Origin: Cellulomonas humilata
GTDB taxonomy: Bacteria; Actinomycetota; Actinomycetes; Actinomycetales; Cellulomonadaceae
Assembly (NCBI RefSeq): GCF_013359775.1
Contig: NZ_JABMCI010000055.1
Span: 1 to 64,000 of the forward strand
Direction of reading: 5' to 3'
Length of the DNA: 64,000 bases
Shown: one piece after another, positions 1 through 64,000 of the stretch
Layout of the letters: every line of letters starts with the position of its first letter
Numbering within the stretch: position 1 is the first letter of the stretch
Notes under the pieces: model-generated
What the model was told of the DNA's origin: nothing
Databases searched by the model: none
Seen by the model: the letters and a program-made list of their open reading frames with translations, nothing else
Program-made: the position numbers and the translations under genes

Positions 1-319
1 GGCGGGAGGAGGTCGACCGGGGAGCGGTCGCGGCCGCCGGCCCGGTCGTGCGGCCGGGGACCTCGACCGGCGCGGCCGCCCCCGCGGGCCGGCCGGACTG
101 CCCTGCCGGAGAGATCGCGGGCGGTCGTCCCGTGCTCGGCGCAGGCGTCCGGCCGGCGTCGGCGCGCTCGGGACGTGCGGGACGTGCGGGCGGTGCGGTC
201 GGGCGCGGGGGACGCCCGACGACGATGGGCTCCGCGTCGGCCGGACGGACCGGACGCGCCGGAGCGCCGGGGGCGAAGCTCGGAGGTGGGGTGCGCGGCG
301 ACCGCTCGTCGGAGGCCAT
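1..319 (-). CDS. N-terminus of a probable second LCP-family protein (cut by window edge)
   Basis: An open frame starts with ATG at 319, three bases after the TGA of the upstream LCP gene, and runs off the left edge. The visible 106 residues are almost only Pro, Ala, Arg and Gly, opening with MASDERSPR and then a PPPSFAPGAPARPVRP stretch. This kind of basic, proline-rich cytoplasmic tail precedes the membrane anchor in many actinobacterial LytR-CpsA-Psr proteins, and tandem LCP genes are common. A GAGG lies just before the start, partly inside the previous stop, so translation would be coupled. No LCP core is in view, and every frame is open here because of the GC content, so the family call is inference and even the coding status is only moderately sure. 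Confidence 0.5.
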   Translation of the reverse strand, partial: MASDERSPRTPPPSFAPGAPARPVRPADAEPIVVGRPPRPTAPPARPARPERADAGRTPAPSTGRPPAISPAGQSGRPAGAAAPVEVPGRTTGPAAATAPRSTSSR

Positions 320-322
320 GCC

Positions 323-1555
323 TCAGCAGACGTCTGTGGTGTCGTCGGCGCTGAACGCCTCTTGCCCGGCCTTCTTCGTCTCCGACGGCGCCGGAATCAC
401 GGGCGTCTCCGGGGCGGTCGTCGCGCCCGGCGTCGTCGGGGCCGTCGTCGCCGGAGCGGCAGGCGTCTCGCCGAGGGCCGGGACGTCGTTCACGAGGTTC
501 GCCCACACCTCGTCGGCGGCGGACGTCCACTCGACGCGGTTCGGGTCGGACCTCGCCGCAGCGAACGGGATCGTCATGAAGGTGATGTTGCCAGTGCTGA
601 TGTTCCGGAGGTTGTAGGCGAGGCCGGTCATGTTGCCGATCGACATCCCGTTGTCGGTCGTCAGCGAGGCGGTCGCCGCGCTCAGGAACGAGATCAGCTT
701 CTGCGGGTTGGTGAGCACGTCGCGGGACAGGACCTCGCGCACCATCGCGGCGATGAGCTTCTGCTGGTTGCCGATCCGGTTCGTGTCGGAGCCGTCACCG
801 ATGCCCTCGCCCTTGCGCGCCCGGGCGTAGGCCAGGGCGGTCGCGCCGTCGAGCGTCTGGAATCCCGGCGCCAGCGCGAGCCCGGCTTCGGGGGAGAACA
901 TCGAGTTCGGGATGCACATGGGCACCCCGCCGATCGAGTTCACCATCTGCTGGAAGCCGGTGAAGTCGACGACGACGAAGTGGTCGATGGTGACGCCGGT
1001 GTTCTGCTGGACCGTGTTGATCGTGCACGCGGCGGCTGACGTCATGTCGCCCCCGTTGTCCCAGCCGGTCGCGAACGCACCGTTGAACATGCCGTGGGTG
1101 GCTCGCGTGGTCTTGCCGTTCGTCATGGTGCACACCGGGATGTCGACCAGCGAGTCGCGCGGGATCGAGATCAGCTCGACGCGCGACCGGTCGGCGGAGA
1201 TGTGCAGCACCATGGTCGTGTCGGAGCGCATGCCCGCGACCGCGCCACCGATCTCGCCGTTCTCGCCGTCGCGCTGGTCCGAGCCGAGGATCAGGATGTT
1301 CACGGCCTGACCGGCGTTCGGGTCGTCCGGGTCGGGCTCCTTGGTGGGCTCCGCGATCGGGTTGACCAGGTCCGAGACGTCGACCTTCTCCATGTTGCCG
1401 TTGAGCTTCGCGGCGACCGCCGCGACGCCACTTCCACCGAACACCACGAGAGCCGCCACGCCGAGGGCGATCGTGCGGAGCACGCCGTGGGCGTGCAGGG
1501 TCCGGGCATGCCTGGCGGCACGAGGGCGTGGGACGGCAGCGTGGCGGGAGGTCAC
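323..1555 (-). CDS. LCP family (LytR-CpsA-Psr) cell-wall glycopolymer ligase
   Basis: The 410-residue protein has a short basic N-terminus, one membrane span near residues 23-46, then an extracellular LCP domain. LCP enzymes transfer undecaprenyl-pyrophosphate-linked glycopolymers to peptidoglycan. Seen here are the domain opening NILILGSDQRDG, the conserved IPRDSLVDIP segment, and the YARARKGEG...SDTNRIGNQQKLI region with the Arg residues that bind pyrophosphate. The C-terminus is a Thr/Ala/Pro-rich tail ending in Cys. I chose GTG at 1555 rather than the longer open frame to 1735: the extra residues look non-coding, and a TACGAT box lies six bases before this GTG, giving a leaderless start. 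It sits next to a large glycan locus whose polymer it probably anchors. Confidence 0.9.
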   Translation of the reverse strand: MTSRHAAVPRPRAARHARTLHAHGVLRTIALGVAALVVFGGSGVAAVAAKLNGNMEKVDVSDLVNPIAEPTKEPDPDDPNAGQAVNILILGSDQRDGENGEIGGAVAGMRSDTTMVLHISADRSRVELISIPRDSLVDIPVCTMTNGKTTRATHGMFNGAFATGWDNGGDMTSAAACTINTVQQNTGVTIDHFVVVDFTGFQQMVNSIGGVPMCIPNSMFSPEAGLALAPGFQTLDGATALAYARARKGEGIGDGSDTNRIGNQQKLIAAMVREVLSRDVLTNPQKLISFLSAATASLTTDNGMSIGNMTGLAYNLRNISTGNITFMTIPFAAARSDPNRVEWTSAADEVWANLVNDVPALGETPAAPATTAPTTPGATTAPETPVIPAPSETKKAGQEAFSADDTTDVC

Positions 1556-1561
1556 GCGTCG

Positions 1562-1567
1562 ATCGTA
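1562..1567 (-). promoter_or_regulatory. -10 box of leaderless LCP gene
   Basis: TACGAT on the minus strand, followed by six bases and then the GTG start. Actinobacterial leaderless promoters have TANNNT at this distance, so transcription would begin at or beside the start codon. There is no good Shine-Dalgarno sequence. Confidence 0.55.
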
Positions 1568-1636
1568 GGAGAGCGCCCCGGACGTGCGGGGGAGTGCACG
1601 CAGTGGCGTCGTGGAGGATCTGTGCAGATCAGCGGC

Positions 1637-1663
1637 CCGGGCGGGCCAGAGCCGCCCGCCCGG
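1637..1663 (-). terminator. GC-rich hairpin after the 604-residue membrane protein gene
   Basis: A perfect 10-bp inverted repeat (1637-1646 with 1654-1663, 7-base loop) begins one base after the stop codon of the minus-strand gene. It lacks a U-tract, which is common for actinobacterial terminators. It also lies just upstream of the LCP promoter, so it may separate the two transcription units. Confidence 0.5.
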
Positions 1664-1664
1664 A

Positions 1665-3479
1665 CTACGAACGCAGGTCGAACACGAGGTAGCGGCCGTC
1701 GGCACCCTCGACGACCGGGGCACCGACGAGGGCACGCCAGGCTCGCTCGACCCCGCCGTCGTCGTCGCCGAGCGCCTGCGTGTCGAGCACGACGGCCGAG
1801 AACCCGGCGTCGAGCATCGCCGCCTGGGCGTCGGCGACGGGCATGCCGGCGACGACCGAGGGCCACGCCGACTCCGGGCGTCCCTTGATCCCCCCGCCCG
1901 ACCAGCGCAGGGTGTCGGAGTGCAGGAACGGCCTGAGCTGGTCGGTGTCCGCGACGCCGTTCACGGCGGGCGACTCCGGATAGCTCATGAAGGGCAGCTG
2001 GAAGACCGCGGCGTCATCGCCGAACGTCTCCTCCACCTGGCCGACCCAGTCCGCGTCGGCCCGGAACGTGGCCTGCACCGACTGGTGGTCCGGGCGGTAC
2101 AGCGGGCTTGCCTGGTCGAGCGTGCCGAGGACGATCAGCACGGTACCGCCCGCGACGAGCGTCACCATGGCGACCGCACGCGAAGTGCGGGCACGCAGCC
2201 GGCCCGCGGCGTGATCGAGCAGCAGGCCGACCGCGGCGAGCGACAGCAGGGCGAGGACGATCGACATCCGGTTCCAGCCCCGGACGTTCGGTGTGAGGAA
2301 CGAGATCAGGCTGCTGACCCCGCCGACGGTGCTCAGCAGCAGCGCCACCAGCGCGAGGCCGCCCAGGGACACCAGCATCGACAGGCGGACGCCTGGGTGG
2401 GACGGGTGCGATGCCGGCCGCGCGACCTGGACGACGACGATGACGAGCAGGGCGAGGAGCCCCGCGGCGGCGACGAGTCCCAGCGACGGGAACTCGCCCG
2501 GCAGCGGGAAGTCGTCGTCATAGGTGGTACGCACGTCCGCGAGCAGCCTGATCGCATGGCCCGGCACGGGCAGGAGCAGCGCGGCCAGCTTGAGGGCGTA
2601 CACCTCGGAACCGGCCTGGTTGCGGAACAGCGCGCCCTGGTTGGCGCCGTGCGCCCGCGCGTACAGGAGGTCCGGGACCATGAGCAGCGCCAGCGTGGCC
2701 ACCAGGACCGCCCCCGCTGCCGCCGCGCCGAGGAAGCGTCGATCGTCCCGGTGGTAGAACATCGCGACGAGCGCGCCGATCCCGAGCAGGCAGAGCGTGA
2801 AGACGGCGTAGTACGTCGACCCCGTCGCGACGAGCACGAGGGCCAGGCCGGTCGACAGTGCGCGCGTGTCGAGCCGCCACCGGCCGAGCCGGAGACCCGC
2901 GCCGGTGCCGCCGGACCACAGCGGTTCTCCGCGCCACACCCGCACGACGACCAGGAGCGCCGGCGGCAGCACCCAGTAGGACGCGAGGAAGAGGTGCGTC
3001 TCACCGCGGGAGAAGTGGTAGGGCGCGAGCGCGAAGAGCGTGGCGCCGACCACCGTCATCGCACGGCCCACACCGATGCGGCGCAGGAAGTAGGCGGCGG
3101 TCAGCGCCGCCAGCGGGAAGCCGAGCACGAAGTACACGTTGAGCGTCACGGCCCAGTCGCCAAGCACGGCTCCGAGGAGCTTGATCAGGAGGAGGTGCAG
3201 GTCCTCTGACAGGGGGTAGTCGTGGTAGATCTGCCCGGCCGGCCACCCGAGGAGCGGCTGGTGCTCGTACCAGCCGGTGGTCAGCGTGGTCTTGACGTGC
3301 GCGGCGATCGCGACGGCATCGCCGGAGTACGAGAAGGGGACGTGCCAGTCCACCCGCGTCAGACGCAGCGCCCAGGCGGCGCTGACCAGTGCGAGCATCG
3401 CGGCGGTCGCGTAGACGAGCACCTCGGACAGCCGTCCTGTCGTTGCCCGTCCCCGCACCGGAGCTCTTCCCGTCGTCAT
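1665..3479 (-). CDS. Large polytopic membrane protein, GT-C/YfhO-like
   Basis: About 604 residues with roughly a dozen hydrophobic segments and a soluble C-terminal part. It shares a whole-length pattern with the protein at 19672-21942: a GDA motif after the first span, then VLGFPL, LAPYHF with ETHLFL, a GWNRMS segment, and a C-terminal portion with the AVFQLPF and HSDTLRW motifs. This is the layout of GT-C type enzymes that use lipid-linked sugars outside the membrane, and of YfhO-like proteins. The substrate is unknown. ATG 3479 is taken as the start; an upstream GTG would add 16 residues. The gene lies between rfbB and the LCP gene on the same strand, so it probably modifies or extends the glycan those genes serve. 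The enzyme role is inference. Confidence 0.7.
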   Translation of the reverse strand: MTTGRAPVRGRATTGRLSEVLVYATAAMLALVSAAWALRLTRVDWHVPFSYSGDAVAIAAHVKTTLTTGWYEHQPLLGWPAGQIYHDYPLSEDLHLLLIKLLGAVLGDWAVTLNVYFVLGFPLAALTAAYFLRRIGVGRAMTVVGATLFALAPYHFSRGETHLFLASYWVLPPALLVVVRVWRGEPLWSGGTGAGLRLGRWRLDTRALSTGLALVLVATGSTYYAVFTLCLLGIGALVAMFYHRDDRRFLGAAAAGAVLVATLALLMVPDLLYARAHGANQGALFRNQAGSEVYALKLAALLLPVPGHAIRLLADVRTTYDDDFPLPGEFPSLGLVAAAGLLALLVIVVVQVARPASHPSHPGVRLSMLVSLGGLALVALLLSTVGGVSSLISFLTPNVRGWNRMSIVLALLSLAAVGLLLDHAAGRLRARTSRAVAMVTLVAGGTVLIVLGTLDQASPLYRPDHQSVQATFRADADWVGQVEETFGDDAAVFQLPFMSYPESPAVNGVADTDQLRPFLHSDTLRWSGGGIKGRPESAWPSVVAGMPVADAQAAMLDAGFSAVVLDTQALGDDDGGVERAWRALVGAPVVEGADGRYLVFDLRS

Positions 3480-3566
3480 CCCGCTCGACGGGAGGGTTGC
3501 CGCGCGTGGTGCCCACGCTGGTCGCACAGCATAGGCGACGTCAGTCGACCGGCGACGACGCGACAG

Positions 3567-4601
<1,035 letters not shown>

Positions 4602-4667
4602 CTATCGGTGCGGGTGTCGACGCCCGACTGCGCGCACGACGCGAAACGGACAAGTGCGCGGCGGTCT

Positions 4668-4696
4668 TTGACAATGCGGACGGCCCAGGTGAACCT
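4668..4696 (+). promoter_or_regulatory. Promoter of the PGRP/amidase gene
   Basis: A consensus TTGACA (4668-4673), a 17-base spacer and GAACCT (4691-4696) as a weak -10. Transcription would start near 4703, leaving a leader of about 27 bases with AGGA at a good distance before ATG 4730. The divergent rfbB gene begins at 4562. Confidence 0.5.
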
Positions 4697-4729
4697 CGAC
4701 GGAAACCGTTGTCTGCGTCAGGACCCGCC

Positions 4730-6670
4730 ATGCCATCACGTACCGCCACGATCACTGCGGCCGTCGTCGCCGCCGCGGTGCTCGCCGTGCCCGGCCTCGC
4801 CCAGGCACGCGCGGCCGAGCGCCCGGCGTTCAGTGACGGCGTGGTCCGCGCGGCCACCGCCAGCGCAGTGACTCCGGCCGCGTCGCAGGACCCGGACGTC
4901 GTCGTCGAGGAGGCGCCGCTCGTCGTGGCGACCGAGGCCGAGGCCACCCCGAGCACCGGTGAGAACCCCGCCACCGTCGATCCCGGTGACGGCACGCTCG
5001 TGGCCGACGCCCTGACCCAGGACGGCCGCGTCGAGACCGACGTGATCGTGACGCCCGACGCCCAGACGATCGGGGTGACCTGGCCCGCGGGTGCCGCACC
5101 CGCCGAGGACGCCCAGGTGCGCACGCTCGACGACGGGACCTGGACGGCGTGGCAGGCGCTCGAGGGCTCGGACGTCGCGCCGGATCTCGGCACCGTTGAC
5201 GCCGCGCGCACCCGCGACGGCACGGACTCGTTCTGGATCGGCGACGCCGACGCCGTGCAGCTGTCCTTCGCGGCGACGAGCACCGGCGGACCTGCCGACA
5301 TGAGCCTCACGCTGGTGGGCTCCCAGGAGGTGGCGCCGGCGAGCGCCGAACCGCTGGTCGGCAGCGTGGCGTCGACGGGCAGCGCTCGGGCCACCGTCCG
5401 CAACGCAGCGCTGACGGCCCCGGCGGCCGCGGCGCTCCCCACGGCGGTCGCAGCGCCCATCGTGTTCACCCGCGACGCGTGGGGTGCGCGTGCCCAGGCC
5501 TGCTCGCCCGACGTCGCCAAGACGTTGGTCGGCGCCGTGCTCCACCACACCGCCGGCAGCAACACCTACGCCTCGGTCGCCGAGGCGATGCAGCAGATCA
5601 GGAACGATCAGGCGTACCACATCGACGGTCGCGGCTGGTGCGACATCGGCTACAACTTCATCGTCGACAAGTGGGGAAACCTCTATGAGGGTCGGCAGAA
5701 CAGCCTCACGCAGCCGATCATCGGGGTCCACGCCGGAGGGTTCAACACCGGGACCGTCGGCGTCTCGATGCTCGGCGAGTACGGGGCCGTCGCGCCCTCC
5801 CCGGCGATGCAGGAAGCCGTCGCCAGGATCATCGGCTACCGCCTGGGCGTCTACGGCAGGAACCCGGACGGCTCCATGGTCTACACCACCCTCGGCGGCG
5901 AGAACTCGCGCTTCGCTGCCGGAACGACCCTCCAGCTCCCTGTCGTCTTCGGCCACCGGGATGTCGCCTACACGGCCTGCCCCGGGAACCTCGGCTACTC
6001 GACGCTCCCGGGGATCAGGCAGCGCGCGCTGCGCGTCGCGTACGCGGAGCCGCTGGTGCGTGCGCTCTACCACGACATGCTCCAGCGCGTGCCCGACCCG
6101 ACCGGTCTCCAGACGTGGACGAGCATGATCCTCACGGGTGCGACGCCGGCGTCTGCGCTGGGCACCGCGATCGCGCACAGCCGGGAGTACGTCCAGCGCA
6201 GGGTCACGGAGGCCTACGTCGAGGTGCTCGGGCGCGGCCCGGACCCGCAGGGTCTCGAGGTCCAGACCCTGGAAGTCATGGCCGGCCGCCTGCGGGTCGA
6301 GGATCTTCGCGGACGTCTCATCGCCAGCGACGAGTACTACCTGCGGGCGGGTGGGACCAGCACGGCCTACGTCCAGCGGCTGTACCGCGACATCCTGCAC
6401 CGCGAGGCCGCGGCCTCCGAGGTCGCCTTCTGGGTGAGCACGATCGGCACGCGCGGCCGCTCGGCTGCGCCGTCCGGCGTCTGGTGGTCGCTGGAGAGCG
6501 CCCAGATCCGCGTGACCGAGATGTACGTGATCTACCTGGGCAGAGGGCCTGATCCCACGGGATTCGCCACCTGGGCGCCCTACTGGATCACGAACGGGGA
6601 GGACGCCCTGCGTGCCGGCGTCGTCGGGAGCGAGGAGTACCTGGCCCGATCGCCCCAATTCATGCCGTGA
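4730..6670 (+). CDS. Secreted PGRP-type N-acetylmuramoyl-L-alanine amidase with DUF4214 repeats
   Basis: A 646-residue exported protein. A signal peptide (MPSRTATITAAVV..., Ala-rich, cut near residue 28) is followed by a roughly 210-residue variable region, then a peptidoglycan-recognition/amidase domain (about 243-435). Likely zinc ligands are the first His of LHHTAG (272), His409 in FGHRD and Cys417 in ACPG; GYNF supplies the usual Tyr. The rest (about 440-640) holds four DUF4214-like units marked by LYHDMLQRVPD, VLGRGPDPQG, LYRDILHREA and YLGRGPDPTG. DUF4214 is found on surface and glycan-related proteins. I chose ATG 4730 over a TTG seven codons upstream because AGGA precedes it and it opens the signal peptide. 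It probably trims or binds wall peptidoglycan. Confidence 0.88.
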   Translation: MPSRTATITAAVVAAAVLAVPGLAQARAAERPAFSDGVVRAATASAVTPAASQDPDVVVEEAPLVVATEAEATPSTGENPATVDPGDGTLVADALTQDGRVETDVIVTPDAQTIGVTWPAGAAPAEDAQVRTLDDGTWTAWQALEGSDVAPDLGTVDAARTRDGTDSFWIGDADAVQLSFAATSTGGPADMSLTLVGSQEVAPASAEPLVGSVASTGSARATVRNAALTAPAAAALPTAVAAPIVFTRDAWGARAQACSPDVAKTLVGAVLHHTAGSNTYASVAEAMQQIRNDQAYHIDGRGWCDIGYNFIVDKWGNLYEGRQNSLTQPIIGVHAGGFNTGTVGVSMLGEYGAVAPSPAMQEAVARIIGYRLGVYGRNPDGSMVYTTLGGENSRFAAGTTLQLPVVFGHRDVAYTACPGNLGYSTLPGIRQRALRVAYAEPLVRALYHDMLQRVPDPTGLQTWTSMILTGATPASALGTAIAHSREYVQRRVTEAYVEVLGRGPDPQGLEVQTLEVMAGRLRVEDLRGRLIASDEYYLRAGGTSTAYVQRLYRDILHREAAASEVAFWVSTIGTRGRSAAPSGVWWSLESAQIRVTEMYVIYLGRGPDPTGFATWAPYWITNGEDALRAGVVGSEEYLARSPQFMP

Positions 6671-6704
6671 GGCCGTGCGGGCAGGGGAGCGAGCCCGACG
6701 CGGC

Positions 6705-6710
6705 TACACT
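6705..6710 (+). promoter_or_regulatory. Candidate -10 box for the rfbF operon
   Basis: TACACT about 70 bases before the rfbF start in the 109-base gap after the amidase gene. No clear -35 is seen. It is the best TANNNT match in this gap and would drive the coupled operon through 15824. Confidence 0.35.
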
Positions 6711-6779
6711 CACCTACCGAAAGCGGGCATCCACGAGTCGGAGTGGGTTCCGGCATCGACGAGAGGCAAGCCCACCACG

Positions 6780-7559
6780 ATGAAGGCCGTTCTGCTGGCG
6801 GGTGGTCTCGGTACCCGCATGCGCGAGGAGACCGAGTTCCGTCCCAAGCCCATGGTGGAGATCGGCGGCAAGCCGGTCCTGTGGCACCTGATGAAGACGT
6901 TCGCGGCGCACGACGTCACGGACTTCGTGATCTGCGCCGGGTACAAGGGCGAGCAGATCAAGGAGTACTTCCTGAACTACGCCGCCCACAACACCGACTT
7001 CACGATCACCCTGGGGCGGTCGGGCAGCGTGGAGTTCCACGACGACCACCTCGAGCGTGACTGGACCGTGACGGTCGCCGACACCGGGCAGTCGACGCTG
7101 ACCGCCGGGCGGGTCGAGCGCATCGAGCCCTACGTCAAGGGCGAGCGGTTCATCGTGACCTACGGCGACGGCCTGGCGGACATCGACATCAGCGCGCTGC
7201 TGTCGTTCCACGAGGCCCACGAGCTCAAGGCGACCATCACCACGGTGCAGCCGCTCTCGCGTTTCGGGCTCGTCGAGCTGGACGACCAGAGCCGCGTCAC
7301 GCGCTTCCGCGAGAAGCCGCAGATGGAGGACTGGGTGAGCGCCGGGTTCTTCGTCTTCGAGCCCGAGGTGTTCGACTACGTCCGCGACAGCGACGAGGTG
7401 ATGCTCGAGCACGAGCCGCTGGACCGCCTCGCGGACGAGCGTCAGCTCGCCGCCTACCGGCACGAGGGCTTCTGGCAGCCGATGGACACCTACCGCGAGT
7501 CGCAGATGCTCAACGAGATGTGGGACACCGGCAAGGCGCCGTGGAAGGTCTGGCAGTGA
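6780..7559 (+). CDS. rfbF: Glucose-1-phosphate cytidylyltransferase
   Basis: The 259-residue enzyme makes CDP-glucose from CTP and glucose-1-phosphate, the entry step to CDP-dideoxysugars. Seen are the nucleotidyltransferase signature LLAGGLGTRMREET with RPKPM (about residues 5-25), the YGDGLADID metal-binding Asp segment, and EKPQMEDWVSAGFFVFE, all typical of RfbF/AscA. Length matches the family. It heads a run of genes that overlap by four bases each (GTGA, GTGA, ATGA, ATGA), so transcription and translation are coupled. The next enzymes of the same pathway, rfbG and rfbH, lie on the opposite strand in the operon that converges on this one. Confidence 0.94.
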   Translation: MKAVLLAGGLGTRMREETEFRPKPMVEIGGKPVLWHLMKTFAAHDVTDFVICAGYKGEQIKEYFLNYAAHNTDFTITLGRSGSVEFHDDHLERDWTVTVADTGQSTLTAGRVERIEPYVKGERFIVTYGDGLADIDISALLSFHEAHELKATITTVQPLSRFGLVELDDQSRVTRFREKPQMEDWVSAGFFVFEPEVFDYVRDSDEVMLEHEPLDRLADERQLAAYRHEGFWQPMDTYRESQMLNEMWDTGKAPWKVWQ

Positions 7560-8539
7560 CCGCGGACATCGAGGTGTCGACCACCTCCACCGATGCGGTG
7601 GTCGGTCGCAAGCTGATCTCCGTCGTGATCCCGGCGTACAACGAGTCCGACTGCGTCGACGAGCTCGCGCGTCGTCTCGCGGACGTGGCGGACGGCGAGA
7701 AGGACCAGTACGACTTCGAGGTCATCATCGTCGAGAACGGCTCGCAGGACGACACCTGGGAGAAGCTGCAGAAGATCCACGCCGACGACGGGCGTTTCAA
7801 GATCCTGCAGCTCGCGCGGAACTTCAAGATGGACGGCGGGCTCACCGCAGGCCTCGCCTTCGCCACGGGCGACGCCTGCGTGGTGATGACGGCCGACCTC
7901 CAGGACCCGCCCGAGCTGATCCCCGAGTTCCTCCGCAAGTGGGAGGAGGGCTACGAGAACATCTACATGGTCGTGAGCGAGCGCCAGGGCACAGGGCCGC
8001 TGCGCACGTTCAACTCGAAGGCCTTCTATTGGCTGGCGGGAAAGCTCACCGACGGAGCGATCCCTCGCAACGCGAGCGACTTCCGGCTCGTCGACCGGGG
8101 CGTCTACGAGACGATCAACCAGATGCAGGAGCGCAACCGGTTCATCCGGGGGCTCTTCGCGTGGGCCGGCTACAAGTCGATCGGCATCCCGCACCGGCGG
8201 CCGCCGCGCTTCGGTGGAGAGTCGAAAGCGCACTCCCTCAAGGTTCTGGACCTCGCGTTCAAGGGAATCTTCGCGCATTCCTATGTCCCGCTCCGGCTCA
8301 TTACCGTCACCGGGCTCGGCGTTTCCGCGATCTCCGCGATCGTGCTCGTCGCTTTCACGCTGCAATTCCTCTTCTCAGGCGTTCCCTTCGCGGGGTTCGG
8401 CACCTTGATCGGCTTCATCCTGCTGCTGTTCGGAATTCTCTTCTCGATGATCGGCATCGTCAGCGAGTACGTCGGCCTGATCTACGAAGAGGTCAAGCAG
8501 CGCCCCAACTTCGTCGTGCGACGTCGGCTCGGTCTGTGA
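7556..8539 (+). CDS. GtrB/DPM1-like polyprenyl-phosphate glycosyltransferase
   Basis: A 327-residue GT2 enzyme. The N-terminal domain shows SVVIPAYNESDCVDE, VENGSQDDT, the ADLQDP metal/nucleotide motif and NASDFRLVDR, all typical of bactoprenol glucosyltransferases (GtrB). The C-terminus has two membrane spans (about residues 230-305) and ends in a cytoplasmic tail. Such enzymes load a sugar from a nucleotide onto undecaprenyl phosphate on the inner face. The GTG start overlaps the rfbF stop (GTGA), and its own stop overlaps the GtrA start in the same way. With GtrA next door, it probably builds the lipid-linked donor of the sugar made in this operon; which sugar it takes is inference. Confidence 0.88.
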   Translation: MTADIEVSTTSTDAVVGRKLISVVIPAYNESDCVDELARRLADVADGEKDQYDFEVIIVENGSQDDTWEKLQKIHADDGRFKILQLARNFKMDGGLTAGLAFATGDACVVMTADLQDPPELIPEFLRKWEEGYENIYMVVSERQGTGPLRTFNSKAFYWLAGKLTDGAIPRNASDFRLVDRGVYETINQMQERNRFIRGLFAWAGYKSIGIPHRRPPRFGGESKAHSLKVLDLAFKGIFAHSYVPLRLITVTGLGVSAISAIVLVAFTLQFLFSGVPFAGFGTLIGFILLLFGILFSMIGIVSEYVGLIYEEVKQRPNFVVRRRLGL

Positions 8540-9126
8540 CGGTCGCACCGGTGGACGGATCGTCGGCGCCGACCCGGCTGCGTGCGCTGCTCGACTCCGA
8601 GGGGTTGCGCTTCGTCCTCGTCGGCGGTGTCAACACCGTGTTCGGGTTCGGGATCTTCGCCCTTCTCCAGTCCACGCTCGGCACGGTCGTGCACTACCTC
8701 GTCGTGCTGGTCGTGGCGCAGGTGATCGCGGTGCTCGAGGCGTACGTCCTGCAGCGTTACGTCGTGTTCCGGGCGCGCGGGCGCTGGTGGCGTGACCTTG
8801 TCAGGTTCAGCTCCGTCTACGCGGTGGCGTTCGCCGTCAACGCGGCCGCGCTGCCGCTCCTGGTCGAGGTCCTGCACATGGCCGTGATTCCGGCTCAGGC
8901 CGTGGTCACCGCGGCCGTCGCGCTCGGGACGTTCCTGGTGCACCGCAACTTCACCTTCCGACACTCCCGGAGGTCGGCCCGCGAGGCCGTGCCGACCGCC
9001 ACGACCCGAGGGGCAACGCCTCAGGTCACCGCCCTTCCCACTGCCGGCGCCCCTGCCGACGACACCACGTCCCCCCGCGTCGCGCAGACTGACGACGCCG
9101 CACCCAGGAGTACGATCCGACCATGA
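8536..9126 (+). CDS. gtrA: GtrA family membrane protein (probable lipid-linked sugar flippase)
   Basis: 196 residues. After a short N-terminus come four membrane segments with the GtrA signature: FVLVGGVNTVFGFGIF near the start of the first span, ALEAYVLQRYVVF-like middle and HRNFTF at the end of the fourth span. A 45-residue polar Ala/Thr/Pro tail follows and is longer than usual. GtrA proteins are thought to flip undecaprenyl-phosphate-linked sugars. The gene overlaps both neighbours by four bases, downstream of the GtrB-like transferase, which matches the gtrAB arrangement of O-antigen modification systems in reversed order. Confidence 0.88.
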   Translation: MTVAPVDGSSAPTRLRALLDSEGLRFVLVGGVNTVFGFGIFALLQSTLGTVVHYLVVLVVAQVIAVLEAYVLQRYVVFRARGRWWRDLVRFSSVYAVAFAVNAAALPLLVEVLHMAVIPAQAVVTAAVALGTFLVHRNFTFRHSRRSAREAVPTATTRGATPQVTALPTAGAPADDTTSPRVAQTDDAAPRSTIRP

Positions 9127-11009
9127 GCGAATCCGTCGTGACCGGCGCCGATGCCGTCGCCGCAGCCCTCGAAGAACTCGGTGTCGACATTGTTTTCGGT
9201 ATCACCGGAGCAGGGAATCTCGCGATCTGTGACGCGATTTATCGGCGCGGAGCGACCCGGCTGATCTTCGTGCACCACGAGCAGGCGGCGCTCATGGCGG
9301 CCCAGGGCCTGGCGCGCACGACCGGTCGGCTCGGTGTCGCCCTCGTGACGACGGGCGGCGGCTCGACGAACGCGCTGACCGGGATCGTCGGAGCGCAGAT
9401 GGACTCGGTGCCGCTGCTCGTCCTCTCCGGCAACGAGAGCTCGATCCACACGAGCACGGACAACGAGCTGCGGATCTGGGGTGTGCAGGGCTTCGACTCG
9501 CGCCAGGTCTTCGCGCCGGTGACCAAGGCGGCGCACCGTGCGCGCAACGCGGACCAGATCCGCGACCTCGTGGTGAACTCGGCGCGCACGGCGCTCGAGG
9601 CCCGAGCCGGCGCCGTGACGATCGACATCCCGATGGACCTCCAGCGCAAGCCGCTCAGCACCACGCTCGCCGGGTCCCCGGCCGTCCCGGTCCTCGACCT
9701 CGGGAGCAGCGTGGACTACGGCGACGTCCTCGACTCGTCGCTGGACCGCCTGACGGCGGCGCTGCGGCGCAGCATGCGCCCGGTCCTGCTGCTGGGGAAC
9801 GGCCTGCGCAACGGCATGGACCGGCCCGAGATCCGCTCGCTCGTCGCGGACATCGGCATCCCCACGCTGCTGTCCTGGTCGGCGATCGACCTGCTCGACT
9901 CGTCGCACGCCATGAACTTCGGTCGCTCGGGCATCTACGGCGACCGGTACTCGAACATGATCGTGCAGAACGCCGATCTCGTCATCGCCATCGGCTCGCG
10001 TCTGGCCATCCCGCAGCTCAGCTACGACCCGGCGGACTTCGCTCGCGACGCGCAGGTGTTCGTGGTCGACGTGGACGGCAAGGAGCTGGAGAAGTTCGTC
10101 GGGGACCGGTGGGTCCGGGTGCAGGCCGACGCGGCGCAGTTCCTGGAGCAGTTCGCCAAGCTCGGGCCCGTCGCTGCGGACATCGACACATGGGTGCGCA
10201 AGTGCGAGCAGCTGCGCACCGACTTCCCGCGTCGTGCGCAGACCACCGAGGCGATCCCCGCCGCACAGCGCGACCAGTTCGTGAACTCCTACGACGTCGT
10301 CTACGAGATCAGCGACCAGGCGGGCTCCGACGACATCTTCGTCACCGACATGGGCACCGGGCTGTTGTCCGGGTTCTACGGTCTGGACGTCAACGAGGAC
10401 CAGCGCCTGGTGACGTCGCTGGGGCTCGGGGAGATGGGCTACGGCCTGCCCGCAGCGGTCGGTGCGCAGTTCGCGCACCCGGAGGCCCGGGTGGTCTGCC
10501 TGAACGCCGACGGCGGCATGATGCTCAACCTCCAGGAGCTCCAGACCGTCGCTCACCACAAGCTGCCCATCAAGCTCGTCGTGTTCAGCAACGACGGGTA
10601 CCTGATGATCAAGCACTCTCAGCGCAACCTCTTCGACGGCCGGTACGTCGGGTCGGACCTCGACTCCGGGGTGTCGTGCCCGGACTTCTCGAAGCTGGCG
10701 GACACCTTCGGGTTCTCGTACGTAGGGCTGTCGGAGCAGGGCGACATCAGCGCGAAGGTCGCCGAGTTCCTCGCGACGGACGGCCCCGTGCTCCTCGAGG
10801 TGTTCATGCACCCCGAGCAGCTGTTCATCCCCCGCGTCGGCACGCTCAAGGGCGAGAACGGCACGCTCATCTCGCCGCCGCTCGAGGACATGATCCCGCT
10901 GGTGAGCGAGGCGGAGCTGAGTGCTGCGATGAGCGGGGCGCTGCACCCGGAGTCGACCAGGATCCGCAGCGTGCCGGGCGTGCTCCCGGTACAGGGAGGC
11001 AAGTCATGA
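9123..11009 (+). CDS. ThDP-dependent acetolactate-synthase-like enzyme, candidate YerE-type C-branching transferase
   Basis: 628 residues with the acetolactate synthase fold: N-terminal pyrimidine-binding domain with the activating Glu53 in HHEQAAL, a middle domain (about 195-345), and a C-terminal cofactor domain with NADGGMMLN (461-469) and a distal Asn490 in VFSNDGY. The usual GDG reads ADG. It lies between a Gtr pair and aldolase genes in a CDP-dideoxysugar operon, not beside ilvN or ilvC. In Yersinia, YerE, a ThDP flavoenzyme of this family, decarboxylates pyruvate and adds the two-carbon unit to C4 of CDP-4-keto-3,6-dideoxyglucose. The same chemistry is proposed here. The acyl donor may be longer, because an aldolase follows. 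An ordinary catabolic decarboxylase role is less likely. Confidence 0.75.
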   Translation: MSESVVTGADAVAAALEELGVDIVFGITGAGNLAICDAIYRRGATRLIFVHHEQAALMAAQGLARTTGRLGVALVTTGGGSTNALTGIVGAQMDSVPLLVLSGNESSIHTSTDNELRIWGVQGFDSRQVFAPVTKAAHRARNADQIRDLVVNSARTALEARAGAVTIDIPMDLQRKPLSTTLAGSPAVPVLDLGSSVDYGDVLDSSLDRLTAALRRSMRPVLLLGNGLRNGMDRPEIRSLVADIGIPTLLSWSAIDLLDSSHAMNFGRSGIYGDRYSNMIVQNADLVIAIGSRLAIPQLSYDPADFARDAQVFVVDVDGKELEKFVGDRWVRVQADAAQFLEQFAKLGPVAADIDTWVRKCEQLRTDFPRRAQTTEAIPAAQRDQFVNSYDVVYEISDQAGSDDIFVTDMGTGLLSGFYGLDVNEDQRLVTSLGLGEMGYGLPAAVGAQFAHPEARVVCLNADGGMMLNLQELQTVAHHKLPIKLVVFSNDGYLMIKHSQRNLFDGRYVGSDLDSGVSCPDFSKLADTFGFSYVGLSEQGDISAKVAEFLATDGPVLLEVFMHPEQLFIPRVGTLKGENGTLISPPLEDMIPLVSEAELSAAMSGALHPESTRIRSVPGVLPVQGGKS

Positions 11010-11875
11010 GAGCCGCGATCATCGGGACGGGCAACATCGGCATCGACCTGGCCGAGAAGCTTCTGCGGGAACACTCGCTGGAGCTGATCGCCATGGCAGG
11101 TCGGCGAGCGAGCTCTCCCGGCCTGGCGCGCTTCGAAGGCCGGGTCAAGTACCTGACGGCCGACGGCGTCGACGGGCTCGAGGAGCACTTCGACGAGATC
11201 GACGTGTTCTTCGACGCGACCTCGGCGGACTCGCACCGTGAGCACTGGAAGCGGCTCGAGGGGCTCGGCAAGGCTGTCGTCGACCTGACCCCGTCGCGGG
11301 TCGGTGCGGCGTTCGTGCCCGGGGTGCTCGACCACGAGAACCAGCCCGGCAAGCCGATCCACAACATGTCGATGGTGACCTGCGGCGGCCAGGCCTCAGT
11401 GCCGATGGTCAGCGCCCTCGCGCGCCATGTCGAGCGCGTCGACTACGTCGAGGTGTCGTCGAGCATCGCGTCGCTCTCCGCCGGACCGGCCACGCGCGCG
11501 AACATCGACGACTACATCCGTGCGACGGAGAACGCCGCGCGGCTGGCGTCCGGCGCCGACGTCGCCAAGTCGATCCTCGTGCTCAACCCGGTCGAGCCGC
11601 CGACGATCATGCGGACGACCGTGCACATGAAGGGCCTCCTGGGTGACCTGGCGACTCTCGACCGCACCGTCCGCGACGCGGTCGACCTCGTGCGGGAGTA
11701 CGTCCCGGGCTACCGGCTGCTGGTGCCGCCCGTGCAGCATGCCGCCGACGTTCTCACCGTCTCCATCGGCGTCGAGGGGGCCGGCGACTACCTGCCGCCC
11801 TACGCCGGCAACCTGGACATCATCACCGCGGCCGCGGTGAAGACCGCGCTCGACATGGTCGCAGTCGCGAGTTAG
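11006..11875 (+). CDS. mhpF: Acetaldehyde dehydrogenase (acylating), MhpF/DmpF-like
   Basis: 289 residues. The family interconverts acetaldehyde, CoA and NAD+ with acetyl-CoA and NADH and forms a channelling complex with the aldolase encoded next. Seen are an N-terminal Rossmann motif IIGTGNIG, the catalytic Cys126 in MVTCGGQASVPM, and GNLDIITAAA near the end. Length is slightly under the usual 300-315. A GGGAGG lies six bases before ATG 11006, which overlaps the ThDP gene stop by four bases. No catabolic hydratase or ring-cleavage gene is nearby, so a role in sugar biosynthesis, possibly producing acetaldehyde from acetyl-CoA, is more likely than aromatic degradation. That direction is inference. 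Confidence 0.9.
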   Translation: MRAAIIGTGNIGIDLAEKLLREHSLELIAMAGRRASSPGLARFEGRVKYLTADGVDGLEEHFDEIDVFFDATSADSHREHWKRLEGLGKAVVDLTPSRVGAAFVPGVLDHENQPGKPIHNMSMVTCGGQASVPMVSALARHVERVDYVEVSSSIASLSAGPATRANIDDYIRATENAARLASGADVAKSILVLNPVEPPTIMRTTVHMKGLLGDLATLDRTVRDAVDLVREYVPGYRLLVPPVQHAADVLTVSIGVEGAGDYLPPYAGNLDIITAAAVKTALDMVAVAS

Positions 11876-11882
11876 GCATCCC

Positions 11883-12908
11883 ATGACCACCACCACCACG
11901 CCCACCGCGCAGATCACCGTCTACGACGTCACGCTGCGCGACGGCAACCACGCCCTCCGGCACCAGGCCTCGCGCGAGCTCGTGCGTGACTACTGCCAGC
12001 TCGCCGACGTGTCGGGTGTCGACTACGTCGAGGTCGGCCACGGCAACGGCATCGGCGCATCGTCGGCCCTGGTCGGCTTCTCGCTCGAGACCGACGAGGT
12101 CCTGCTCACCACCGCGCGTGAGGCGCTCACCCGCAAGAAGCTCGCCGTGCACTGCATCCCGGGTTTCGCGACCGTCGAACGCGACGTGCTCCCGGCGCTG
12201 GCGAACGGCGTGGACCTCGTGCGGATCGGGACGCACGTCACGGAGGCGGACACCGGCGCCAAGCACCTCACCGCGGTGCGCGAGGCGGGCCGCGAGGCCG
12301 TCTCGGTGCTGATGATGAGCCACATGGCCACCGTCGAGCGTCTGGTCGAGGAGTGCGTGAAGGTCGAGGGCTTCGGCGCGCAGGCCGTTGTGCTCATGGA
12401 CTCGGCGGGCCACTTCTCGCCGGCGGACGTCACGGCACGGATCTCCGCGATCGTCGACGCCGTTGGTATCGACGTGGGTTTCCACGCACACAACAACCTC
12501 GGTGTCGGCATCGCAAACGCGCTCGCCGCCCTGGACGCGGGTGCGACCATCGTCGACGGGTCCTCCGCAGCGCTCGGTGCCGGTGCAGGCAACGCACAGC
12601 TGGAGTGCCTCGCGGCGGTGCTCGTCCAGGAGTACGGGGTGGATCTGGGCGAGCTCACGCCGTTCTTCCGGATGGGCAGCCTGATCGCCGAGCGAGCTGC
12701 CGGCCACCTGCCGAAGACCACCAGCTCGAGCGTGATCAGCGCGCTGGCCGGTGTGTTCAGCGGCTATGCGCCGCACGTCCAGGCGATCGCCGAGGAGCTC
12801 AACCTCGAGCCTGCGCTCCTGTGGCGTGAGCTCGGGGCGCGCAAGGTCGTCGCCGGCCAGGAGTCGATCATCCGTGAGATCGCCCGCGATCTCATGGACC
12901 TGTCCTAG
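11883..12908 (+). CDS. mhpE: 4-hydroxy-2-oxovalerate aldolase, MhpE/DmpG-like
   Basis: 341 residues of the HMGL-like TIM-barrel family plus the C-terminal communication domain found in DmpG. Seen are TLRDGNHA with Arg19 and Asp20, a nearby catalytic His23, MDSAGHFSP, and the metal pair FHAHNN (His201, His203). The reaction is reversible: 4-hydroxy-2-oxopentanoate to or from pyruvate and acetaldehyde. It starts seven bases after the dehydrogenase stop. Pairing with MhpF is universal in catabolic clusters, but here the surroundings are nucleotide-sugar genes. If run in the synthetic direction it would supply a five-carbon 2-keto acid to the ThDP enzyme upstream; this is my proposal. Confidence 0.9.
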   Translation: MTTTTTPTAQITVYDVTLRDGNHALRHQASRELVRDYCQLADVSGVDYVEVGHGNGIGASSALVGFSLETDEVLLTTAREALTRKKLAVHCIPGFATVERDVLPALANGVDLVRIGTHVTEADTGAKHLTAVREAGREAVSVLMMSHMATVERLVEECVKVEGFGAQAVVLMDSAGHFSPADVTARISAIVDAVGIDVGFHAHNNLGVGIANALAALDAGATIVDGSSAALGAGAGNAQLECLAAVLVQEYGVDLGELTPFFRMGSLIAERAAGHLPKTTSSSVISALAGVFSGYAPHVQAIAEELNLEPALLWRELGARKVVAGQESIIREIARDLMDLS

Positions 12909-12910
12909 GC

Positions 12911-13882
12911 GTGGTCGCAGGGCCGATGCCGCCGTCCCGAACGACGGCTCCCGTCAGCGCGCGCGCCGCCGACCAGGTGGCCTCCGTCGTCCGACCTGAC
13001 GACCGGGTCCTGCTCACCGGCGCCGGAGGCTGGTTCGGCTCCACCGTCGCGGCGCTGCTGCACGGGCACGACGCACAGGTCATGCACGTGACCCAGCGTC
13101 CCCGCACGGTCCAGCACGGGAACGGCTCCGTCGAGGCCGTGGCGTGGGACTGGGCGACCGTGCGCGACTTCGCACCCACCGTCGTCGTGGACTGCGCCTT
13201 CGTCCTGCGCGACTACATCGACCAGACGTCGATCGAGCAGTACGTCCACGTCAACACCGTGCTCACCCAGCGCCTGCTCCAGGTCTCCCAGCTGCCGGGG
13301 GTCCGCACGGTGCTCTCGGTGTCGAGCGGCGCGGCGGCCCACCCCGTCGACGCCTCGCGGCACGAGGTGGACGTCGACCCGTACGGCTACCTGAAGCGGC
13401 AGGCCGAGCTCGCGTTGTCCGGGCTGGATGCGGCGGTCGACGCGAACCTGGTCGTCGCGCGCCCCTACAGCCTCTCGGGGACGCTGGTGAGCCGCCCTCG
13501 ACGGTACGCGTTCTCGGACCTCGTGCTCCAGGCCCGCGAGGGTGCCGTCCACGTCAAGGCGGGGCACGACGTGTGGCGTCGGTACGTCGGTGTCGACGAC
13601 TTCTTCGCGGTCTGCCTCGGCGTGGGTGCGCAACGGTCGGGGACCGTGAGCTCAGCCGGCGAGCTGGTCGAGTTCGGAGCACTGGCTGAGCGCGTGAACC
13701 ACGTCCTGGACGCACGCGCGACGGTGACTCGTGCCGACCGGACCGGCGCGCCGGCGGACGACTACTACTCACGGGACACCACGTGGGACGAGGCGTGCAG
13801 ATCTCTCTCGTACCGGCCGGCGGACCTCGACGAGCAGATCCGCACGGTCGACGCCTACCTGGCCGCGGCCGGCCGCTCGTGA
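12911..13882 (+). CDS. NAD(P)-dependent SDR, candidate reductase of the branched sugar
   Basis: 323 residues of the extended SDR (epimerase/dehydratase) family. The cofactor loop is LLTGAGGWFGS (Gly37, Gly40, Gly43), Ser residues lie in SVSSGAA (about 136-140), and the catalytic pair is Tyr158-Lys162 in PYGYLK. The first 30 residues are an extra extension, so a later start is possible; GTG 12911 is two bases after the aldolase stop. In the yersiniose pathway a reductase (YerF) reduces the keto group left after carbon transfer. This is the only SDR in the operon not assigned to another step, so it is the natural candidate. An epimerase role cannot be excluded. Confidence 0.75.
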   Translation: MVAGPMPPSRTTAPVSARAADQVASVVRPDDRVLLTGAGGWFGSTVAALLHGHDAQVMHVTQRPRTVQHGNGSVEAVAWDWATVRDFAPTVVVDCAFVLRDYIDQTSIEQYVHVNTVLTQRLLQVSQLPGVRTVLSVSSGAAAHPVDASRHEVDVDPYGYLKRQAELALSGLDAAVDANLVVARPYSLSGTLVSRPRRYAFSDLVLQAREGAVHVKAGHDVWRRYVGVDDFFAVCLGVGAQRSGTVSSAGELVEFGALAERVNHVLDARATVTRADRTGAPADDYYSRDTTWDEACRSLSYRPADLDEQIRTVDAYLAAAGRS

Positions 13883-14517
13883 CGGAGGAGCACGCCTACG
13901 ACGTCCTCGCGTCCCGCAGGGTGTTCGACGGGCGTGTGCTCTCGGTGCGCTCCGACCGGGTGCTCATGCCGGGCGGCACGGACGCGCAGCGCGACGTGGT
14001 GGAGCTGCCCGGCGCGGTCGGGATCGTGGCGCTGCGCGACGACGGCCGCGTGCTGCTGGTGCGGCAGTACCGCCACCCCGTCCGCCGTCGACTGTGGGAG
14101 ATCCCGGCGGGGCTGCTCGACTCCACGTCCGAGACCCCGCAGGACGCGGGGGAGCGCGAGCTGTTCGAGGAGGGCGGACTGCGCGCGAGCGGGTGGCACA
14201 CGCTCGTCGACACCTTGACGTCGCCGGGCATGTCCGACGAGACCATCCGGATCCTGCTCGCCCGAGGCCTGACGTCGATCGACGCCGACGAGGAGTACTC
14301 GCGGTTCGACGAGGAGGCCGAGATGGAGCGCTCGTGGGGCGACCTCGACGAGGCCGTCCGATGGTGCCTGGACGGCACGCTGGAGAACGGGCTCACGATC
14401 GCGGGCCTGCTCGCGGCGCGAGTCGCACGGGAGACACGGTTCGCCGACCTGCGGCCGAGCTCGACGCCGTGGCGGGCGCGGCGCGCCGGGTCGACCACGG
14501 ACGACGGGCAGCGGTGA
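13879..14517 (+). CDS. Nudix hydrolase, ADP-ribose pyrophosphatase-like
   Basis: 212 residues. A Nudix box is clear around residues 80-105, with Gly in PAGLLD and the REL-EEGG core, and the preceding VRQYRHPVRRRLWEIPAG is typical of NudF-type ADP-sugar pyrophosphatases. The C-terminal extension is polar. The GTG start at 13879 overlaps the SDR stop (GTGA). Actinobacterial nudF usually sits near pyrG and xerD; its coupling to a CDP-sugar operon is unusual and might mean it acts on a nucleotide sugar or clears a by-product. That is speculation; the family call is firm. Confidence 0.85.
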   Translation: MTEEHAYDVLASRRVFDGRVLSVRSDRVLMPGGTDAQRDVVELPGAVGIVALRDDGRVLLVRQYRHPVRRRLWEIPAGLLDSTSETPQDAGERELFEEGGLRASGWHTLVDTLTSPGMSDETIRILLARGLTSIDADEEYSRFDEEAEMERSWGDLDEAVRWCLDGTLENGLTIAGLLAARVARETRFADLRPSSTPWRARRAGSTTDDGQR

Positions 14518-14633
14518 TGGGGGAGGGTGCCGCAGCGGCCCTGGACGAACCCGCCGCCCCGTGACGGGACCGCAGCATCCCGTCTCCGGCCGATCAGGTC
14601 CGGCTGGACCTGAGGCTCCTGAGGCGCCCGTCC

Positions 14634-15824
14634 GTGCTCGCCCCAGCCCTGTCTGCGTGGCTCGCCGGTTGCTGGCTGGCGATCATCACGGCGACGACGT
14701 ACATCGGTGACGACCTGATCAACAAGGACATCCGAGCCGCCGCCGCCGAGCGGGGTACCGATCTGGGTGGCCTCATCGGGCACTACACGTCGCAGTGGAT
14801 GACGGAGCAGGGACGGTTCTTCCCCGGATCCCTGGGCTGGTCGTACACGGTCTTCTGGGTGACCGAGGTGCGCGTGCCCTACAAGTTCGTCCTGGGCGCG
14901 GTGCTGGTGGCGTGCGTCGCGGCGTGCGCTCTGCTCAGCGTCACGCTGACCGGTCGGTGGCGCGTCGCCCCCGCTCTGGTCGCGTCGGCGGTCTGCTTCG
15001 TGCAGGTCCGGGTCGGCTTCGATGCCATCATCGGGTTCGCTGGACTCGTCCCCCTCACCCTCGGGCTGTGCGCAGCCGCGATCGTCCTCCTCGTGCGAGG
15101 CCGCGGCTGGGTGTCCGCACTCGTCGCCGCGGCGCTCTACTCGATGGCGCTCGTGACCTACGAGACCGTGATCCTGTTCGTCCCCGCCATGGCCGCGCTC
15201 GTCGTGTACTGGCGTCGGCGCTGGCTCCCCGCCCTGGCGCTGGTGGTCCCAGCGGCGTTGGCCGCCGGGGCGGCGGTCGTCCTACGAGGCGCGGTGCGCA
15301 CGCCCACCCTCGCCGCCTACACCGTGGACCTCGACCCGCACGTCGTCGTCCCGACGTTCGCGAAGCAGGCCCTCGCTGCCCTGCCGATGTCGCAGTGGAT
15401 CCTCGGCGCTCCAGGCGTGCCGTCGGTGCCGACCGGCGCAGTCGTGGTGGCTGCGCTGGTGTGCGGACTGCCTGTCGCCGCGCTGATGCTCTCCGCGTCG
15501 GGCGGCCCTCTGCGTGCGTCGTGGGCGGCGATCGTCAGCCTGGGGGGATTTGGGCTGTGGATCTGGCTGACCTCAGCACTGCTCACCGGGATCACCGTGC
15601 GCTGGCAGGAGGAGGTGCACCGGGGACAGGGCTACCTGTCGGTCGTCTACGGCTATCTCGGGTGCGCCCTGCTCGCCTGTGCGATCTGGCTCGTCGGCGA
15701 GAGACTGGTGGCGGATCGGTCGCGGACGGCGCGGGCGGCGTGGAGGATCACGAGCGCGCTCGTGATCGCGGCTGTCGCGACCGCGACGATGGCGGGCAAC
15801 CTCGCGATCACGTCCTTGGTCTGA
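14634..15824 (+). CDS. Polytopic membrane protein, GtrII/GT-C-like
   Basis: 396 residues with about nine to ten hydrophobic segments. After the first span comes a short extracytoplasmic loop starting TTYIGDDLINKD, a DDD/N-type acidic stretch as seen after the first span of GT-C enzymes and of the GtrII family, followed by a re-entrant-looking QGRFFPGSLGW. Nothing stronger identifies it. The gene follows the Nudix gene by 116 bases on the same strand, with a weak AGG before GTG 14634. With the GtrB-like and GtrA proteins upstream, it could be the third, outer-face transferase of a Gtr system. That role is inference. Confidence 0.65.
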   Translation: MLAPALSAWLAGCWLAIITATTYIGDDLINKDIRAAAAERGTDLGGLIGHYTSQWMTEQGRFFPGSLGWSYTVFWVTEVRVPYKFVLGAVLVACVAACALLSVTLTGRWRVAPALVASAVCFVQVRVGFDAIIGFAGLVPLTLGLCAAAIVLLVRGRGWVSALVAAALYSMALVTYETVILFVPAMAALVVYWRRRWLPALALVVPAALAAGAAVVLRGAVRTPTLAAYTVDLDPHVVVPTFAKQALAALPMSQWILGAPGVPSVPTGAVVVAALVCGLPVAALMLSASGGPLRASWAAIVSLGGFGLWIWLTSALLTGITVRWQEEVHRGQGYLSVVYGYLGCALLACAIWLVGERLVADRSRTARAAWRITSALVIAAVATATMAGNLAITSLV

Positions 15825-15854
15825 CGATCCCGCGGACGGGACCCCGGCAACGGG

Positions 15855-16193
15855 CTACTGCCAGCCGTTGACCAGGGGCGTGTCGACGCCGATCGGTCCG
15901 AGCGCCTCGGCGCCGCCAGGGTTTCCGAGCGGCTCGGGACGACCCGGCAGCGGCAGCTCGAAGAACGCCAGGTTGTCCGCGGTGAACGCCTCGCGCTCGT
16001 CGTCGCCCTTGGCGCGCCGGGCGGGGAAGATGGCGACCTCGGGGCAGGCGAGCTCGCACGCGCCGCAGTCGATGCACTCGCTGGCGTTGATGTAGTTCTT
16101 CCGCTCGCCCTCGTAGATGCAGTCCACGGGGCAGACGTCGACGCACGAGCGGTCCAGCGCGTCGATGCATTCCTTGCCGATGACGTAGACCAT
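15855..16193 (-). CDS. fdxA: Seven-iron ferredoxin ([3Fe-4S][4Fe-4S])
   Basis: 112 residues. Cysteines at 9, 17, 21, 25, 40, 43, 46 and 50 match the 7Fe ferredoxin pattern: C9, C17 and C50 would hold the 3Fe cluster, C21, C40, C43 and C46 the 4Fe cluster, with C25 free. The acidic C-terminal extension is normal for actinobacterial FdxA. The gene begins three bases after the reductase stop, last in an operon with rfbH and rfbG. FdxA commonly serves monooxygenases; here the obvious electron acceptor is the [2Fe-2S] dehydrase RfbH. Confidence 0.93.
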   Translation of the reverse strand: MVYVIGKECIDALDRSCVDVCPVDCIYEGERKNYINASECIDCGACELACPEVAIFPARRAKGDDEREAFTADNLAFFELPLPGRPEPLGNPGGAEALGPIGVDTPLVNGWQ

Positions 16194-16196
16194 GGC

Positions 16197-17234
16197 TCAG
16201 CCTTCCGATCCGGCAGCGACGAACTCTGGCTGGAGCTCCTCGTCGGTGGAGTGCCCCGGGAACAAGGACAGGTCGGGGTCGATGAGGACGGCGGCGTTGT
16301 TCACCGCGGTCGCGGCCTCGCCGAACCCGGTGGCCATCAGTGCGACCTTGCCGGGGTACGTCGAGCAGTCTCCCGCGGCGAAGACGCCGGTGACGTTCGA
16401 CTGCATCGCGGAGTCCACGACGATCTTGCGGTCCTGCATGGCCAGGCCCCAGGCGGCGAACGGCGAGGGTGCGGTGACCAGGCCCAGCGCACCGATCACG
16501 GTGTCGGCGGGCATCTCGTGCTCGGCGCCCGACGAGTCCCGCACGACGACCGCACGGACCGCGTCGTCGCCGTGGATCGCCTGGATCTCGCTCTCCGTGA
16601 GCAGCGTGACGCCGAGCGACTCCGCGCGGCTCATCTGCGACGCGTGCGCCCGGAACTGGCGTCGGCGGTGGACCACGGTCACGGAGCGCGCGATGGGGGA
16701 CAGCTGGATCGCCCAGTCCAGCGCGGTGTCCCCGCCGCCCACCACGACGATGTCCTCGTCCTCGTGCGACGACGGGTCGTGCACGACGTACGTGACGCCC
16801 CGGCCGTGCCAGCCGTGCCCTAGGGGGAGCACCCGTGGTCGGATGCCCCCGACGCCCGTGGCCAGGACGACCGCGCGGGAGTCGATGGCGGAGCCGTCCT
16901 CGAGCGAGACGGACAAGCCGGCCTCGCGCTCCTCGCGCACGATGTCGACCACGTTCTGGCCGAAGATCGTGCGGGGCTCGTAGATCTCGGCCTGCGCGCG
17001 CAGCCCGGCGATGAGCTCGGCCCCCGTGATGCCGACGAACCCGGCGACGTCGTGGATCGTCTTGGCGGGGTAGAGGGCGGCAACCTGGCCACCGGGGTCC
17101 GGCTGGGCGTCGACCAGGGTCACGCTCAGGCCCCGGAAACCCGCGTAGTAGGCAGCGAACAGTCCTGCGGGTCCGGCACCGACGATGGTCAGGTCACACG
17201 CCGTGCGGTGCGCGAACACGTCCTGGTCCTTCAT
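16197..17234 (-). CDS. Thioredoxin-reductase-like ferredoxin-NADP+ reductase
   Basis: 345 residues. The FAD motif is IVGAGPAG (Gly19, Gly21, Gly24), the NAD(P) motif is VVVGGGDTALDWA (about 163-175), and HRRRQFRA (189-196) supplies the Arg residues that favour NADPH. The CxxC of true thioredoxin reductases is absent, as in YumC-type reductases. A final FAD motif reads FAAGDCSTYPGKV. ATG 17234 overlaps the rfbG stop by four bases; the longer open frame upstream is antisense-type read-through of rfbG in another frame. It would pass electrons from NADPH to the ferredoxin encoded next and thence to RfbH, replacing the AscD/DdhD reductase of the classical pathway. Confidence 0.88.
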   Translation of the reverse strand: MKDQDVFAHRTACDLTIVGAGPAGLFAAYYAGFRGLSVTLVDAQPDPGGQVAALYPAKTIHDVAGFVGITGAELIAGLRAQAEIYEPRTIFGQNVVDIVREEREAGLSVSLEDGSAIDSRAVVLATGVGGIRPRVLPLGHGWHGRGVTYVVHDPSSHEDEDIVVVGGGDTALDWAIQLSPIARSVTVVHRRRQFRAHASQMSRAESLGVTLLTESEIQAIHGDDAVRAVVVRDSSGAEHEMPADTVIGALGLVTAPSPFAAWGLAMQDRKIVVDSAMQSNVTGVFAAGDCSTYPGKVALMATGFGEAATAVNNAAVLIDPDLSLFPGHSTDEELQPEFVAAGSEG

Positions 17235-18265
17235 GCGGGCCGCCCCGCGAGCTCGAGGTACTCGCGCACCTGCGCGACGGTCTGGGTGCGCGGATCGGTG
17301 CCCGCGCCGACCTTCTGGGCCCACTCGACGGTCCAGGCGAGCGCGTCCGGCAGCCGCAGCGCGTCGTGCCAGCCCAGCGCCAGCGCGGCCTTGCGGGAGT
17401 CCAGGGCGAGCAGGCCAGCCTCGTGCACCTTCGGACCCTCGTCGAGCTCGACGGTCGCGTCGCGGCCCCACAGGGCAGCCACCGACGTCGCGATGTCGCC
17501 GACGCGGACGAACGACTCCGTGCCCGGGCCGAAGTTGAACGCCTCGCCCGCGAGCCGGCCGTCGAGCAGCGCGTCCGCGAGCAGCAGGTAGCCGTGCAGG
17601 CAGTCGAGCACGTGCTGCCACGGACGGACCGCGTCGGGGTAGCGCAGCCGCACGGGCTCGCCGGCGGAGAAGGCGGCCACCAGGTCGACCATGAGCCGCT
17701 CGGGGCAGACATCGCCGCCGCCGATCACGTTGCCCGCACGCGCGATCCCGGTGGGCACCGCCGAGCCGGAGCTCTGGATCCAGCTCTGCGTGAGCAGGTC
17801 CGCCGCTGCCTTCGAGGCCGAGTACGGGTCCACGCCGCCCAGCGGCTCGCCCTCGCGGTAGCCCCAGATCTGGTCGACGTTCTTGTAGACCTTGTCGGTC
17901 GTCACGATCACCTGGGCCTGCACGCTCGGCGTCGACTGCACCGCCTGGAGCACGTGCAGCGTGCCCATCACGTTCGTCTCCCACGTCGTGCGGGGGTCGC
18001 GGTACGACTCCCGCACGAGCGGCTGAGCGGCGAGGTGCAGGACGACGTCGGGCGCGATGGCCCGGATGGCGTCCGCCGTCGCCGCAGCGTCCCGGATGTC
18101 GACCCGCAGGTCGTCGCGCAGGGCCTCGCCCAGACGCGCCCGCTCGTACACCGCACCGGGCGCCGGGTCGAGCGACAGCCCGGAGACCGTGTGCCCTTGC
18201 TCCGTCAGCATCAGGGTCAGCCACGCGCCCTTGAAGCCCGTGTGACCGGTGACGAGGTAGTGCAT
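17231..18265 (-). CDS. rfbG: CDP-glucose 4,6-dehydratase
   Basis: 344 residues of the extended SDR family. The cofactor loop VTGHTGFKGAWL (residues 5-16) is diagnostic for CDP-glucose 4,6-dehydratases, as are TTDKVYKN (122-129) and RPWQHVLD. The catalytic YSASK spans 148-152. The product is CDP-4-keto-6-deoxyglucose, the substrate of RfbH. ATG 18265 shares one base with the rfbH stop. The gene order rfbH, rfbG, reductase, ferredoxin gives the enzymes and the electron supply for 3-deoxygenation in one unit. Confidence 0.95.
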   Translation of the reverse strand: MHYLVTGHTGFKGAWLTLMLTEQGHTVSGLSLDPAPGAVYERARLGEALRDDLRVDIRDAAATADAIRAIAPDVVLHLAAQPLVRESYRDPRTTWETNVMGTLHVLQAVQSTPSVQAQVIVTTDKVYKNVDQIWGYREGEPLGGVDPYSASKAAADLLTQSWIQSSGSAVPTGIARAGNVIGGGDVCPERLMVDLVAAFSAGEPVRLRYPDAVRPWQHVLDCLHGYLLLADALLDGRLAGEAFNFGPGTESFVRVGDIATSVAALWGRDATVELDEGPKVHEAGLLALDSRKAALALGWHDALRLPDALAWTVEWAQKVGAGTDPRTQTVAQVREYLELAGRPA

Positions 18266-19590
18266 CAGCGAGCGCCGTCCTTGCCCGTGACGTAGTTGAT
18301 GAGCGTGTCCGCCATGTAGTCGATCATGCTCTCGGTGAGGCCCGGGTAGACGCCGAGCCAGAACGAGCGGTTCATCACGGTGTCGGAGTTGCGCAGGTCG
18401 CCGACGACGCGCCGCTCGATGTTGCGGTAGGCCGGCTGGCGCAGCAGGTTGCCCGCGAAGATCAGGCGCGTGCCGATCTTCTTGGTCTCCATGTGCCGCA
18501 TCAGCTCCTCGCGGTCGACCGCGAGGTCGTCCGCGAGCGTGATCGGGAAGCCGAACCAGGCCGGGTCCGAGTTCGGGGTGGCCACCGGGAGGATGAGCCC
18601 CTCGACGCCCTGGAGGCGCTCGTACAGGTAGGCGAAGTTCTCCTTGCGGCGCTTCACGAAGAAGTCGAGCTTGCGCAGCTGGCTCAGGCCGAGCGCGGCC
18701 TGCATGTCCGTGCCCTTGAGGTTGTAGCCGATGTGGCTGTACGTGTACTTGTGGTCGTAGCCGAGGGGCAGGTCGCCCAGCTGCCACTGGAACCGCTTGC
18801 CGCACGTGTCGTCCTGGCCGGTCTCGCAGTAGCAGTCACGGCCCCAGTCGCGGAACGACTCCACCTGACGCGTGACCAGCGGGTGCTTAGAGAAGACCAC
18901 GCCGCCCTCACCGGTGGTGATGTGGTGGGCCGGGTAGAACGAGACGGTCGCGGTGTCGCCGAAGCTCCCGGTGCGCTGACCGCGGTACGTCGAACCGAGC
19001 GCGTCGCACGAGTCCTCCACCAGCCAGAGCTTGTGCTCCTTGCACAGCTCCTGGACCAGGTCGAGGTCGAACGGGTTGCCGAGCGTGTGGGCCATCATGA
19101 TGGCCTTCGTCTTCGGGCCGACAGCCTCGCGCAGCTGGTCGCCGATCGCGTCGTACGTGCCGAGCTCGACGTCCACGAAGACGGGCATCAGCCCGTTCTG
19201 GATGATCGGGTTGAGCGTCGTCGGGAACCCCGCGGCCACCGTGATGACCTCGTCGCCGGGCTTGAGCTGACGCTTGCCCAGCTTCGGGCTCGTGAGCGCG
19301 GACAGTGCGACGAGGTTCGCCGACGAGCCGCTGTTGACGAACGACGCGGCGCGCGTGCCGACGTAGTCGGCGAGCGTGTCCTGGAACTCGGTGGTCCAAC
19401 GACCGGCGGTGAGCCAGCCATCGAGGGACGAGTCGACCAGGGCGACCATGTCGTCCGCGTCGAGGACCTTTCCGGACACGGGAACGGTGGACTCCCCGGG
19501 GACGAACTCTCGTGCGGCGAGAGAGACGTCGGCGAACTGACGCACACTCTCCAGGATCGACTCTCGGCGAGCGGTCAGGTCGTCGTTCAC
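18265..19590 (-). CDS. rfbH: CDP-4-keto-6-deoxyglucose-3-dehydrase (E1), PMP and [2Fe-2S] dependent
   Basis: 441 residues of the aminotransferase fold, converted to a dehydrase that removes the C3 hydroxyl. Two diagnostic features are present. The PLP lysine is replaced: YPAHHITTGEGG has His222-His223 where aminotransferases have Lys. The iron-sulfur cysteines are C195, C253, C255 and C263, which is exactly the C-X57-C-X-C-X7-C spacing of Yersinia E1 (AscC/DdhC). The GTG start at 19590 follows GAGGAG closely. Electrons must come from outside; the usual CDP-sugar reductase is missing, but a ferredoxin and a ferredoxin reductase lie downstream in the operon. Confidence 0.96.
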   Translation of the reverse strand: MNDDLTARRESILESVRQFADVSLAAREFVPGESTVPVSGKVLDADDMVALVDSSLDGWLTAGRWTTEFQDTLADYVGTRAASFVNSGSSANLVALSALTSPKLGKRQLKPGDEVITVAAGFPTTLNPIIQNGLMPVFVDVELGTYDAIGDQLREAVGPKTKAIMMAHTLGNPFDLDLVQELCKEHKLWLVEDSCDALGSTYRGQRTGSFGDTATVSFYPAHHITTGEGGVVFSKHPLVTRQVESFRDWGRDCYCETGQDDTCGKRFQWQLGDLPLGYDHKYTYSHIGYNLKGTDMQAALGLSQLRKLDFFVKRRKENFAYLYERLQGVEGLILPVATPNSDPAWFGFPITLADDLAVDREELMRHMETKKIGTRLIFAGNLLRQPAYRNIERRVVGDLRNSDTVMNRSFWLGVYPGLTESMIDYMADTLINYVTGKDGAR

Positions 19591-19671
19591 AGGTCTCCTC
19601 GAAGCGGGGCGGAAGCGGCCATGATCTTACCTCCGCCCGGTCGGTGTCCGAGTTGCGGGCTCGGCGGGTTC

Positions 19672-21942
19672 TCAGTCCAGCGGGCTGAGATGCAGGTCGA
19701 TGATCTGCTGCCGCAGGTCGCGCGTCTCGCCGGGGGCGGTGGTCGGTGCTGAGTCCGTCACGAACGCCAGCGGGGTCGTCCCCGGCGGAGCGACGACGGG
19801 GATCGCGAGGGTCGCCACGTGGTTGACGACTATGAGCTCGTGCTCGTCGGCCCCCACCGTCACGGTCACGTCGGCGCGGGGGTCCGCGACGACGATCGAA
19901 CCCGTGAGCATGACATCGACAGGATCGTCGGTCGGGTTCAGGATGACGGCGTCGGCCCGCGCCCCGCCCCAGCGCCACGTCTTCGTCGCATCCGCCTCCG
20001 GCGCGAAGAAGCCGGTGCCGTACTCGATCCGCACGGGGTGCAGCACCTGATCGAGCGACGGGATCTGTGCGCCCTCGGCCCGGAGACGCGACGCGTACGG
20101 ACGCAGGTCGTAGACGGCGAGCGTGTTGTCCGGGTTCACGAACGGCACCTGCGGGCCGATGGTCGCCACGATGGCGGCCTCCTCCGCGACACCGTGGTCG
20201 GCGTAGCCGTTCCGGTTGACGTAGATGGCCTGGAACCCCGCGCCGACGAGCTTGGGCAGCGTGCTGGGTATGCCCTCACTGAGTGCGACCTGCTGCCAGC
20301 TCGTGAACGCACCCTTCACCGAGCCGTAGCTCCACGCCAGGTCGGAGTGGACGTAGGCGCGCAGGTGGTCGTACGGCGCCATGGAGACCACGGGTGGGGC
20401 CTCGGGGAAGTCCGAGTACGGGATCTGGAACACCGCCGCGCCGGCCCCGTACCGGTCCTCCAGCTGCTGGAAGTAGTCGGCGTCCGCGTTCCAGGCGTTC
20501 GATGTGTGCGGGTAGTCCGGCCGGATCGCCGGCCCGGTCTGGTCGAAGAGCGCGATGCCCAGCACGACGGCGGCGACCCCTGCGCGGGCGAGCGGCCGTC
20601 GAGCGACCGGCCACCGTCGACCCAGGCGGTGCAGGCCGCGGTCGATCAGGACGGCGAGGCCGGCCAGGGCGAGGAACGCGATGTTCACGGACATGCGGTT
20701 CCAGGCGCGCAGCTGGTCGAACGCGAGCGCCGCAGCGACGCTGTTCAGCCCGGCGACCGTCGAGAACAGCAGAGCGACGACGGTCAGCACCCCGAGCGGA
20801 TGCAGCCGGCGGCGCCAGAGGGGCCGATGCGCGGCGACGGGCACCAGGACGGCGAGGAGGACGGCGACGAATCCCACGAGTCCCAGCACGCCGAGCGTCT
20901 CGGTGTTCTCGCCGGGGATCACCGACTCGCCGGTGACAGCGCGCAGGTCGGCGAGCGCGGGGATGCGGTGGTACCAGGCGGGGAGCACCAGGTTCACGAT
21001 CTTCAGGCCGAAGAACTCGCTCGCCGCGTAGGACCTCCCGGTGACGGCAGCGGAGTCGGCGTCGGCGGACCCCAGGTACAGGAGGTTCGGGAGCGCTGCG
21101 AGGCCGATGCCTGCGACGACGATCACGAAGAACGCCGCAGCCGTCGCGAGGGGCCGGACGGTGCGTTCTCCGATCGCGCGCAGCAGGGCAGCGGCGAGCG
21201 CCAGGACCAGGCCGAACGCGGCGTAGTACATGCCGCCGCCGATGAGGACCACCGCGGACGCCAGGACCACGTACTCACGCCATCGGTAGAGCCGCGGGCT
21301 GCGCCACAGGTCGACCTGGCGCGTGTAGATCCACATGGCGACGAGGCAGCCGATCGGCGCCGCGTAGTACACCGAGAGGAAGAGGTGCGGCTCGCTGCGC
21401 TGGAAGTGGTACGGCAGGATCGCGTAGGCGGCACCGAGGACGACGCTGATCGGTCGCGAGATGGACAGTCCTCGGAAGCACAGGCACGCGACCGCGGCGA
21501 CCAGCGGGAACCCCAGGACGAAGAAGACGTTGACCGAGGCGGCGGGGCTGAGGACCAACGACAGGACCTTGAGCGACAGCAGGCCCCAGATGTCCCCGAC
21601 CGCGACCGGCCACGGCCTCAGGTCCTGACCGATCGGTGCACCGAGCAGCGGCGTGCTCTGGAACCAGCCGGTGAGCTGCATGTTCCGGACCAGCATGAGG
21701 TTGAGCAGGGCATCCCCTGAGCCCACGAGCGGCACGTTGAGGTGCGCTGCCCACAGTCGCAGAGCCCAGACCGCGGCGAGGCCGCCGAGGGCGGCACTCG
21801 CCAGTGCGGTGGCCACCTCGCGCCACACGACGCGTGAGGTGGTGCGCACGGGCGCGCCGCGCACCTCCGCGCTCTCGGCCACCGGCTCGTCGGTCCGGGA
21901 GGGTGAGCCGTCCGCCGCCCCCATCACTGCCGCGCGAGCCAT
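19672..21942 (-). CDS. Large polytopic membrane protein, GT-C/YfhO-like, paralogue of 1665-3479
   Basis: 756 residues with about 12 spans (residues 35-520) and a soluble C-terminal domain of about 230 residues. It shares with the 604-residue protein at the left end the GDALLN/GDA loop, VLGFPL, LPYHFQRSEPHLFL, AWNRMS and AVFQIPY/HSDLAW signatures, and adds a longer beta-rich tail (GSIVVADPRADVTVTVG). This suggests an outer-face sugar or phospho-sugar transferase, or another lipid-linked glycan enzyme; the substrate is unknown. ATG 21942 follows GGAGAAGG; another ATG lies six codons later. It is the first gene of the operon that continues with rfbH. Confidence 0.72.
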   Translation of the reverse strand: MARAAVMGAADGSPSRTDEPVAESAEVRGAPVRTTSRVVWREVATALASAALGGLAAVWALRLWAAHLNVPLVGSGDALLNLMLVRNMQLTGWFQSTPLLGAPIGQDLRPWPVAVGDIWGLLSLKVLSLVLSPAASVNVFFVLGFPLVAAVACLCFRGLSISRPISVVLGAAYAILPYHFQRSEPHLFLSVYYAAPIGCLVAMWIYTRQVDLWRSPRLYRWREYVVLASAVVLIGGGMYYAAFGLVLALAAALLRAIGERTVRPLATAAAFFVIVVAGIGLAALPNLLYLGSADADSAAVTGRSYAASEFFGLKIVNLVLPAWYHRIPALADLRAVTGESVIPGENTETLGVLGLVGFVAVLLAVLVPVAAHRPLWRRRLHPLGVLTVVALLFSTVAGLNSVAAALAFDQLRAWNRMSVNIAFLALAGLAVLIDRGLHRLGRRWPVARRPLARAGVAAVVLGIALFDQTGPAIRPDYPHTSNAWNADADYFQQLEDRYGAGAAVFQIPYSDFPEAPPVVSMAPYDHLRAYVHSDLAWSYGSVKGAFTSWQQVALSEGIPSTLPKLVGAGFQAIYVNRNGYADHGVAEEAAIVATIGPQVPFVNPDNTLAVYDLRPYASRLRAEGAQIPSLDQVLHPVRIEYGTGFFAPEADATKTWRWGGARADAVILNPTDDPVDVMLTGSIVVADPRADVTVTVGADEHELIVVNHVATLAIPVVAPPGTTPLAFVTDSAPTTAPGETRDLRQQIIDLHLSPLD

Positions 21943-22170
21943 CCTTCTCCATACGTGCGAATCGTCTCGGTCGGCGGTCCGCCGACAGAGAACGATACTC
22001 GACGGCTCCGGTCGGCCGAACACCACCAAACCGCCCGACCCGGGCACCAGCTCCGCGGTCCGGTCAGCGACATGCCGTCACCGTCGTTGACGTGCGGGAT
22101 CCTGCGTCCAAAGATGAGCAACCCGTGCGGCCCATGGCCCCGCGAAGGACATCGTGAGGAGTCAGACACC

Positions 22171-24195
22171 GTGCAGGCTACGCAGGTCCGAATTCCACGG
22201 CGCAGCGGCTCGCGCTGGCTGGCGGCGGTCGTCGCCCTGGTCGCCGCGGCTGCCACGCTGACGTCGGCGGCCGCGGGCGCGGCTGCAGCGGCCGACGACG
22301 TGACCATCACCGGTCACGGGTGGGGTCACGGGCGCGGTATGGGCCAGTACGGCGCGCTCGGCTACGCGCTGCAAGGTGCGTCCTACGCCGACATCGTCCG
22401 CCACTACTACGGCGGGACGACCTTGGCGGCCGACGCAGGGAACCCGGAGATCACGGTCGAGCTGTCGGCGCTGACCGGCAAGGACACGATCCTCACCGGA
22501 CCCGGCCTGTGGGTGAACGGTGAGTCGACAGGCACCGGCGCGGTCCTCGTCCGGGCCGACGGGGCCGGCGGGCTGAACGTCTACACGGCCGCGTCGTGCG
22601 CAGGTCCGGCCTGGACCCTGTGGAGGACGCTCGGGTCCGGGCTGACGGTCGGCAGCTCTGCCGACACCACGCAGCAGAGCCAGCAGACGCGCGTGTGCGA
22701 GGCGACCGGGTCGCGCGGGTACCGCGGTGTCTTCCGCGTCGTGCTCGCCGGCGGTGTCCAGTACACGTGGAACCAGGTGGCGGTCGAGGACTACCTGCGG
22801 GGTGTTGTCCCGCGTGAGATGCCGTCCTCATGGTCCACCCAGGGCAGCGGCAAGGGCATCGAGGCGCTCAAGGCTCAGGCAGTCGCCGCCCGCGCGTACG
22901 CACTGAGCGGCTCGAAGAGCTCGTCGGGTGCGATCACGTGCGACACCACCGCGTGCCAGGTGTACGGCGGATCAGCGACCTGGTCCGCCGACGGCACGCA
23001 GGTGACGTCGCTCGAGGCGGCGTCCACCGACAGCGCCGTGGCCGCCACGCGCTCGCAGGTGATGCGGACGGCGGGCGGGGCGATCGCGCGGACCGAGTTC
23101 AGCTCGTCGACGGGTGGATACACGGCCGGCGGCGTGTTTCCCGCCGTCGTCGACGACGGCGACGCGATCGGCGGGAACGTCAACCACAACTGGACGACCA
23201 CGCTCTCCCGGGCGTCGGTCACCAGCGCGCTCGGCGTGGGGGCGCTCGCGTCCATCCAGGTCACCGGGCGCAACGGCCTCGGTGCGGACGGCGGGCGGGT
23301 GACCCAGGTGACGGTCACGAACACCGCCGGCACAGTTACGACGTTCACCGGCAACGCCTTCCGCAGCCGGCTCGGGCTCAAGAGCGACTGGTTCTCCGTC
23401 ACCGTGACCGCACCCGTCGACTACTGCTCCGGATCGGGCGGGGCCGGCTATTGGATGGCGGCCTCGGACGGCGGCGTCTTCGCGTTCTGCGGTGCCGGGT
23501 ACTACGGGTCGGCGGGAGGCCTGCGTCTGGCCTCGCCCGTCGTCGCCATGGCCTCGACCGCGAGCGGGCGGGGCTACTGGCTGGTCGCCTCGGACGGAGG
23601 AGTCTTCTCCTACGGTGACGCGGCGTTCTTCGGGTCCACCGGCGCGATCAAGCTCAACAAGCCGATCGTCGACATCCTGCCGACCGCGTCCGGCAACGGG
23701 TACTGGCTGATCGCGACCGACGGGGGAGTCTTCGCGTTCGGTGATGCCGCGTTCCGCGGGTCCACGGGTGCGATCCGGCTCAACAAGCCGATCGTCACCT
23801 CGCAGCGGACGCCGTCCGGGAACGGCTACTGGCTGATCGCCTCGGACGGGGGGGTCTTCGCGTTCGGGGACGCCGGCTTCTTCGGCTCCACAGGGGCGAT
23901 CCGCCTCAACCAGCCCATCGTCGCGGCGGTCGCCCCCGCCGTCGGTGGGTACGGGCTCGTCGCCTCGGACGGCGGCTACTTCGCGTTCCCTCCTGCCCAG
24001 TTCTACGGCTCGACGGGCGCGATCAAGCTGAACAAGCCGATCGTGACCGCGTCGCTGACGCGCTCGGGTGCGGGGTACTGGATGTTCGCGTCCGACGGCG
24101 GTGTCTTCGCGTTCGGTGACGCGCCGTTCCTCGGTTCTCTCGGCGCGCTCAAGCTCAACGCGCCGATCGTTGATGCCGCGGCGCCCTCGCGCTGA
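22171..24195 (+). CDS. Exported SpoIID/LytB-domain protein with six C-terminal repeats
   Basis: 674 residues. A signal peptide (about residues 1-40) is followed by the ITGHGWGHGRGMGQYGALGYA segment that precedes SpoIID domains, then the SpoIID/LytB core (about 185-345) with VEDYLRGVVPREM, LKAQAVAARAYA and EFSSSTGGYT. Residues 420-674 are six 42-residue repeats (GYWLVASDGGVF-type). SpoIID is a peptidoglycan lytic transglycosylase in spore formers; in non-sporulating actinobacteria the domain occurs in secreted wall proteins. GTG 22171 follows GAGGAG by nine bases. The repeats may bind wall glycans. The upstream 228 bases to the divergent membrane-protein gene hold no other feature I can support. 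Confidence 0.88.
   Translation: MQATQVRIPRRSGSRWLAAVVALVAAAATLTSAAAGAAAAADDVTITGHGWGHGRGMGQYGALGYALQGASYADIVRHYYGGTTLAADAGNPEITVELSALTGKDTILTGPGLWVNGESTGTGAVLVRADGAGGLNVYTAASCAGPAWTLWRTLGSGLTVGSSADTTQQSQQTRVCEATGSRGYRGVFRVVLAGGVQYTWNQVAVEDYLRGVVPREMPSSWSTQGSGKGIEALKAQAVAARAYALSGSKSSSGAITCDTTACQVYGGSATWSADGTQVTSLEAASTDSAVAATRSQVMRTAGGAIARTEFSSSTGGYTAGGVFPAVVDDGDAIGGNVNHNWTTTLSRASVTSALGVGALASIQVTGRNGLGADGGRVTQVTVTNTAGTVTTFTGNAFRSRLGLKSDWFSVTVTAPVDYCSGSGGAGYWMAASDGGVFAFCGAGYYGSAGGLRLASPVVAMASTASGRGYWLVASDGGVFSYGDAAFFGSTGAIKLNKPIVDILPTASGNGYWLIATDGGVFAFGDAAFRGSTGAIRLNKPIVTSQRTPSGNGYWLIASDGGVFAFGDAGFFGSTGAIRLNQPIVAAVAPAVGGYGLVASDGGYFAFPPAQFYGSTGAIKLNKPIVTASLTRSGAGYWMFASDGGVFAFGDAPFLGSLGALKLNAPIVDAAAPSR
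23446..24195 (+). repeat. Six tandem 126-bp (42-residue) repeats inside the SpoIID-domain gene
   Basis: Units start at about 23446, 23572, 23698, 23824, 23947 and 24073. The spacing is 126 bases except one unit of 123. Each encodes GYW, then SDGGVFAFGDA-like and GSTGAI-like motifs and NKPIV. The central copies are closest to each other, and the first and fifth have drifted (a Cys and a PPAQ in place of GDA). Confidence 0.9.
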
Positions 24196-24202
24196 CGCGG
24201 GA

Positions 24203-24237
24203 AGGGCACTCCGGAGGCGACGCCCCCGGAGTGCCCT
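24203..24237. terminator. Bidirectional terminator hairpin between converging genes
   Basis: A perfect 12-bp inverted repeat (24203-24214 with 24226-24237) with an 11-base loop. It begins seven bases after the SpoIID-gene stop and ends 12 bases before the stop of the minus-strand glycosyltransferase. There is no U-tract, but position and strength fit a shared terminator. Confidence 0.8.
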
Positions 24238-24249
24238 CCTGACCGGCGA

Positions 24250-25770
24250 TCAGCCGACGAGGTACTCCCAGACGTCCGCGGCGTAGTCGTCCCACGTCCG
24301 CGCGGGGCGGCTCGCGGCCTCCGCGCGCAGGCGGTGGTACTCGTCCTCGTTCGTGAGCAGCCGGCGCAGGGCGTCCGTGACCGACGTGTCGTCGCGAGGG
24401 TCGACGAACAGGACTCCGCCGTCCGCGCCGATCTCGTGCATGCTGCCGTAGCCGGAGGTGATCGCCGGTGTGCCGGCGGCGATCGACTCGGCGACCGGCA
24501 GCCCGAATCCCTCGTTGAACGACGGGAAGATCGTGCACCTCGCCAGCCGGTAGGCGGCCCAGAGCATCTCGTCGCTGATACCGCTTGCGCTCTCCACCGG
24601 CCGGCCAGCAGCCTGCAGCTCGGTGAGGCGGGCGCTGAAGCGCTGCCCGCGCCAGGAGTGGCCGCCGATGAAGGTCAGGCTGAACTCGAGACCTTCGCGC
24701 CAGAGGATCTCGGCAGCGTGCAGCACCGCGCCATGGTTCTTGCGGGGCTCGTGCGTCCCGACGCACAGGACCATGGGCATCCCCGCGACGCGGAAGCGGC
24801 CGTTCGCCCGGGCGAGGACGTCGTCGTCGACCGGAGGAGCCTCGGCGGGGAGCAGGATAGGTGTGATCTCGGGGCCGACCATGCCGATCGCGCCGAGCAT
24901 CGTGCTCCAGCCGCCGTACTCGCCGCCGGCCGCCTGCGAGATCGTGGTGATCCGGTCGAAGTGGCGGACCGTCGCGAGGTGGTCGGCGAAGAAGTCGGGC
25001 ACGCCGACGTCGCTCGTGTCGCCCGAGGTGATGGGGATGCAGTCGAACCCGATCGCGCCCGTGCGGTTGGGTGCGTACCGGGCCATTGCCAGGATGCGCT
25101 TGTTGCGCTCGCGGTCGGCGACCAGCTCCGGCAGCGCGTACGTGCAGGTCCACGCCACGACGATCGCGGCGTCCGTGCGAGCAGCCGACTCCTCGGGGGA
25201 GCCGTCGGACCCCGGAGGTAACGGTGCTCCGGTCATCCGGGCGTCCTCGCGCGCCGTGAGCTCCCGCATGGCGTGGAAGTGGTCGATCCACGCCACCATG
25301 GTCAGCGGGTGCGCGGCCGACCATCGCCGCGCAGTCTCGCGGGCCACCCGCTGGATGCCGGTCGCCAGGTCGGTGTGCGCGGTGTGGTGTACGTCGACCA
25401 CGACCGCGCCGGTGACGATCCGGACGGGGCGGTGCAGCGTGTCCGCGGTCGTCGCCGCGACGATCTCCGCCATCAGCGGCTCGGCGCCCGAGAACTCGGC
25501 CTGCCGGCAGACCGCGAGGACGGTGCGGTCGATCGGGAGCTGTCCCGAGATCGCTGCGAGCGCCAGCCACGCCTCGCCGCGGTCGGTCGGTCGGACGACG
25601 CGGCCGAGCTCCGCGGTCAGCTCGCGCATCGACGGTGTCGCCCCAGGAGCGATCCGGCACGGGCGCCCGAGGGTGTCGGCGACCTGGCGGAGACGGTCCG
25701 ACCAGGCGTGCCGCTGGGGCGCACCCGTCGGGTCTGCGGCCTGTCGGGACAGGACGGCAAGCCTGCTCAT
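24250..25770 (-). CDS. GT4-type glycosyltransferase with extra N-terminal region
   Basis: 506 residues. The first 110 or so residues are an unassigned helical region. Next comes TGIQRVARETARRW and a GT-B fold whose second half shows VCVGTHEPRKNH, FPSFNEGFGLPVAES (nucleotide-sugar site with the E-X7-E type pair) and GTPAITS. It is a paralogue of the next gene, with which its start overlaps by four bases (ATGA at 25767-25770). ATG 25770 was chosen over an upstream start that would add 19 residues. It probably adds a sugar during assembly of the polymer exported by the Wzm/Wzt transporter encoded three genes upstream in this operon. Confidence 0.88.
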   Translation of the reverse strand: MSRLAVLSRQAADPTGAPQRHAWSDRLRQVADTLGRPCRIAPGATPSMRELTAELGRVVRPTDRGEAWLALAAISGQLPIDRTVLAVCRQAEFSGAEPLMAEIVAATTADTLHRPVRIVTGAVVVDVHHTAHTDLATGIQRVARETARRWSAAHPLTMVAWIDHFHAMRELTAREDARMTGAPLPPGSDGSPEESAARTDAAIVVAWTCTYALPELVADRERNKRILAMARYAPNRTGAIGFDCIPITSGDTSDVGVPDFFADHLATVRHFDRITTISQAAGGEYGGWSTMLGAIGMVGPEITPILLPAEAPPVDDDVLARANGRFRVAGMPMVLCVGTHEPRKNHGAVLHAAEILWREGLEFSLTFIGGHSWRGQRFSARLTELQAAGRPVESASGISDEMLWAAYRLARCTIFPSFNEGFGLPVAESIAAGTPAITSGYGSMHEIGADGGVLFVDPRDDTSVTDALRRLLTNEDEYHRLRAEAASRPARTWDDYAADVWEYLVG

Positions 25771-27272
25771 GCGCTTACCACGCCGGACATCGAAGCCTCC
25801 CAGAGCTCGTCCGCATACCCCTGCCACGTCCGTTCCTCACGCGCCGCGATCTCGTCCCGCAACGCCCTGCGGCGCTGCGGGTCGGTCAGGAGCGTCCGCA
25901 TCGCTGCGGTCACCGCGTCGTCGTCCCGGGGGTCAACCGTCACGCAACCGCCGCCCTCGGCGATCTCTTGGAGCGACCCGAAGTTCGACGTGATCACGGG
26001 CGTGCCGCAGGCGAGCGACTCGGCAACGGGGAGCCCATAGCCCTCGTGCAGCGAGAGGAAGACGGTGAACGAGGCGCTGCGCAACGTGTTCGCCATCTCC
26101 TCGTCACTCACACGACCGAGGTTGCGCACCGGCCGGCCGGCCTTCAGCAGCGGCGTGAAGCACATGTTCTCCGGACCCATGAACCCGACCCCACCGATGA
26201 AGACGAGCTCGAAGTCGACCTTCTCGCGCCAGAGCCGCTCCGCTGCCTGGACGAGGACGGCGTGGTTCTTGTGCGGGTCGTGGGTGCCGACGCAGACGAC
26301 GACGGGACGTGCGTCGTCCGCGGGGCCGGCAGCGGCCTGGACTCCGCGGTCGGGCGGAGAGGCAGGCAGGAGCACCTCGGTGACCCGTGGCCCGGCGAGC
26401 CCCTGCGCCCCGAGGGCTTGCGAGAATCCGGCGAACTCGGTCGTCGCTGAGCGGCTGATCGCGGCGATGTGGTCCGCGTGCTTCACGACGTTCAGATACC
26501 GGGCGAACCGGGTCGCCTCGAAGCCCGGCCGCAGGTCGGCGCTGACGATCGGGATCATGTCGTAGCCGATGGCGACGATCCGGTTGTCGGTCCACTGGGC
26601 CAGCGCCGCGTAGCAGTCGCTGGCCTCGGGCTCCGGGATCTCGGGGAGGATGATGCTGCTGCCCAGCGGCACGACGAGTCGCGTGACTCCCTGGTCCGCC
26701 CGCTTCGCGGACGAGCCCCCGCCCGGCTGGTACGCCATGACGTTCGGGACCTCCCACGGGTGCAGTCGCCGCAGGGCCGTGTAGGAGTCGGTCCACGCGA
26801 CGGGGAGGATCTCGTGCGCCTCGTCCCACCGCGGCACGGTCTCGCGGACCACGCGCTGGATCCCGGTGTGGAAGTCGCGGCGGGCGCAGAAGTCGACGTC
26901 GACCACCACGGCATCGCGCACGATGTCCAGCTCGTAGGCGCCGTCGGAGTCGGATGCCAGCTCGAAGGCGATGTCGAGCAGTCGCGTCTGGACCTCGCGG
27001 TCGGTGCCGAGTGCCATGTGTCGGGAGGCGTCGCGCAGGTCCTCCTCGCCGGGCAGGGCGCCACCGAGCGCGGTCATCAGGAGCCAGAGGTCCTGACGCG
27101 AGCCCGAGCGCTGGCAGGCGGCGATCAGCTCGGGGAGCAGGAGAGCACCGGCGCGTCCCGGGGCCGACGGCCGGGGGTCGTGCCCGCGACCCAGCAGCAC
27201 CGTGCTCGCGGCGCGCAGCCGCTGGTCCAGCGCACCGACGGCGGACTCTGTGTCGACGTCCGAGATCGTCAC
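25767..27272 (-). CDS. GT4-type glycosyltransferase, tandem paralogue
   Basis: 501 residues built like its downstream neighbour: an unassigned N-terminal region (about 1-125), TGIQRVVRETVPRWDE, then a GT-B C-terminal half with VCVGTHDPHKNHAVL, LSLHEGYGLPVAES and GTPVITSNFGS. GTG 27272 overlaps the stop of the gene upstream (GTGA) and so was preferred to the longer frame to 27518. The shared TGIQR motif near the start of the catalytic part suggests the pair arose by duplication and act on successive, similar linkages. Confidence 0.88.
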   Translation of the reverse strand: MTISDVDTESAVGALDQRLRAASTVLLGRGHDPRPSAPGRAGALLLPELIAACQRSGSRQDLWLLMTALGGALPGEEDLRDASRHMALGTDREVQTRLLDIAFELASDSDGAYELDIVRDAVVVDVDFCARRDFHTGIQRVVRETVPRWDEAHEILPVAWTDSYTALRRLHPWEVPNVMAYQPGGGSSAKRADQGVTRLVVPLGSSIILPEIPEPEASDCYAALAQWTDNRIVAIGYDMIPIVSADLRPGFEATRFARYLNVVKHADHIAAISRSATTEFAGFSQALGAQGLAGPRVTEVLLPASPPDRGVQAAAGPADDARPVVVCVGTHDPHKNHAVLVQAAERLWREKVDFELVFIGGVGFMGPENMCFTPLLKAGRPVRNLGRVSDEEMANTLRSASFTVFLSLHEGYGLPVAESLACGTPVITSNFGSLQEIAEGGGCVTVDPRDDDAVTAAMRTLLTDPQRRRALRDEIAAREERTWQGYADELWEASMSGVVSA

Positions 27273-27964
27273 TTGCGGCCCGCCCGCAGCCGGACGGACT
27301 GGACGGCGCGCAGCGGTGCGGTGAGCCGCCACGAGACCGTGCTGTACGTGGCGTTGAGCAGGTGGTGCAGGTGCGCCACCTCGTCCTTCAGCTCCTTGTT
27401 CGTCCGGCCGCTCTCGACAGCGGCGCGCTTCGCCCATCGCGTGAGCGCTGCCGTGCGCCAGTACACGATCTCGTCGACGAGCTCTGAGCGAGAGCGCGAG
27501 GACACGCCGTCCGGCCACCGCTCACGGTCGGACGGTGCGAACGAGAGAACCGGTCCGAGCTCGTCGACCCTGCTCTCGTGGGCGTACAGGCACCAGTCGA
27601 CCGTGCGGAGGCAGCCGACGTAGCCTGCCGCCTGCGCAGGCTCGTCCCAGCCCGGCCATGGCCGCTCGTCGGGGGCGTCCGAGCGCCGCACCGCCAGGAC
27701 GGCGGGCGACGTTGGCCCCGCTGTCGAGAGCGCGTCGGTCACGGAGTCCTCGAGCGTCAGCAGAACGGACGGCGCGGCGTCCGACGCCCACCCGCGGACG
27801 TCGAGCGCGGCGACCACGGAGCGGACAGTGTCGTCAGACGTCCCGACGACGGCGTACGTGCTGGGCTCCTCCGTACGCAGGGCGCGCACCAGGACGAGCA
27901 CCTCGATCGGCACGTCGGCCGCAGCAGCAGCGTGGGTGAGGGGAGTGGGCGAAGCGTTGGTCAT
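27269..27964 (-). CDS. Unknown protein with C-terminal helical SWRLTAPLR motif
   Basis: 231 residues, not recognised as a family. The N-terminal 150 residues have a mixed alpha/beta character with VLVLVRALR and VLAVRRSDA strands, somewhat like a degraded nucleotide-diphospho-sugar fold, but no DXD motif is clear. The C-terminus has a predicted amphipathic helix followed by STVSWRLTAPLRAVQ. That short motif recurs at the ends of glycosyltransferases and methyltransferases in polysaccharide loci. ATG 27964 follows GAGGA by seven bases. It lies between wzt and two GT4 genes and overlaps the next by four bases, so it probably belongs to the same assembly machinery. Confidence 0.7.
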   Translation of the reverse strand: MTNASPTPLTHAAAAADVPIEVLVLVRALRTEEPSTYAVVGTSDDTVRSVVAALDVRGWASDAAPSVLLTLEDSVTDALSTAGPTSPAVLAVRRSDAPDERPWPGWDEPAQAAGYVGCLRTVDWCLYAHESRVDELGPVLSFAPSDRERWPDGVSSRSRSELVDEIVYWRTAALTRWAKRAAVESGRTNKELKDEVAHLHHLLNATYSTVSWRLTAPLRAVQSVRLRAGRK

Positions 27965-28013
27965 CGGAGTTCCTCGTCCGGTACTAGCGATCTTCATGGC
28001 GGTGCTCGGGGCG

Positions 28014-29234
28014 CTAAGCCAGCGAGCGGTCCTGGGTGGAGCGGGTCTCGATGAGCGGTCGGAGATCGGCCGTGCCGACCGCCCGGGTGTCGGAGTGAAC
28101 GGTGAACATGGCGGCCTGGGACTTCCAGTCGATCGCGGTCCCGTCGGCGTGCTCGAGAGCGGCGGTGACGTAGTACTGCCCGGTGACCAGGTCGAGCCGG
28201 GGGATCCTGAAGACGACCTGACGCTCCCCCATCAGGGTCGGCAGGTCGACGGCCGCGAGCTCCGTGTTGGTGCCGTAGACCACCTGCGCCAGCGGCGTCT
28301 CGATCGAGATGCCGGCGCGCCAGCGGGTGAGGGGAGTCGGGCTGCGGAACGTCAGCGCGACGTCGACGGAGTCGCCCGCGTCGAACTCGGCGGCACGGGA
28401 TCCCGTCCGGTCGAACAGCTCGACCTTGGCGAGCGTCGCCTGCGTGCTGGGTGCGGCGACGGCCTTGATCTCGAGCTCTTCCTGGCGCGCGTCCTCGTAC
28501 CCCTGGCGCAGGACCTGCAGCCCTCGCTCGGGGAGCCCGTCGAAGATGACCCGACCGCTGTCGAGAACCACCGCACGGTCGCAGAGCTCGCCGACCTGCT
28601 GCGCGGAGTGCGAGACGAGGATGATCGTCCTGCCCTCGGACTGGAACTCGTGGATCCGGTCCATGCACTTGCGCTGGAACGGTTCGTCACCCACGGCGAG
28701 GACCTCGTCCACCAGCAGGATCTCCGGGTCGACGTGCACGGCGACCGCGAACGCGAGCCGGACGTACATCCCCGACGAGTAGAACTTGACCTGGGTGTCG
28801 ATGAACCGCTCGATGCCCGAGAAGTCGACCATCTCGTCGAAGTGCTTCTCGGTCTGCTTCTGGCTCAGGCCGAGGATGGACGCGTTGAGGAAGACGTTCT
28901 CGCGACCGGTCAGGTCCGGGTGGAAGCCAGCTCCGAGCTCGAGGAGCGCGGCGACCCGACCACGGTGCTCGACGGTGCCGGTCGTCGGCTGGAGGATGCC
29001 GCCGATGAGCTTGAGGAGCGTCGACTTGCCGGATCCGTTGTGCCCGACCAGCCCGACGGTGGATCCGGCCTCGATGTCCAGGTTGACGTCCCGCAGGGCC
29101 CAGAAGTCGTCCTTGCCCCGCTCCCGGTCCTTGAACAGGCCGATCGCTCGCTCCTTGAGCGACTTCTCCTTGTGGATGATGAAGCGCTTGGACGCGTCCT
29201 GGACCCTGACGACACTGATCTCACTCGTCGACAT
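28014..29234 (-). CDS. wzt: Polysaccharide ABC exporter ATP-binding protein with Wzt-type C-terminal domain
   Basis: 406 residues. The ATPase part (about 1-240) has Walker A GHNGSGKST (64-72), signature SSGM (153-156) and Walker B ILLVDE (172-177), with the GIERFIDTQVKFYSSGM pattern of TagH/Wzt proteins. Residues about 255-390 form a beta-rich domain like the Wzt carbohydrate-binding domain, which in O9a-type systems recognises the finished or capped chain end. ATG 29234 shares one base with the permease stop. The domain implies that the exported chain is recognised by a specific non-reducing end, perhaps one made by the methyltransferase or unusual sugars of this locus. Confidence 0.93.
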   Translation of the reverse strand: MSTSEISVVRVQDASKRFIIHKEKSLKERAIGLFKDRERGKDDFWALRDVNLDIEAGSTVGLVGHNGSGKSTLLKLIGGILQPTTGTVEHRGRVAALLELGAGFHPDLTGRENVFLNASILGLSQKQTEKHFDEMVDFSGIERFIDTQVKFYSSGMYVRLAFAVAVHVDPEILLVDEVLAVGDEPFQRKCMDRIHEFQSEGRTIILVSHSAQQVGELCDRAVVLDSGRVIFDGLPERGLQVLRQGYEDARQEELEIKAVAAPSTQATLAKVELFDRTGSRAAEFDAGDSVDVALTFRSPTPLTRWRAGISIETPLAQVVYGTNTELAAVDLPTLMGERQVVFRIPRLDLVTGQYYVTAALEHADGTAIDWKSQAAMFTVHSDTRAVGTADLRPLIETRSTQDRSLA

Positions 29235-30136
29235 CACAGCTCCTGCGCAAAGTTGCCCTCGAGCCTCGCGAACACGCGATGACCGATCACCAGGAGCACG
29301 AGGCTGATGCCCAGCGCGATCAGGAGCCGGATGGTGAGGTGGTCGGGGTAGGCGGCGCCGGCGCCGGCGGCCCAGAACGTCCGTTGGAAGCCGAGGACGC
29401 ACAGGGTGACGGGGTTGGCCAGGTAGAGGTCCTTCAGGAACCCGTCGGGGATCGCCTGATCGACGAGCGCCCAGGAGTAGACGATGGGCGACGCCCACAT
29501 GGCCACCATCAGGACGACCTCGACGAGGTACTGGACGTCCCGGAGGAAGACGTTCAGGGCCGACAGGGTCAGCGCGAGCGCGAGCCCGAAGACCAGGAGG
29601 ACCGCAGCGGCCAGCGGCGCGTAGTACAGCGTCGACAGCTGGGGAGGTTCTTGGAGGACCACCGTGGCGACGATCAGGATGCCCAGCTGGATCGCGAAGT
29701 TGAACAGGGCCGAACCGACCACGCTGAGCGGGAAGACCTCACGCGGGAGATAGATCTTCTTGACGAGGCCGCCGTTCCCGACGATCGATCCCGTCCCGCC
29801 GGCGACGATGTCGGAGAACAGCGACCACGCGGTCAGTCCGGTGAAGACGAAGATGGCGAACGACGGGATCGCCCGCTCGCCTCCGAGGAACTTGCCGATG
29901 GCGACGTAGTAGACGAGCAGCATCGTCAGCGGTCGGACCAGGGACCAGAAGAATCCGAGGGCGCTGTCCTTGTACCTCGCGCGGAGCTCGCGCCGGACGA
30001 GCAAGCCCAACAGCTCGCGCCGGTCCCAGATGTCCTGGATCGACTTCAGTGCACCCGACCAGCCGCGCGTGCGCCCGGTCGCCTTCAACGGCTCACGGGA
30101 GACGGCTGCTATCCGCTCCTGGGCACTGATGGTCAT
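29234..30136 (-). CDS. wzm: Polysaccharide ABC exporter permease
   Basis: 300 residues, ABC-2 family with six spans. Seen are the amphipathic N-terminal helix ELLGLLVRRELRARYKDSALGFFWSLVRP and the typical KKIYLPREVFPLSVV segment of TagG/Wzm proteins. It moves lipid-linked polysaccharide across the membrane with the ATPase encoded next. It is first in an operon of at least five genes (30136 to 24250). The 210 bases upstream, up to the divergent methyltransferase gene, hold the promoters for both directions. Confidence 0.93.
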   Translation of the reverse strand: MTISAQERIAAVSREPLKATGRTRGWSGALKSIQDIWDRRELLGLLVRRELRARYKDSALGFFWSLVRPLTMLLVYYVAIGKFLGGERAIPSFAIFVFTGLTAWSLFSDIVAGGTGSIVGNGGLVKKIYLPREVFPLSVVGSALFNFAIQLGILIVATVVLQEPPQLSTLYYAPLAAAVLLVFGLALALTLSALNVFLRDVQYLVEVVLMVAMWASPIVYSWALVDQAIPDGFLKDLYLANPVTLCVLGFQRTFWAAGAGAAYPDHLTIRLLIALGISLVLLVIGHRVFARLEGNFAQEL

Positions 30137-30298
30137 GCGGCTCCGATCGTCGGGGAATCGCTCGCTCGCGCCGGGCGCCGTGGCACACGCAGCGCGCGCA
30201 AAGGCGCGAGCGGAACGTCACTCTACCCTTGCGGGTGGTTCTCCCCGGCGTCACCCGCACGCGAACCGCTCCGCGACGGTGGGCGCTTCGTCCCCACC

Positions 30299-30304
30299 TA
30301 GGGT
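30299..30304 (+). promoter_or_regulatory. Candidate -10 box of the methyltransferase gene
   Basis: TAGGGT, six bases before a GTG at 30311. Transcription would start near that GTG, which either is a leaderless start or gives a 36-base leader for ATG 30347 with GAGGAG at the right distance. Confidence 0.5.
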
Positions 30305-30346
30305 GTACCAGTGCGCGGGGGCGTCGACGAGGTGAGGAGCTCAGTG

Positions 30347-31435
30347 ATGGTCGGTCGGGAGGAGCACCCAGCTCCCGTGAACGGACGGCAGCCCGATGAC
30401 GCGCTGCCCAGCACACCGGCGGCCGTACAAGCCGTAGCGGCGCGGGAGTACGCCGCGGACCAGTTCGTGACCCGCGGCGGTGCGCGGGGGATGGCCAAGC
30501 GGGTCGCCTCACCCGCGGCGCGCAAGCTCCTCACCCGCGTCATCACCGCCCTGGGCATGCTCTCCAGCGCGGTCGAGCGCGCGGAGGGCGATCGAGTCGC
30601 GCAGGGCCGCACCACATCCGCGGAGCTCGCCGCGCTCCTGGCGCGCATCGACGACCTGGAACGACTCGAGCTGACGCGACGCGAGCACGTGCGCGCGCTC
30701 GCCGGGCGGGTCGACGCTCTCGACCCGTCCGGGGTGTCGTCGGACGCCGACGACATCCTGGACGCCGACGGCTACGTCGAGTTCGAGCGTCGGTTCCGGG
30801 GTTCCCGGGAGTCGATCCTCGAGCGGCAGCGCGACGCCGTGCAGTGGGTCTCCTCCCTGGTGGGCTCGGACGCGCCCGCGCTCGACCTCGGCTGCGGTCG
30901 CGGTGAGTGGCTCCAGGTCCTCAAGGAGTCGTCGGTGCCGGCCATCGGCGTCGACTCGAACACCGGCATGGTCGAGGCGGCCAGGGCAGCGGGCCTCGAC
31001 GTCCGCCTCGGTGATCTGCTGGAGTACCTCGAAGCCGTGGAGCCGGGAACCCTTGGCGCGGTCACAGGTTTCCATGTGGCCGAGCATCTGCCGCTGCCGG
31101 TGCTCCGTCGACTGATCGACGCGGCGTTCGTCGCGCTGCGACCGGGCGGCATCCTGCTGATGGAGACGCCGAACCCGATGAACATCGTGGTCGGCGCGTC
31201 GTCGTTCTACCTCGACCCGACGCACCTGCGCCCCGTGCACCCGCACTTCTTCCAGTTCCTGGTCGAGCACCGCGGGTTCGAGGAGGTCCACCTGCACTAC
31301 GTGCACCCGGCGGACGCGTCCGCGATCGTGGGCCCTGACGAGGTGGCGTCGGCAGGGGGCGCGCGTGTGCTCGAGGCGGCCTCGCACGCGATCTTCGGTG
31401 CGCAGGACTACCTCGTCGTCGCCCGCAAGCCCTGA
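30347..31435 (+). CDS. SAM-dependent methyltransferase, class I
   Basis: 362 residues. After a helical region (about 1-150) comes a class I fold: motif I is LDLGCGRGEWLQ, then a GVDSN acidic loop, GFHVAEHLP, and LRPGGILLMETPNPMN. Near the end are YLDPTHLRPVHP and FFQF, typical of methyltransferases in polysaccharide loci that act on the chain end. ATG 30347 is preceded by GAGGAG; a leaderless GTG at 30311 would add 12 residues. It diverges from the Wzm/Wzt operon, and chain-end methylation is a known stop and export signal for ABC-exported glycans; that link is inference. Confidence 0.85.
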   Translation: MVGREEHPAPVNGRQPDDALPSTPAAVQAVAAREYAADQFVTRGGARGMAKRVASPAARKLLTRVITALGMLSSAVERAEGDRVAQGRTTSAELAALLARIDDLERLELTRREHVRALAGRVDALDPSGVSSDADDILDADGYVEFERRFRGSRESILERQRDAVQWVSSLVGSDAPALDLGCGRGEWLQVLKESSVPAIGVDSNTGMVEAARAAGLDVRLGDLLEYLEAVEPGTLGAVTGFHVAEHLPLPVLRRLIDAAFVALRPGGILLMETPNPMNIVVGASSFYLDPTHLRPVHPHFFQFLVEHRGFEEVHLHYVHPADASAIVGPDEVASAGGARVLEAASHAIFGAQDYLVVARKP

Positions 31436-31489
31436 ACCCGCTGCCGCTAGGATCTCCGAGTCACCCGGTCCCGAAACCATGAGGAAGTC

Positions 31490-32476
31490 ATGCCCCGCGC
31501 ACTCATCACCGGTATCACTGGCCAGGACGGCCTCTACCTCTCCGAGCTGCTGCTCGCGAAGGGATACGAGGTCTACGGCCTGATCCGCGGCCAGAACAAC
31601 CCGAAGTACGGGCTCGTCCGAGAGCTCCTGCCGGACGTGAAGCTGTTGACCGGTGACCTGACCGACTTCTCGAGCCTCATCCGAGCGCTCGAGGTTGCTC
31701 GGCCGGACGAGGTCTACAACCTCGGGGCGATCTCGTTCGTGGCCTACTCCTGGGAGAACGCGCTGGTCACCAGCGACGTCACGGGCAAGGGCGTGCTCAA
31801 CATGATCGAGGCCGTGCGGCTGTACGCCGGTGACGACCTGAGCAAGGTGCGGTTCTACCAGGCGTCGTCGTCCGAGATGTTCGGCAAGGTGCAGGAGGTG
31901 CCGCAGCGCGAGAACACGCTGCTGTGGCCGCGCTCGCCGTACGGCGTGGCCAAGGTCTTCGGTCACTACATGACGATCAACTACCGCGAGTCGTACGGCA
32001 TGCACGCCTCCTCGGGGATCCTGTTCAACCACGAGTCGCCGCGTCGTGGGCCGGAGTTCGTCACGCGCAAGGTCTCGCAGGCCGTCGCGCGGATCTCGCT
32101 CGGGCTCCAGGACGACATCACGCTGGGCAACCTGGACGCGAAGCGTGACTGGGGCTTCGCCGGTGACTACGTCGACGCCATGTGGCGGATGCTCCAGCAG
32201 GACGAGGCCGACGACTACGTGGTGGCCACGGGTGAGACGCACTCGATCCGCGAGCTCCTCGACATCTCCTTCAAGCACGTCGGCATCGACGACTGGGAGC
32301 CGCTGGTCAAGCAGGACCCGCGCTTCATGCGGCCCGCAGAGGTCGACCTGCTCATCGGCGACCCGTCGAAGGCCCAGGAGAAGCTCGGCTGGAAGCGCCA
32401 GGTCGACTTCCCGTCGCTGGTCACCATGATGGTCGACAACGACCTCGAGGAGCAGCGCGCGCTGAATGGCCGGTGA
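31490..32476 (+). CDS. gmd: GDP-mannose 4,6-dehydratase
   Basis: 328 residues, extended SDR. Seen are ITGITGQDGLYLSELL (about residues 6-21), RPDEVYNLGA with AYSWENA, the active-site SSSEMFG, catalytic Tyr and Lys in SPYGVAK, and NHESPRRG, all typical of GMD. The product is GDP-4-keto-6-deoxymannose, precursor of GDP-fucose, GDP-rhamnose and related sugars. GAGGA lies five bases before ATG 31490 and TAGGAT further up. The next gene is a second GMD-like gene overlapping by 11 bases. No GDP-fucose synthase of standard type is in the window. Confidence 0.92.
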   Translation: MPRALITGITGQDGLYLSELLLAKGYEVYGLIRGQNNPKYGLVRELLPDVKLLTGDLTDFSSLIRALEVARPDEVYNLGAISFVAYSWENALVTSDVTGKGVLNMIEAVRLYAGDDLSKVRFYQASSSEMFGKVQEVPQRENTLLWPRSPYGVAKVFGHYMTINYRESYGMHASSGILFNHESPRRGPEFVTRKVSQAVARISLGLQDDITLGNLDAKRDWGFAGDYVDAMWRMLQQDEADDYVVATGETHSIRELLDISFKHVGIDDWEPLVKQDPRFMRPAEVDLLIGDPSKAQEKLGWKRQVDFPSLVTMMVDNDLEEQRALNGR

Positions 32477-33455
32477 CGGTGTGACGAGGGCGTTCGTCAC
32501 GGGGATCAGCGGTCAGGACGGCACGATCCTCGCGGGGGTGCTCGCTGCCGAGGGCGTCGAGGTCCACGGGCTCGTCCGGTCGGCCGAGGAGGCCGACTCG
32601 CACCGGCAGCACCTGCCGGCCGGCGTGGTGCTGCACGAGGGTGAGCTCACGGACCGGGCCCGCATCGCCGAGCTGGTCGACGCGGTGTCCCCGGACGAGA
32701 TCTACAACCTCGCGGGGATCAGCTCGGTCGCCTACTCGTGGGAGCACCCCGCGCTCACGGGCGAGGTGAGCGGGCTCGCGCCGGTCGGCGTGTTCGAGGC
32801 CGCGGCGCGTCTTCAGGAGCGCACGGGCCGGACGGTCCGGGTGCTCCAGGCGTCGAGCGCGGAGATCTTCGGCCGGCCCGAGCGTTCCCCGCAGGACGAG
32901 GGCACGCCGATCCGGCCGATCTCGCCCTACGGCGCCGCGAAGGCCTACGCGCACCAGATGGCCGGCATCTTCCGGGACCGCGGCCTGCACGTCGCCACCT
33001 GCATCCTCTACAACCACGAGTCGCCGCTGCGGCCGACCACCTTCGTCACCCGCAAGATCACGGCCGCCGCGGCGCGGATCGCGCTCGAGGGCGGGGGAGT
33101 GCTCACGCTCGGCTCCACCGACGTCCGCCGCGACTGGGGGTGGGCGCCCGACTACGTCGACGCGATGACCCGCGCCCTGCGGCACCCCACCGCCGACGAC
33201 TTCGTCGTCGCGACCGGCCGGACCCACTCGGTGGCCGAGTTCGTGGAGGCGGCCATGGTGCACGCCGGCGTGACCGACTGGGAGAGCCACGTGGAGACCG
33301 ACCAGGCCTTCGTCCGCCCCGCCGACGCCGCCGAGCAGTCCGGCGACGCGACGAAGGCCCGGGAGCTGCTGGGGTGGGTGCCGACGGTGTCCTTCGAGGA
33401 GCTCGTCGGGCGCATGGTGGACCACGACGTCGCACTGCTGCGGGACGCACGATGA
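32466..33455 (+). CDS. Second GMD-like SDR (GDP-mannose dehydratase or 4-keto reductase)
   Basis: 329 residues, clearly related to the previous gene: FVTGISGQDGTILAG, SPDEIYNLAGISSVAYSWEHP, SSAEIFG, SPYGAAK and NHESPLRPTTFVTRK. It keeps the Tyr-Lys pair. Because a duplicate dehydratase would be redundant and GDP-6-deoxymannose reductases (RMD) are close relatives of GMD, it may be the reductase that follows gmd. Against that, it keeps the NHESP segment typical of dehydratases. ATG 32466 lies inside the end of gmd; a GTG at 32481 is an alternative start. Its end overlaps the next gene by four bases. Confidence 0.82.
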   Translation: MAGDGVTRAFVTGISGQDGTILAGVLAAEGVEVHGLVRSAEEADSHRQHLPAGVVLHEGELTDRARIAELVDAVSPDEIYNLAGISSVAYSWEHPALTGEVSGLAPVGVFEAAARLQERTGRTVRVLQASSAEIFGRPERSPQDEGTPIRPISPYGAAKAYAHQMAGIFRDRGLHVATCILYNHESPLRPTTFVTRKITAAAARIALEGGGVLTLGSTDVRRDWGWAPDYVDAMTRALRHPTADDFVVATGRTHSVAEFVEAAMVHAGVTDWESHVETDQAFVRPADAAEQSGDATKARELLGWVPTVSFEELVGRMVDHDVALLRDAR

Positions 33456-35938
33456 GCACGCCCGCCGTCCGTGCCGGCGTCGTCACCGTCATCCTCGTCA
33501 ACTACAAGGGCGCGGACGACACCATCACCGCCCTCAAGGCGTTCGACGACGTCGACTGGCCCGCCGACCGCCTCGAGCTCGTGGTCGTCGACAACGACTC
33601 CGGCGACGGCAGCGTCGAGCGGATCCGGGAGGCCGTCCCCGGCGCCCTGGTGGTCGACTCGGGCTCCAACACCGGGTTCGCCGGCGGCTGCAACCTCGGG
33701 GTCGCGCACGCGACCGGGGAGTACGTCGCGTTCCTCAACAACGACGCGCGCCCCGGCGAGGGCTGGGTCCGCGCGGCGGTCGAGGTGCTCGAGCAGGACG
33801 CGACGATCGGCTCGGTCGCCTCCAAGGTGCTGGACTGGGACGGCAACCTCATCGACTACGTCGACGGGTCGCTCACCTGGTTCGGGATGGGCTACAAGCG
33901 CGAGGTCGAGAAGCCGGACACGGGCGCGTGGGACACGGCGAAGGACGTGCTCTTCGGCACGGGCGCCGCGCTGTTCGTCCGCACCGAGCTGTACCGCGAG
34001 GTCGGCGGGTTCGACGAGCGGTTCTTCATGTTCTACGAGGACGTCGACCTCGGCTGGCGGCTGAACCTGCTCGGGCACCGGGTGCGATACGTGCCGGGGT
34101 CCGTGGCGTTCCACAAGCACCACGTGACCATGAAGAAGTTCGGCAACTTCCGCGAGAGCTACCTGCTGGAGCGCAACGCGCTGCTGTCGATGTACAAGAA
34201 CTACGACGACGAGTCCCTCGCGCGGGCGCTCCCCGCGGCGATGGCGCTGGCCGTGCGCCGGTCGGTCGCCCGCACCGGGGTCGACGCCACCGCGCTCGAC
34301 CTCCAGCGCTCTCCGGGTGGCGACGACGTCGGCACGGTCGAGATCCCCAAGATGGCGTTGACCGGGCCGTACGCGATCGACTACTTCGTGGAGCAGCTGC
34401 CGAGCCTGCTGGTGACCCGGCGGGAGCTCCAGGGCAAGCGCCGACGCAGCGACCGCGAGCTGTTCCCGCTCTTCCGCGAGACGATCGAGCCCGCCTACGG
34501 GCAGCCGGCGTACCTGGCCGCGCACGAGGTGCTGCTCGAGGCGTTCGGCATCGTCGAGCACTTCACCGCCCGGCACCGGATCCTCGTCGTGACCGGCGAG
34601 CCGCTGCTCGAGCGGATGGCCGGGCCGGCGATCCGGGCCTGGGAGATCGCCAAGGCGCTCGCCCCGGACCACGACGTGCGGCTCGTCTCGACGGCCGGCG
34701 CCAAGCGGACCAGCCCGGACTTCTCCGTGGAGTACGCCGCGGGCACGGGTCTGAAGGAGCCGACCGGCTGGGCCGACGTCATCATCTTCCAGGGGTTCCT
34801 GCTGGAGACGGCGCCGTGGCTCAAGGGCAGCGGCAAGGTGATCGTCGCCGACATCTACGACCCGATGCACCTTGAGCAGCTGGAGCAGGCGCGTGACCTG
34901 GGCCCCGACGGCCGGCAGAACGCGATCGACGTGACGACGCACGCGCTGAACGAGCAGCTGCGCCGCGCGGACTTCCTGCTGTGCGCCTCGGACAAGCAGC
35001 GGGACTTCTGGCTCGGTCAGCTGGCCGGCCAGGGCCGCATCAGCCCGGCGGTGTACGACGAGAACGCCAACCTGGACAACCTGCTCGCGGTGGTGCCGTT
35101 CGGCATCGAGGACTCCGCACCCGTGCAGAAGCAGCACGGGATCAAGGGCACGGTGCCCGGCATCGGCCCGGACGACAAGGTGATCCTCTGGGGCGGCGGG
35201 ATCTACAACTGGTTCGACCCGCTGACCCTGATCCGCGCGGTCGACCGGCTCAAGGAGCGGCACCCCAAGGTGCGGCTCTTCTTCCTCGGCCTCAAGCACC
35301 CGAACCCCGGGGTGCCCAAAATGCGGGTGGCCTGGGAGACGCAGGAGCTGTCCCGCGAGCTCGGGCTGACCGGCCGGCACGTCTTCTTCAACGAGGGCTG
35401 GGTGCCGTACGAGGAGCGCGCGGACTTCCTGCTCGACGCTGACGTCGGCGTCTCGACGCACTTCCAGCACGTCGAGACGGCGTTCAGCTTCCGCACGCGG
35501 ATCCTCGACTACCTGTGGGCGTCGCTGCCGATCGTCGCGACCGAGGGGGACACCTTCGGTGCGCTGATCCGCGAGCACGGCCTCGGACGGACGGTGCCCG
35601 CACAGGACGTGGAGTCGCTCGAGGCGGCCCTCGAGGAGATGCTCTTCGACGAGCCGGCGGCAGCGGCGGCACGCGCGGCCGTCGCGGAGTACGCGGCGAC
35701 GTTCGCGTGGTCCCGGGTGCTCGCCCCGCTCGTCGAGTTCTGCCGGACGCCGCGCCGAGCCGCGGACCTGGCCGTGCCGACGGCCCCCACAGGTCAGCCG
35801 CGATCGCGGGACCGCGGGCCCAAGCGCTCGGTGCGCGACGACGTCGCGCTCGCCCGGGACTACCTGCGCGCGGGCGGCGTGAGCGAGGTCAGCCGGCGCG
35901 CCTGGGGTCGGGTCACGCGCGTCACCGGCAGGGGCTGA
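33452..35938 (+). CDS. Fused GT2-GT4 bifunctional glycosyltransferase
   Basis: 828 residues. The N-terminal GT2 domain (about 1-255) is of the rhamnosyltransferase type: VTVILVNYKG, VVVDNDSGDGS, FLNNDARPGE and the FMFYEDVDLGWRL acceptor motif. A linker (about 260-390) joins a GT-B domain (about 390-770) with ILVVTGEPL, ILWGGGIYNWFDP, EGWVPYEERADFLLDADVG and a LDYLWASLPIVAT region. Such fusions usually make two successive linkages of one repeat unit. It overlaps the GMD-like gene by four bases, so the GDP-deoxysugar may be a donor for one half. Its stop lies nine bases from that of the convergent gene. Confidence 0.88.
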   Translation: MSTPAVRAGVVTVILVNYKGADDTITALKAFDDVDWPADRLELVVVDNDSGDGSVERIREAVPGALVVDSGSNTGFAGGCNLGVAHATGEYVAFLNNDARPGEGWVRAAVEVLEQDATIGSVASKVLDWDGNLIDYVDGSLTWFGMGYKREVEKPDTGAWDTAKDVLFGTGAALFVRTELYREVGGFDERFFMFYEDVDLGWRLNLLGHRVRYVPGSVAFHKHHVTMKKFGNFRESYLLERNALLSMYKNYDDESLARALPAAMALAVRRSVARTGVDATALDLQRSPGGDDVGTVEIPKMALTGPYAIDYFVEQLPSLLVTRRELQGKRRRSDRELFPLFRETIEPAYGQPAYLAAHEVLLEAFGIVEHFTARHRILVVTGEPLLERMAGPAIRAWEIAKALAPDHDVRLVSTAGAKRTSPDFSVEYAAGTGLKEPTGWADVIIFQGFLLETAPWLKGSGKVIVADIYDPMHLEQLEQARDLGPDGRQNAIDVTTHALNEQLRRADFLLCASDKQRDFWLGQLAGQGRISPAVYDENANLDNLLAVVPFGIEDSAPVQKQHGIKGTVPGIGPDDKVILWGGGIYNWFDPLTLIRAVDRLKERHPKVRLFFLGLKHPNPGVPKMRVAWETQELSRELGLTGRHVFFNEGWVPYEERADFLLDADVGVSTHFQHVETAFSFRTRILDYLWASLPIVATEGDTFGALIREHGLGRTVPAQDVESLEAALEEMLFDEPAAAAARAAVAEYAATFAWSRVLAPLVEFCRTPRRAADLAVPTAPTGQPRSRDRGPKRSVRDDVALARDYLRAGGVSEVSRRAWGRVTRVTGRG

Positions 35939-35947
35939 CCGCCCCGG

Positions 35948-38320
35948 TCAGCGCAGGCGTCCCGCGAGCCGGCGGGCGAACGACTGTGCGCCGGCGAGCG
36001 GGTGCGCGCGGGACCGTCGGCGTCGCGCGGCCGCCAGCTCGGTGAGCCGCGCGGCGACAGACGCCCCGGAGACGCTCGCCGAGTGCCGCGTCGCGATGTC
36101 CTGCGCAGCCCGGGCGCCGCGCTCGGCGGCCACCTCCGGCTCGTCGACCACCCGTCGGAGCAGTGCGGCCGCGGCGTCGAGGTCGGGCTCGGCCCAGGTG
36201 CTCCCGGCGGGGTACGGCTCGGCGCCGGGCGGGATGCGTACCGGGGTCCAGGGCACGAGGAAGCTGTTCTCGTCGGTCATGAACTGGAGGTTGCCGCTGT
36301 AGGCGGTGGCGACCACGGGCTTGCCGTAGGCCATCGCCTCCGCGAGCGTGAGCCCGAGCCCCTCCGCGCGGTGCAGCGACACGTAGCAGTCGCACAGCGA
36401 CACCAGGGCGTCCCGGGCGTCGGCGTCGAGGTAGTCCTCGAGCAGGTGGATGTCCGGGCGGCCGGCGACCGCGAGCCGGAGCTGCTCCGCCTGCGCGGGC
36501 CGTCGTCCGGCGTTGATCGACTTCAGGACGAGAGCCGGTCCCTCCCCAGGGGCGAACGCCCGTGTGAACGCCTCGACCGGGCCCAGCGGGTTCTTGCGCT
36601 CGAACGTGCTGAGGTAGTCGAACACGAAGAGGAAGAGGACGCCGTCGGGGAGGCCGAGCGAGGCCCGGGTCACGTCCGCGGGGAGCGGTCGGCGCTGCGG
36701 CAGCGGGGGCGTGATCGTCCGCACCGGGACAGGCGCGTGCGGCGCGATCGCCCGCTGCACGAAGTCGGTGGCCACCCAGACCTCGTCCACGGCCGCGAAC
36801 CCGCCGTGCTGCGAGGCGGGGAACTCCTCGACCTCCCAGTACCACATGCCGATCCGGTAGGTCCGGTCCAGCAGCTCGGGGACCGTCGCCGCGATCGACG
36901 GGGTCAGGTCGGCGTTGACGCACAGGATGCTCGTGTCGAACCGGCCGGGCCGGGCCGGCTCGACCTCGGTCCCGACACCGGCACGCTGCCGGCTGGCCAG
37001 GTGCAGGTCGACCGAACGCTCGGTGTACGGGACGCCCGCGGCGCGCAGCGCGGAGACCATGAGCCGCGCGGACTCGCCGATGCCCAGCTCGCCGCGGAGG
37101 AACCCCACGACGTTGACCCCGGGCTCGGGGCGCCCGGTGACCGGTCGAGCGACCCGCGCGGCCTGCACGGCTGCGTCCAGCAGCTCCTGCGGGTACCCCT
37201 CGCCCGCGGCGTGCGCCACCACCCAGTCGACGTAGCCGGTCGTGTCCGGCCCGGGGACCCGCGGGAAGGTCTGCACCAGGTCGGGTCGTACGGAGCGCAG
37301 GGCTTGGAGGTACCGGCCCGGGCCTCCGTCCGGCGGCGACCGGGTCAGCCAGGTGAGCAGCGCGTCGCTCCCGTCGGCGGCGAACGGGTCGGGCGCGTCC
37401 GGCCCGGCCGCGCGGTAGAGCTGGCGCAGCGGGGCGTCGACGGCGAGGCCGAGCACGGTCGTCGTGGGATCCCAGTCACCGGCGCCGACCGGAGCCGCGG
37501 CGATCGTCATTGCCTGGGCGGCGACCCAGCCGGCGAGGACCGGGTGCTCGCTGAGCCGGGCGCGGGGATCCTCCGTCGCGGCGACGTCGAGCAGCCACGG
37601 GGCATGGGCGTCGACGCGGCTCAGGTCCACCGCCACGACGGGCCGCCCGTCCAGCGACAGTCCTCCGTCGGGTCGCTCGGCCACGACGTGCGCGGGGCGC
37701 AGGCTCCCTGCGGAGACGAGCGTGCTCGGGCCGTGCACCGTGCCGTGGGGGGTCGTGGCCGCGACGAGATCCAGCCAGGCCGACCCGCCACCGTCGGGTC
37801 GGGTGGCCGCCGCCCAGGCGTCGAGGAGCTCGCCCCGGTCGCCCCGGACGGCGATCAGGGCGCTGTCGTACGCGCCAGCGGCGGCCAGCTCGGCGGCATC
37901 GGGGTGCCTGCCGTCGTGCGGTACCGGAGCGTCCGTCCGCGGGACGAGGGCGACGCCGTGCGTGGCTGCCTGCTCGACCAGCTCGGTCGGCGCTGCCAGG
38001 AGCACGACGCCCGCGGCGACCGCCAGGAGGACCTTGTCGGAGCCTGCGGCACGGGCTACGGCGCGTGCCGCGAGCGGGCGGAGCTGGTCCACGAGCTCGG
38101 CAGGCTCGGCACGCACCACCAGCCGGTGCAGCTCTCCGTCGTCGATGCCGACATCGGCGGGCCGCAGGACGCGCTCGTCACCGACGGGGACGTAGGTGCC
38201 GTCGACGTCGAGCACGTGCGCCGCCGCCGACGGCGCGACCGAGAGGAGGCTCGCGACCGTCGCCCGGGCCTGCGCCGCGGTCCCGGCCGTGCTCACCAGG
38301 ACGCCGTGCACCACGGTCAT
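35948..38320 (-). CDS. GT4-type glycosyltransferase with long unassigned N-terminal half
   Basis: 790 residues. The C-terminal part (about 395-765) is a GT-B enzyme: NVVGFLRGELGIGESARLM, GMWYWEVEEFP, FDYLSTFERKNPLG, HRAEGLGLTLAEAMAYGKPVVAT. The first 390 residues, rich in Ala, Val and Asp, show VHGVLVSTAG and LLAVAAGVVLL segments and may be a worn GT-A-like domain, but no metal motif is visible. ATG 38320 overlaps the stop of the gene upstream by four bases; the far longer open frame beyond it is antisense noise over that gene. It works with the GT2 encoded just upstream. Confidence 0.82.
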   Translation of the reverse strand: MTVVHGVLVSTAGTAAQARATVASLLSVAPSAAAHVLDVDGTYVPVGDERVLRPADVGIDDGELHRLVVRAEPAELVDQLRPLAARAVARAAGSDKVLLAVAAGVVLLAAPTELVEQAATHGVALVPRTDAPVPHDGRHPDAAELAAAGAYDSALIAVRGDRGELLDAWAAATRPDGGGSAWLDLVAATTPHGTVHGPSTLVSAGSLRPAHVVAERPDGGLSLDGRPVVAVDLSRVDAHAPWLLDVAATEDPRARLSEHPVLAGWVAAQAMTIAAAPVGAGDWDPTTTVLGLAVDAPLRQLYRAAGPDAPDPFAADGSDALLTWLTRSPPDGGPGRYLQALRSVRPDLVQTFPRVPGPDTTGYVDWVVAHAAGEGYPQELLDAAVQAARVARPVTGRPEPGVNVVGFLRGELGIGESARLMVSALRAAGVPYTERSVDLHLASRQRAGVGTEVEPARPGRFDTSILCVNADLTPSIAATVPELLDRTYRIGMWYWEVEEFPASQHGGFAAVDEVWVATDFVQRAIAPHAPVPVRTITPPLPQRRPLPADVTRASLGLPDGVLFLFVFDYLSTFERKNPLGPVEAFTRAFAPGEGPALVLKSINAGRRPAQAEQLRLAVAGRPDIHLLEDYLDADARDALVSLCDCYVSLHRAEGLGLTLAEAMAYGKPVVATAYSGNLQFMTDENSFLVPWTPVRIPPGAEPYPAGSTWAEPDLDAAAALLRRVVDEPEVAAERGARAAQDIATRHSASVSGASVAARLTELAAARRRRSRAHPLAGAQSFARRLAGRLR

Positions 38321-39282
38321 GCCGCACCCCGTCCCACGTACTGCGCCACCGTCGACCGGGGGACGCTGGCGTCGCGCCACAACCGACGCCGCTCCCCGAG
38401 CGTGCGAGGGAGCCGGCCGACGTAGTGCGCCAGGCCCCGGGCGCGGGCTCCGGTGGTGCCGGCCGGGCCGCGCCGGACCGCCGCCCGGACGAGCCCCGCG
38501 CTCTGCCTGCCGAACGAGCGGATGACGAGCGCCGCCGGGGCGTGCCGCGTGAGCACGAGGAGGGAGTTGCGCGTGTTGTAGTACCGGAAGACCGGGCTGT
38601 CCGTCCCGCTGCTCGCCGCGTGCTCGTGCACTGCCTGCGCCTCGGGGACGTACCGCACCGACCACCCGGCGGCGCGCATCCGCCACGAGAGGTCGGTGTC
38701 CTCGTAGTACAGGAACAGGGTGGGGTCGAAGCCGCCGACGTCGTCGAGCATCTCGCGGCGCAGCGCCGCGGCGCCGCCGCAGAAGCCGAAGACGTCGGGG
38801 TCGGTCGACTCGGTGCCCAGAGGGCGGCGGTAGTCGCGGTCGGTGCCGGCGCCCTGCGCCGTCAGGACGTTGCCGGTCGAGTTGACGAGCACGGGCTCGT
38901 CGCCGGTCAGCAGGATCCGTGCCGTGGCCGCCCCCACCCGCTCGTTGCCGGGGCCGTCGAAGGCGGCGAGCAGGACCTCGACCGCGTCGGGCGCGAACGT
39001 GGCGTCGTTGTTCAGCAGGACCACGTGCTCGGTGGTGCAGCCCCGCATGCCGAGCGCGGCGCCCCCGGCGAAGCCCAGGTTCCGCGGCGCCCGCACCACC
39101 CGCACGCCCGGGTACCGGTCGGCCAGCAGCTCGGCGGTGCCGTCCTGCGAGGCGTTGTCCACGACCACCACGTCGAGGGAGTCGCGCACGGTCTGCGCCT
39201 CGAGGGAGTCGAGGCACGCGGGCAGCAGGTGAGCGCCGTTCCACGTGACCACCACGACACGGGCGGCGACAGCGGGAGGCAC
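38317..39282 (-). CDS. GT2 glycosyltransferase, rhamnosyltransferase-like
   Basis: 321 residues. Seen are RVVVVTWNGAHLLPACL, VVVDNASQDGT, LGFAGGAALG, LLNNDATF and LFLYYEDTDLSWRMRAAGW, which is the WbbL-type pattern of dTDP-rhamnose or similar transferases. The 80 C-terminal residues are basic and may bind the membrane surface. GTG 39282 has no Shine-Dalgarno sequence but a TAGACT box six bases upstream, so the mRNA is probably leaderless. The divergent GT4 gene starts only 32 bases away. Confidence 0.88.
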   Translation of the reverse strand: MPPAVAARVVVVTWNGAHLLPACLDSLEAQTVRDSLDVVVVDNASQDGTAELLADRYPGVRVVRAPRNLGFAGGAALGMRGCTTEHVVLLNNDATFAPDAVEVLLAAFDGPGNERVGAATARILLTGDEPVLVNSTGNVLTAQGAGTDRDYRRPLGTESTDPDVFGFCGGAAALRREMLDDVGGFDPTLFLYYEDTDLSWRMRAAGWSVRYVPEAQAVHEHAASSGTDSPVFRYYNTRNSLLVLTRHAPAALVIRSFGRQSAGLVRAAVRRGPAGTTGARARGLAHYVGRLPRTLGERRRLWRDASVPRSTVAQYVGRGAA

Positions 39283-39288
39283 GCGGCG

Positions 39289-39306
39289 AGTCTAGGTCTA
39301 TACGCT
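39289..39306. promoter_or_regulatory. Back-to-back leaderless promoters
   Basis: On the minus strand TAGACT (39294-39289) stands six bases before GTG 39282. On the plus strand TACGCT (39301-39306) stands eight bases before GTG 39315. The whole divergent intergenic region is only 32 bases, so each promoter's -35 zone lies within the other gene's promoter and start region. Confidence 0.55.
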
Positions 39307-39314
39307 CGGGCCTC

Positions 39315-40421
39315 GTGGACCCCCTGCGCACCGCCCTGACCGTCGAGCAGTGCTGGCAGCCCGTCCCCGGCGGCTCCGGGTCGTACATCGCCGAGCTCAC
39401 GCGCGCGCTCGCGGACGACCCCACGGTGGACGTGGTCGGGATCGCCGCCCGCCACGGCGACGACGAGGTCCCGCGGCCGGCGCCGACGGGTCGCGTGGTG
39501 CGCGCGCCCCTGCCCAGGCTGGCGCTGTACGAGGCGTGGAGCCGGCTGCGCCGCCCGCGCGCGGAGTCGCTCACCGGACCGCTCGACGTGGTCCACGCGA
39601 CCACCTGGGCGATCCCCGGGCGCAAGGTCCCCCTGGTGGTGACGGTGCACGACCTCGCGTTCCTGCGCGAGCCCGACCACTTCACCGCGCGGGGCAACGC
39701 GTTCTTCCGGCGGGCGGTCGAGATCGTCCGCGCCGAGGCCGCGCAGGTGGTGGTCCCGTCGGGCACCACCCGGGACGACTGCGTCGCGCACGGGTTCGCC
39801 GCCGAGCAGATCACCGTGGTGCCGCACGGTGTCCGTGCGGCCGAGGTCGGTGCGGCGGACGTCACCGGTTGGCGGCGGCGCTCCGGCGTCGACCGCCCCT
39901 ACGTGCTCTGGTGCGGCACGCTCGAGCCCCGCAAGAACGTGGTGCGGCTGGTCGAGGCGTTCGCCGCCGCGCGGGCCGGCGGACAGCTCGAGCACGACCT
40001 GGTGCTCGTCGGTCCCGACGGGTGGGGTGAGACGTCCCGCGACGTCGAGCGGGCGCTGGCGGTGCTGCCCGCGGGCAGCGTGCACCTGCTCGGCCGGCTC
40101 GACGACGCCGACCTCCAGGTCGCGTACGCCGGCGCGGACGCCTTCGCGTTCCCGTCGCTGTGGGAGGGGTTCGGCATGCCCGTGCTCGAGGCGATGGCGC
40201 ACGGCGTGCCCGTCGTCACCTCGGCGGGCAGCTCGATGGCCGAGTTCGCGGGGGACGTGGGGGTGCTGGTGGACCCGCTGGACGTCGACGAGATCGCCGC
40301 CGGCCTGGTCGCGGCCGTGGGTCACGACGACGCGGACGGCCTCCGGGCGCGCGCCGCGCAGTTCACGTGGGCGGCGTCGGCCACGGCCCACGCCGAGGTG
40401 TACCGCTCAGCGGCCGGCTGA
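39315..40421 (+). CDS. GT4 glycosyltransferase
   Basis: 368 residues, GT-B fold. Seen are the N-terminal acceptor loop PVPGGSGSYIAEL, VVHATTWAIPG, TVHDLAFLREPDHFT, then [17 protein letters not shown] and PSLWEGFGMPVLEAMAHGVPVVTS, the donor-site segment of GT4 mannosyl-, rhamnosyl- and galactosyl-transferases. The donor cannot be told from sequence. It starts at a leaderless GTG and its last 15 bases overlap the end of rfbC on the other strand. The protein at 42919-44049 is a related GT4 with the same layout. Confidence 0.88.
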   Translation: MDPLRTALTVEQCWQPVPGGSGSYIAELTRALADDPTVDVVGIAARHGDDEVPRPAPTGRVVRAPLPRLALYEAWSRLRRPRAESLTGPLDVVHATTWAIPGRKVPLVVTVHDLAFLREPDHFTARGNAFFRRAVEIVRAEAAQVVVPSGTTRDDCVAHGFAAEQITVVPHGVRAAEVGAADVTGWRRRSGVDRPYVLWCGTLEPRKNVVRLVEAFAAARAGGQLEHDLVLVGPDGWGETSRDVERALAVLPAGSVHLLGRLDDADLQVAYAGADAFAFPSLWEGFGMPVLEAMAHGVPVVTSAGSSMAEFAGDVGVLVDPLDVDEIAAGLVAAVGHDDADGLRARAAQFTWAASATAHAEVYRSAAG

Positions 40422-41039
40422 GCCGTCCGCGAGGCCGGCGATGTAGGCGGCGACCTGGTCGGCCTGCGGCAGCGCGCCGGAGGCCAGCGCCTGGGCGAGC
40501 GTGGGCGCCTCCAGGTCCTTGGCGGACAGCTGGGGGGTCAGCGGGGAGCCGTCCCGGGCCGTCGTCGGCCACACGATGCCGACGTCGGGATCCAGCGGGT
40601 GCACGCCGTGCTCGCGCTCGGGGGTGAACGGCTCCGAGCACAGGTAGAGCACCGTGGAGTCGTCCTCGAGCGACAGGAACGCGTGCCCGAGGCCCTCGCC
40701 CAGGTAGACGGCCCGGCGGTCGACGTCGTCGAGCAGCACGGTGTCCCAGGTGGCGAAGGTCGGCGAGCCGACGCGCAGGTCGACGACGACGTCGAGCACC
40801 GCACCCTTCGCGCACGTGACGTACTTGGCCTGCCCGACCGGGACGTCGGCGTAGTGGATGCCTCGCAGCACGCCTGCCGCGGACACCGACAGGTTCGCCT
40901 GGTGCAGGCCGAAGGAGTGACCGGTGCGCTGGGCGAACGGCCCACCCTGGAAGTACTCGAGGAAGACGCCGCGGGGGTCTCCGTGCTGGACGGGCGTGAT
41001 CTCCCACGCGCCGGGGACCGCGAGCTCGCGATACGTCAT
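40407..41039 (-). CDS. rfbC: dTDP-4-dehydrorhamnose 3,5-epimerase
   Basis: 210 residues, cupin fold, slightly longer than typical RmlC because of an Ala-rich tail. Seen are RGVFLEYF, GVLRGIHYAD (Arg and catalytic His), QAKYVTCAKGAVLDVVVDLR and LGHAFLSLEDDSTVLYLCSEPF. It epimerises C3 and C5 of dTDP-4-keto-6-deoxyglucose. GAGGA lies five bases before ATG 41039. It diverges from rfbD across an 87-base gap; its 3' end overlaps the GT4 gene by 15 bases in antisense. Confidence 0.93.
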   Translation of the reverse strand: MTYRELAVPGAWEITPVQHGDPRGVFLEYFQGGPFAQRTGHSFGLHQANLSVSAAGVLRGIHYADVPVGQAKYVTCAKGAVLDVVVDLRVGSPTFATWDTVLLDDVDRRAVYLGEGLGHAFLSLEDDSTVLYLCSEPFTPEREHGVHPLDPDVGIVWPTTARDGSPLTPQLSAKDLEAPTLAQALASGALPQADQVAAYIAGLADGSAGR

Positions 41040-41126
41040 CGTCGTCCTCTTCGAGGGTCGGGTGGCGGACGTGCCAGGGTACCCGGGCGGCTAGCCTGGC
41101 TCGTCGGATCAGCAGAGGGAGTCGTC

Positions 41127-41981
41127 GTGCGGTGGTTGGTCGTGGGTGCGAGCGGGATGCTCGGCCAGGAGATGGTGGCGCTGCTCGGCGCGCGGGGCGA
41201 GGACGTGGTCGGCACCACGCGCACCGATCTCGACGTCACGGACCCGGTCGCCGTCGGCACGGTCGTGGACGGGGTGGGCCGGTACGACATCGTCGTCAAC
41301 TGCACCGCCTACGCCGCCGTCGACGCCGCGGAGACCGACGAGCCGGCCGCGTTCGCCGTCAACGCCGTCGCCGCCTCGTACCTCGCCCGAGCGAGTGCGC
41401 GGTCGGGCGCACGACTGGTGCACATCTCGACGGACTACGTCTTCGACGGCCACGCGGGCGAGCCGTACGCGGAGGACGCACCGGCCGCCCCGCGGTCGGC
41501 CTACGGTCGGACGAAGGTCGCGGGGGAGTGGGCCGTCCGCGCGGAGTGCCCGGACCACCTCCTGGTGCGGACGGCCTGGTTGTACGGGGCGCACGGTGCG
41601 TGCTTCCCGAAGACGATCGCCCGCGCGGCCCGCGAGCGCAGCTCGCTCGACGTCGTCGCCGACCAGCTGGGCCAGCCGACGTGGACCGCCGACCTCGCCG
41701 ACCTCGTGCACCGGCTCGTCCAGGCAGGCGTCCCCGCGGGGACCTATCACGGCACCTCGTCGGGCTCGACGTCGTGGCACGGCTTCGCGGCCGCGGTCGT
41801 CGGTGCGGCCGGGATGGACCCCGCGATCGTGCACCCGACCACCAGCGAGGCCTTCGTGCGCCCGGCGCCCCGGCCCGCGTACTCGGTGCTCGGTCACGAC
41901 GCCCTGCGAGACGCCGGCATCGAGCCGATCGGCCCGTGGGAGGACCGCTGGGCCGCGGCCGCGGAGAGCGTCCTGGCCTAG
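41127..41981 (+). CDS. rfbD: dTDP-4-dehydrorhamnose reductase
   Basis: 284 residues, extended SDR. Seen are [12 protein letters not shown] (N-terminal cofactor loop), [22 protein letters not shown] and the catalytic YGRTK, as in RmlD. It completes dTDP-L-rhamnose. GTG 41127 is preceded by AGAGGGA at seven bases. Its stop shares four bases with the stop of rfbA on the opposite strand (CTAG). RmlD lies in the matching position near the LCP/TIGR03089 genes in mycobacteria, as I recall. Confidence 0.94.
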
Positions 41982-42847
41982 CGCCCCTGCTCGAGCAGGC
42001 CGAGCAGGTAGGTGCCGTACCCCGACTTGACCAGCTTCTCCGCGCGTTCGCGCAGCTCGTCGTCGGACAGGAAGCCCCGCCGCCACGCGACCTCCTCGGG
42101 CGCCCCGACCTTCAGACCCTGCCGGTGCTCGATGGTGCGCACGTAGTCGGAGGCCTCCAGCAGCGAGTCGAACGTGCCGGTGTCCAGCCACGCCGTGCCG
42201 CGGGGGAGGACCTCGACCTGGAGCCGGCCCTGCTCGAGGTAGGTCCGGTTGACGTCGGTGATCTCGTACTCGCCGCGGGCGGACGGGGCCAGGTCGCGGG
42301 CGATCGCGAGGACGTCGTTGTCGTAGAAGTACAGGCCCGGCACCGCGTAGCTCGAGCGCGGCTTGACCGGCTTCTCCTCGAGCGACAGCGCGCGGCCGGC
42401 GTCGTCGAACTCGACCACGCCGTACGACGTGGGGTCGGCCACCCGGTACGCGAAGACGGCGCCGCCGACGATGTTCTCGAACCGCTGGAGCTTCGCGCCC
42501 AGCCCGGGGCCGTAGAAGATGTTGTCGCCGAGGACCAGCGCGGCCGGCTCCGTGCCGACGAAGCCGGCGCCGAGCACGAACGCCTGGGCGAGGCCGTTGG
42601 GCTCGGCCTGGACGGTGTAGCTGATCGAGATCCCGAACTGCGAGCCGTCCCCGAGCAGCCTGCGGAACTGGTCCGCGTCGTGCGGGGTGGTGATGATCAG
42701 CACGTCCCGGATGCCCGCCAGGATCAGCGTCGACAGCGGGTAGTAGATCATCGGCTTGTCGTAGACGGGGACCAGCTGCTTGCTCACGCCGAGCGTGATG
42801 GGGTGCAGACGTGTGCCGGAGCCGCCCGCCAGGATGATGCCTCGCAT
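41978..42847 (-). CDS. rfbA: Glucose-1-phosphate thymidylyltransferase
   Basis: 289 residues. Seen are [21 protein letters not shown], the [15 protein letters not shown] segment, [30 protein letters not shown] and [14 protein letters not shown], all standard for RmlA. It makes dTDP-glucose from dTTP and glucose-1-phosphate. ATG 42847 is used; an ATG three codons upstream (MGP) is the alternative. Divergent from the GT4 gene at 42919. Confidence 0.95.
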
Positions 42848-42906
42848 GGGGCCCATAGTGCTGCATCGGGACGGTGGACCTGAAAACCGGGCGTGTCGAG
42901 GGCACC

Positions 42907-42912
42907 TACGCT
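42907..42912 (+). promoter_or_regulatory. -10 box of leaderless GT4 gene
   Basis: TACGCT followed by six bases and ATG 42919. No ribosome binding site precedes the ATG. Confidence 0.55.
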
Positions 42913-42918
42913 GGCCCG

Positions 42919-44049
42919 ATGCGGATCCTGCTCGACGCCACGGCCATCCCCGTCGACCGTGGCGGTGTCGGGCGCTACGTGGACGCGTTGCTCCCCGCGC
43001 TCGCCCGGCAGGGTCTCGACCTGGTCGTCGCGTGCCAGCCGCGTGACGCCGGGGCTGTCGCCGGCGTGGTGCCTCAGGCGGAGGTCGTCGTGGCACCGCC
43101 GCGGGTGGCGCGCCGCGGGCCGCGGTTGCTGTGGGAGCAGACCCACCTGTCCCGCCTCGCCCGCGCCGTGCGCGCCGACGTGCTGCACTGCCCGCACTAC
43201 ACGATGCCCCGCACCGGCTCCGTGCCGGTGGTCGTGACGCTGCACGACGCGACGTTCTTCTCCCTGCCGGAGCTGCACTCGGGCCTGAAGCGGCGGTTCT
43301 TCCGGAGCGCGATCCGCACGGCCGTCAAGCGCGCGTCCGCTCTGGTCGTCGACTCCGAGGCCACCGGGAACGAGGTGCGGCACTACGTCGGGGGCGACCC
43401 GGCTCGGTTCCACGTCGCCTACCTGGGGGTGGACACCGCGCTCTTCCACCCCGCGGACGGAGCGGACGTCGAGCGGGTGCGGAGCTCCCTCGGGCTCGGG
43501 TCGGCGCCCTACGTCGCCTTCCTCGGGACGCTGGAACCGCGCAAGAACGTGCCCGCCCTCGTGCGGGGCTGGGCGTCCGCGGTCGAGAAGCAGGGCGTGC
43601 AGGCGCCGGCGCTGGTGCTCGCGGGCGGCCGGGGCTGGGACACCGAGGTGGATCCCGCCGTGGCGGCGGTCCCTGCGGGGCTGCGGGTCGTCCGGCCCGG
43701 CTACCTGCCGCTGGAGGACCTCGCGCCGTACCTGTCCGGGGCGACGGTCGTCGCCTACCCCAGCCTCGGGGAGGGCTTCGGGCTCCCCGTGCTGGAGGCG
43801 ATGGCCTGCGGTGCCGCGGTCCTCACCACGCGGGAGCTGTCGCTCTCCGAGGTGGGCGGCGACGCGGTCGAGTACACCGGCACGGACGCGCCGAGCATCG
43901 GGACGGCACTGTCCGCCCTCCTCGCCGACCCCGCCCGGCGCGCCGAGCTCTCGGCCGCGGCGGTCGCGCGTGCGTCAGGATTCACGTGGGACGCGACGGC
44001 GGTCGCGACCGTCGCCGCCTACGAGCAGGCGGTTCAGGCCTCCGCGTGA
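42919..44049 (+). CDS. GT4 glycosyltransferase
   Basis: 376 residues, GT-B. Seen are [21 protein letters not shown] (acceptor loop), [24 protein letters not shown], then [18 protein letters not shown] and [25 protein letters not shown]. It resembles the protein at 39315-40421. The start is leaderless; the 15 codons upstream to 42874 are open but carry the promoter. Its last 16 bases overlap the end of the convergent DUF2142 gene. Confidence 0.88.
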
Positions 44050-45596
44050 GCCGAGGCCGTCGGCTCGACACTCTCGACAGGCGCCGGCCGGTAGAACGAC
44101 CACAGTGCCCAGGCCAGCGCGGACGCCACCACCGCGTAGATCGCGATGCCCGAGAGGTACCCGATCGGTGAGGACCAGTCCGGGGTCCCGGTGATCAGCT
44201 GCCCGTCCAGGCCCTCGGCGTAGCGCCGCGAGCCCCACCAGAACGCGGCCACGTGCGCGACGAGCAGGACAGGCACCACGGCCCTGGCGGTGCGCCGATG
44301 GGCCTCGCCCGACTCGGTGCCGTCCACGCGCAGGACGAGGGCGGCCAGCAGCGGGATGCCGACCGCGATCGGCAGCGCGTACCGGCCCTGCCAGATGAGA
44401 CCGGTGTCGACGACGGTGGGCAGCTGGAGGATCAGCGGTGCTGCCGCGACGCCGGCGACCAGCAGGCCGAGCGCGGCCCGCGGACGGCCCGTGCGCGCGG
44501 CGGCCATGGCCGGCAGCAGGAGCGCGCCGAGAGCGAGGTACCAGCCGACGAACGTCAGCGGGGGCGCCGGGGCATCGAGCCAGCCGAAGTCCCCGATCAT
44601 GTTCTGGAGGTACAGGAAGCCGTCGCCCAGGATCCCCAGGACCGCCGTGCGCAGGTCGGCGAACTGCGGGTACAGCCCGCGCGTCGTGACGACCGACCCG
44701 TGCGTGGCCAGCCAGCCGACGGAGGCGAGGACCGCGACCGCCGCGCCGACACCGACCCAGCGCGCGGACGGCAGCCGCAGGAGCTCGCGCCACCTGCCCC
44801 GCGGAGCCGCGACGAGCGCGACGACGACGATCGCGAGCGCCCACACCGGTCCGGTCGCGCGGATGTTGAGGAGCAGCGCGCCGCTGACCACCGCCTGCAC
44901 CAGCGCGGCCGTGCTGACCGGGCCGTCGCGGGAGACGAGCACCAGGCACGCGGCCCAGAAGGCGACCGCGGCGCTGATCTCCAGCCCGGCCGGGTTCACC
45001 GTGCCCGCCAGGAACAGGCACATCGGGGTGATCGCCACGCCCAGACCCCACAGGCCCGCTCGGTTGCCGGCCGTGGTGGTGAGCCGGAAGGCCGCCCACG
45101 TGAGCAGCGCGGCGGAGATCGCCGCGCTCACCAGCCGCATCGCCACGATGCTCGGGCCGGCAGACAGGAAGAGCGACGGCCAGCCGACCAGCGCGTAGTA
45201 CAGCGGCGGGTACTGCCCGGCGAAGGTCTCGACCAGCACCTCCGGGCCCGCCGCGGGGAGGTCCTCCTGGCAGTCGGCGGGCTGGTCGCGGTCGAACGCG
45301 AAGCAGTTGGGCAGCGCGAGCGCGGCGGCGAAGTCCGACGGCAGTCGCACGAGCGTGCCGACGCCGGGCCGCTGCGTGCTCTGCGGGGCGTCGTTCGCGG
45401 TGCCCGACAGCTGGCCGCGGGCCACCGCGGCGGCGCGCACGACGTGGCTGGGCTCGTCGGGCGAGGCCATCAGCGGAACCGCCAGCGACCACAGGGCGCC
45501 GAGGCCGAACAGGAGCGCCCCGACCGCGAGCCAGCGCAGCACGGGGCCGCGCGGCGGGGCGGTGGTAGGCGTCGGTGCGTCGGCGCGCGCAGTCAT
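44034..45596 (-). CDS. DUF2142 family polytopic membrane protein
   Basis: 520 residues with about 11-12 spans. After the first span comes PDEPSHVVRAAAVARGQL, the hallmark of DUF2142 and a likely GT-C-type acidic loop, then ETFAGQYPPLYYALVGWPSL. DUF2142 proteins occur in actinobacterial and streptococcal polysaccharide loci and are thought to handle lipid-linked sugars on the outer face. GAGGA lies nine bases before ATG 45596. The DPM1-like GT2 that starts on the other strand at 45701 could make its lipid-linked donor; that pairing is inference. Confidence 0.85.
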   Translation of the reverse strand: MTARADAPTPTTAPPRGPVLRWLAVGALLFGLGALWSLAVPLMASPDEPSHVVRAAAVARGQLSGTANDAPQSTQRPGVGTLVRLPSDFAAALALPNCFAFDRDQPADCQEDLPAAGPEVLVETFAGQYPPLYYALVGWPSLFLSAGPSIVAMRLVSAAISAALLTWAAFRLTTTAGNRAGLWGLGVAITPMCLFLAGTVNPAGLEISAAVAFWAACLVLVSRDGPVSTAALVQAVVSGALLLNIRATGPVWALAIVVVALVAAPRGRWRELLRLPSARWVGVGAAVAVLASVGWLATHGSVVTTRGLYPQFADLRTAVLGILGDGFLYLQNMIGDFGWLDAPAPPLTFVGWYLALGALLLPAMAAARTGRPRAALGLLVAGVAAAPLILQLPTVVDTGLIWQGRYALPIAVGIPLLAALVLRVDGTESGEAHRRTARAVVPVLLVAHVAAFWWGSRRYAEGLDGQLITGTPDWSSPIGYLSGIAIYAVVASALAWALWSFYRPAPVESVEPTASAHAEA

Positions 45597-45687
45597 GTCG
45601 GTCGTCCTCGGGTGGCGACGGTGCCGACCCAGAGATCGGCGAGGCGCGCGCAAGTCTAGGTGTGCTCGTCGCATTCCTGGACGCCGC

Positions 45688-45693
45688 TACCCT
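45688..45693 (+). promoter_or_regulatory. -10 box of leaderless GT2/DUF2304 operon
   Basis: TACCCT, seven bases before ATG 45701, with no Shine-Dalgarno sequence. Confidence 0.5.
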
Positions 45694-45700
45694 TGGCGCC

Positions 45701-46444
45701 ATGCCCACCCCTGCCGTCCAGCGCGTGCTGGTCGTGCTCCCGGCGTGGAACGAGGAGCACTCGTTGCCGGCCGTTCTCGGGGAGATCCGCGAGCACCTGC
45801 CCGACGTCGGCGTCCTGGTGGTCAACGACGGTTCCGCCGACGCCACCAGCGCCGTGGCTCGTCGGCACGGGGTCCCGGTGCTCGACCTGCCGTTCAACCT
45901 GGGGGTGGGCGGCGCGATGCGGGCCGGCTTCCGGTACGCCATCGAGCAGCGCTACGACGTCGTCGTCCAGGTGGACGCCGACGGCCAGCACGACCCGCGC
46001 GACGTCCCCCGGATCGTCGAGCAGCTCCAGCACTCCGACATCGTGATCGGCGCACGGTTCGCCGGCACGGGTGAGTACGACGTCCGCGGGCCGCGGCGCT
46101 GGGCCATGCAGGTGCTCGCCGGGACGCTGAGCCGCATGGCCGGCACGCGGCTGACGGACACCACCTCGGGCTTCCGGGGAGCGGGCCCGCGCGCCGTGCG
46201 GCTGTTCGCGGTGCACTATCCGGCGGAGTACCTCGGCGACACCGTCGAGTCCCTCGTGATCGCCCTGCGCAGCGGCCTGACCGTCGAGCAGATCGGGGTC
46301 TCCATGCGGGAGCGCACCGCCGGCCGGCCCTCGCAGGGTCCCCTCAGGGCGACCGTCTACCTCCTGCGGGCCTGCCTGGCGCTGCTCATCTCCCTGACCC
46401 GGCGCCGCACGGTCGTCGGCCCCGCCGAGGCCGTGGTCGTGTGA
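45701..46444 (+). CDS. DPM1-like GT2, probable polyprenyl-phosphate sugar synthase
   Basis: 247 residues without C-terminal spans. Seen are VLVVLPAWNEEHSLPAV, VVNDGSADATSAVA, NLGVGGAMRAGF, QVDADGQHDP (DXD-type) and DTTSGFRGAG. These fit dolichyl-phosphate-mannose synthase-type enzymes that charge undecaprenyl phosphate. It is followed, with a four-base overlap, by DUF2304, a common partner of such GT2 enzymes. The leaderless ATG 45701 was preferred to earlier starts. Confidence 0.88.
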   Translation: MPTPAVQRVLVVLPAWNEEHSLPAVLGEIREHLPDVGVLVVNDGSADATSAVARRHGVPVLDLPFNLGVGGAMRAGFRYAIEQRYDVVVQVDADGQHDPRDVPRIVEQLQHSDIVIGARFAGTGEYDVRGPRRWAMQVLAGTLSRMAGTRLTDTTSGFRGAGPRAVRLFAVHYPAEYLGDTVESLVIALRSGLTVEQIGVSMRERTAGRPSQGPLRATVYLLRACLALLISLTRRRTVVGPAEAVVV

Positions 46445-46851
46445 CCGGCGGCTACCTGTTCGCGCTCGTCGGCGGGCTCGTCACGCTCGCCTTCATGGTC
46501 GAGCTGCTCCGGCGCCGCCGGCTGCGCGAGAAGTACGCGGCGCTGTGGATCGGCGTCGCGGTGGTCGTCCTGCTGGGCGCGTTCTTCCCGCAGATCCCGG
46601 CGTGGTTCGCCGACCTGGTCGGCGTGACCACCCCGGTGAACCTGGTCTTCTTCCTCGGCCTGCTCGTCCTGCTGGTGGTGTGCGTGCAGCTGAGCGGCGA
46701 GGTGAGCGGTCTGGAGCACGAGAACCAGACGCTCGCCGAGGAGTCGGCCCTGCTGCGCAACCGCATCGAGACGCTCGAGCGGCACGCCGGCCTGGGCGCG
46801 ACCGAGCCGCCGGTCGCCGATCCCGGCCCGGGTGGCGGCGCGGCCGGATGA
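46441..46851 (+). CDS. DUF2304 family membrane protein
   Basis: 136 residues: spans at about 2-20, 35-52 and 68-86, with the RRRRLREKYAALW segment typical of DUF2304 between the first two, then a coiled-coil stretch (about 92-115) and a Pro/Gly tail. The family regularly sits beside DPM1-like GT2 genes and may anchor them to the membrane. The GTG start overlaps the GT2 stop, and its end overlaps the flippase start. Confidence 0.85.
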   Translation: MTGGYLFALVGGLVTLAFMVELLRRRRLREKYAALWIGVAVVVLLGAFFPQIPAWFADLVGVTTPVNLVFFLGLLVLLVVCVQLSGEVSGLEHENQTLAEESALLRNRIETLERHAGLGATEPPVADPGPGGGAAG

Positions 46852-48161
46852 CCGACGCCGTCGACGAGCTCGCTCCGGCGGCCGCAGCGGACCGCGGCCG
46901 GGGTGGGTTCGTCCCCGTCGCGCTGGGCCTGGGTGTCTTCGGGCTGGCGACGTTCGGCTTCCTCGGGCTGGCCGGGAAGACCCTCGGGCCCGCCCTGTTC
47001 GGACCCCTGTCGGTCCTGTGGACGCTGCTGAACGCCGTCGGCATCGGCCTGTTCCTGCCGTTCGAGCAGGAGCTCGGGCGCACGACCGCGGCGCGGCGCG
47101 CGCTCGGTCAGGGCAACCGGCCCGTCGTGGCCGCGGTGCTGCGGTTCGGGGTGGTCATCGTCGCGACGGTCGTGGTCGTCTCGCTCGTCGCGACGCCCCT
47201 GCTGGCCTCCGAGCTCCTGGGGGGCCGACGCACCCTCGTGCTGCTGCTCGTGCTCGCGCTCGTCGGGATGGGACTGTCGTACGCGGTCCGCGGGCTGCTC
47301 GCCGGCAACGGGCGCTTCGGCCACTACGGAGCCCAGCTGGCGGTCGACGGGATCCTGCGCGTCGCGGCGGCTGCGGTGCTGGCCTCGCTCGGCGTGCGGG
47401 ACGCCGTCGCGTACGGGGTGGTCCTCGTCGTGGCGCCGCTCGTCGCGGTCCTCGTCACCACGCCGCGGCACCGGGCCGAGCTCGTCTCTCCCGGCCCGCC
47501 CGTGGTCCGTGGCGACGTCGTCCGCGCGATGGTGGTCCTCCTCGTCGCGTCCGTCACCTCGCAGCTCCTGGCCAACGCGGGCCCCCTCGTCGTGCAGGTG
47601 CTCGCGACCCCGGGCGAGGAGGCGCTCGCCGGTCAGTTCCTCGCGGCCCTCGTGATCGCGCGCGTGCCCGTGTTCCTGTTCGCGGCGGTGCAGGCGGTGC
47701 TGCTGCCCGGGCTCGCCTCGCTGGTCGGTTCCGGCGCCGTCTCCGGGTTCGTCCGGAGGCTCGGGCTGGTCACGGGCCTCACCGCCGCGATCGCCGGCGT
47801 CGGCGTCCTGGTGATGTGGATCTGGGGCGACGCCCTCGTGGGGCTGCTGTTCGGCGACGAGTTCGGAGTCGGGCAGGAGGTGATCCTGCTGATCGCCGTG
47901 TCGGGCGCGCTGTTCATGCTCGCGCAGCTGTGCGCCCAGGCGCTCCTCGCGCTCGGTGCGGAGCGGTGGGTGGTCGTCGGCTGGTCCGCGGGGCTGCTGG
48001 CGCTGGTGGTCGCGTGCTTCGCGCAGGGATCGGTGACGTGGGTCGCGGCGACGGCGCTGGTCGTCGGCTCGGGGGCCGCGCTCCTGGTGCTCGCGGTCGC
48101 GCTGGTGGCCCGCACGGCGCGGTGGCGGCGGACGGTCGCGGGGGAGGTCCGGCATGGCTGA
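46848..48161 (+). CDS. Oligosaccharide flippase, MOP superfamily (Wzx-like)
   Basis: 437 residues with about 12-14 spans. The FFGFLGLAGKTLGPALFGPLSVLW start and a Pro/Arg-rich central loop after span six are typical of polysaccharide transporter proteins. It probably moves lipid-linked oligosaccharides, separate from the ABC exporter at 28014-30136, which implies at least two export routes in the locus. It overlaps the genes on both sides by four to eight bases. Confidence 0.82.
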   Translation: MTDAVDELAPAAAADRGRGGFVPVALGLGVFGLATFGFLGLAGKTLGPALFGPLSVLWTLLNAVGIGLFLPFEQELGRTTAARRALGQGNRPVVAAVLRFGVVIVATVVVVSLVATPLLASELLGGRRTLVLLLVLALVGMGLSYAVRGLLAGNGRFGHYGAQLAVDGILRVAAAAVLASLGVRDAVAYGVVLVVAPLVAVLVTTPRHRAELVSPGPPVVRGDVVRAMVVLLVASVTSQLLANAGPLVVQVLATPGEEALAGQFLAALVIARVPVFLFAAVQAVLLPGLASLVGSGAVSGFVRRLGLVTGLTAAIAGVGVLVMWIWGDALVGLLFGDEFGVGQEVILLIAVSGALFMLAQLCAQALLALGAERWVVVGWSAGLLALVVACFAQGSVTWVAATALVVGSGAALLVLAVALVARTARWRRTVAGEVRHG

Positions 48162-49176
48162 GCGGCCCGTGGTCGACGTCGTGATGCTGGCCTTCGGCGA
48201 CGAGCCCTACCTCGCCGACGCGATCGACGCGGTGCTGGCCTCCGTGGGCGTCGACGTGCGGTTCGTCCTGGTCGACAACGGGTGCACGCGCGACGACGTC
48301 GACGAGCTCAGCGCCGACCGCGGGGTGTCGCTGCTGCGACCGGCGCGCAACCTCGGGTTCACCGGCGGGGTCAACCTCGGGGCGCGCGAGGGCGCGGGGG
48401 AGTACCTCGCGCTCGTGAACAGCGACGCGATCGTCGCGCCCGACGCCCTGGCCACCCTCGTCGCGGTCGCGGCCGACCCGACCGTCGGGATCGCCAGCGC
48501 GGACGTCCGGCTCGCCGACGACCCCTCGACCATGAACACGGCCGGCAACCCGCTGCACGTCCTGGGCCTGAGCTGGGCGGGCGGGCTCGGCGACCCGGCG
48601 TCGCAGCACCGGGCGGCGCGGGACGTGGCGTCGGCGACCGGCGCGACCCTGGTGCTCAGACGTGCGGTGTGGGACGCGCTCGGCGGGTTCCCCGAGGACT
48701 TCTTCGCCTACCAGGAAGACCTCGACCTCAGCTGGCGGGCGTGGCAGCGCGGGTGGCGCGTGCGGTACGTGCCGGGGGCGGTCGTGGTGCACCACTACGC
48801 GTTCAGCCGCAACCCCCGCAAGATGTACCTGCTGGAGCGCAACCGCCTGCTGTTCGTCCTCACGTCCTACGGGACGCGCACCCTGCTGCTCCTGGCGCCG
48901 GCCCTCGTCGGCTTCGAGCTCGCGATGGCGCTGGTCGCGGGCCTCCAGGGCTGGGGTCGGCAGAAGGTGGCCGGCTGGGTGTGGGTGCTGCGGCACCTGG
49001 GCTGGGTGCGGTCGCGGCGCTCGGCCGTGCAGGCCGCGCGGACGGTCCCGGACCGCGACCTGGTCGGGCTCTGGGTCGCGCGCTTCTCGCCGGTCGCGCT
49101 CGCCCTGCCCGCGGGCGCCGAGGTGCTCCAGGTGATCCTGGCCGGGTACTGGCGGCTGGTCCGGCGCTTCGTCTGA
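48154..49176 (+). CDS. GT2 glycosyltransferase, rhamnosyltransferase-like
   Basis: 340 residues. Seen are VDVVMLAFGDEPYL, VLVDNGCTRDD, LGFTGGVNLGAREG, VNSDAIVAPDAL and FFAYQEDLDLSWRAW, the acceptor-site segment of WbbL-like enzymes. The C-terminal hundred residues hold two hydrophobic stretches. WbbL makes the rhamnose-GlcNAc linker in mycobacteria; this gene has a comparable position near TIGR03089, but the acceptor cannot be read from sequence. It overlaps the flippase by eight bases. Confidence 0.88.
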   Translation: MAERPVVDVVMLAFGDEPYLADAIDAVLASVGVDVRFVLVDNGCTRDDVDELSADRGVSLLRPARNLGFTGGVNLGAREGAGEYLALVNSDAIVAPDALATLVAVAADPTVGIASADVRLADDPSTMNTAGNPLHVLGLSWAGGLGDPASQHRAARDVASATGATLVLRRAVWDALGGFPEDFFAYQEDLDLSWRAWQRGWRVRYVPGAVVVHHYAFSRNPRKMYLLERNRLLFVLTSYGTRTLLLLAPALVGFELAMALVAGLQGWGRQKVAGWVWVLRHLGWVRSRRSAVQAARTVPDRDLVGLWVARFSPVALALPAGAEVLQVILAGYWRLVRRFV

Positions 49177-49186
49177 CCTCGGCGGG

Positions 49187-49909
49187 TCAGAGCTCCAGGG
49201 TGACCTGCTCCGCCGCCACCAGCCGGTCGCGTCGTGCCGCGTCCGCGGCGAGCTCGGTCGCGACGCCCGGGTCCAGGAGCACGACCGATCCGCCCGTGTG
49301 CAGCACGCCGACGGCCGTCCGCAGGAAGGCGCCGGTGTCGTCGTGGGACATCAGCACGCGCTGCGGTGCGGGAGGGGCCGTCGCGAGGAGGGTGGGGACG
49401 AGGTCCGCGTGCGCGATGACCGCGTCGGCCGTCGCCAGGGCCGGAGCCGTCGGGACCGTGGGCGGCGCCCAGAGCAGCTGGTCCGCGTACGTCATCACGG
49501 CCGACCCGGCGTCGACCGCCCCGCCGGGGAGGGTGCCCGCGAACCGGCGGGCGAGCGCGGGCAGAGCGACGGCGACCAGGGCGGCATGGCCCGCGTGCGG
49601 GAGCGGGTCGGTGGTCACCAGGACGTCGGCCTGCGACGGCCGCGGATCCACGCTCGCCCCGACGCGCCAGGCGGCGAGCGCCCAGACGAGGGTCCGCCAG
49701 TGCGGGGGCAGGTCCAGCCCGACGACGGTCTGCGGGCCGACGTCGAACTCCTCGACCAGGAGGTTGGCCGTCTTGTTCACCCAGTTCACCGTGACGGCGC
49801 CCGAGAGCTCCACGCGCTCGCCATCCGGCCCGTACCAGGTGATCCGTGGGGCGCCGCCGGCGCGCACGAGCGCCGCGAGGAGGTCGGTGATCGTGCCGGG
49901 CGGGGTCAT
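49187..49909 (-). CDS. TIGR03089 family protein
   Basis: 240 residues. This actinobacterial family resembles a shortened AMP-binding (acyl-CoA synthetase) N-terminal domain: RITWYGPDGERVELSG, TVNWVNKTANLLVEEF, VGLDLPPHWRTLVWALAAWRVG. The catalytic parts of true adenylating enzymes are lacking, and the function is unknown. ATG 49909 overlaps the stop of the methyltransferase gene by four bases. In mycobacteria a member lies beside an LCP gene and rmlD, as I recall, so the family marks this locus. Confidence 0.88.
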   Translation of the reverse strand: MTPPGTITDLLAALVRAGGAPRITWYGPDGERVELSGAVTVNWVNKTANLLVEEFDVGPQTVVGLDLPPHWRTLVWALAAWRVGASVDPRPSQADVLVTTDPLPHAGHAALVAVALPALARRFAGTLPGGAVDAGSAVMTYADQLLWAPPTVPTAPALATADAVIAHADLVPTLLATAPPAPQRVLMSHDDTGAFLRTAVGVLHTGGSVVLLDPGVATELAADAARRDRLVAAEQVTLEL

Positions 49910-50544
49910 GCGGCCGGCTTGGTCGCGAGCACGACGAACTCGTTGTAGGTGAACAGCCGCCCGGTCCAGCGCGGGAACGGGAACGAGTAGGTCCGCCGGA
50001 CTTCCAGCCCCAGCTGCGCGCACAGCTCGATCAGCACCGGGAAGTCGCTGAAGCGCACGTGGGTGGCGTCGCTGGCGTAGCCCCGCTCCATCGGCGTGAT
50101 GAAGGCGGCCCGCCCGCCGGGGGCCAGCACGGAGACGTAGGGCTGCACGACGTCGAGGATCTGGTCGGCGGGGAGGTGCTCCACCAGGTGGGCCGCCAGG
50201 AGGCCGTCGAAGCTCTCGGGCGCGCTCAGCACCGGGTCGGCGAAGAACTCCTCGTCGGTCCACGCGTCGAGGCCGCGGGAGCGGGCGACCTGGACGGAGT
50301 GCGGGTTGTGGTCGACCCCGACCGAGCCGGGGTCGAGCGACTCGAGGTTGCGGCCGATCCCGCAGCCCACGTCGACCGTGCGACCGAGCCGGAGGCGCTG
50401 GACGTGCCGCCGGTACGGCGCCTGCACGTCCAGCAGCTGCTTCCATCGCGCGCTCTCGAGCCGGGCCAGGCGTTCGGCGTAGTCCGGCCCCGCGGTCGGC
50501 CGCGGGGTGGCGCTGTTGCCCTCGTCGTCAGGTACGGCTGCCAC
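49906..50544 (-). CDS. SAM-dependent methyltransferase, class I
   Basis: 212 residues. Motif I is VDVGCGIGRNLESL, followed by GVDHNPHSV, AHLVEHLP and LAPGGRAAFITP. The N-terminus holds YAERLARLESARWKQLLDVQ, typical of sugar or lipid methyltransferases of glycan loci. GTG 50544 is preceded by GAGGA. The substrate is unknown. The 268 bases upstream lead to whiB2. Confidence 0.85.
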   Translation of the reverse strand: MAAVPDDEGNSATPRPTAGPDYAERLARLESARWKQLLDVQAPYRRHVQRLRLGRTVDVGCGIGRNLESLDPGSVGVDHNPHSVQVARSRGLDAWTDEEFFADPVLSAPESFDGLLAAHLVEHLPADQILDVVQPYVSVLAPGGRAAFITPMERGYASDATHVRFSDFPVLIELCAQLGLEVRRTYSFPFPRWTGRLFTYNEFVVLATKPAA

Positions 50545-50670
50545 GTCTCACGTCCTCGTCACCGGGGTCCGGATGGTGGGCTCACCCTACGAGAGGGCCG
50601 TCCGACACGCCCGGCGCACACGTCTTCACCAAGTTCACCCGACAAAACCGGACAACTACCACGGCTCCGC

Positions 50671-50699
50671 TTGACCAACGCGAACGACACGCGTGTAAT
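50671..50699 (+). promoter_or_regulatory. Promoter of whiB2
   Basis: TTGACC (50671-50676), exactly 17 bases, then TGTAAT (50694-50699). This is a good housekeeping-sigma promoter, and the region is unusually AT-rich for this window. It leaves a leader of about 105 bases before ATG 50813; nothing else recognisable was seen in the leader. Confidence 0.65.
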
Positions 50700-50812
50700 T
50701 CCTTAGAACGGATTCATGAGCGCGCACCACCCGCGACGCCCTGGAGAGAGCGTCGCACGCCGAGCCCCTGAACGAGCAGATGAACCAGCACGAGGACCGC
50801 ACGGAGGCACGC

Positions 50813-51142
50813 ATGTGGAACCTGCTCGACAATGACGAGATCTTCCCTTCGGAGGCACGGACGAGTGCGCAGACGCACGCGTCGAACGTGCTGCCGATCT
50901 TCGGCGCCCTCGAGGACGAGGGCCCCATGGGGTGGCAGGAGCGCGCGCTGTGCGCCCAGACCGACCCCGAGGCGTTCTTCCCCGAGAAGGGCGGCTCGAC
51001 GCGTGAGGCCAAGAAGGTGTGCACCGGGTGCGACGTGCGCTCCGAGTGCCTCGAGTACGCACTCCAGAACGACGAGCGCTTCGGCATCTGGGGTGGGTTG
51101 TCCGAGCGGGAGCGGCGCAAGCTCAAGCGGCGTGTCGTCTGA
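50813..51142 (+). CDS. whiB2: WhiB2-type [4Fe-4S] transcriptional regulator
   Basis: 109 residues. Cluster cysteines are C47, C70, C73 and C79 (C-X22-C-X2-C-X5-C), followed by GIWGG (91-95) and the basic SERERRKLKRRVV tail that contacts DNA. AQTDPEAFFPEKGGSTREAKK is characteristic of WhiB2/WhmD, which controls septation and division in actinobacteria. ATG 50813 is preceded by GGAGG at five bases; an ATG at 50780 lacks such a site. WhiB2 is conserved in this neighbourhood in mycobacteria. Confidence 0.95.
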   Translation: MWNLLDNDEIFPSEARTSAQTHASNVLPIFGALEDEGPMGWQERALCAQTDPEAFFPEKGGSTREAKKVCTGCDVRSECLEYALQNDERFGIWGGLSERERRKLKRRVV

Positions 51143-51207
51143 CGTCCTCGCCGGGCGGGAGTGTCGCGCGCGGGCCTGGTGCCCCGCGGCGGCATGATGA
51201 CCCGAGC

Positions 51208-54200
51208 ATGACTGACACGCTCCTGCCGGTGGACCTGCCCACCGCGACCTCCCCGACACCGGTGATGACGCCGGTGTCCGCGGTCGTCGTCACCCGCGGC
51301 CGGACGCCCTACCTCGCCACCACGCTCGCGGCCCTCGCCGCACAGACCCGCCGACCGCTGCGGGTGCTGCTCGTCGACGTCGCCCCCGCGACCGACGACT
51401 CCCTCGAGCAGCTGCTGAGCGACTCGTTCGCCGCCGTCACCGCCTCGGCCCCCGCGCTGCGCCTCGTGCGCGCGCCCGGCTCCCGCTCGTTCGGGCAGGC
51501 CGTCCGCCGCGGCCTCGAGGCGGACGACGCGCCCCCGACCACCTGGCTCTGGCTCCTGCACGACGACAGCGCACCGGCCCCGTCGGCGCTGTCCGAGCTG
51601 GTCCGCGCGGTCGGTCACGCCCGCTCGGTCGCCGTCGCCGGGGTCAAGCAGCGCACGTGGACCGACCCGGAGCGGTTGCTCGAGGTGGGGCTGCGCTCGT
51701 CCCGCTCGGGCAGGCGGATGACCGACGTGGAACCGGGCGAGCTCGACCAGGGCCAGCACGACGGTCGCGACGACGTGCTCGGGGTCGGCATCGCCGGTGC
51801 GCTGGTCCGGCGGGACGTCTGGGACGACCTCGGCGGGACGGACCCCATCCTGGGCCCGTTCGGCGACGGGTTCGACCTGTCCCGGCGCGCCCGGCTGGCC
51901 GGTCACCGCGTGGTGGTCGTGCCGTCCGCCGTGGTCCGCCACGCCCAGGCCGGCTACCTCGGGCTGCGCTCGGTGGACGCCGCGAGCGTCCCCGTGGACC
52001 GGGACGGTGACGGCGAGGACGACCGGGCCGACTCGCGCCGCTCGTTCGCCGCCCGCCGCCGCGCCCTGGTGCACAGCAGGCTCGTCTCCGCACCGCTGCC
52101 GCTCGTGCCGGTGGTCGTGGTCCTCGCGCTGGCCGCCGCGGTGGTGCGCGCGTTCGTCCGGCTCGCCGCGAAGCAGCCCGGCCTGGCCGTCGACGAGCTG
52201 CGCGCCGTGCTCGTGGCGCTCGGACGCCCGGACGGGGTGACCCGTGCCCGGCTGGCAGCGACGCGCAGCCGCCATCTGCCGCGGCGCACGCTGCGCCCGC
52301 TCCAGGCCGGCTGGCGCGACGTGTGGTCGCAGGCCCGGGACCGTCGGCTCGCCCGCGCCGAGGCCAGCCGCGTGGTGCAGGCGCCCAGCGAGCTCGAGCT
52401 GCGCGAGCTGGCCGCGGTGGCCACGCGCCGCCGCACCACGCTCGCCGTGGTCGCCGGCCTTCTCGTCGTCGTGTCCGGTGTCGGGCTCGGACCGCTCGTC
52501 GCCGCGGTCGTGGGCGGCGCGAGGCTCGTCGGCACCGCCCTGCTGCCCTCCGCCACGCGGCTGGGGGATCTCTGGTCGGCCGCCACCTCCGGCTGGGTCG
52601 CGGACGGGCTCGGCGGACCCGGTCCGGCGGACGCGCTGCTCACGGCGCTGACCGTCCCCGCCGCTGTCGCGGGTGGGTCTACGTCGTCCGCCGTGGCCCT
52701 GCTGCTGCTCGGGTCGGTCGTCCTCGCGGGCGTCGGCGCGTGGGCAGCTGCGGGGGCCGCGACGCGCTCGGTCGGCGTCCGCGCCTGGGCCGCGCTGGTC
52801 TGGGCCGGCGCCCCGGCGCTGCTGCTCGGCCTCGGCGATGGACGCCTGGGTGCGGTCGTCGCGCACGTCGCCCTGCCGTGGGTCGCCCTCGGGCTCGCCC
52901 GGGCGGTGGGGGTGCAGCGCGTCGACCAGGTGCTGTCCGGGGTCGCCACGGCGCGGCGCGCCGACGAGGTCGACCTCGAGACGCCGGTGCGCGGCACGCC
53001 GACGGTCCCGACCCCTCGGGTCTCAGGAGATGCCGGGGATGACGCGGGACCGGTCGCCGGATCCGTCGCACCCGTGCGCGTCGGCGCGCCGGACCCCTCG
53101 GGCTCCATCTCGGCATCGGCTGGCGCGGCGATCGCCTTCGCCGTCGTCGTCGCGGGATCACCCTCGCTGCTCGTTCCCGGCCTGCTGGCCCTGTGCGTGG
53201 TCGCCCTGTGCGCGCCGCGCCGCCGCGGCCGGGTGCTGCTCGTGGCCCTGCCCGCGCTCGCCCTGCTCGGCCCCACCCTGCTCGAGGCGGGCAGCCGCGG
53301 CCTCGAGGGCTGGCGCCTGCTCCTCGCCGACCCGGGACTGCCGAGCGCCTCCACCGCGGCGGACCCGCTGAGCCGGCTGCTCGGTGTGCCCGCCGACGCC
53401 TCGTCCCTCGTCCCCGGCGTCCTGCCGGGCGCGCTCGCCGTCGCGTGGCCCCTCGCGCTGGGGTCCGTCGTCCTGCTGGTGGCGGTGCTCGCCCTCCTGC
53501 GCGGAGCGCCGGTCGCGCGGGCCGTCCGGGGTGCCTGGCTCGTCGCCGCGCTCGGTGCGGCCACCGCCGCGGTCGCCGTGGCCGTCCCGGTCGCGGTGTC
53601 GGACGGCGTGGTCGTGCACGGCTGGCCGGGACCGGCGCTCTCGCTCGGGGGTGCCGGGTTGCTGGCGGCCGCGGTGATCGGCGCGGACCGGCTGCGCGAG
53701 CGGCTCGTGCACTACACCTTCGGCTGGCGGCAGCCGCTGGTCGCGGTCGTCACGCTGGTCGCCGTCGCGGTTCCCGTGGTGTGGCTCGGCACGTGGACGT
53801 GGCAGGCGCGCAGCGGCGACGCCGTCGGCCTGCGTGCCGTCGAGCGCTCGATCATCCCGGCGGTCGGCCAGCAGGCGCAGGCCTCGCAGCTGTCGTCCCG
53901 GGTGCTCGCGGTGAGCCTGGAGCCGAACGGCGACGCCGACGGGTCGACCGTCACGTGGCAGCTCGTCCGCGGCGACGGCCCCGAGCTGGTGGACCAGGCG
54001 GCCGCGGAGTCGACCCGCACCCTGAGCGGGGACCTGCTGACGCCGGTCGTGGTCGCACCCGATGCCGCGACCAGCGAGGTGGACGGGCTCGTCGCGCGCC
54101 TGGCGTCGGCGGCGACCGGCGACGTGGCCGGCGAGCTGGCCGCGCTGGGCGTCGCGGACGTGCTGGTCCCGCCGCTGCCCACGGACCTCGGCGAGGTCGA

Positions 54201-54714
54201 TCCCGACGTCGCCGCGGCGCAGCTCGACGAGCTCGTCAGCCGGCTCGACTCGACCGCCGGGCTCGAGCGGGTGACCGAGAACGCGACCGGCACGCTGTGG
54301 CGCGTGCAGGCGACCCCGCCCGTGGCCGGCGGCGCCGCCCCGACCACCCTGCCGGCGTGGGCGCGCCTGCTGCCCGCGGGGGCGGACGTGACGGACCCCG
54401 CCGTGGCCGCCGTCGCGGTCCCGTCCGCGGACCGGGCGATCGACTCCACGGTCGCGGCGGGTGCCGCGGACCGACTCCTCGTCCTCGCCGAGCGCGCCGA
54501 CCCGCGCTGGCACGCGTGGCTCGACGGGCGGTCGCTGCGGGCGGTCGACGACGGCTGGCGGCAGGTGTTCGCCGTCGGGGCCGACGGCGGCGAGCTGGTC
54601 GTCCGGTACGACAACCCGGTGCGCACCCCGTGGCTGGTGCTCCAGGGCCTGGTCGCCCTGGTGACGGTCCTCCTGGCCGTCCCGGTGCGCCGACGCCGGG
54701 GAGCCCGGGCATGA
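51208..54714 (+). CDS. Giant GT2-domain membrane protein
   Basis: 1168 residues. A GT2 domain (about 15-270) shows SAVVVTRGRTPYLATTL, LLHDDSAPAPSAL and FGDGFDLSRRARLAGHRV. Then come at least twelve hydrophobic segments (about 300-890) broken by a charged loop near 580-620, and a soluble extracellular C-terminal domain (about 880-1150) with SQLSSRVLAVSLEPNG and a WHAWLDG motif. The family is found beside whiB2 and a DUF5719 gene in actinobacteria. It probably builds and exports a wall glycan; the donor and acceptor are unknown. ATG 51208 has only a weak upstream box (CATGAT). It overlaps the next gene by four bases. Confidence 0.85.
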   Translation: MTDTLLPVDLPTATSPTPVMTPVSAVVVTRGRTPYLATTLAALAAQTRRPLRVLLVDVAPATDDSLEQLLSDSFAAVTASAPALRLVRAPGSRSFGQAVRRGLEADDAPPTTWLWLLHDDSAPAPSALSELVRAVGHARSVAVAGVKQRTWTDPERLLEVGLRSSRSGRRMTDVEPGELDQGQHDGRDDVLGVGIAGALVRRDVWDDLGGTDPILGPFGDGFDLSRRARLAGHRVVVVPSAVVRHAQAGYLGLRSVDAASVPVDRDGDGEDDRADSRRSFAARRRALVHSRLVSAPLPLVPVVVVLALAAAVVRAFVRLAAKQPGLAVDELRAVLVALGRPDGVTRARLAATRSRHLPRRTLRPLQAGWRDVWSQARDRRLARAEASRVVQAPSELELRELAAVATRRRTTLAVVAGLLVVVSGVGLGPLVAAVVGGARLVGTALLPSATRLGDLWSAATSGWVADGLGGPGPADALLTALTVPAAVAGGSTSSAVALLLLGSVVLAGVGAWAAAGAATRSVGVRAWAALVWAGAPALLLGLGDGRLGAVVAHVALPWVALGLARAVGVQRVDQVLSGVATARRADEVDLETPVRGTPTVPTPRVSGDAGDDAGPVAGSVAPVRVGAPDPSGSISASAGAAIAFAVVVAGSPSLLVPGLLALCVVALCAPRRRGRVLLVALPALALLGPTLLEAGSRGLEGWRLLLADPGLPSASTAADPLSRLLGVPADASSLVPGVLPGALAVAWPLALGSVVLLVAVLALLRGAPVARAVRGAWLVAALGAATAAVAVAVPVAVSDGVVVHGWPGPALSLGGAGLLAAAVIGADRLRERLVHYTFGWRQPLVAVVTLVAVAVPVVWLGTWTWQARSGDAVGLRAVERSIIPAVGQQAQASQLSSRVLAVSLEPNGDADGSTVTWQLVRGDGPELVDQAAAESTRTLSGDLLTPVVVAPDAATSEVDGLVARLASAATGDVAGELAALGVADVLVPPLPTDLGEVDPDVAAAQLDELVSRLDSTAGLERVTENATGTLWRVQATPPVAGGAAPTTLPAWARLLPAGADVTDPAVAAVAVPSADRAIDSTVAAGAADRLLVLAERADPRWHAWLDGRSLRAVDDGWRQVFAVGADGGELVVRYDNPVRTPWLVLQGLVALVTVLLAVPVRRRRGARA

Positions 54715-56372
54715 GCGGGGGAGGCGTCATCGACGCGACCGGTCCGACGCGGACGCAGGTCTGGCTCGGTCGTACGGCCCGTGCAGCGTCCGGCCTCGCG
54801 GTGCTCGGGCTGACTGCCGCGATCGTCGCCGGCGCGCGCCTGCCCGAGGGCACCTCCGGCACGAGCGTCCCGCCGGCCCAGATCTCCGTCCCGGCCTCGG
54901 TGTCGACGCTCGTCTGCGCCGGCCCGCTGATCCAGCCCGACGACACCGGTCGCGGCGACTCCGCATTCGACCCGACGCCGGTGGACCCGGTCACCACGGT
55001 CACCGCCGTGACCTCGGTGCCGGACGCGGACGGTGGCTCCGCCGCAGTGGTGGGGTCGCTCGACCGGTCCTCCGCGACCGGGACGCTGGACGCCGGAGGT
55101 GACTCGGCGGTCGTCACCGGCGTCGCCGGACCGCAGGTGGTCCGCGCCGAGCCTGGGGCGGCCGCGCCCGCCCGGGTGGCCGCGACGAGCGCCGGACTGG
55201 TCACCGCGGGTGACCTGCGAGGTCTGTCCGCCGCCTCGTGCCAGCAGCCGACGGCCGACGCGTGGCTGCTCGGCGGCGCCACCGACCTGTCCAGCACCGC
55301 GCAGCTGGTGCTGGACAACGCCGGGTCGACGCCAGCCGAGATCACGCTCGAGCTCTGGGGCCCGTCCGGCCCGGTCGACCTCACGGGCGAGCGCTACCTG
55401 GTCGCGCCCGGCGCCTCACGCATGGTCGTCCTCGGCGGGATCGCCGCCGAGCAGCGCCGGCTGGCGGTGCACGTGTCGGCGACGGGGGGACGGGTCGGGG
55501 TGCACGTGCAGGACTCCGCGATCGACGGGTTCACCCCCGCGGGCACCGACCTGGTCGTCCCCGGTGCCGCGCCCGCACGGCGCCAGGTGGTCCCGGGCGT
55601 CTCGGTGTCGGCCTCGGCGGTCGGCGACGTGACGGCCTCCGCGCTGCGGCTCCTGGTGCCGGGCACGGTCGGCACGACCGCCCGCGTGACGCTGCTGGGC
55701 CCCGGCGGGGTCACGGAGCTGCCCGGCGCGGACGAGGTGGTGCTGGTGCCCGGCGAGGTGACCGACGTGCCCCTGGGCGGGCTGCCCGCCGGCGCCTACA
55801 CCGCGGTCGTGGACGCGGGGGAGCCCGTCGTGGCCTCCGCCGTGGTGACGCGGACGGGCGCCGTCGGCGAGCTGGACGACGTGCCGAGCGTCGAGCGTGC
55901 CTGGGCGGCCTCGACCGCGGTGGGGCGCAGCGGCGTGGTCGCCGTGCCGACCGGGACCCTGGGGACCCTCGTGGTCGGAGCCGTGTCGAGCGACGCGGAC
56001 CCGAGCGCCGACGGCGTGGCCACGGGATCGGTCCGGCTGCTCGGGGCGGACGGCGTCGTCCTGGCCGAGCGGTCGCTGCGGCTGGACGCGGGGACGACCG
56101 GCGCCTGGTCGGTCGACGACCTGGCCACCGGCACGGGCGCGATCGTCGCGCCGGACCCCGCCGTCGTCCCGGTTCCACCGGCGACGCTCGCGGGGGTGGT
56201 GGGCGTGGACCTCGTCACGGACGAGGGTTCGACGGTCGCGCTCGTGTGGGCGCTGGTCGCAGCCGTCGACCAGCCCGACGGGGTGCTGGTCTCCGTGCTC
56301 GACCCGGTGCCCGTGCCGCGCCTCACGGCGGACGTGGCGGTCCGCGAGGACCCCCGGCTCGGCACGCGCTGA
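54711..56372 (+). CDS. DUF5719 family exported protein
   Basis: 553 residues. A single N-terminal span (about 22-42) acts as signal anchor, then a long beta-rich extracellular part with few charged residues. Three repeated-looking beta modules are visible (for example ELWGPSGPVDLTG, VTLLGPGGVTELPG, VRLLGADGVVLAE), each describing a strand pair around a GPxG or GADG turn. The ATG overlaps the stop of the giant GT2 gene (ATGA), a pairing conserved in actinobacteria, so it is probably a partner subunit. No catalytic residues are evident. Its end is one base from the convergent gene's stop. Confidence 0.85.
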   Translation: MSGGGVIDATGPTRTQVWLGRTARAASGLAVLGLTAAIVAGARLPEGTSGTSVPPAQISVPASVSTLVCAGPLIQPDDTGRGDSAFDPTPVDPVTTVTAVTSVPDADGGSAAVVGSLDRSSATGTLDAGGDSAVVTGVAGPQVVRAEPGAAAPARVAATSAGLVTAGDLRGLSAASCQQPTADAWLLGGATDLSSTAQLVLDNAGSTPAEITLELWGPSGPVDLTGERYLVAPGASRMVVLGGIAAEQRRLAVHVSATGGRVGVHVQDSAIDGFTPAGTDLVVPGAAPARRQVVPGVSVSASAVGDVTASALRLLVPGTVGTTARVTLLGPGGVTELPGADEVVLVPGEVTDVPLGGLPAGAYTAVVDAGEPVVASAVVTRTGAVGELDDVPSVERAWAASTAVGRSGVVAVPTGTLGTLVVGAVSSDADPSADGVATGSVRLLGADGVVLAERSLRLDAGTTGAWSVDDLATGTGAIVAPDPAVVPVPPATLAGVVGVDLVTDEGSTVALVWALVAAVDQPDGVLVSVLDPVPVPRLTADVAVREDPRLGTR

Positions 56373-56373
56373 C

Positions 56374-57249
56374 TCAGTCCGCTGCGCGCAGCTCCGAGCG
56401 CTCCCGCAGGCGCAGCCCGAGCACCGCCGCCTGACGCACCGGCCACTGGTACCAGTGCGGGTACCGGCGGTGCACGTACCGGGCGGCGCTGGCGTGGTGC
56501 GCAGAGATCATGGGCGCGGGCTTGGCGCGCCAGGACGTGCCGCCGACGTGCGTGACCTGCACCTGTGGCACGTACAGGTTGATCCACCCGGCGCGTCCGA
56601 GGCGCTCGCCGAGGTCGACGTCCTCGAAGAACATGAAGTAGCCGTCGTCGAACCCGCCCACCGCCTCGAACGCCTCGCGTCGCAGCAGCAGGCACGCGCC
56701 CGACAGCCAGCCCGCGGGCCGCTGGTCGCCCGCGTTCTGCTGGTGCGCCTGGTACCGGCGCGTCCAGGGGTTGCCCGGCCAGACCTTGACGAACAGCGCG
56801 TGCCCGGCGCCCTGGGTCAGCGACGGCAGCTCGCGCGCCGAGGGGTACACCGTGCCGTCGGTGTTCAGCAGGGCCGGTCCGACCGATCCAGCAGTCGGCG
56901 CGGCCCGGCCGGCCGCGACGAGCGCGTCCAGCGACCCGGGCTGCCACTCGATGTCGGAGTTTGCGACGACGATCCACGGCGCCTCGGCCCCCGTTGCGCC
57001 CAGGTTGGCGGCGCCCCCGTAGCCCAGGTTGGATCCGCTGGCGACCAGCCGCGCGCCGAACTCGTCGGCCACCGCTCGTGCCACGGCGGGGTCGGAGCCG
57101 TTGTCGACGATCACCAGCTCCGCCGGGTTCGCCGAGGCGGTGGCGAGGGTCCGGGCGAACGTGGCGAGCTCGTCACCGGGGTGGTAGACGACACAGACGA
57201 CGCGGACATCGGGGGCTGGCGTGGACGGGGGCGGGACGGCGGTGCTCAT
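56374..57249 (-). CDS. GT2 glycosyltransferase, rhamnosyltransferase-like
   Basis: 291 residues. Seen are VRVVCVVYHPGDELATFA, VIVDNGSDPAVARAV, GSNLGYGGAANLGA, VANSDIEWQPGSL and FMFFEDVDLGERLGRAGW. This is the WbbL-like pattern; in the conserved block it may be the linker-type rhamnosyltransferase. The upstream TAGCCT is nine bases before ATG 57249 and coincides with the stop codon of the next gene. No Shine-Dalgarno sequence is clear. Confidence 0.87.
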   Translation of the reverse strand: MSTAVPPPSTPAPDVRVVCVVYHPGDELATFARTLATASANPAELVIVDNGSDPAVARAVADEFGARLVASGSNLGYGGAANLGATGAEAPWIVVANSDIEWQPGSLDALVAAGRAAPTAGSVGPALLNTDGTVYPSARELPSLTQGAGHALFVKVWPGNPWTRRYQAHQQNAGDQRPAGWLSGACLLLRREAFEAVGGFDDGYFMFFEDVDLGERLGRAGWINLYVPQVQVTHVGGTSWRAKPAPMISAHHASAARYVHRRYPHWYQWPVRQAAVLGLRLRERSELRAAD

Positions 57250-57261
57250 CGTCCGGACAGG

Positions 57262-57759
57262 CTAGTGGGCGTCGCCGTAGTGCGGGTCCACGTCGTCCGG
57301 CGAGCGGCCCAGCAGGTGCGCCACCTGCTCGACGACCACGTCGCGCACCAGGTCCGCCAGGTCGAGCGGGTCGGTGGCACGGGACTCGACGGGGCGGCGG
57401 TAGACGACGATGCGCGCCGGGAGGCCGGCGTCGGACGGGAAGTACCGGCCGAGCGGCACCCCGCCGTGCTCCCACGGGGCGGGGTTGGACGGCGGCACGT
57501 CCTCCACGGCGAACTCCGTGCCCACCAGCTGGCGCGCCCACAGGCGCTCGATGCGCTCGACGGCGTCGAGGACGAGGTCGTCGAACCGCTCGGCGCGCGT
57601 GCGGTAGGCCGGCATGGTGCTGGGCAGCAACGGTCCTCGTGGCCCGCGCCCGCGGCGGTCGCGGCGCCGCACGGGAACCACGGTCGTGGTGGGGAGCGCG
57701 AGCGTGCGCCGGCCGACGCCGGGGGCTCGGCGTGCGGGCGGCGGGGGTGCGGAGCTCAC
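57262..57759 (-). CDS. Metallopeptidase-family (zincin-like, DUF1025) protein with altered HExxH
   Basis: 165 residues. The basic N-terminus is followed by RGPLLPSTMPAYRTRAERFDDLVLDAVERIERLW, FAVEDVPPS and IVVYRRPVE, which place it in the family. The zinc motif that should read HExxH is VVEQVAHLLG, so the first His and the Glu are replaced and only the last His remains; it is unlikely to be an active peptidase. I recall the same change in other actinobacterial members. GTG 57759 is six bases from TACAGT, a leaderless start. The frame stays open for kilobases upstream across manB and ahcY but that is antisense noise. Confidence 0.82.
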   Translation of the reverse strand: MSSAPPPPARRAPGVGRRTLALPTTTVVPVRRRDRRGRGPRGPLLPSTMPAYRTRAERFDDLVLDAVERIERLWARQLVGTEFAVEDVPPSNPAPWEHGGVPLGRYFPSDAGLPARIVVYRRPVESRATDPLDLADLVRDVVVEQVAHLLGRSPDDVDPHYGDAH

Positions 57760-57765
57760 CTCAGC

Positions 57766-57771
57766 ACTGTA
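57766..57771 (-). promoter_or_regulatory. -10 box of leaderless metallopeptidase-family gene
   Basis: TACAGT on the minus strand, six bases before GTG 57759. The divergent DUF3499 gene has its own box at 57823-57828, so the 75-base gap holds two leaderless promoters. Confidence 0.55.
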
Positions 57772-57822
57772 GATCGCGTACGGCCGACGGCGTGGGGGGC
57801 ACGGCCGGTGAGCGGCCGGGGG

Positions 57823-57828
57823 TACCGT
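57823..57828 (+). promoter_or_regulatory. -10 box of leaderless DUF3499 gene
   Basis: TACCGT, six bases before GTG 57835, without a Shine-Dalgarno sequence. Confidence 0.55.
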
Positions 57829-57834
57829 CAGCGC

Positions 57835-58206
57835 GTGAGATCCGTGAGGCGGTGTTCCCGCACGGCCTGCGGCCGTGCGGCCGTGGCCACGCTGACCTAT
57901 GTGTACGCCGACTCGACGGCGGTGCTCGGTCCCCTGGCGCAGCACGCCGAGCCGCACTCGTACGACCTGTGCATCGAGCACGCGGAACGCCTCACGGCGC
58001 CGCGCGGCTGGGAGGTCGTCCGGCTCACGCCCGAGTTCACTCCGGCGCCGCCCAGCCGGGACGACCTGCTCGCGCTGGCCGACGCGGTGCGGGAGGCGGG
58101 CAGGCGTCCCGAGCCCGAGCCCGTCGCGCTGCCCGACGCCGTGGGTGCCGTCCTGAACGAGGCGCCACGCCGAGGTCACCTCCGCGTACTGCGCGGTGAG
58201 GGCTGA
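57835..58206 (+). CDS. DUF3499 family protein
   Basis: 123 residues. The N-terminus carries a likely zinc site, RRCSRTACGRAA (Cys7, Cys12) with DLCIEHAERL (Cys46, His49), then a Pro/Arg-rich tail. The family is actinobacterial and of unknown function. GTG 57835 is the leaderless start and gives the normal family beginning. The next small gene starts one base after its stop region with GAGGG in between. Confidence 0.88.
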   Translation: MRSVRRCSRTACGRAAVATLTYVYADSTAVLGPLAQHAEPHSYDLCIEHAERLTAPRGWEVVRLTPEFTPAPPSRDDLLALADAVREAGRRPEPEPVALPDAVGAVLNEAPRRGHLRVLRGEG

Positions 58207-58207
58207 C

Positions 58208-58483
58208 ATGGCCCGCCGCAAGGGCGAGGCCGCCCGTTCCCGCGCCGAGCGTGCGGGGGAGCCGCTGGGGTCGATCAGCCAGCCCACCGGACCGGGCGTG
58301 CCCGGCACGGGCGCGTGCCTGCGGTGCGGCGAGACCGACCTGACCCGGATCAGGATGGCCCTCACCGACGGCCGCCAGGTGGTCTTCGTGTCCTGCCCGG
58401 CGTGCGAGCAGCGCAACTGGTTCCCCCTCGACGGGAGCGGTGTCCCGCTGGACCGGGACGAGGTCGTCGGCGGCGACGCCTGA
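58208..58483 (+). CDS. Small zinc-ribbon protein of unknown function
   Basis: 91 residues, basic at the N-terminus, with two knuckles CLRCGE (about 39-42) and SCPACEQRNWF (about 62-66) that form a probable zinc ribbon. The function is not known. ATG 58208 follows GAGGG by six bases, one base after the DUF3499 stop, so the two genes form one unit. Confidence 0.78.
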   Translation: MARRKGEAARSRAERAGEPLGSISQPTGPGVPGTGACLRCGETDLTRIRMALTDGRQVVFVSCPACEQRNWFPLDGSGVPLDRDEVVGGDA

Positions 58484-58533
58484 CAGGACGTCGTGCGACA
58501 CGTCGCGCGACGAGGGGCCCCGAGCGCCGCGGG

Positions 58534-58539
58534 TACGAT
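58534..58539 (+). promoter_or_regulatory. -10 box of leaderless manB
   Basis: TACGAT, six bases before GTG 58546; no Shine-Dalgarno sequence. Confidence 0.55.
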
Positions 58540-58545
58540 GACCGC

Positions 58546-60012
58546 GTGACCTCCCCTGCAGCCGACCGTGTCGATCTGACTGCCCTCATCAAGGCCTACG
58601 ACGTCCGGGGTGTCGTCCCCGACGAGCTGAACCCGACCGTCGCCCGCGCGATCGGTGCGGCGTTCGCCGATGTCGTGGTGCTCCCCGAAGCGACCGACCG
58701 CCCCCGCGTGGTCATCGCCAACGACATGCGCCCCTCCGGGCCGGAGCTCGTGGCGGCGTTCGCGGACGGGCTGGCCGCCCGCGGCGTCGACGTGATCCGG
58801 ATCGGGCTGGCCTCGACGGACGGTCTCTACTTCGCCTCCGGTGCGCTCGGCATCCCCGGCGCGATGTTCACGGCGAGCCACAACCCCGCGCAGTACAACG
58901 GCATCAAGCTGTGCCGCGCGGGTGCGCGACCGGTGGGCCAGGACAGCGGCCTGACGACGGTGCGTGAGCTGGCGGGCGACTACCTCGCCGCCGGTGCCGT
59001 GCCCGAGGTCGGCGCGACCGAGCGTGGCACCGTCGAGGACCGCGACATGCTCACGGAGTACGCGTCGTTCCTGCGCTCGCTGGTGGACCTGTCCGGCATC
59101 CGGCCGCTCAAGGTCGTCGTCGACGCCGGCAACGGCATGGGCGGCTTCACCGCACCGGCCGTCCTCGGCACCGGCGCGGGCCTGCCCGAGCTTCCGCTGG
59201 ACATCGTGCCGCTGTACTTCGAGCTGGACGGCACGTTCCCCAACCACGAGGCGAACCCGCTCGAGCCGGAGAACCTGCGGGACCTGCAGGCGGCTGTCGT
59301 CGAGCACGACGCGGACCTCGGGCTCGCGTTCGACGGTGACGCGGACCGCTGCTTCGTCATCGACGAGCACGGCGACCCGGTGAGCCCGTCGGCGATCACG
59401 GCGCTCGTCGGCCTGCGCGAGGTGGAGCGCGAGCGCGCCGCCGGCCGCACGCCGACCGTGATCCACAACCTCATCACGTCCCAGGTGGTGCCGGACCTGC
59501 TGCGCGCGGCCGGAGCGACGACGGTCCGCACCCGCGTGGGCCACTCGTTCATCAAGGCGCAGATGGCCGAGCACGACGCGGTGTTCGGCGGCGAGCACAG
59601 CGCGCACTACTACTTCCGCGACTTCTTCTTCGCGGACACCGGCATGCTCGCGGCGATGCACGTGCTCGCGGCGCTCGGTGGTCAGCCGCACACCCTGTCG
59701 GCGCTGTCCGAGCAGTTCCAGCCGTACTCGGCCAGCGGGGAGATCAACTCCCGGGTGGCCGACGTGGCCGCCGCGCGCGAGCGCGTGATCGAGGCGTACG
59801 TGACGCAGCAGGGCGCCGGGCCGGTGCAGGTCGACGAGATGGACGGCCTCACGGTCTCGCACTGGGACGGCCACCCGCAGTGGTGGTTCAACCTGCGCGC
59901 CTCGAACACCGAGCCCCTGCTGCGCCTGAACGTCGAGGCGGCCGACGAGGACGTCATGGAGAAGGTGCGCGACGACGTGCTCGCCCTGGTCCGCCAGGAC
60001 GGTCAGTCCTGA
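58546..60012 (+). CDS. manB: Phosphomannomutase/phosphoglucomutase
   Basis: 488 residues of the alpha-D-phosphohexomutase family. The phosphorylated Ser111 lies in FTASHNPAQYNG, the metal site is FDGDADRC (near 262-268), the sugar loop is GGEHSAHYYF and the phosphate site RASNTEPLLRLN. It interconverts mannose-6-phosphate and mannose-1-phosphate (and perhaps glucose forms), feeding GDP-mannose for gmd and, if it uses glucose, the CDP- and dTDP-glucose steps. The gene starts leaderless at GTG 58546 and overlaps the next by one base. Confidence 0.94.
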   Translation: MTSPAADRVDLTALIKAYDVRGVVPDELNPTVARAIGAAFADVVVLPEATDRPRVVIANDMRPSGPELVAAFADGLAARGVDVIRIGLASTDGLYFASGALGIPGAMFTASHNPAQYNGIKLCRAGARPVGQDSGLTTVRELAGDYLAAGAVPEVGATERGTVEDRDMLTEYASFLRSLVDLSGIRPLKVVVDAGNGMGGFTAPAVLGTGAGLPELPLDIVPLYFELDGTFPNHEANPLEPENLRDLQAAVVEHDADLGLAFDGDADRCFVIDEHGDPVSPSAITALVGLREVERERAAGRTPTVIHNLITSQVVPDLLRAAGATTVRTRVGHSFIKAQMAEHDAVFGGEHSAHYYFRDFFFADTGMLAAMHVLAALGGQPHTLSALSEQFQPYSASGEINSRVADVAAARERVIEAYVTQQGAGPVQVDEMDGLTVSHWDGHPQWWFNLRASNTEPLLRLNVEAADEDVMEKVRDDVLALVRQDGQS

Positions 60013-60209
60013 TGGGCCGGGTCCTGGAACCCTGGGCGCGCGACCTCCTGCGCTGCCCGGCCACCGGGGCGACCCTGGTGGACGGCGTCGGGCCGGACGG
60101 CGAGCCGACGCTGGTCTCGACGGACCCGGTGAACCCGGTCGCCTACCCGGTGCGCGACGGGATCCCCGTTCTGCTGGTCGACGAGGGCGTGCCCGTCTCC
60201 CGCGGATGA
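60012..60209 (+). CDS. Trm112-like small protein
   Basis: 65 residues: LEPWARDLLRCPATGATL, then NPVAYPVRDGIPVLLVDEG, the Trm112/YcaR pattern. A single Cys remains from the zinc site. Trm112 proteins activate methyltransferases in eukaryotes and archaea; bacterial members are small and poorly understood. It follows manB with a one-base overlap (TGATG). Confidence 0.85.
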   Translation: MGRVLEPWARDLLRCPATGATLVDGVGPDGEPTLVSTDPVNPVAYPVRDGIPVLLVDEGVPVSRG

Positions 60210-60240
60210 CCTCCCCCGTGTGACGCCGCTCACCCCGGGC

Positions 60241-60246
60241 TAGCAT
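60241..60246 (+). promoter_or_regulatory. Candidate -10 box for ahcY
   Basis: TAGCAT after the manB operon. Transcription would start near 60253 and give a leader of about 114 bases before ATG 60367. The -35 region is weak. Confidence 0.4.
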
Positions 60247-60252
60247 GTCCCG

Positions 60253-60366
60253 GACGGCGTGGGTGATGCCCGCAGACCGAGAGGGGTCGCGCCGGCGCGA
60301 ACGACCAGGGCGCAAGCCCTGCTGAGTCGCGCCCGACCACGTCACCCGCACCCCCTCAGGAGTGAG
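60253..60366 (+). ncRNA. Structured 5' leader of ahcY (candidate cis-regulatory RNA)
   Basis: A closing stem can form between 60261-60268 and 60340-60347 (eight pairs, one G-U). Inside it lie a hairpin 60285-60289/60302-60306 and a perfect six-pair hairpin 60306-60311/60316-60321 with a GCAA tetraloop; the two share one base, so one pair must yield. The ribosome site AGGAG follows at 60358-60362, just past the closing stem. I do not recognise a known SAM or SAH riboswitch consensus in it. A regulatory role is inferred from fold and position. Confidence 0.4.
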
Positions 60367-61859
<1,493 letters not shown>

Positions 61860-61866
<7 letters not shown>

Positions 61867-62675
61867 GCAGGGTCGGGGACGCCGTGGGGGAGTCGGTGCA
61901 GCTGCGACGACTCCACGGCGTCGCGCTGGTCGGCGCGCAGCCGGCTGGTGAGCTCGCGGTCCCGGCGCTCCGCGAGCACCGCCGCGAGGAACGCCTCCGG
62001 GTGCGTGCCCAGCGGCGGCAGCGGGTTGACGTAGCGCTGCACCTCGGCCGTCAGCTGCGAGCCCAGCTGGACCCGTGACGCGGGGTGCAGGGACGCGGTG
62101 CGGCCGAGGAACTGCCGGACCGAGAGCGCCAGGCCGTCGGGCAGCCGCGCGAGGTCGGCGGCGTGCGCCCAGCCGGCCAGGTGCGGCGGCATGACCACCG
62201 GCACGCGCACCTTGGCGGCCCCGCGCACGCGGACCGCGTAGGTGCCCGCCAGGATGTCGCCGACGCGCTTGCCCTGCGGGTGCACGATCGAGCAGACCAG
62301 CGCCACGGAGCCGAGCGTGGCCCACAGCTCGACGATGCCGACGAGCGCCCGCACGAGCGCCTGCCGGAACACCAGCGGACCACCGTCGTCGCGCACGATC
62401 CGGATGCCCATGGCCAGCTTGCCGAGGGAGCGGCCCCGGGTCAGCGTGTCGACGGTGGTCGGGATCACGACCGTGATGGTGGCCACCAGGACGATGCCCG
62501 CGATCCGGCCCAGCTCCTCGGACACGTTCCCGGCGACGGCGCCGAGCGCGACGAGCAGAGCGAACCCGACGACGGCCAGGAGCAGGAGGTCGAGGAGCGC
62601 AGCCAGCAGTCGGGTGGCTGCGGAGGTGGGGCGGGAGTCGAGGAGGACACCCTCGCCCGTGATGATGCCGTCCAT
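61860..62675 (-). CDS. RDD family membrane protein
   Basis: 271 residues. An RDD domain with three to four spans (about 22-135) opens with [43 protein letters not shown] matches its second conserved block. The cytoplasmic C-terminal half (about 160-271) is soluble and not assigned. The function is unknown. TAACCT stands six bases before ATG 62675, another leaderless start. Confidence 0.87.
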
Positions 62676-62681
62676 GGTGCG

Positions 62682-62687
62682 AGGTTA
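62682..62687 (-). promoter_or_regulatory. -10 box of leaderless RDD gene
   Basis: TAACCT on the minus strand, six bases before ATG 62675. The divergent SpoIIM-like gene starts at 62725 with a weaker CAGGCT at 62712-62717, seven bases before its ATG. Confidence 0.55.
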
Positions 62688-62724
62688 GCCTCTGCCGCAC
62701 CCGCGGGATGGCAGGCTGTGCGCC

Positions 62725-63714
62725 ATGGATCTCGACGCCTTCGAGCGGGCACGCTCGGCCGACTGGGCGCGGCTCGACGCGCTGGCACGCCTGCGACGCC
62801 GCACGGGTGCCGAGGCAGACGAGCTCGTGCGGCTCTACCAGTCCGTCGCCACGGACCTGTCGTCGGTCCGGTCGGCCGCTCCTGACCCCGAGATGGTGAC
62901 GCGCCTGTCGATGCTCGTGGGGCGCGCGCGGGCCGCGATCTCCGGCACGCACGAGCCGAGCTGGCGCGACGTCACCGCGTTCGTGGTGGTCGCGCTGCCC
63001 GCGGCGCTGTACCGCATCCGGTGGTGGACGGTCGCCGTGATGGCGGCGTTCACCGTCCTGGCGGTCACCGCGGGGATCTGGGTGGCCACGCAGCCCGAGG
63101 CTCTCGCGTCGATGGGCACCCCCAGCCAGCGCGAGCAGTACGTCGAGGAGTCGTTCGCCGAGTACTACACGCCGGGTGCGGGGTTCGCCGCGATGGTCTG
63201 GACCAACAACGCGTGGCTGACGGCCGTCTGCATCGCCACCGGGATCACCGGGATCCTGCCGGTGTACTTCCAGGTCACCAACGCCATCAACGTCGGGGCG
63301 ACCGGCGGGATGATGGCGTCCTACGGGGAGCTCGACGTGTTCCTCCAGCTCATCGCGCCGCACGGTCTGCTCGAGCTCACCGCGGTGTTCGTCGCCGGCG
63401 CCGCCGGGCTGCGCATCTTCTGGACCTGGATCGACCCCGGACCCCGCACGCGCGGGCGCGCGCTGGCCGAGGAGGCGCGCGCGCTGTTCACCGTGGCGAT
63501 CGGTCTGGTGGGCGTCCTTGCGGTCTCCGGGCTCGTCGAGGGCTTCGTGACGGGTTCGGCCCTGCCGTGGGCCGTCAAGGTGAGCATCGGGGGGCTCGTC
63601 CTCGCAGCGTTCTGGGCGTACACGCTGATCCTCGGCCGGCGGGCCGTCCGTGCCGGGCACACCGGTGACCTCGAGGCGGACCGTGCGGGCTACGTGCTCG
63701 CAACCGCCGGCTGA
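62725..63714 (+). CDS. Stage II sporulation protein M-like (DUF95) membrane protein
   Basis: 329 residues. A cytoplasmic N-terminal helix bundle (about 1-95; DLDAFERARSADWARLDALA) is followed by six or so spans and the EEYVEESFAEYYTPG loop region before FAAMVWTNNAWLTAVCIATG, typical of SpoIIM-family proteins. In non-sporulating actinobacteria the gene pairs divergently with an RDD protein, and the two may form a membrane complex; function unknown. ATG 62725 lacks a clear ribosome binding site. Confidence 0.87.
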   Translation: MDLDAFERARSADWARLDALARLRRRTGAEADELVRLYQSVATDLSSVRSAAPDPEMVTRLSMLVGRARAAISGTHEPSWRDVTAFVVVALPAALYRIRWWTVAVMAAFTVLAVTAGIWVATQPEALASMGTPSQREQYVEESFAEYYTPGAGFAAMVWTNNAWLTAVCIATGITGILPVYFQVTNAINVGATGGMMASYGELDVFLQLIAPHGLLELTAVFVAGAAGLRIFWTWIDPGPRTRGRALAEEARALFTVAIGLVGVLAVSGLVEGFVTGSALPWAVKVSIGGLVLAAFWAYTLILGRRAVRAGHTGDLEADRAGYVLATAG

Positions 63715-63729
63715 TCCGTCCGGGTCGAC

Positions 63730-64000
63730 TCAGTCCTGGTCGACCTGGTCCGGGTCGACGACGACGACCCGGCGCTCGTCCGCCTCGGCGGCCATGAGGT
63801 CGACCAGGCCCTCCGCCTCGGTGTGCAGCGCGTCGCGCTGGGCGGCCGTCGGGCGGGCGAACGGTCGCACCGTGAGCGTGACCGTGCCGCCGACCTTCCG
63901 GTCGCGCGGCACGTCCCACGTCCCCGCGACCCGCCCGTCGAGAAGGAACGTGGCCGGGATGACACCGTTCGGGCTCGCCAGGTACGGGCGGTGCTCGGCG
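63730..64000 (-). CDS. C-terminus of a winged-helix DNA-binding (AlkZ-like) protein, cut by window edge
   Basis: The last 89 residues are visible in a frame open to the edge. YLASPNGVIPATFLLDGRVAGTW, with RKVGGTVTLTVRPF after it, matches the C-terminal part of the HTH_42/AlkZ family of winged-helix DNA glycosylase-like proteins. The Glu- and Asp-rich end is normal. Nothing more can be said without the N-terminus. Confidence 0.75.
   Translation of the reverse strand, partial: AEHRPYLASPNGVIPATFLLDGRVAGTWDVPRDRKVGGTVTLTVRPFARPTAAQRDALHTEAEGLVDLMAAEADERRVVVVDPDQVDQD

Follow-up and report, generated by a model that had tools for sequence, protein, structure and literature searches.

Which branched sugar do the two converging operons at positions 6780–19590 of the window (the whole 64,000-nucleotide stretch of Cellulomonas humilata DNA that was analysed) serve to make? 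The initial annotation compared them with the route to yersiniose, whose two-carbon branch derives from pyruvate. Such a product is not supported, as genes for the synthesis of 4-hydroxy-2-oxovalerate (HOV) lie in the same operon, and ErwE, whose donors are 4-hydroxy-2-oxo acids of this kind, is reported not to use pyruvate (PMC12247030). The product is probably not yersiniose but a CDP-linked decose of the erwiniose type, CDP-3,6-dideoxy-4-C-(1,3-dihydroxybutyl)hexose. The identities of the genes rest on profile matches, from which we infer the reactions, their stereochemistry and the route of delivery.

Locus architecture and sugar precursor

As initially described, rfbF, rfbG and rfbH are split between two converging operons, whose ends at 15824 and 15855 are 30 nt apart. 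Each exceeds a curated equivalog cut-off: rfbF (6780–7559, forward strand), encoding glucose-1-phosphate cytidylyltransferase, with 344 bits against 300 for TIGR02623; rfbG (17231–18265, reverse strand), encoding CDP-glucose 4,6-dehydratase, with 375 against 278 for TIGR02622; and rfbH (18265–19590, reverse strand), encoding the E1 enzyme CDP-4-keto-6-deoxyglucose 3-dehydrase, with 700 against 423 for NF011936. The annotated pathway to CDP-4-keto-3,6-dideoxyglucose is thereby borne out, and no abequose, paratose or ascarylose enzyme was named when the genes nearby were scanned with Pfam and NCBIfam. An RfbI-type reductase with an FAD_binding_6 domain was not found at the locus, and the genome's single FAD_binding_6 match lies on another contig. 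Two reverse-strand genes are proposed to fill this role: an FdxA-type ferredoxin (15855–16193; NF045480, 121 bits, just under the cut-off of 125) as the electron donor to RfbH, and a thioredoxin-reductase-like flavoprotein (16197–17234; PF07992; start at 17219 GTG or 17234 ATG) as the ferredoxin reductase standing in for rfbI.

Eight genes were added to those initially recognized, encoding this ferredoxin and flavin reductase, a GT2 glycosyltransferase, a GtrA-like protein, an acetaldehyde dehydrogenase, an HOV aldolase, a NUDIX hydrolase and a membrane protein. With start codons as assigned, genes overlap the preceding one by 4 nt at 7556, 8536, 9123, 11006 and 13879, an arrangement like that of a single transcription unit. 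The locus is more than a chance assembly, since five proteins (RfbF, RfbG, RfbH, the dehydrogenase and, by 0.5 bit, the aldolase) exceed equivalog cut-offs and comparable gene sets are co-located in many named loci. A foreign base composition of the donor module was ruled out; GC, GC3 and codon use match those of the neighbours.

The expected surface polysaccharide setting is backed by the flanking genes, which encode an LCP protein, a Wzt/Wzm-like ABC exporter and several glycosyltransferases. Within the forward operon, the PgfS/ArnC-like GT2 enzyme (7556–8539; PF00535; NF047588 PgfS 228 bits, below the cut-off of 500) has two C-terminal transmembrane stretches by hydropathy and is taken, from its sequence, to be of the polyprenyl-phosphate sugar synthase type. 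It is followed by a GtrA-like membrane protein (8536–9126, forward strand; PF04138, 73 bits), a putative flippase for lipid-linked sugar. The NUDIX hydrolase (13879–14517, forward strand; PF00293) is kept at 70% in the congener L037, which has another ThDP module. The last gene of the operon (14634–15824, forward strand) encodes a protein that is polytopic by hydropathy, a putative GT-C transferase without a match in the Pfam and NCBIfam scans; among 57 relatives it has a copy in G014 only (42%; E up to 1e-8), and its structure prediction (pLDDT 42) was discarded.

The ThDP enzyme and the SDR

The ThDP enzyme (9123–11009, forward strand) and the SDR (12911–13882, forward strand) were correctly placed from the outset. 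The best PDB chain for the former is 8rph, which we take to be JanthE of Janthinobacterium sp. HH01 (562 bits, 47% identity); the next chain, an acetolactate synthase, reaches 246 bits. Both enzymes fall within one 69-row clade (SH-aLRT 99, tree without rows L105 and L112), and an AU test on 42 rows rejected a grouping with the congeneric ThDP enzymes (p-AU 0.003) or with IlvB (p-AU 0.014); the trees were quick ones built without bootstrap, and those of the ThDP enzymes carry long-branch warnings, the branch of the window enzyme measuring 1.6–1.9 in both. An acetolactate synthase identity is ruled out by the IlvB test, by the gap between the two PDB scores and by the NCBIfam scores, which among the matches listed lie under the cut-off of each of 25 families. 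The firm IlvB grouping that would have spoken against the initial annotation did not occur; the enzyme groups with the YerE-like 8rph, the sole reference member.

The window enzyme has HHEQA with Glu53, presumably the catalytic glutamate. At the ThDP-binding motif it carries ADG (residues 462–464) in place of the CDG of 8rph, and ADG was found in no other row of the motif comparison, whose loci are the best 80 of at least 542. The CDG that replaces GDG in the JanthE/CDG subgroup is lacking, yet the tree places the enzyme in the clade, so it is described as a divergent relative; given this motif and the long branch, its donor may have drifted. The row nearest to 8rph, L051 from Rugamonas rivuli (98.7%), belongs to a locus with rfbF, rfbG, rfbH, the dehydrogenase and the aldolase (again among the best 80 of at least 542). 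A near relative on a plasmid was ruled out among the matches listed: of 45 matching records, the 30 listed have 28–32% identity, and the annotated ones among them are ilvB, ilvG, ilvI or acetolactate synthase.

Three characterized enzymes frame the choice of donor. YerE, from the yersiniose A pathway of Yersinia pseudotuberculosis, shares the acceptor sugar and the kind of ThDP chemistry but is reported to be limited to pyruvate and 2-oxobutyrate as donors, for which an aldolase pair is not needed (PMC12247030). ErwE, also YerE-like, puts a 4-hydroxy-2-oxo acid onto CDP-4-keto-3,6-dideoxyglucose in making the erwiniose of the Pectobacterium atrosepticum O-antigen (PMC12247030), a sugar also reported from the O-antigen of Erwinia carotovora (PMC9912281). 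The window is likened to it by predicted chemistry and differs in its actinobacterial host and in the ferredoxin pair replacing RfbI. JanthE, the closest solved relative, accepts HOV together with benzaldehyde, and an article of 2025 (PMC12188165) counts its physiological substrates as unidentified; as it also takes pyruvate, acceptance of HOV is no proof of its native donor. The loci of the clade that it shares with the window enzyme mostly carry the HOV module.

The extended SDR (PF01370) is proposed to be the side-chain ketoreductase, a step described as uncharacterized in yersiniose biosynthesis as of 2016 (PMC4753412). It keeps YxxxK in an alignment with actinobacterial counterparts, its predicted fold (pLDDT 84) is closest to solved folds that are mostly NDP-sugar epimerases and dehydratases, and its one match among PDB sequences, MoeE5, is weak. 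It differs in type from the SDR next to the cassette in 59 of 80 loci (the best 80 of at least 542).

The aldolase-dehydrogenase pair and the branch donor

The pair lies inside the operon, the DmpF-like acylating acetaldehyde dehydrogenase (11006–11875, forward strand; TIGR03215, 309 bits, cut-off 282) overlapping the ThDP gene by 4 nt and being followed after a 7-nt gap by the DmpG-like HOV aldolase (11883–12908, forward strand). The dehydrogenase carries the motif TCGGQA common to its solved relatives. The aldolase, the only one in the genome above the TIGR03217 cut-off, exceeds it by a very thin margin (286.5 versus 286 bits); it contains the DmpG communication domain (PF07836) and keeps R17, D18, H21, H200 and H202, which we take to be the catalytic residues of DmpG-type aldolases. 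The two enzymes make up the same unit as DmpFG and BphIJ, albeit in a sugar operon, and together should make HOV.

Unlike those systems, the window aldolase has His and Phe in place of Leu and Tyr at the two stereocontrol positions, with His/Phe/Gly at DmpG positions 88/291/293. His and Phe are shared by 62 of 63 cassette aldolases, among which the window enzyme branches (tree with 12 of the 30 ordinary rows), whereas Leu and Tyr occur in 30 of 30 ordinary aldolases, the highest scoring of their search. A comparable change in BphI is reported to reverse the enantiomer used (PMC4012138), so by analogy the window aldolase is predicted to make HOV probably in its (4R) form. A His/Phe aldolase pair also occurs in a second actinobacterium (G679), with no comparable ThDP gene in the stretches around the pair and around rfbH. 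No paper linking an aldolase to CDP-glucose was found in the open literature searched.

The association of the pair with the ThDP enzyme was followed through 80 named loci, many from metagenome-assembled genomes; as two peptide patterns, drawn from the window, 8rph and L032, yielded at least 542 confirmed stretches and these loci are the best 80, the sample is not a random one. A gene was counted as present when mechanically derived ORFs gave a blastp match with E up to 1e-20. Among these best 80, both genes occur in 61 of the 67 CDG loci, one in two (dehydrogenase in L076, aldolase in L093, both near a contig end) and neither in four; the 13 non-CDG loci comprise one with both (L119) and 12 with neither. 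The CDG loci L092 and L094 are without the aldolase even though their sequence reaches about 9 kb or further in either direction. Where both genes are present (62 loci), they share a strand, which is that of the ThDP gene in 59, and the nearer lies at most 3 kb from it. A second sample, an even draw of genomes, had both genes in three of three CDG loci and either gene in none of 14 non-CDG loci, three of the latter being on contigs under 8 kb; its L191 and L192 are probably the same records as L108 and L115. Three congeneric species have a similar scaffold with other ThDP modules.

A yersiniose-type product would require the ThDP enzyme to transfer acetaldehyde from pyruvate and the SDR to reduce the acetyl branch, leaving the pair to some other role. 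The acceptance of pyruvate by JanthE, the nearest characterized relative (PMC12247030), speaks for it, as does the resemblance of the window SDR to those accompanying GDG-type ThDP enzymes in actinobacteria. This reading is nevertheless unlikely, given the close packing of the pair within the operon, its concentration near the ThDP gene in CDG loci of the best 80 of at least 542, and congeneric loci that combine a ThDP enzyme and an SDR without the pair; the indirect evidence points to HOV over pyruvate as the donor.

The pair could hardly be a remnant of the end of an aromatic meta-cleavage pathway, brought into a sugar operon by chance. Such an origin would suit protein families that are the same as those of DmpG and DmpF, but the 30 ordinary actinobacterial aldolases score 548–561 bits with TIGR03217 against 286 for the window enzyme, the His/Phe/Gly signature occurs in 0 of these 30 and in 62 of 63 cassette aldolases, and no ring-cleavage gene was named among 20 neighbouring proteins scanned, so that a catabolic remnant is very hard to credit. 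Rather improbable, too, is a longer-branched sugar of other constitution, formed if the aldolase used an aldehyde other than acetaldehyde. ErwE is reported to accept several 4-hydroxy-2-oxo acids (PMC12247030), and the position of BphI Leu89, which governs aldehyde length, is occupied by Ile in the window (DmpG position 90 in our own mapping). Against this, the acylating acetaldehyde dehydrogenase encoded beside the aldolase indicates acetaldehyde as the aldehyde, and in the actinobacterial locus L040, which has a different donor module, the place of the pair is taken by a HAD phosphatase and a protein of the NeuB family.

A probable erwiniose-type pathway and its significance

The locus combines what an erwiniose-type pathway calls for: the genes for CDP-4-keto-3,6-dideoxyglucose and, beside the ThDP gene, a source of a 4-hydroxy-2-oxo acid (TIGR03215, TIGR03217). 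In the proposed route, RfbF, RfbG and RfbH would convert glucose-1-phosphate to CDP-4-keto-3,6-dideoxyglucose, RfbH being reduced by the ferredoxin and ferredoxin reductase that replace RfbI. The dehydrogenase would form acetaldehyde from acetyl-CoA and pass it to the aldolase for condensation with pyruvate to HOV, probably (4R). The ThDP enzyme would then decarboxylate HOV and join the resulting 3-hydroxybutanoyl unit to the CDP-sugar at its C4 ketone, and the SDR would reduce the new ketone, giving CDP-3,6-dideoxy-4-C-(1,3-dihydroxybutyl)-hexose. The GT2 enzyme may load this sugar onto a lipid carrier, GtrA may flip the lipid-linked sugar to the other side of the membrane, and attachment to a surface glycan may fall to a membrane transferase (14634–15824 or a flanking one).

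The suggestion that a Gram-positive wall version of such a sugar would be new was too strong, since caryophyllose of Mycobacterium marinum and gastriose of M. gastri, both C4-branched and tied to YerE-like enzymes, are already known in actinobacteria (PMC12247030 for gastriose). Caryophyllose (MMAR_2332) is likewise a C4-branched 3,6-dideoxyhexose of an actinobacterial envelope, made with a ThDP enzyme of reportedly ErwE-like donor preference (PMC12247030), but its branch is longer (tetrahydroxyhexyl) and it is carried on a glycolipid, the lipooligosaccharide.

On balance, the cassette of CDG/ADG ThDP enzyme, dehydrogenase, stereo-inverted aldolase and SDR, with loci in ten phyla, may be a dedicated maker of C10 sugars derived from (4R)-HOV and the source of JanthE's native donor, for which HOV is proposed; within the genus it would be one exchangeable module among several built onto a common scaffold, so that each species has surface sugars of its own. 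Its aldolases would be natural enzymes with a stereochemistry that in BphI needed engineering. The genes adjacent to the ThDP gene may tell the branch, with none indicating C2, an HOV aldolase pair C4 and a NeuB-type synthase perhaps a longer one; if this is true, branched surface sugars would become predictable from genomes.

Gene content and placement of the ThDP enzyme

The genes named in the initial annotation are all present where it placed them. rfbF (6780-7559), rfbG (17231-18265) and rfbH (18265-19590) each exceed their NCBIfam equivalog cut-offs, the ThDP enzyme (9123-11009, 628 aa) and the SDR (12911-13882, 323 aa) are encoded between them, and the two converging operons are separated by 30 nt. 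Eight additional genes had been overlooked, two of which, encoded directly behind the ThDP gene, alter the interpretation: an acylating acetaldehyde dehydrogenase (11006-11875; TIGR03215, 309 bits, cut-off 282) and a 4-hydroxy-2-oxovalerate (HOV) aldolase (11883-12908; TIGR03217, 286.5 bits, cut-off 286; PRK08195 subfamily, 341 bits, cut-off 229). With this pair, a branched-sugar pathway is still supported but a yersiniose-type one is not, and the locus is best read as an actinobacterial erwiniose-type branched-sugar pathway.

The closest PDB match of the ThDP enzyme is 8rph (562 bits, 47% identity), which we take to be JanthE, followed by an acetolactate synthase (246 bits). Among the 89 rows of a quick tree, the window enzyme falls within a 69-row clade that includes 8rph (SH-aLRT 99), with IlvB and the congeners' ThDP enzymes outside it, though the long branch of the window enzyme and a program warning make its exact position inside the clade unsure. 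A grouping with IlvB was rejected on 42 rows (p-AU 0.014), as was a grouping with the congeners' enzymes (p-AU 0.003, the same number of rows). Matches of this strength are uncommon across the phylum; at E <=1e-95, the host's own genome aside, only 3 of 395 genomes yield one, with 34-37% identity. Their three-residue variant in the ThDP-binding motif is GDG in two (L039 and L040) and masked in the third (L038).

The aldolase/dehydrogenase pair and donor choice

Donor use distinguishes the characterized branching enzymes. According to a 2025 review (PMC12247030), YerE accepts only pyruvate and 2-oxobutyrate, ErwE, the erwiniose-forming enzyme of Pectobacterium atrosepticum, does not take pyruvate and favours 4-hydroxy-2-oxo acids, MMAR_2332 is similar to ErwE in its donor, and more than 200 YerE-like enzymes have been listed in silico. 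The same review describes for JanthE the CDG motif that appears in the 8rph alignment. JanthE accepts HOV together with benzaldehyde, its physiological substrates being not identified according to PMC12188165. The Rugamonas rivuli locus L051, whose ThDP enzyme is 98.7% identical to 8rph, contains rfbF, rfbG, rfbH, the dehydrogenase and the aldolase. Since JanthE accepts HOV and the locus of this near-twin carries both genes, HOV is a good candidate for the native donor of JanthE, a point that may already be stated in the JanthE discovery paper or in the in-silico survey.

An alignment combining 8rph, the window enzyme and a single distant relative served to scan named genomes, and the best 80 of at least 542 stretches were compared. 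Within these 80, CDG is found at 67 loci, the remainder having GDG or another variant, and both aldolase and dehydrogenase lie in the fetched stretch of 61 of the 67, against only one (L119) of the 13 others. Two more CDG loci, each close to a contig end, have only the dehydrogenase (L076) or only the aldolase (L093), and neither gene was found in the fetched stretches of L068, L092, L094 and L098, with about 9 kb or more present on either side in L092 and L094. Wherever both genes occur (62/62 loci of the best 80), they share one strand, and no more than 3 kb separates the nearer one from the ThDP gene. Tree rows with this cassette span ten phyla, as named in their records: Pseudomonadota, Bacteroidota, Verrucomicrobiota, Omnitrophota, Bdellovibrionota, Gemmatimonadota, Actinomycetota (one Thermoleophilaceae MAG, L100), Wallbacteria, Hydrogenedentota and Spirochaetota. 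A second sample, an even draw of 369 genomes of one class and 345 of one phylum, centres included, gave 17 more loci, with both genes in all three CDG rows and either gene in none of the 14 others, two of which (L191, L192) are probably the same records as L108 and L115 and three of which sit on contigs shorter than 8 kb. Telling for the association is L082, a GDG enzyme nested in the CDG clade and lacking the pair, with only about 5 kb present on one side.

Predicted aldolase stereochemistry and predicted sugar

Numbered by alignment to DmpG (1nvm), the window aldolase conserves R17, D18, H21, H200 and H202, which we take to be the catalytic and metal residues. His88, Phe291 and Gly293 are present in cassette aldolases at 62 of 63 loci and likewise in the window, the exception being L119 (Phe, Phe, Gly), while the 30 highest-scoring ordinary actinobacterial aldolases all have Leu88, Tyr291 and Ser293. 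According to PMC3962088, the stereocontrol residues of BphI are Leu87 and Tyr290, the wild type takes only (4S)-HOV, Y290F takes either enantiomer, and L87N/Y290F cleaves (4R) but not (4S), data that cover Leu and Asn at the residue equivalent to His88. By our own mapping, BphI 87 and 290 would correspond to DmpG 88 and 291; at the offset used, Leu87, Leu89 and Tyr290 of BphI all agree with DmpG. From the BphI variants at these equivalent positions, we infer that the cassette aldolases would provide (4R)-HOV.

Caryophyllose is a 3,6-dideoxy-4-C-(tetrahydroxyhexyl)-D-xylo-hexopyranose (PMC5706390). This structure is consistent with a 3,6-dideoxyhexose ring whose C4 carries an acyl chain derived from a 2-oxo acid. 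Applied to HOV and followed by ketone reduction, the same logic would give a 3,6-dideoxy-4-C-(1,3-dihydroxybutyl)-hexose, presumably the constitution of erwiniose. A D configuration at erwiniose C7, as we derive it from the name of the sugar, would match (4R)-HOV. The window SDR, which retains YxxxK, is a candidate for reducing the side-chain ketone. Its predicted fold (pLDDT 84) most resembles extended SDRs (TM ~0.6-0.7), the majority of them epimerases and dehydratases of NDP-sugars, and would fit a nucleotide-sugar substrate.

Several observations count against the erwiniose-type reading. The window aldolase barely exceeds the TIGR03217 cut-off, and among the motif rows compared, ADG occurs only in the window. 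Its SDR differs from the type adjoining the ThDP or aldolase gene in 59 of the best 80 of at least 542 loci, and resembles those accompanying GDG enzymes. Both cassette genes also occur at one of the 13 loci without CDG in that set (L119). A second actinobacterium (G679; L158, 8273-10170) encodes a His/Phe HOV aldolase with the dehydrogenase on a contig other than that of its rfbH, and no ThDP gene of the window type was found in the stretches around either.

Proposed electron supply, surroundings and module exchange

Scans around the locus revealed nothing resembling rfbI, and the single FAD_binding_6 match genome-wide lies on a different contig. An FdxA-type ferredoxin and a thioredoxin-reductase-like flavoprotein (15855-17234) are proposed to replace RfbI. 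Both adjoin rfbG in congeners L035, L036 and L159, L037 shows the ferredoxin and part of the reductase, and the pair was not found next to any of 25 further rfbH loci in the class (stretches of at most ~1.5 kb per side); among the loci examined, this replacement was seen only in this genus. Lipid-linked delivery could proceed via the GT2, GtrA and polytopic (14634-15824) proteins. The surroundings form a surface polysaccharide island, including an LCP protein and rmlB and, at 24250-43096, GT4 genes, a Wzt-like ATPase with Wzt_C, a Wzm-like ABC-2 permease, a Gmd-like protein, a GT2/GT4 fusion and an RmlA-like protein. Two related large membrane proteins (1665-3527 and 19672-22047), each with ~9-10 TM stretches by hydropathy and neither with a Pfam or NCBIfam match, flank the locus; genome G012 has two copies of such a protein, one adjoining rfbH.

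rfbH (E <=1e-100) is present in 4 of 35 congeners, and a ThDP enzyme more than 34% identical to the window's in none of the 35. Three congeners (G005, G014 and G027) retain rfbF (79-85%), GtrA (54-65%), GT2 in two of three (80-82%) and, within the fetched stretch, rfbG, rfbH, ferredoxin and reductase (64-89%, the G014 rfbH coming from the search of the 35 congeners), with ThDP enzymes only 31-32% and SDRs 28-34% identical to the window's. G014 alone of the three can be assigned to the same genomic site, since the amidase, rmlB and LCP genes that flank the window locus are found there too. Its ThDP gene, with VHEVAA at the catalytic Glu, lies near a DHQ-synthase-like protein, an HpcH/HpaI-type aldolase and SDRs, a putative branch-making module (L037, 6689-11966); G005 and G027 have ThDP and SDR genes. 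In a more distant actinobacterium (G414; L040, 7465-11697), the ThDP gene of an rfbF/G/H locus adjoins a NeuB-family/cupin protein and a HAD phosphatase, a set that could supply a hydroxylated donor of greater length, like that for caryophyllose. The locus is of interest for its donor module, for the stereochemical signature of that module and for its exchange among related species, rather than as the first yersiniose of a Gram-positive.
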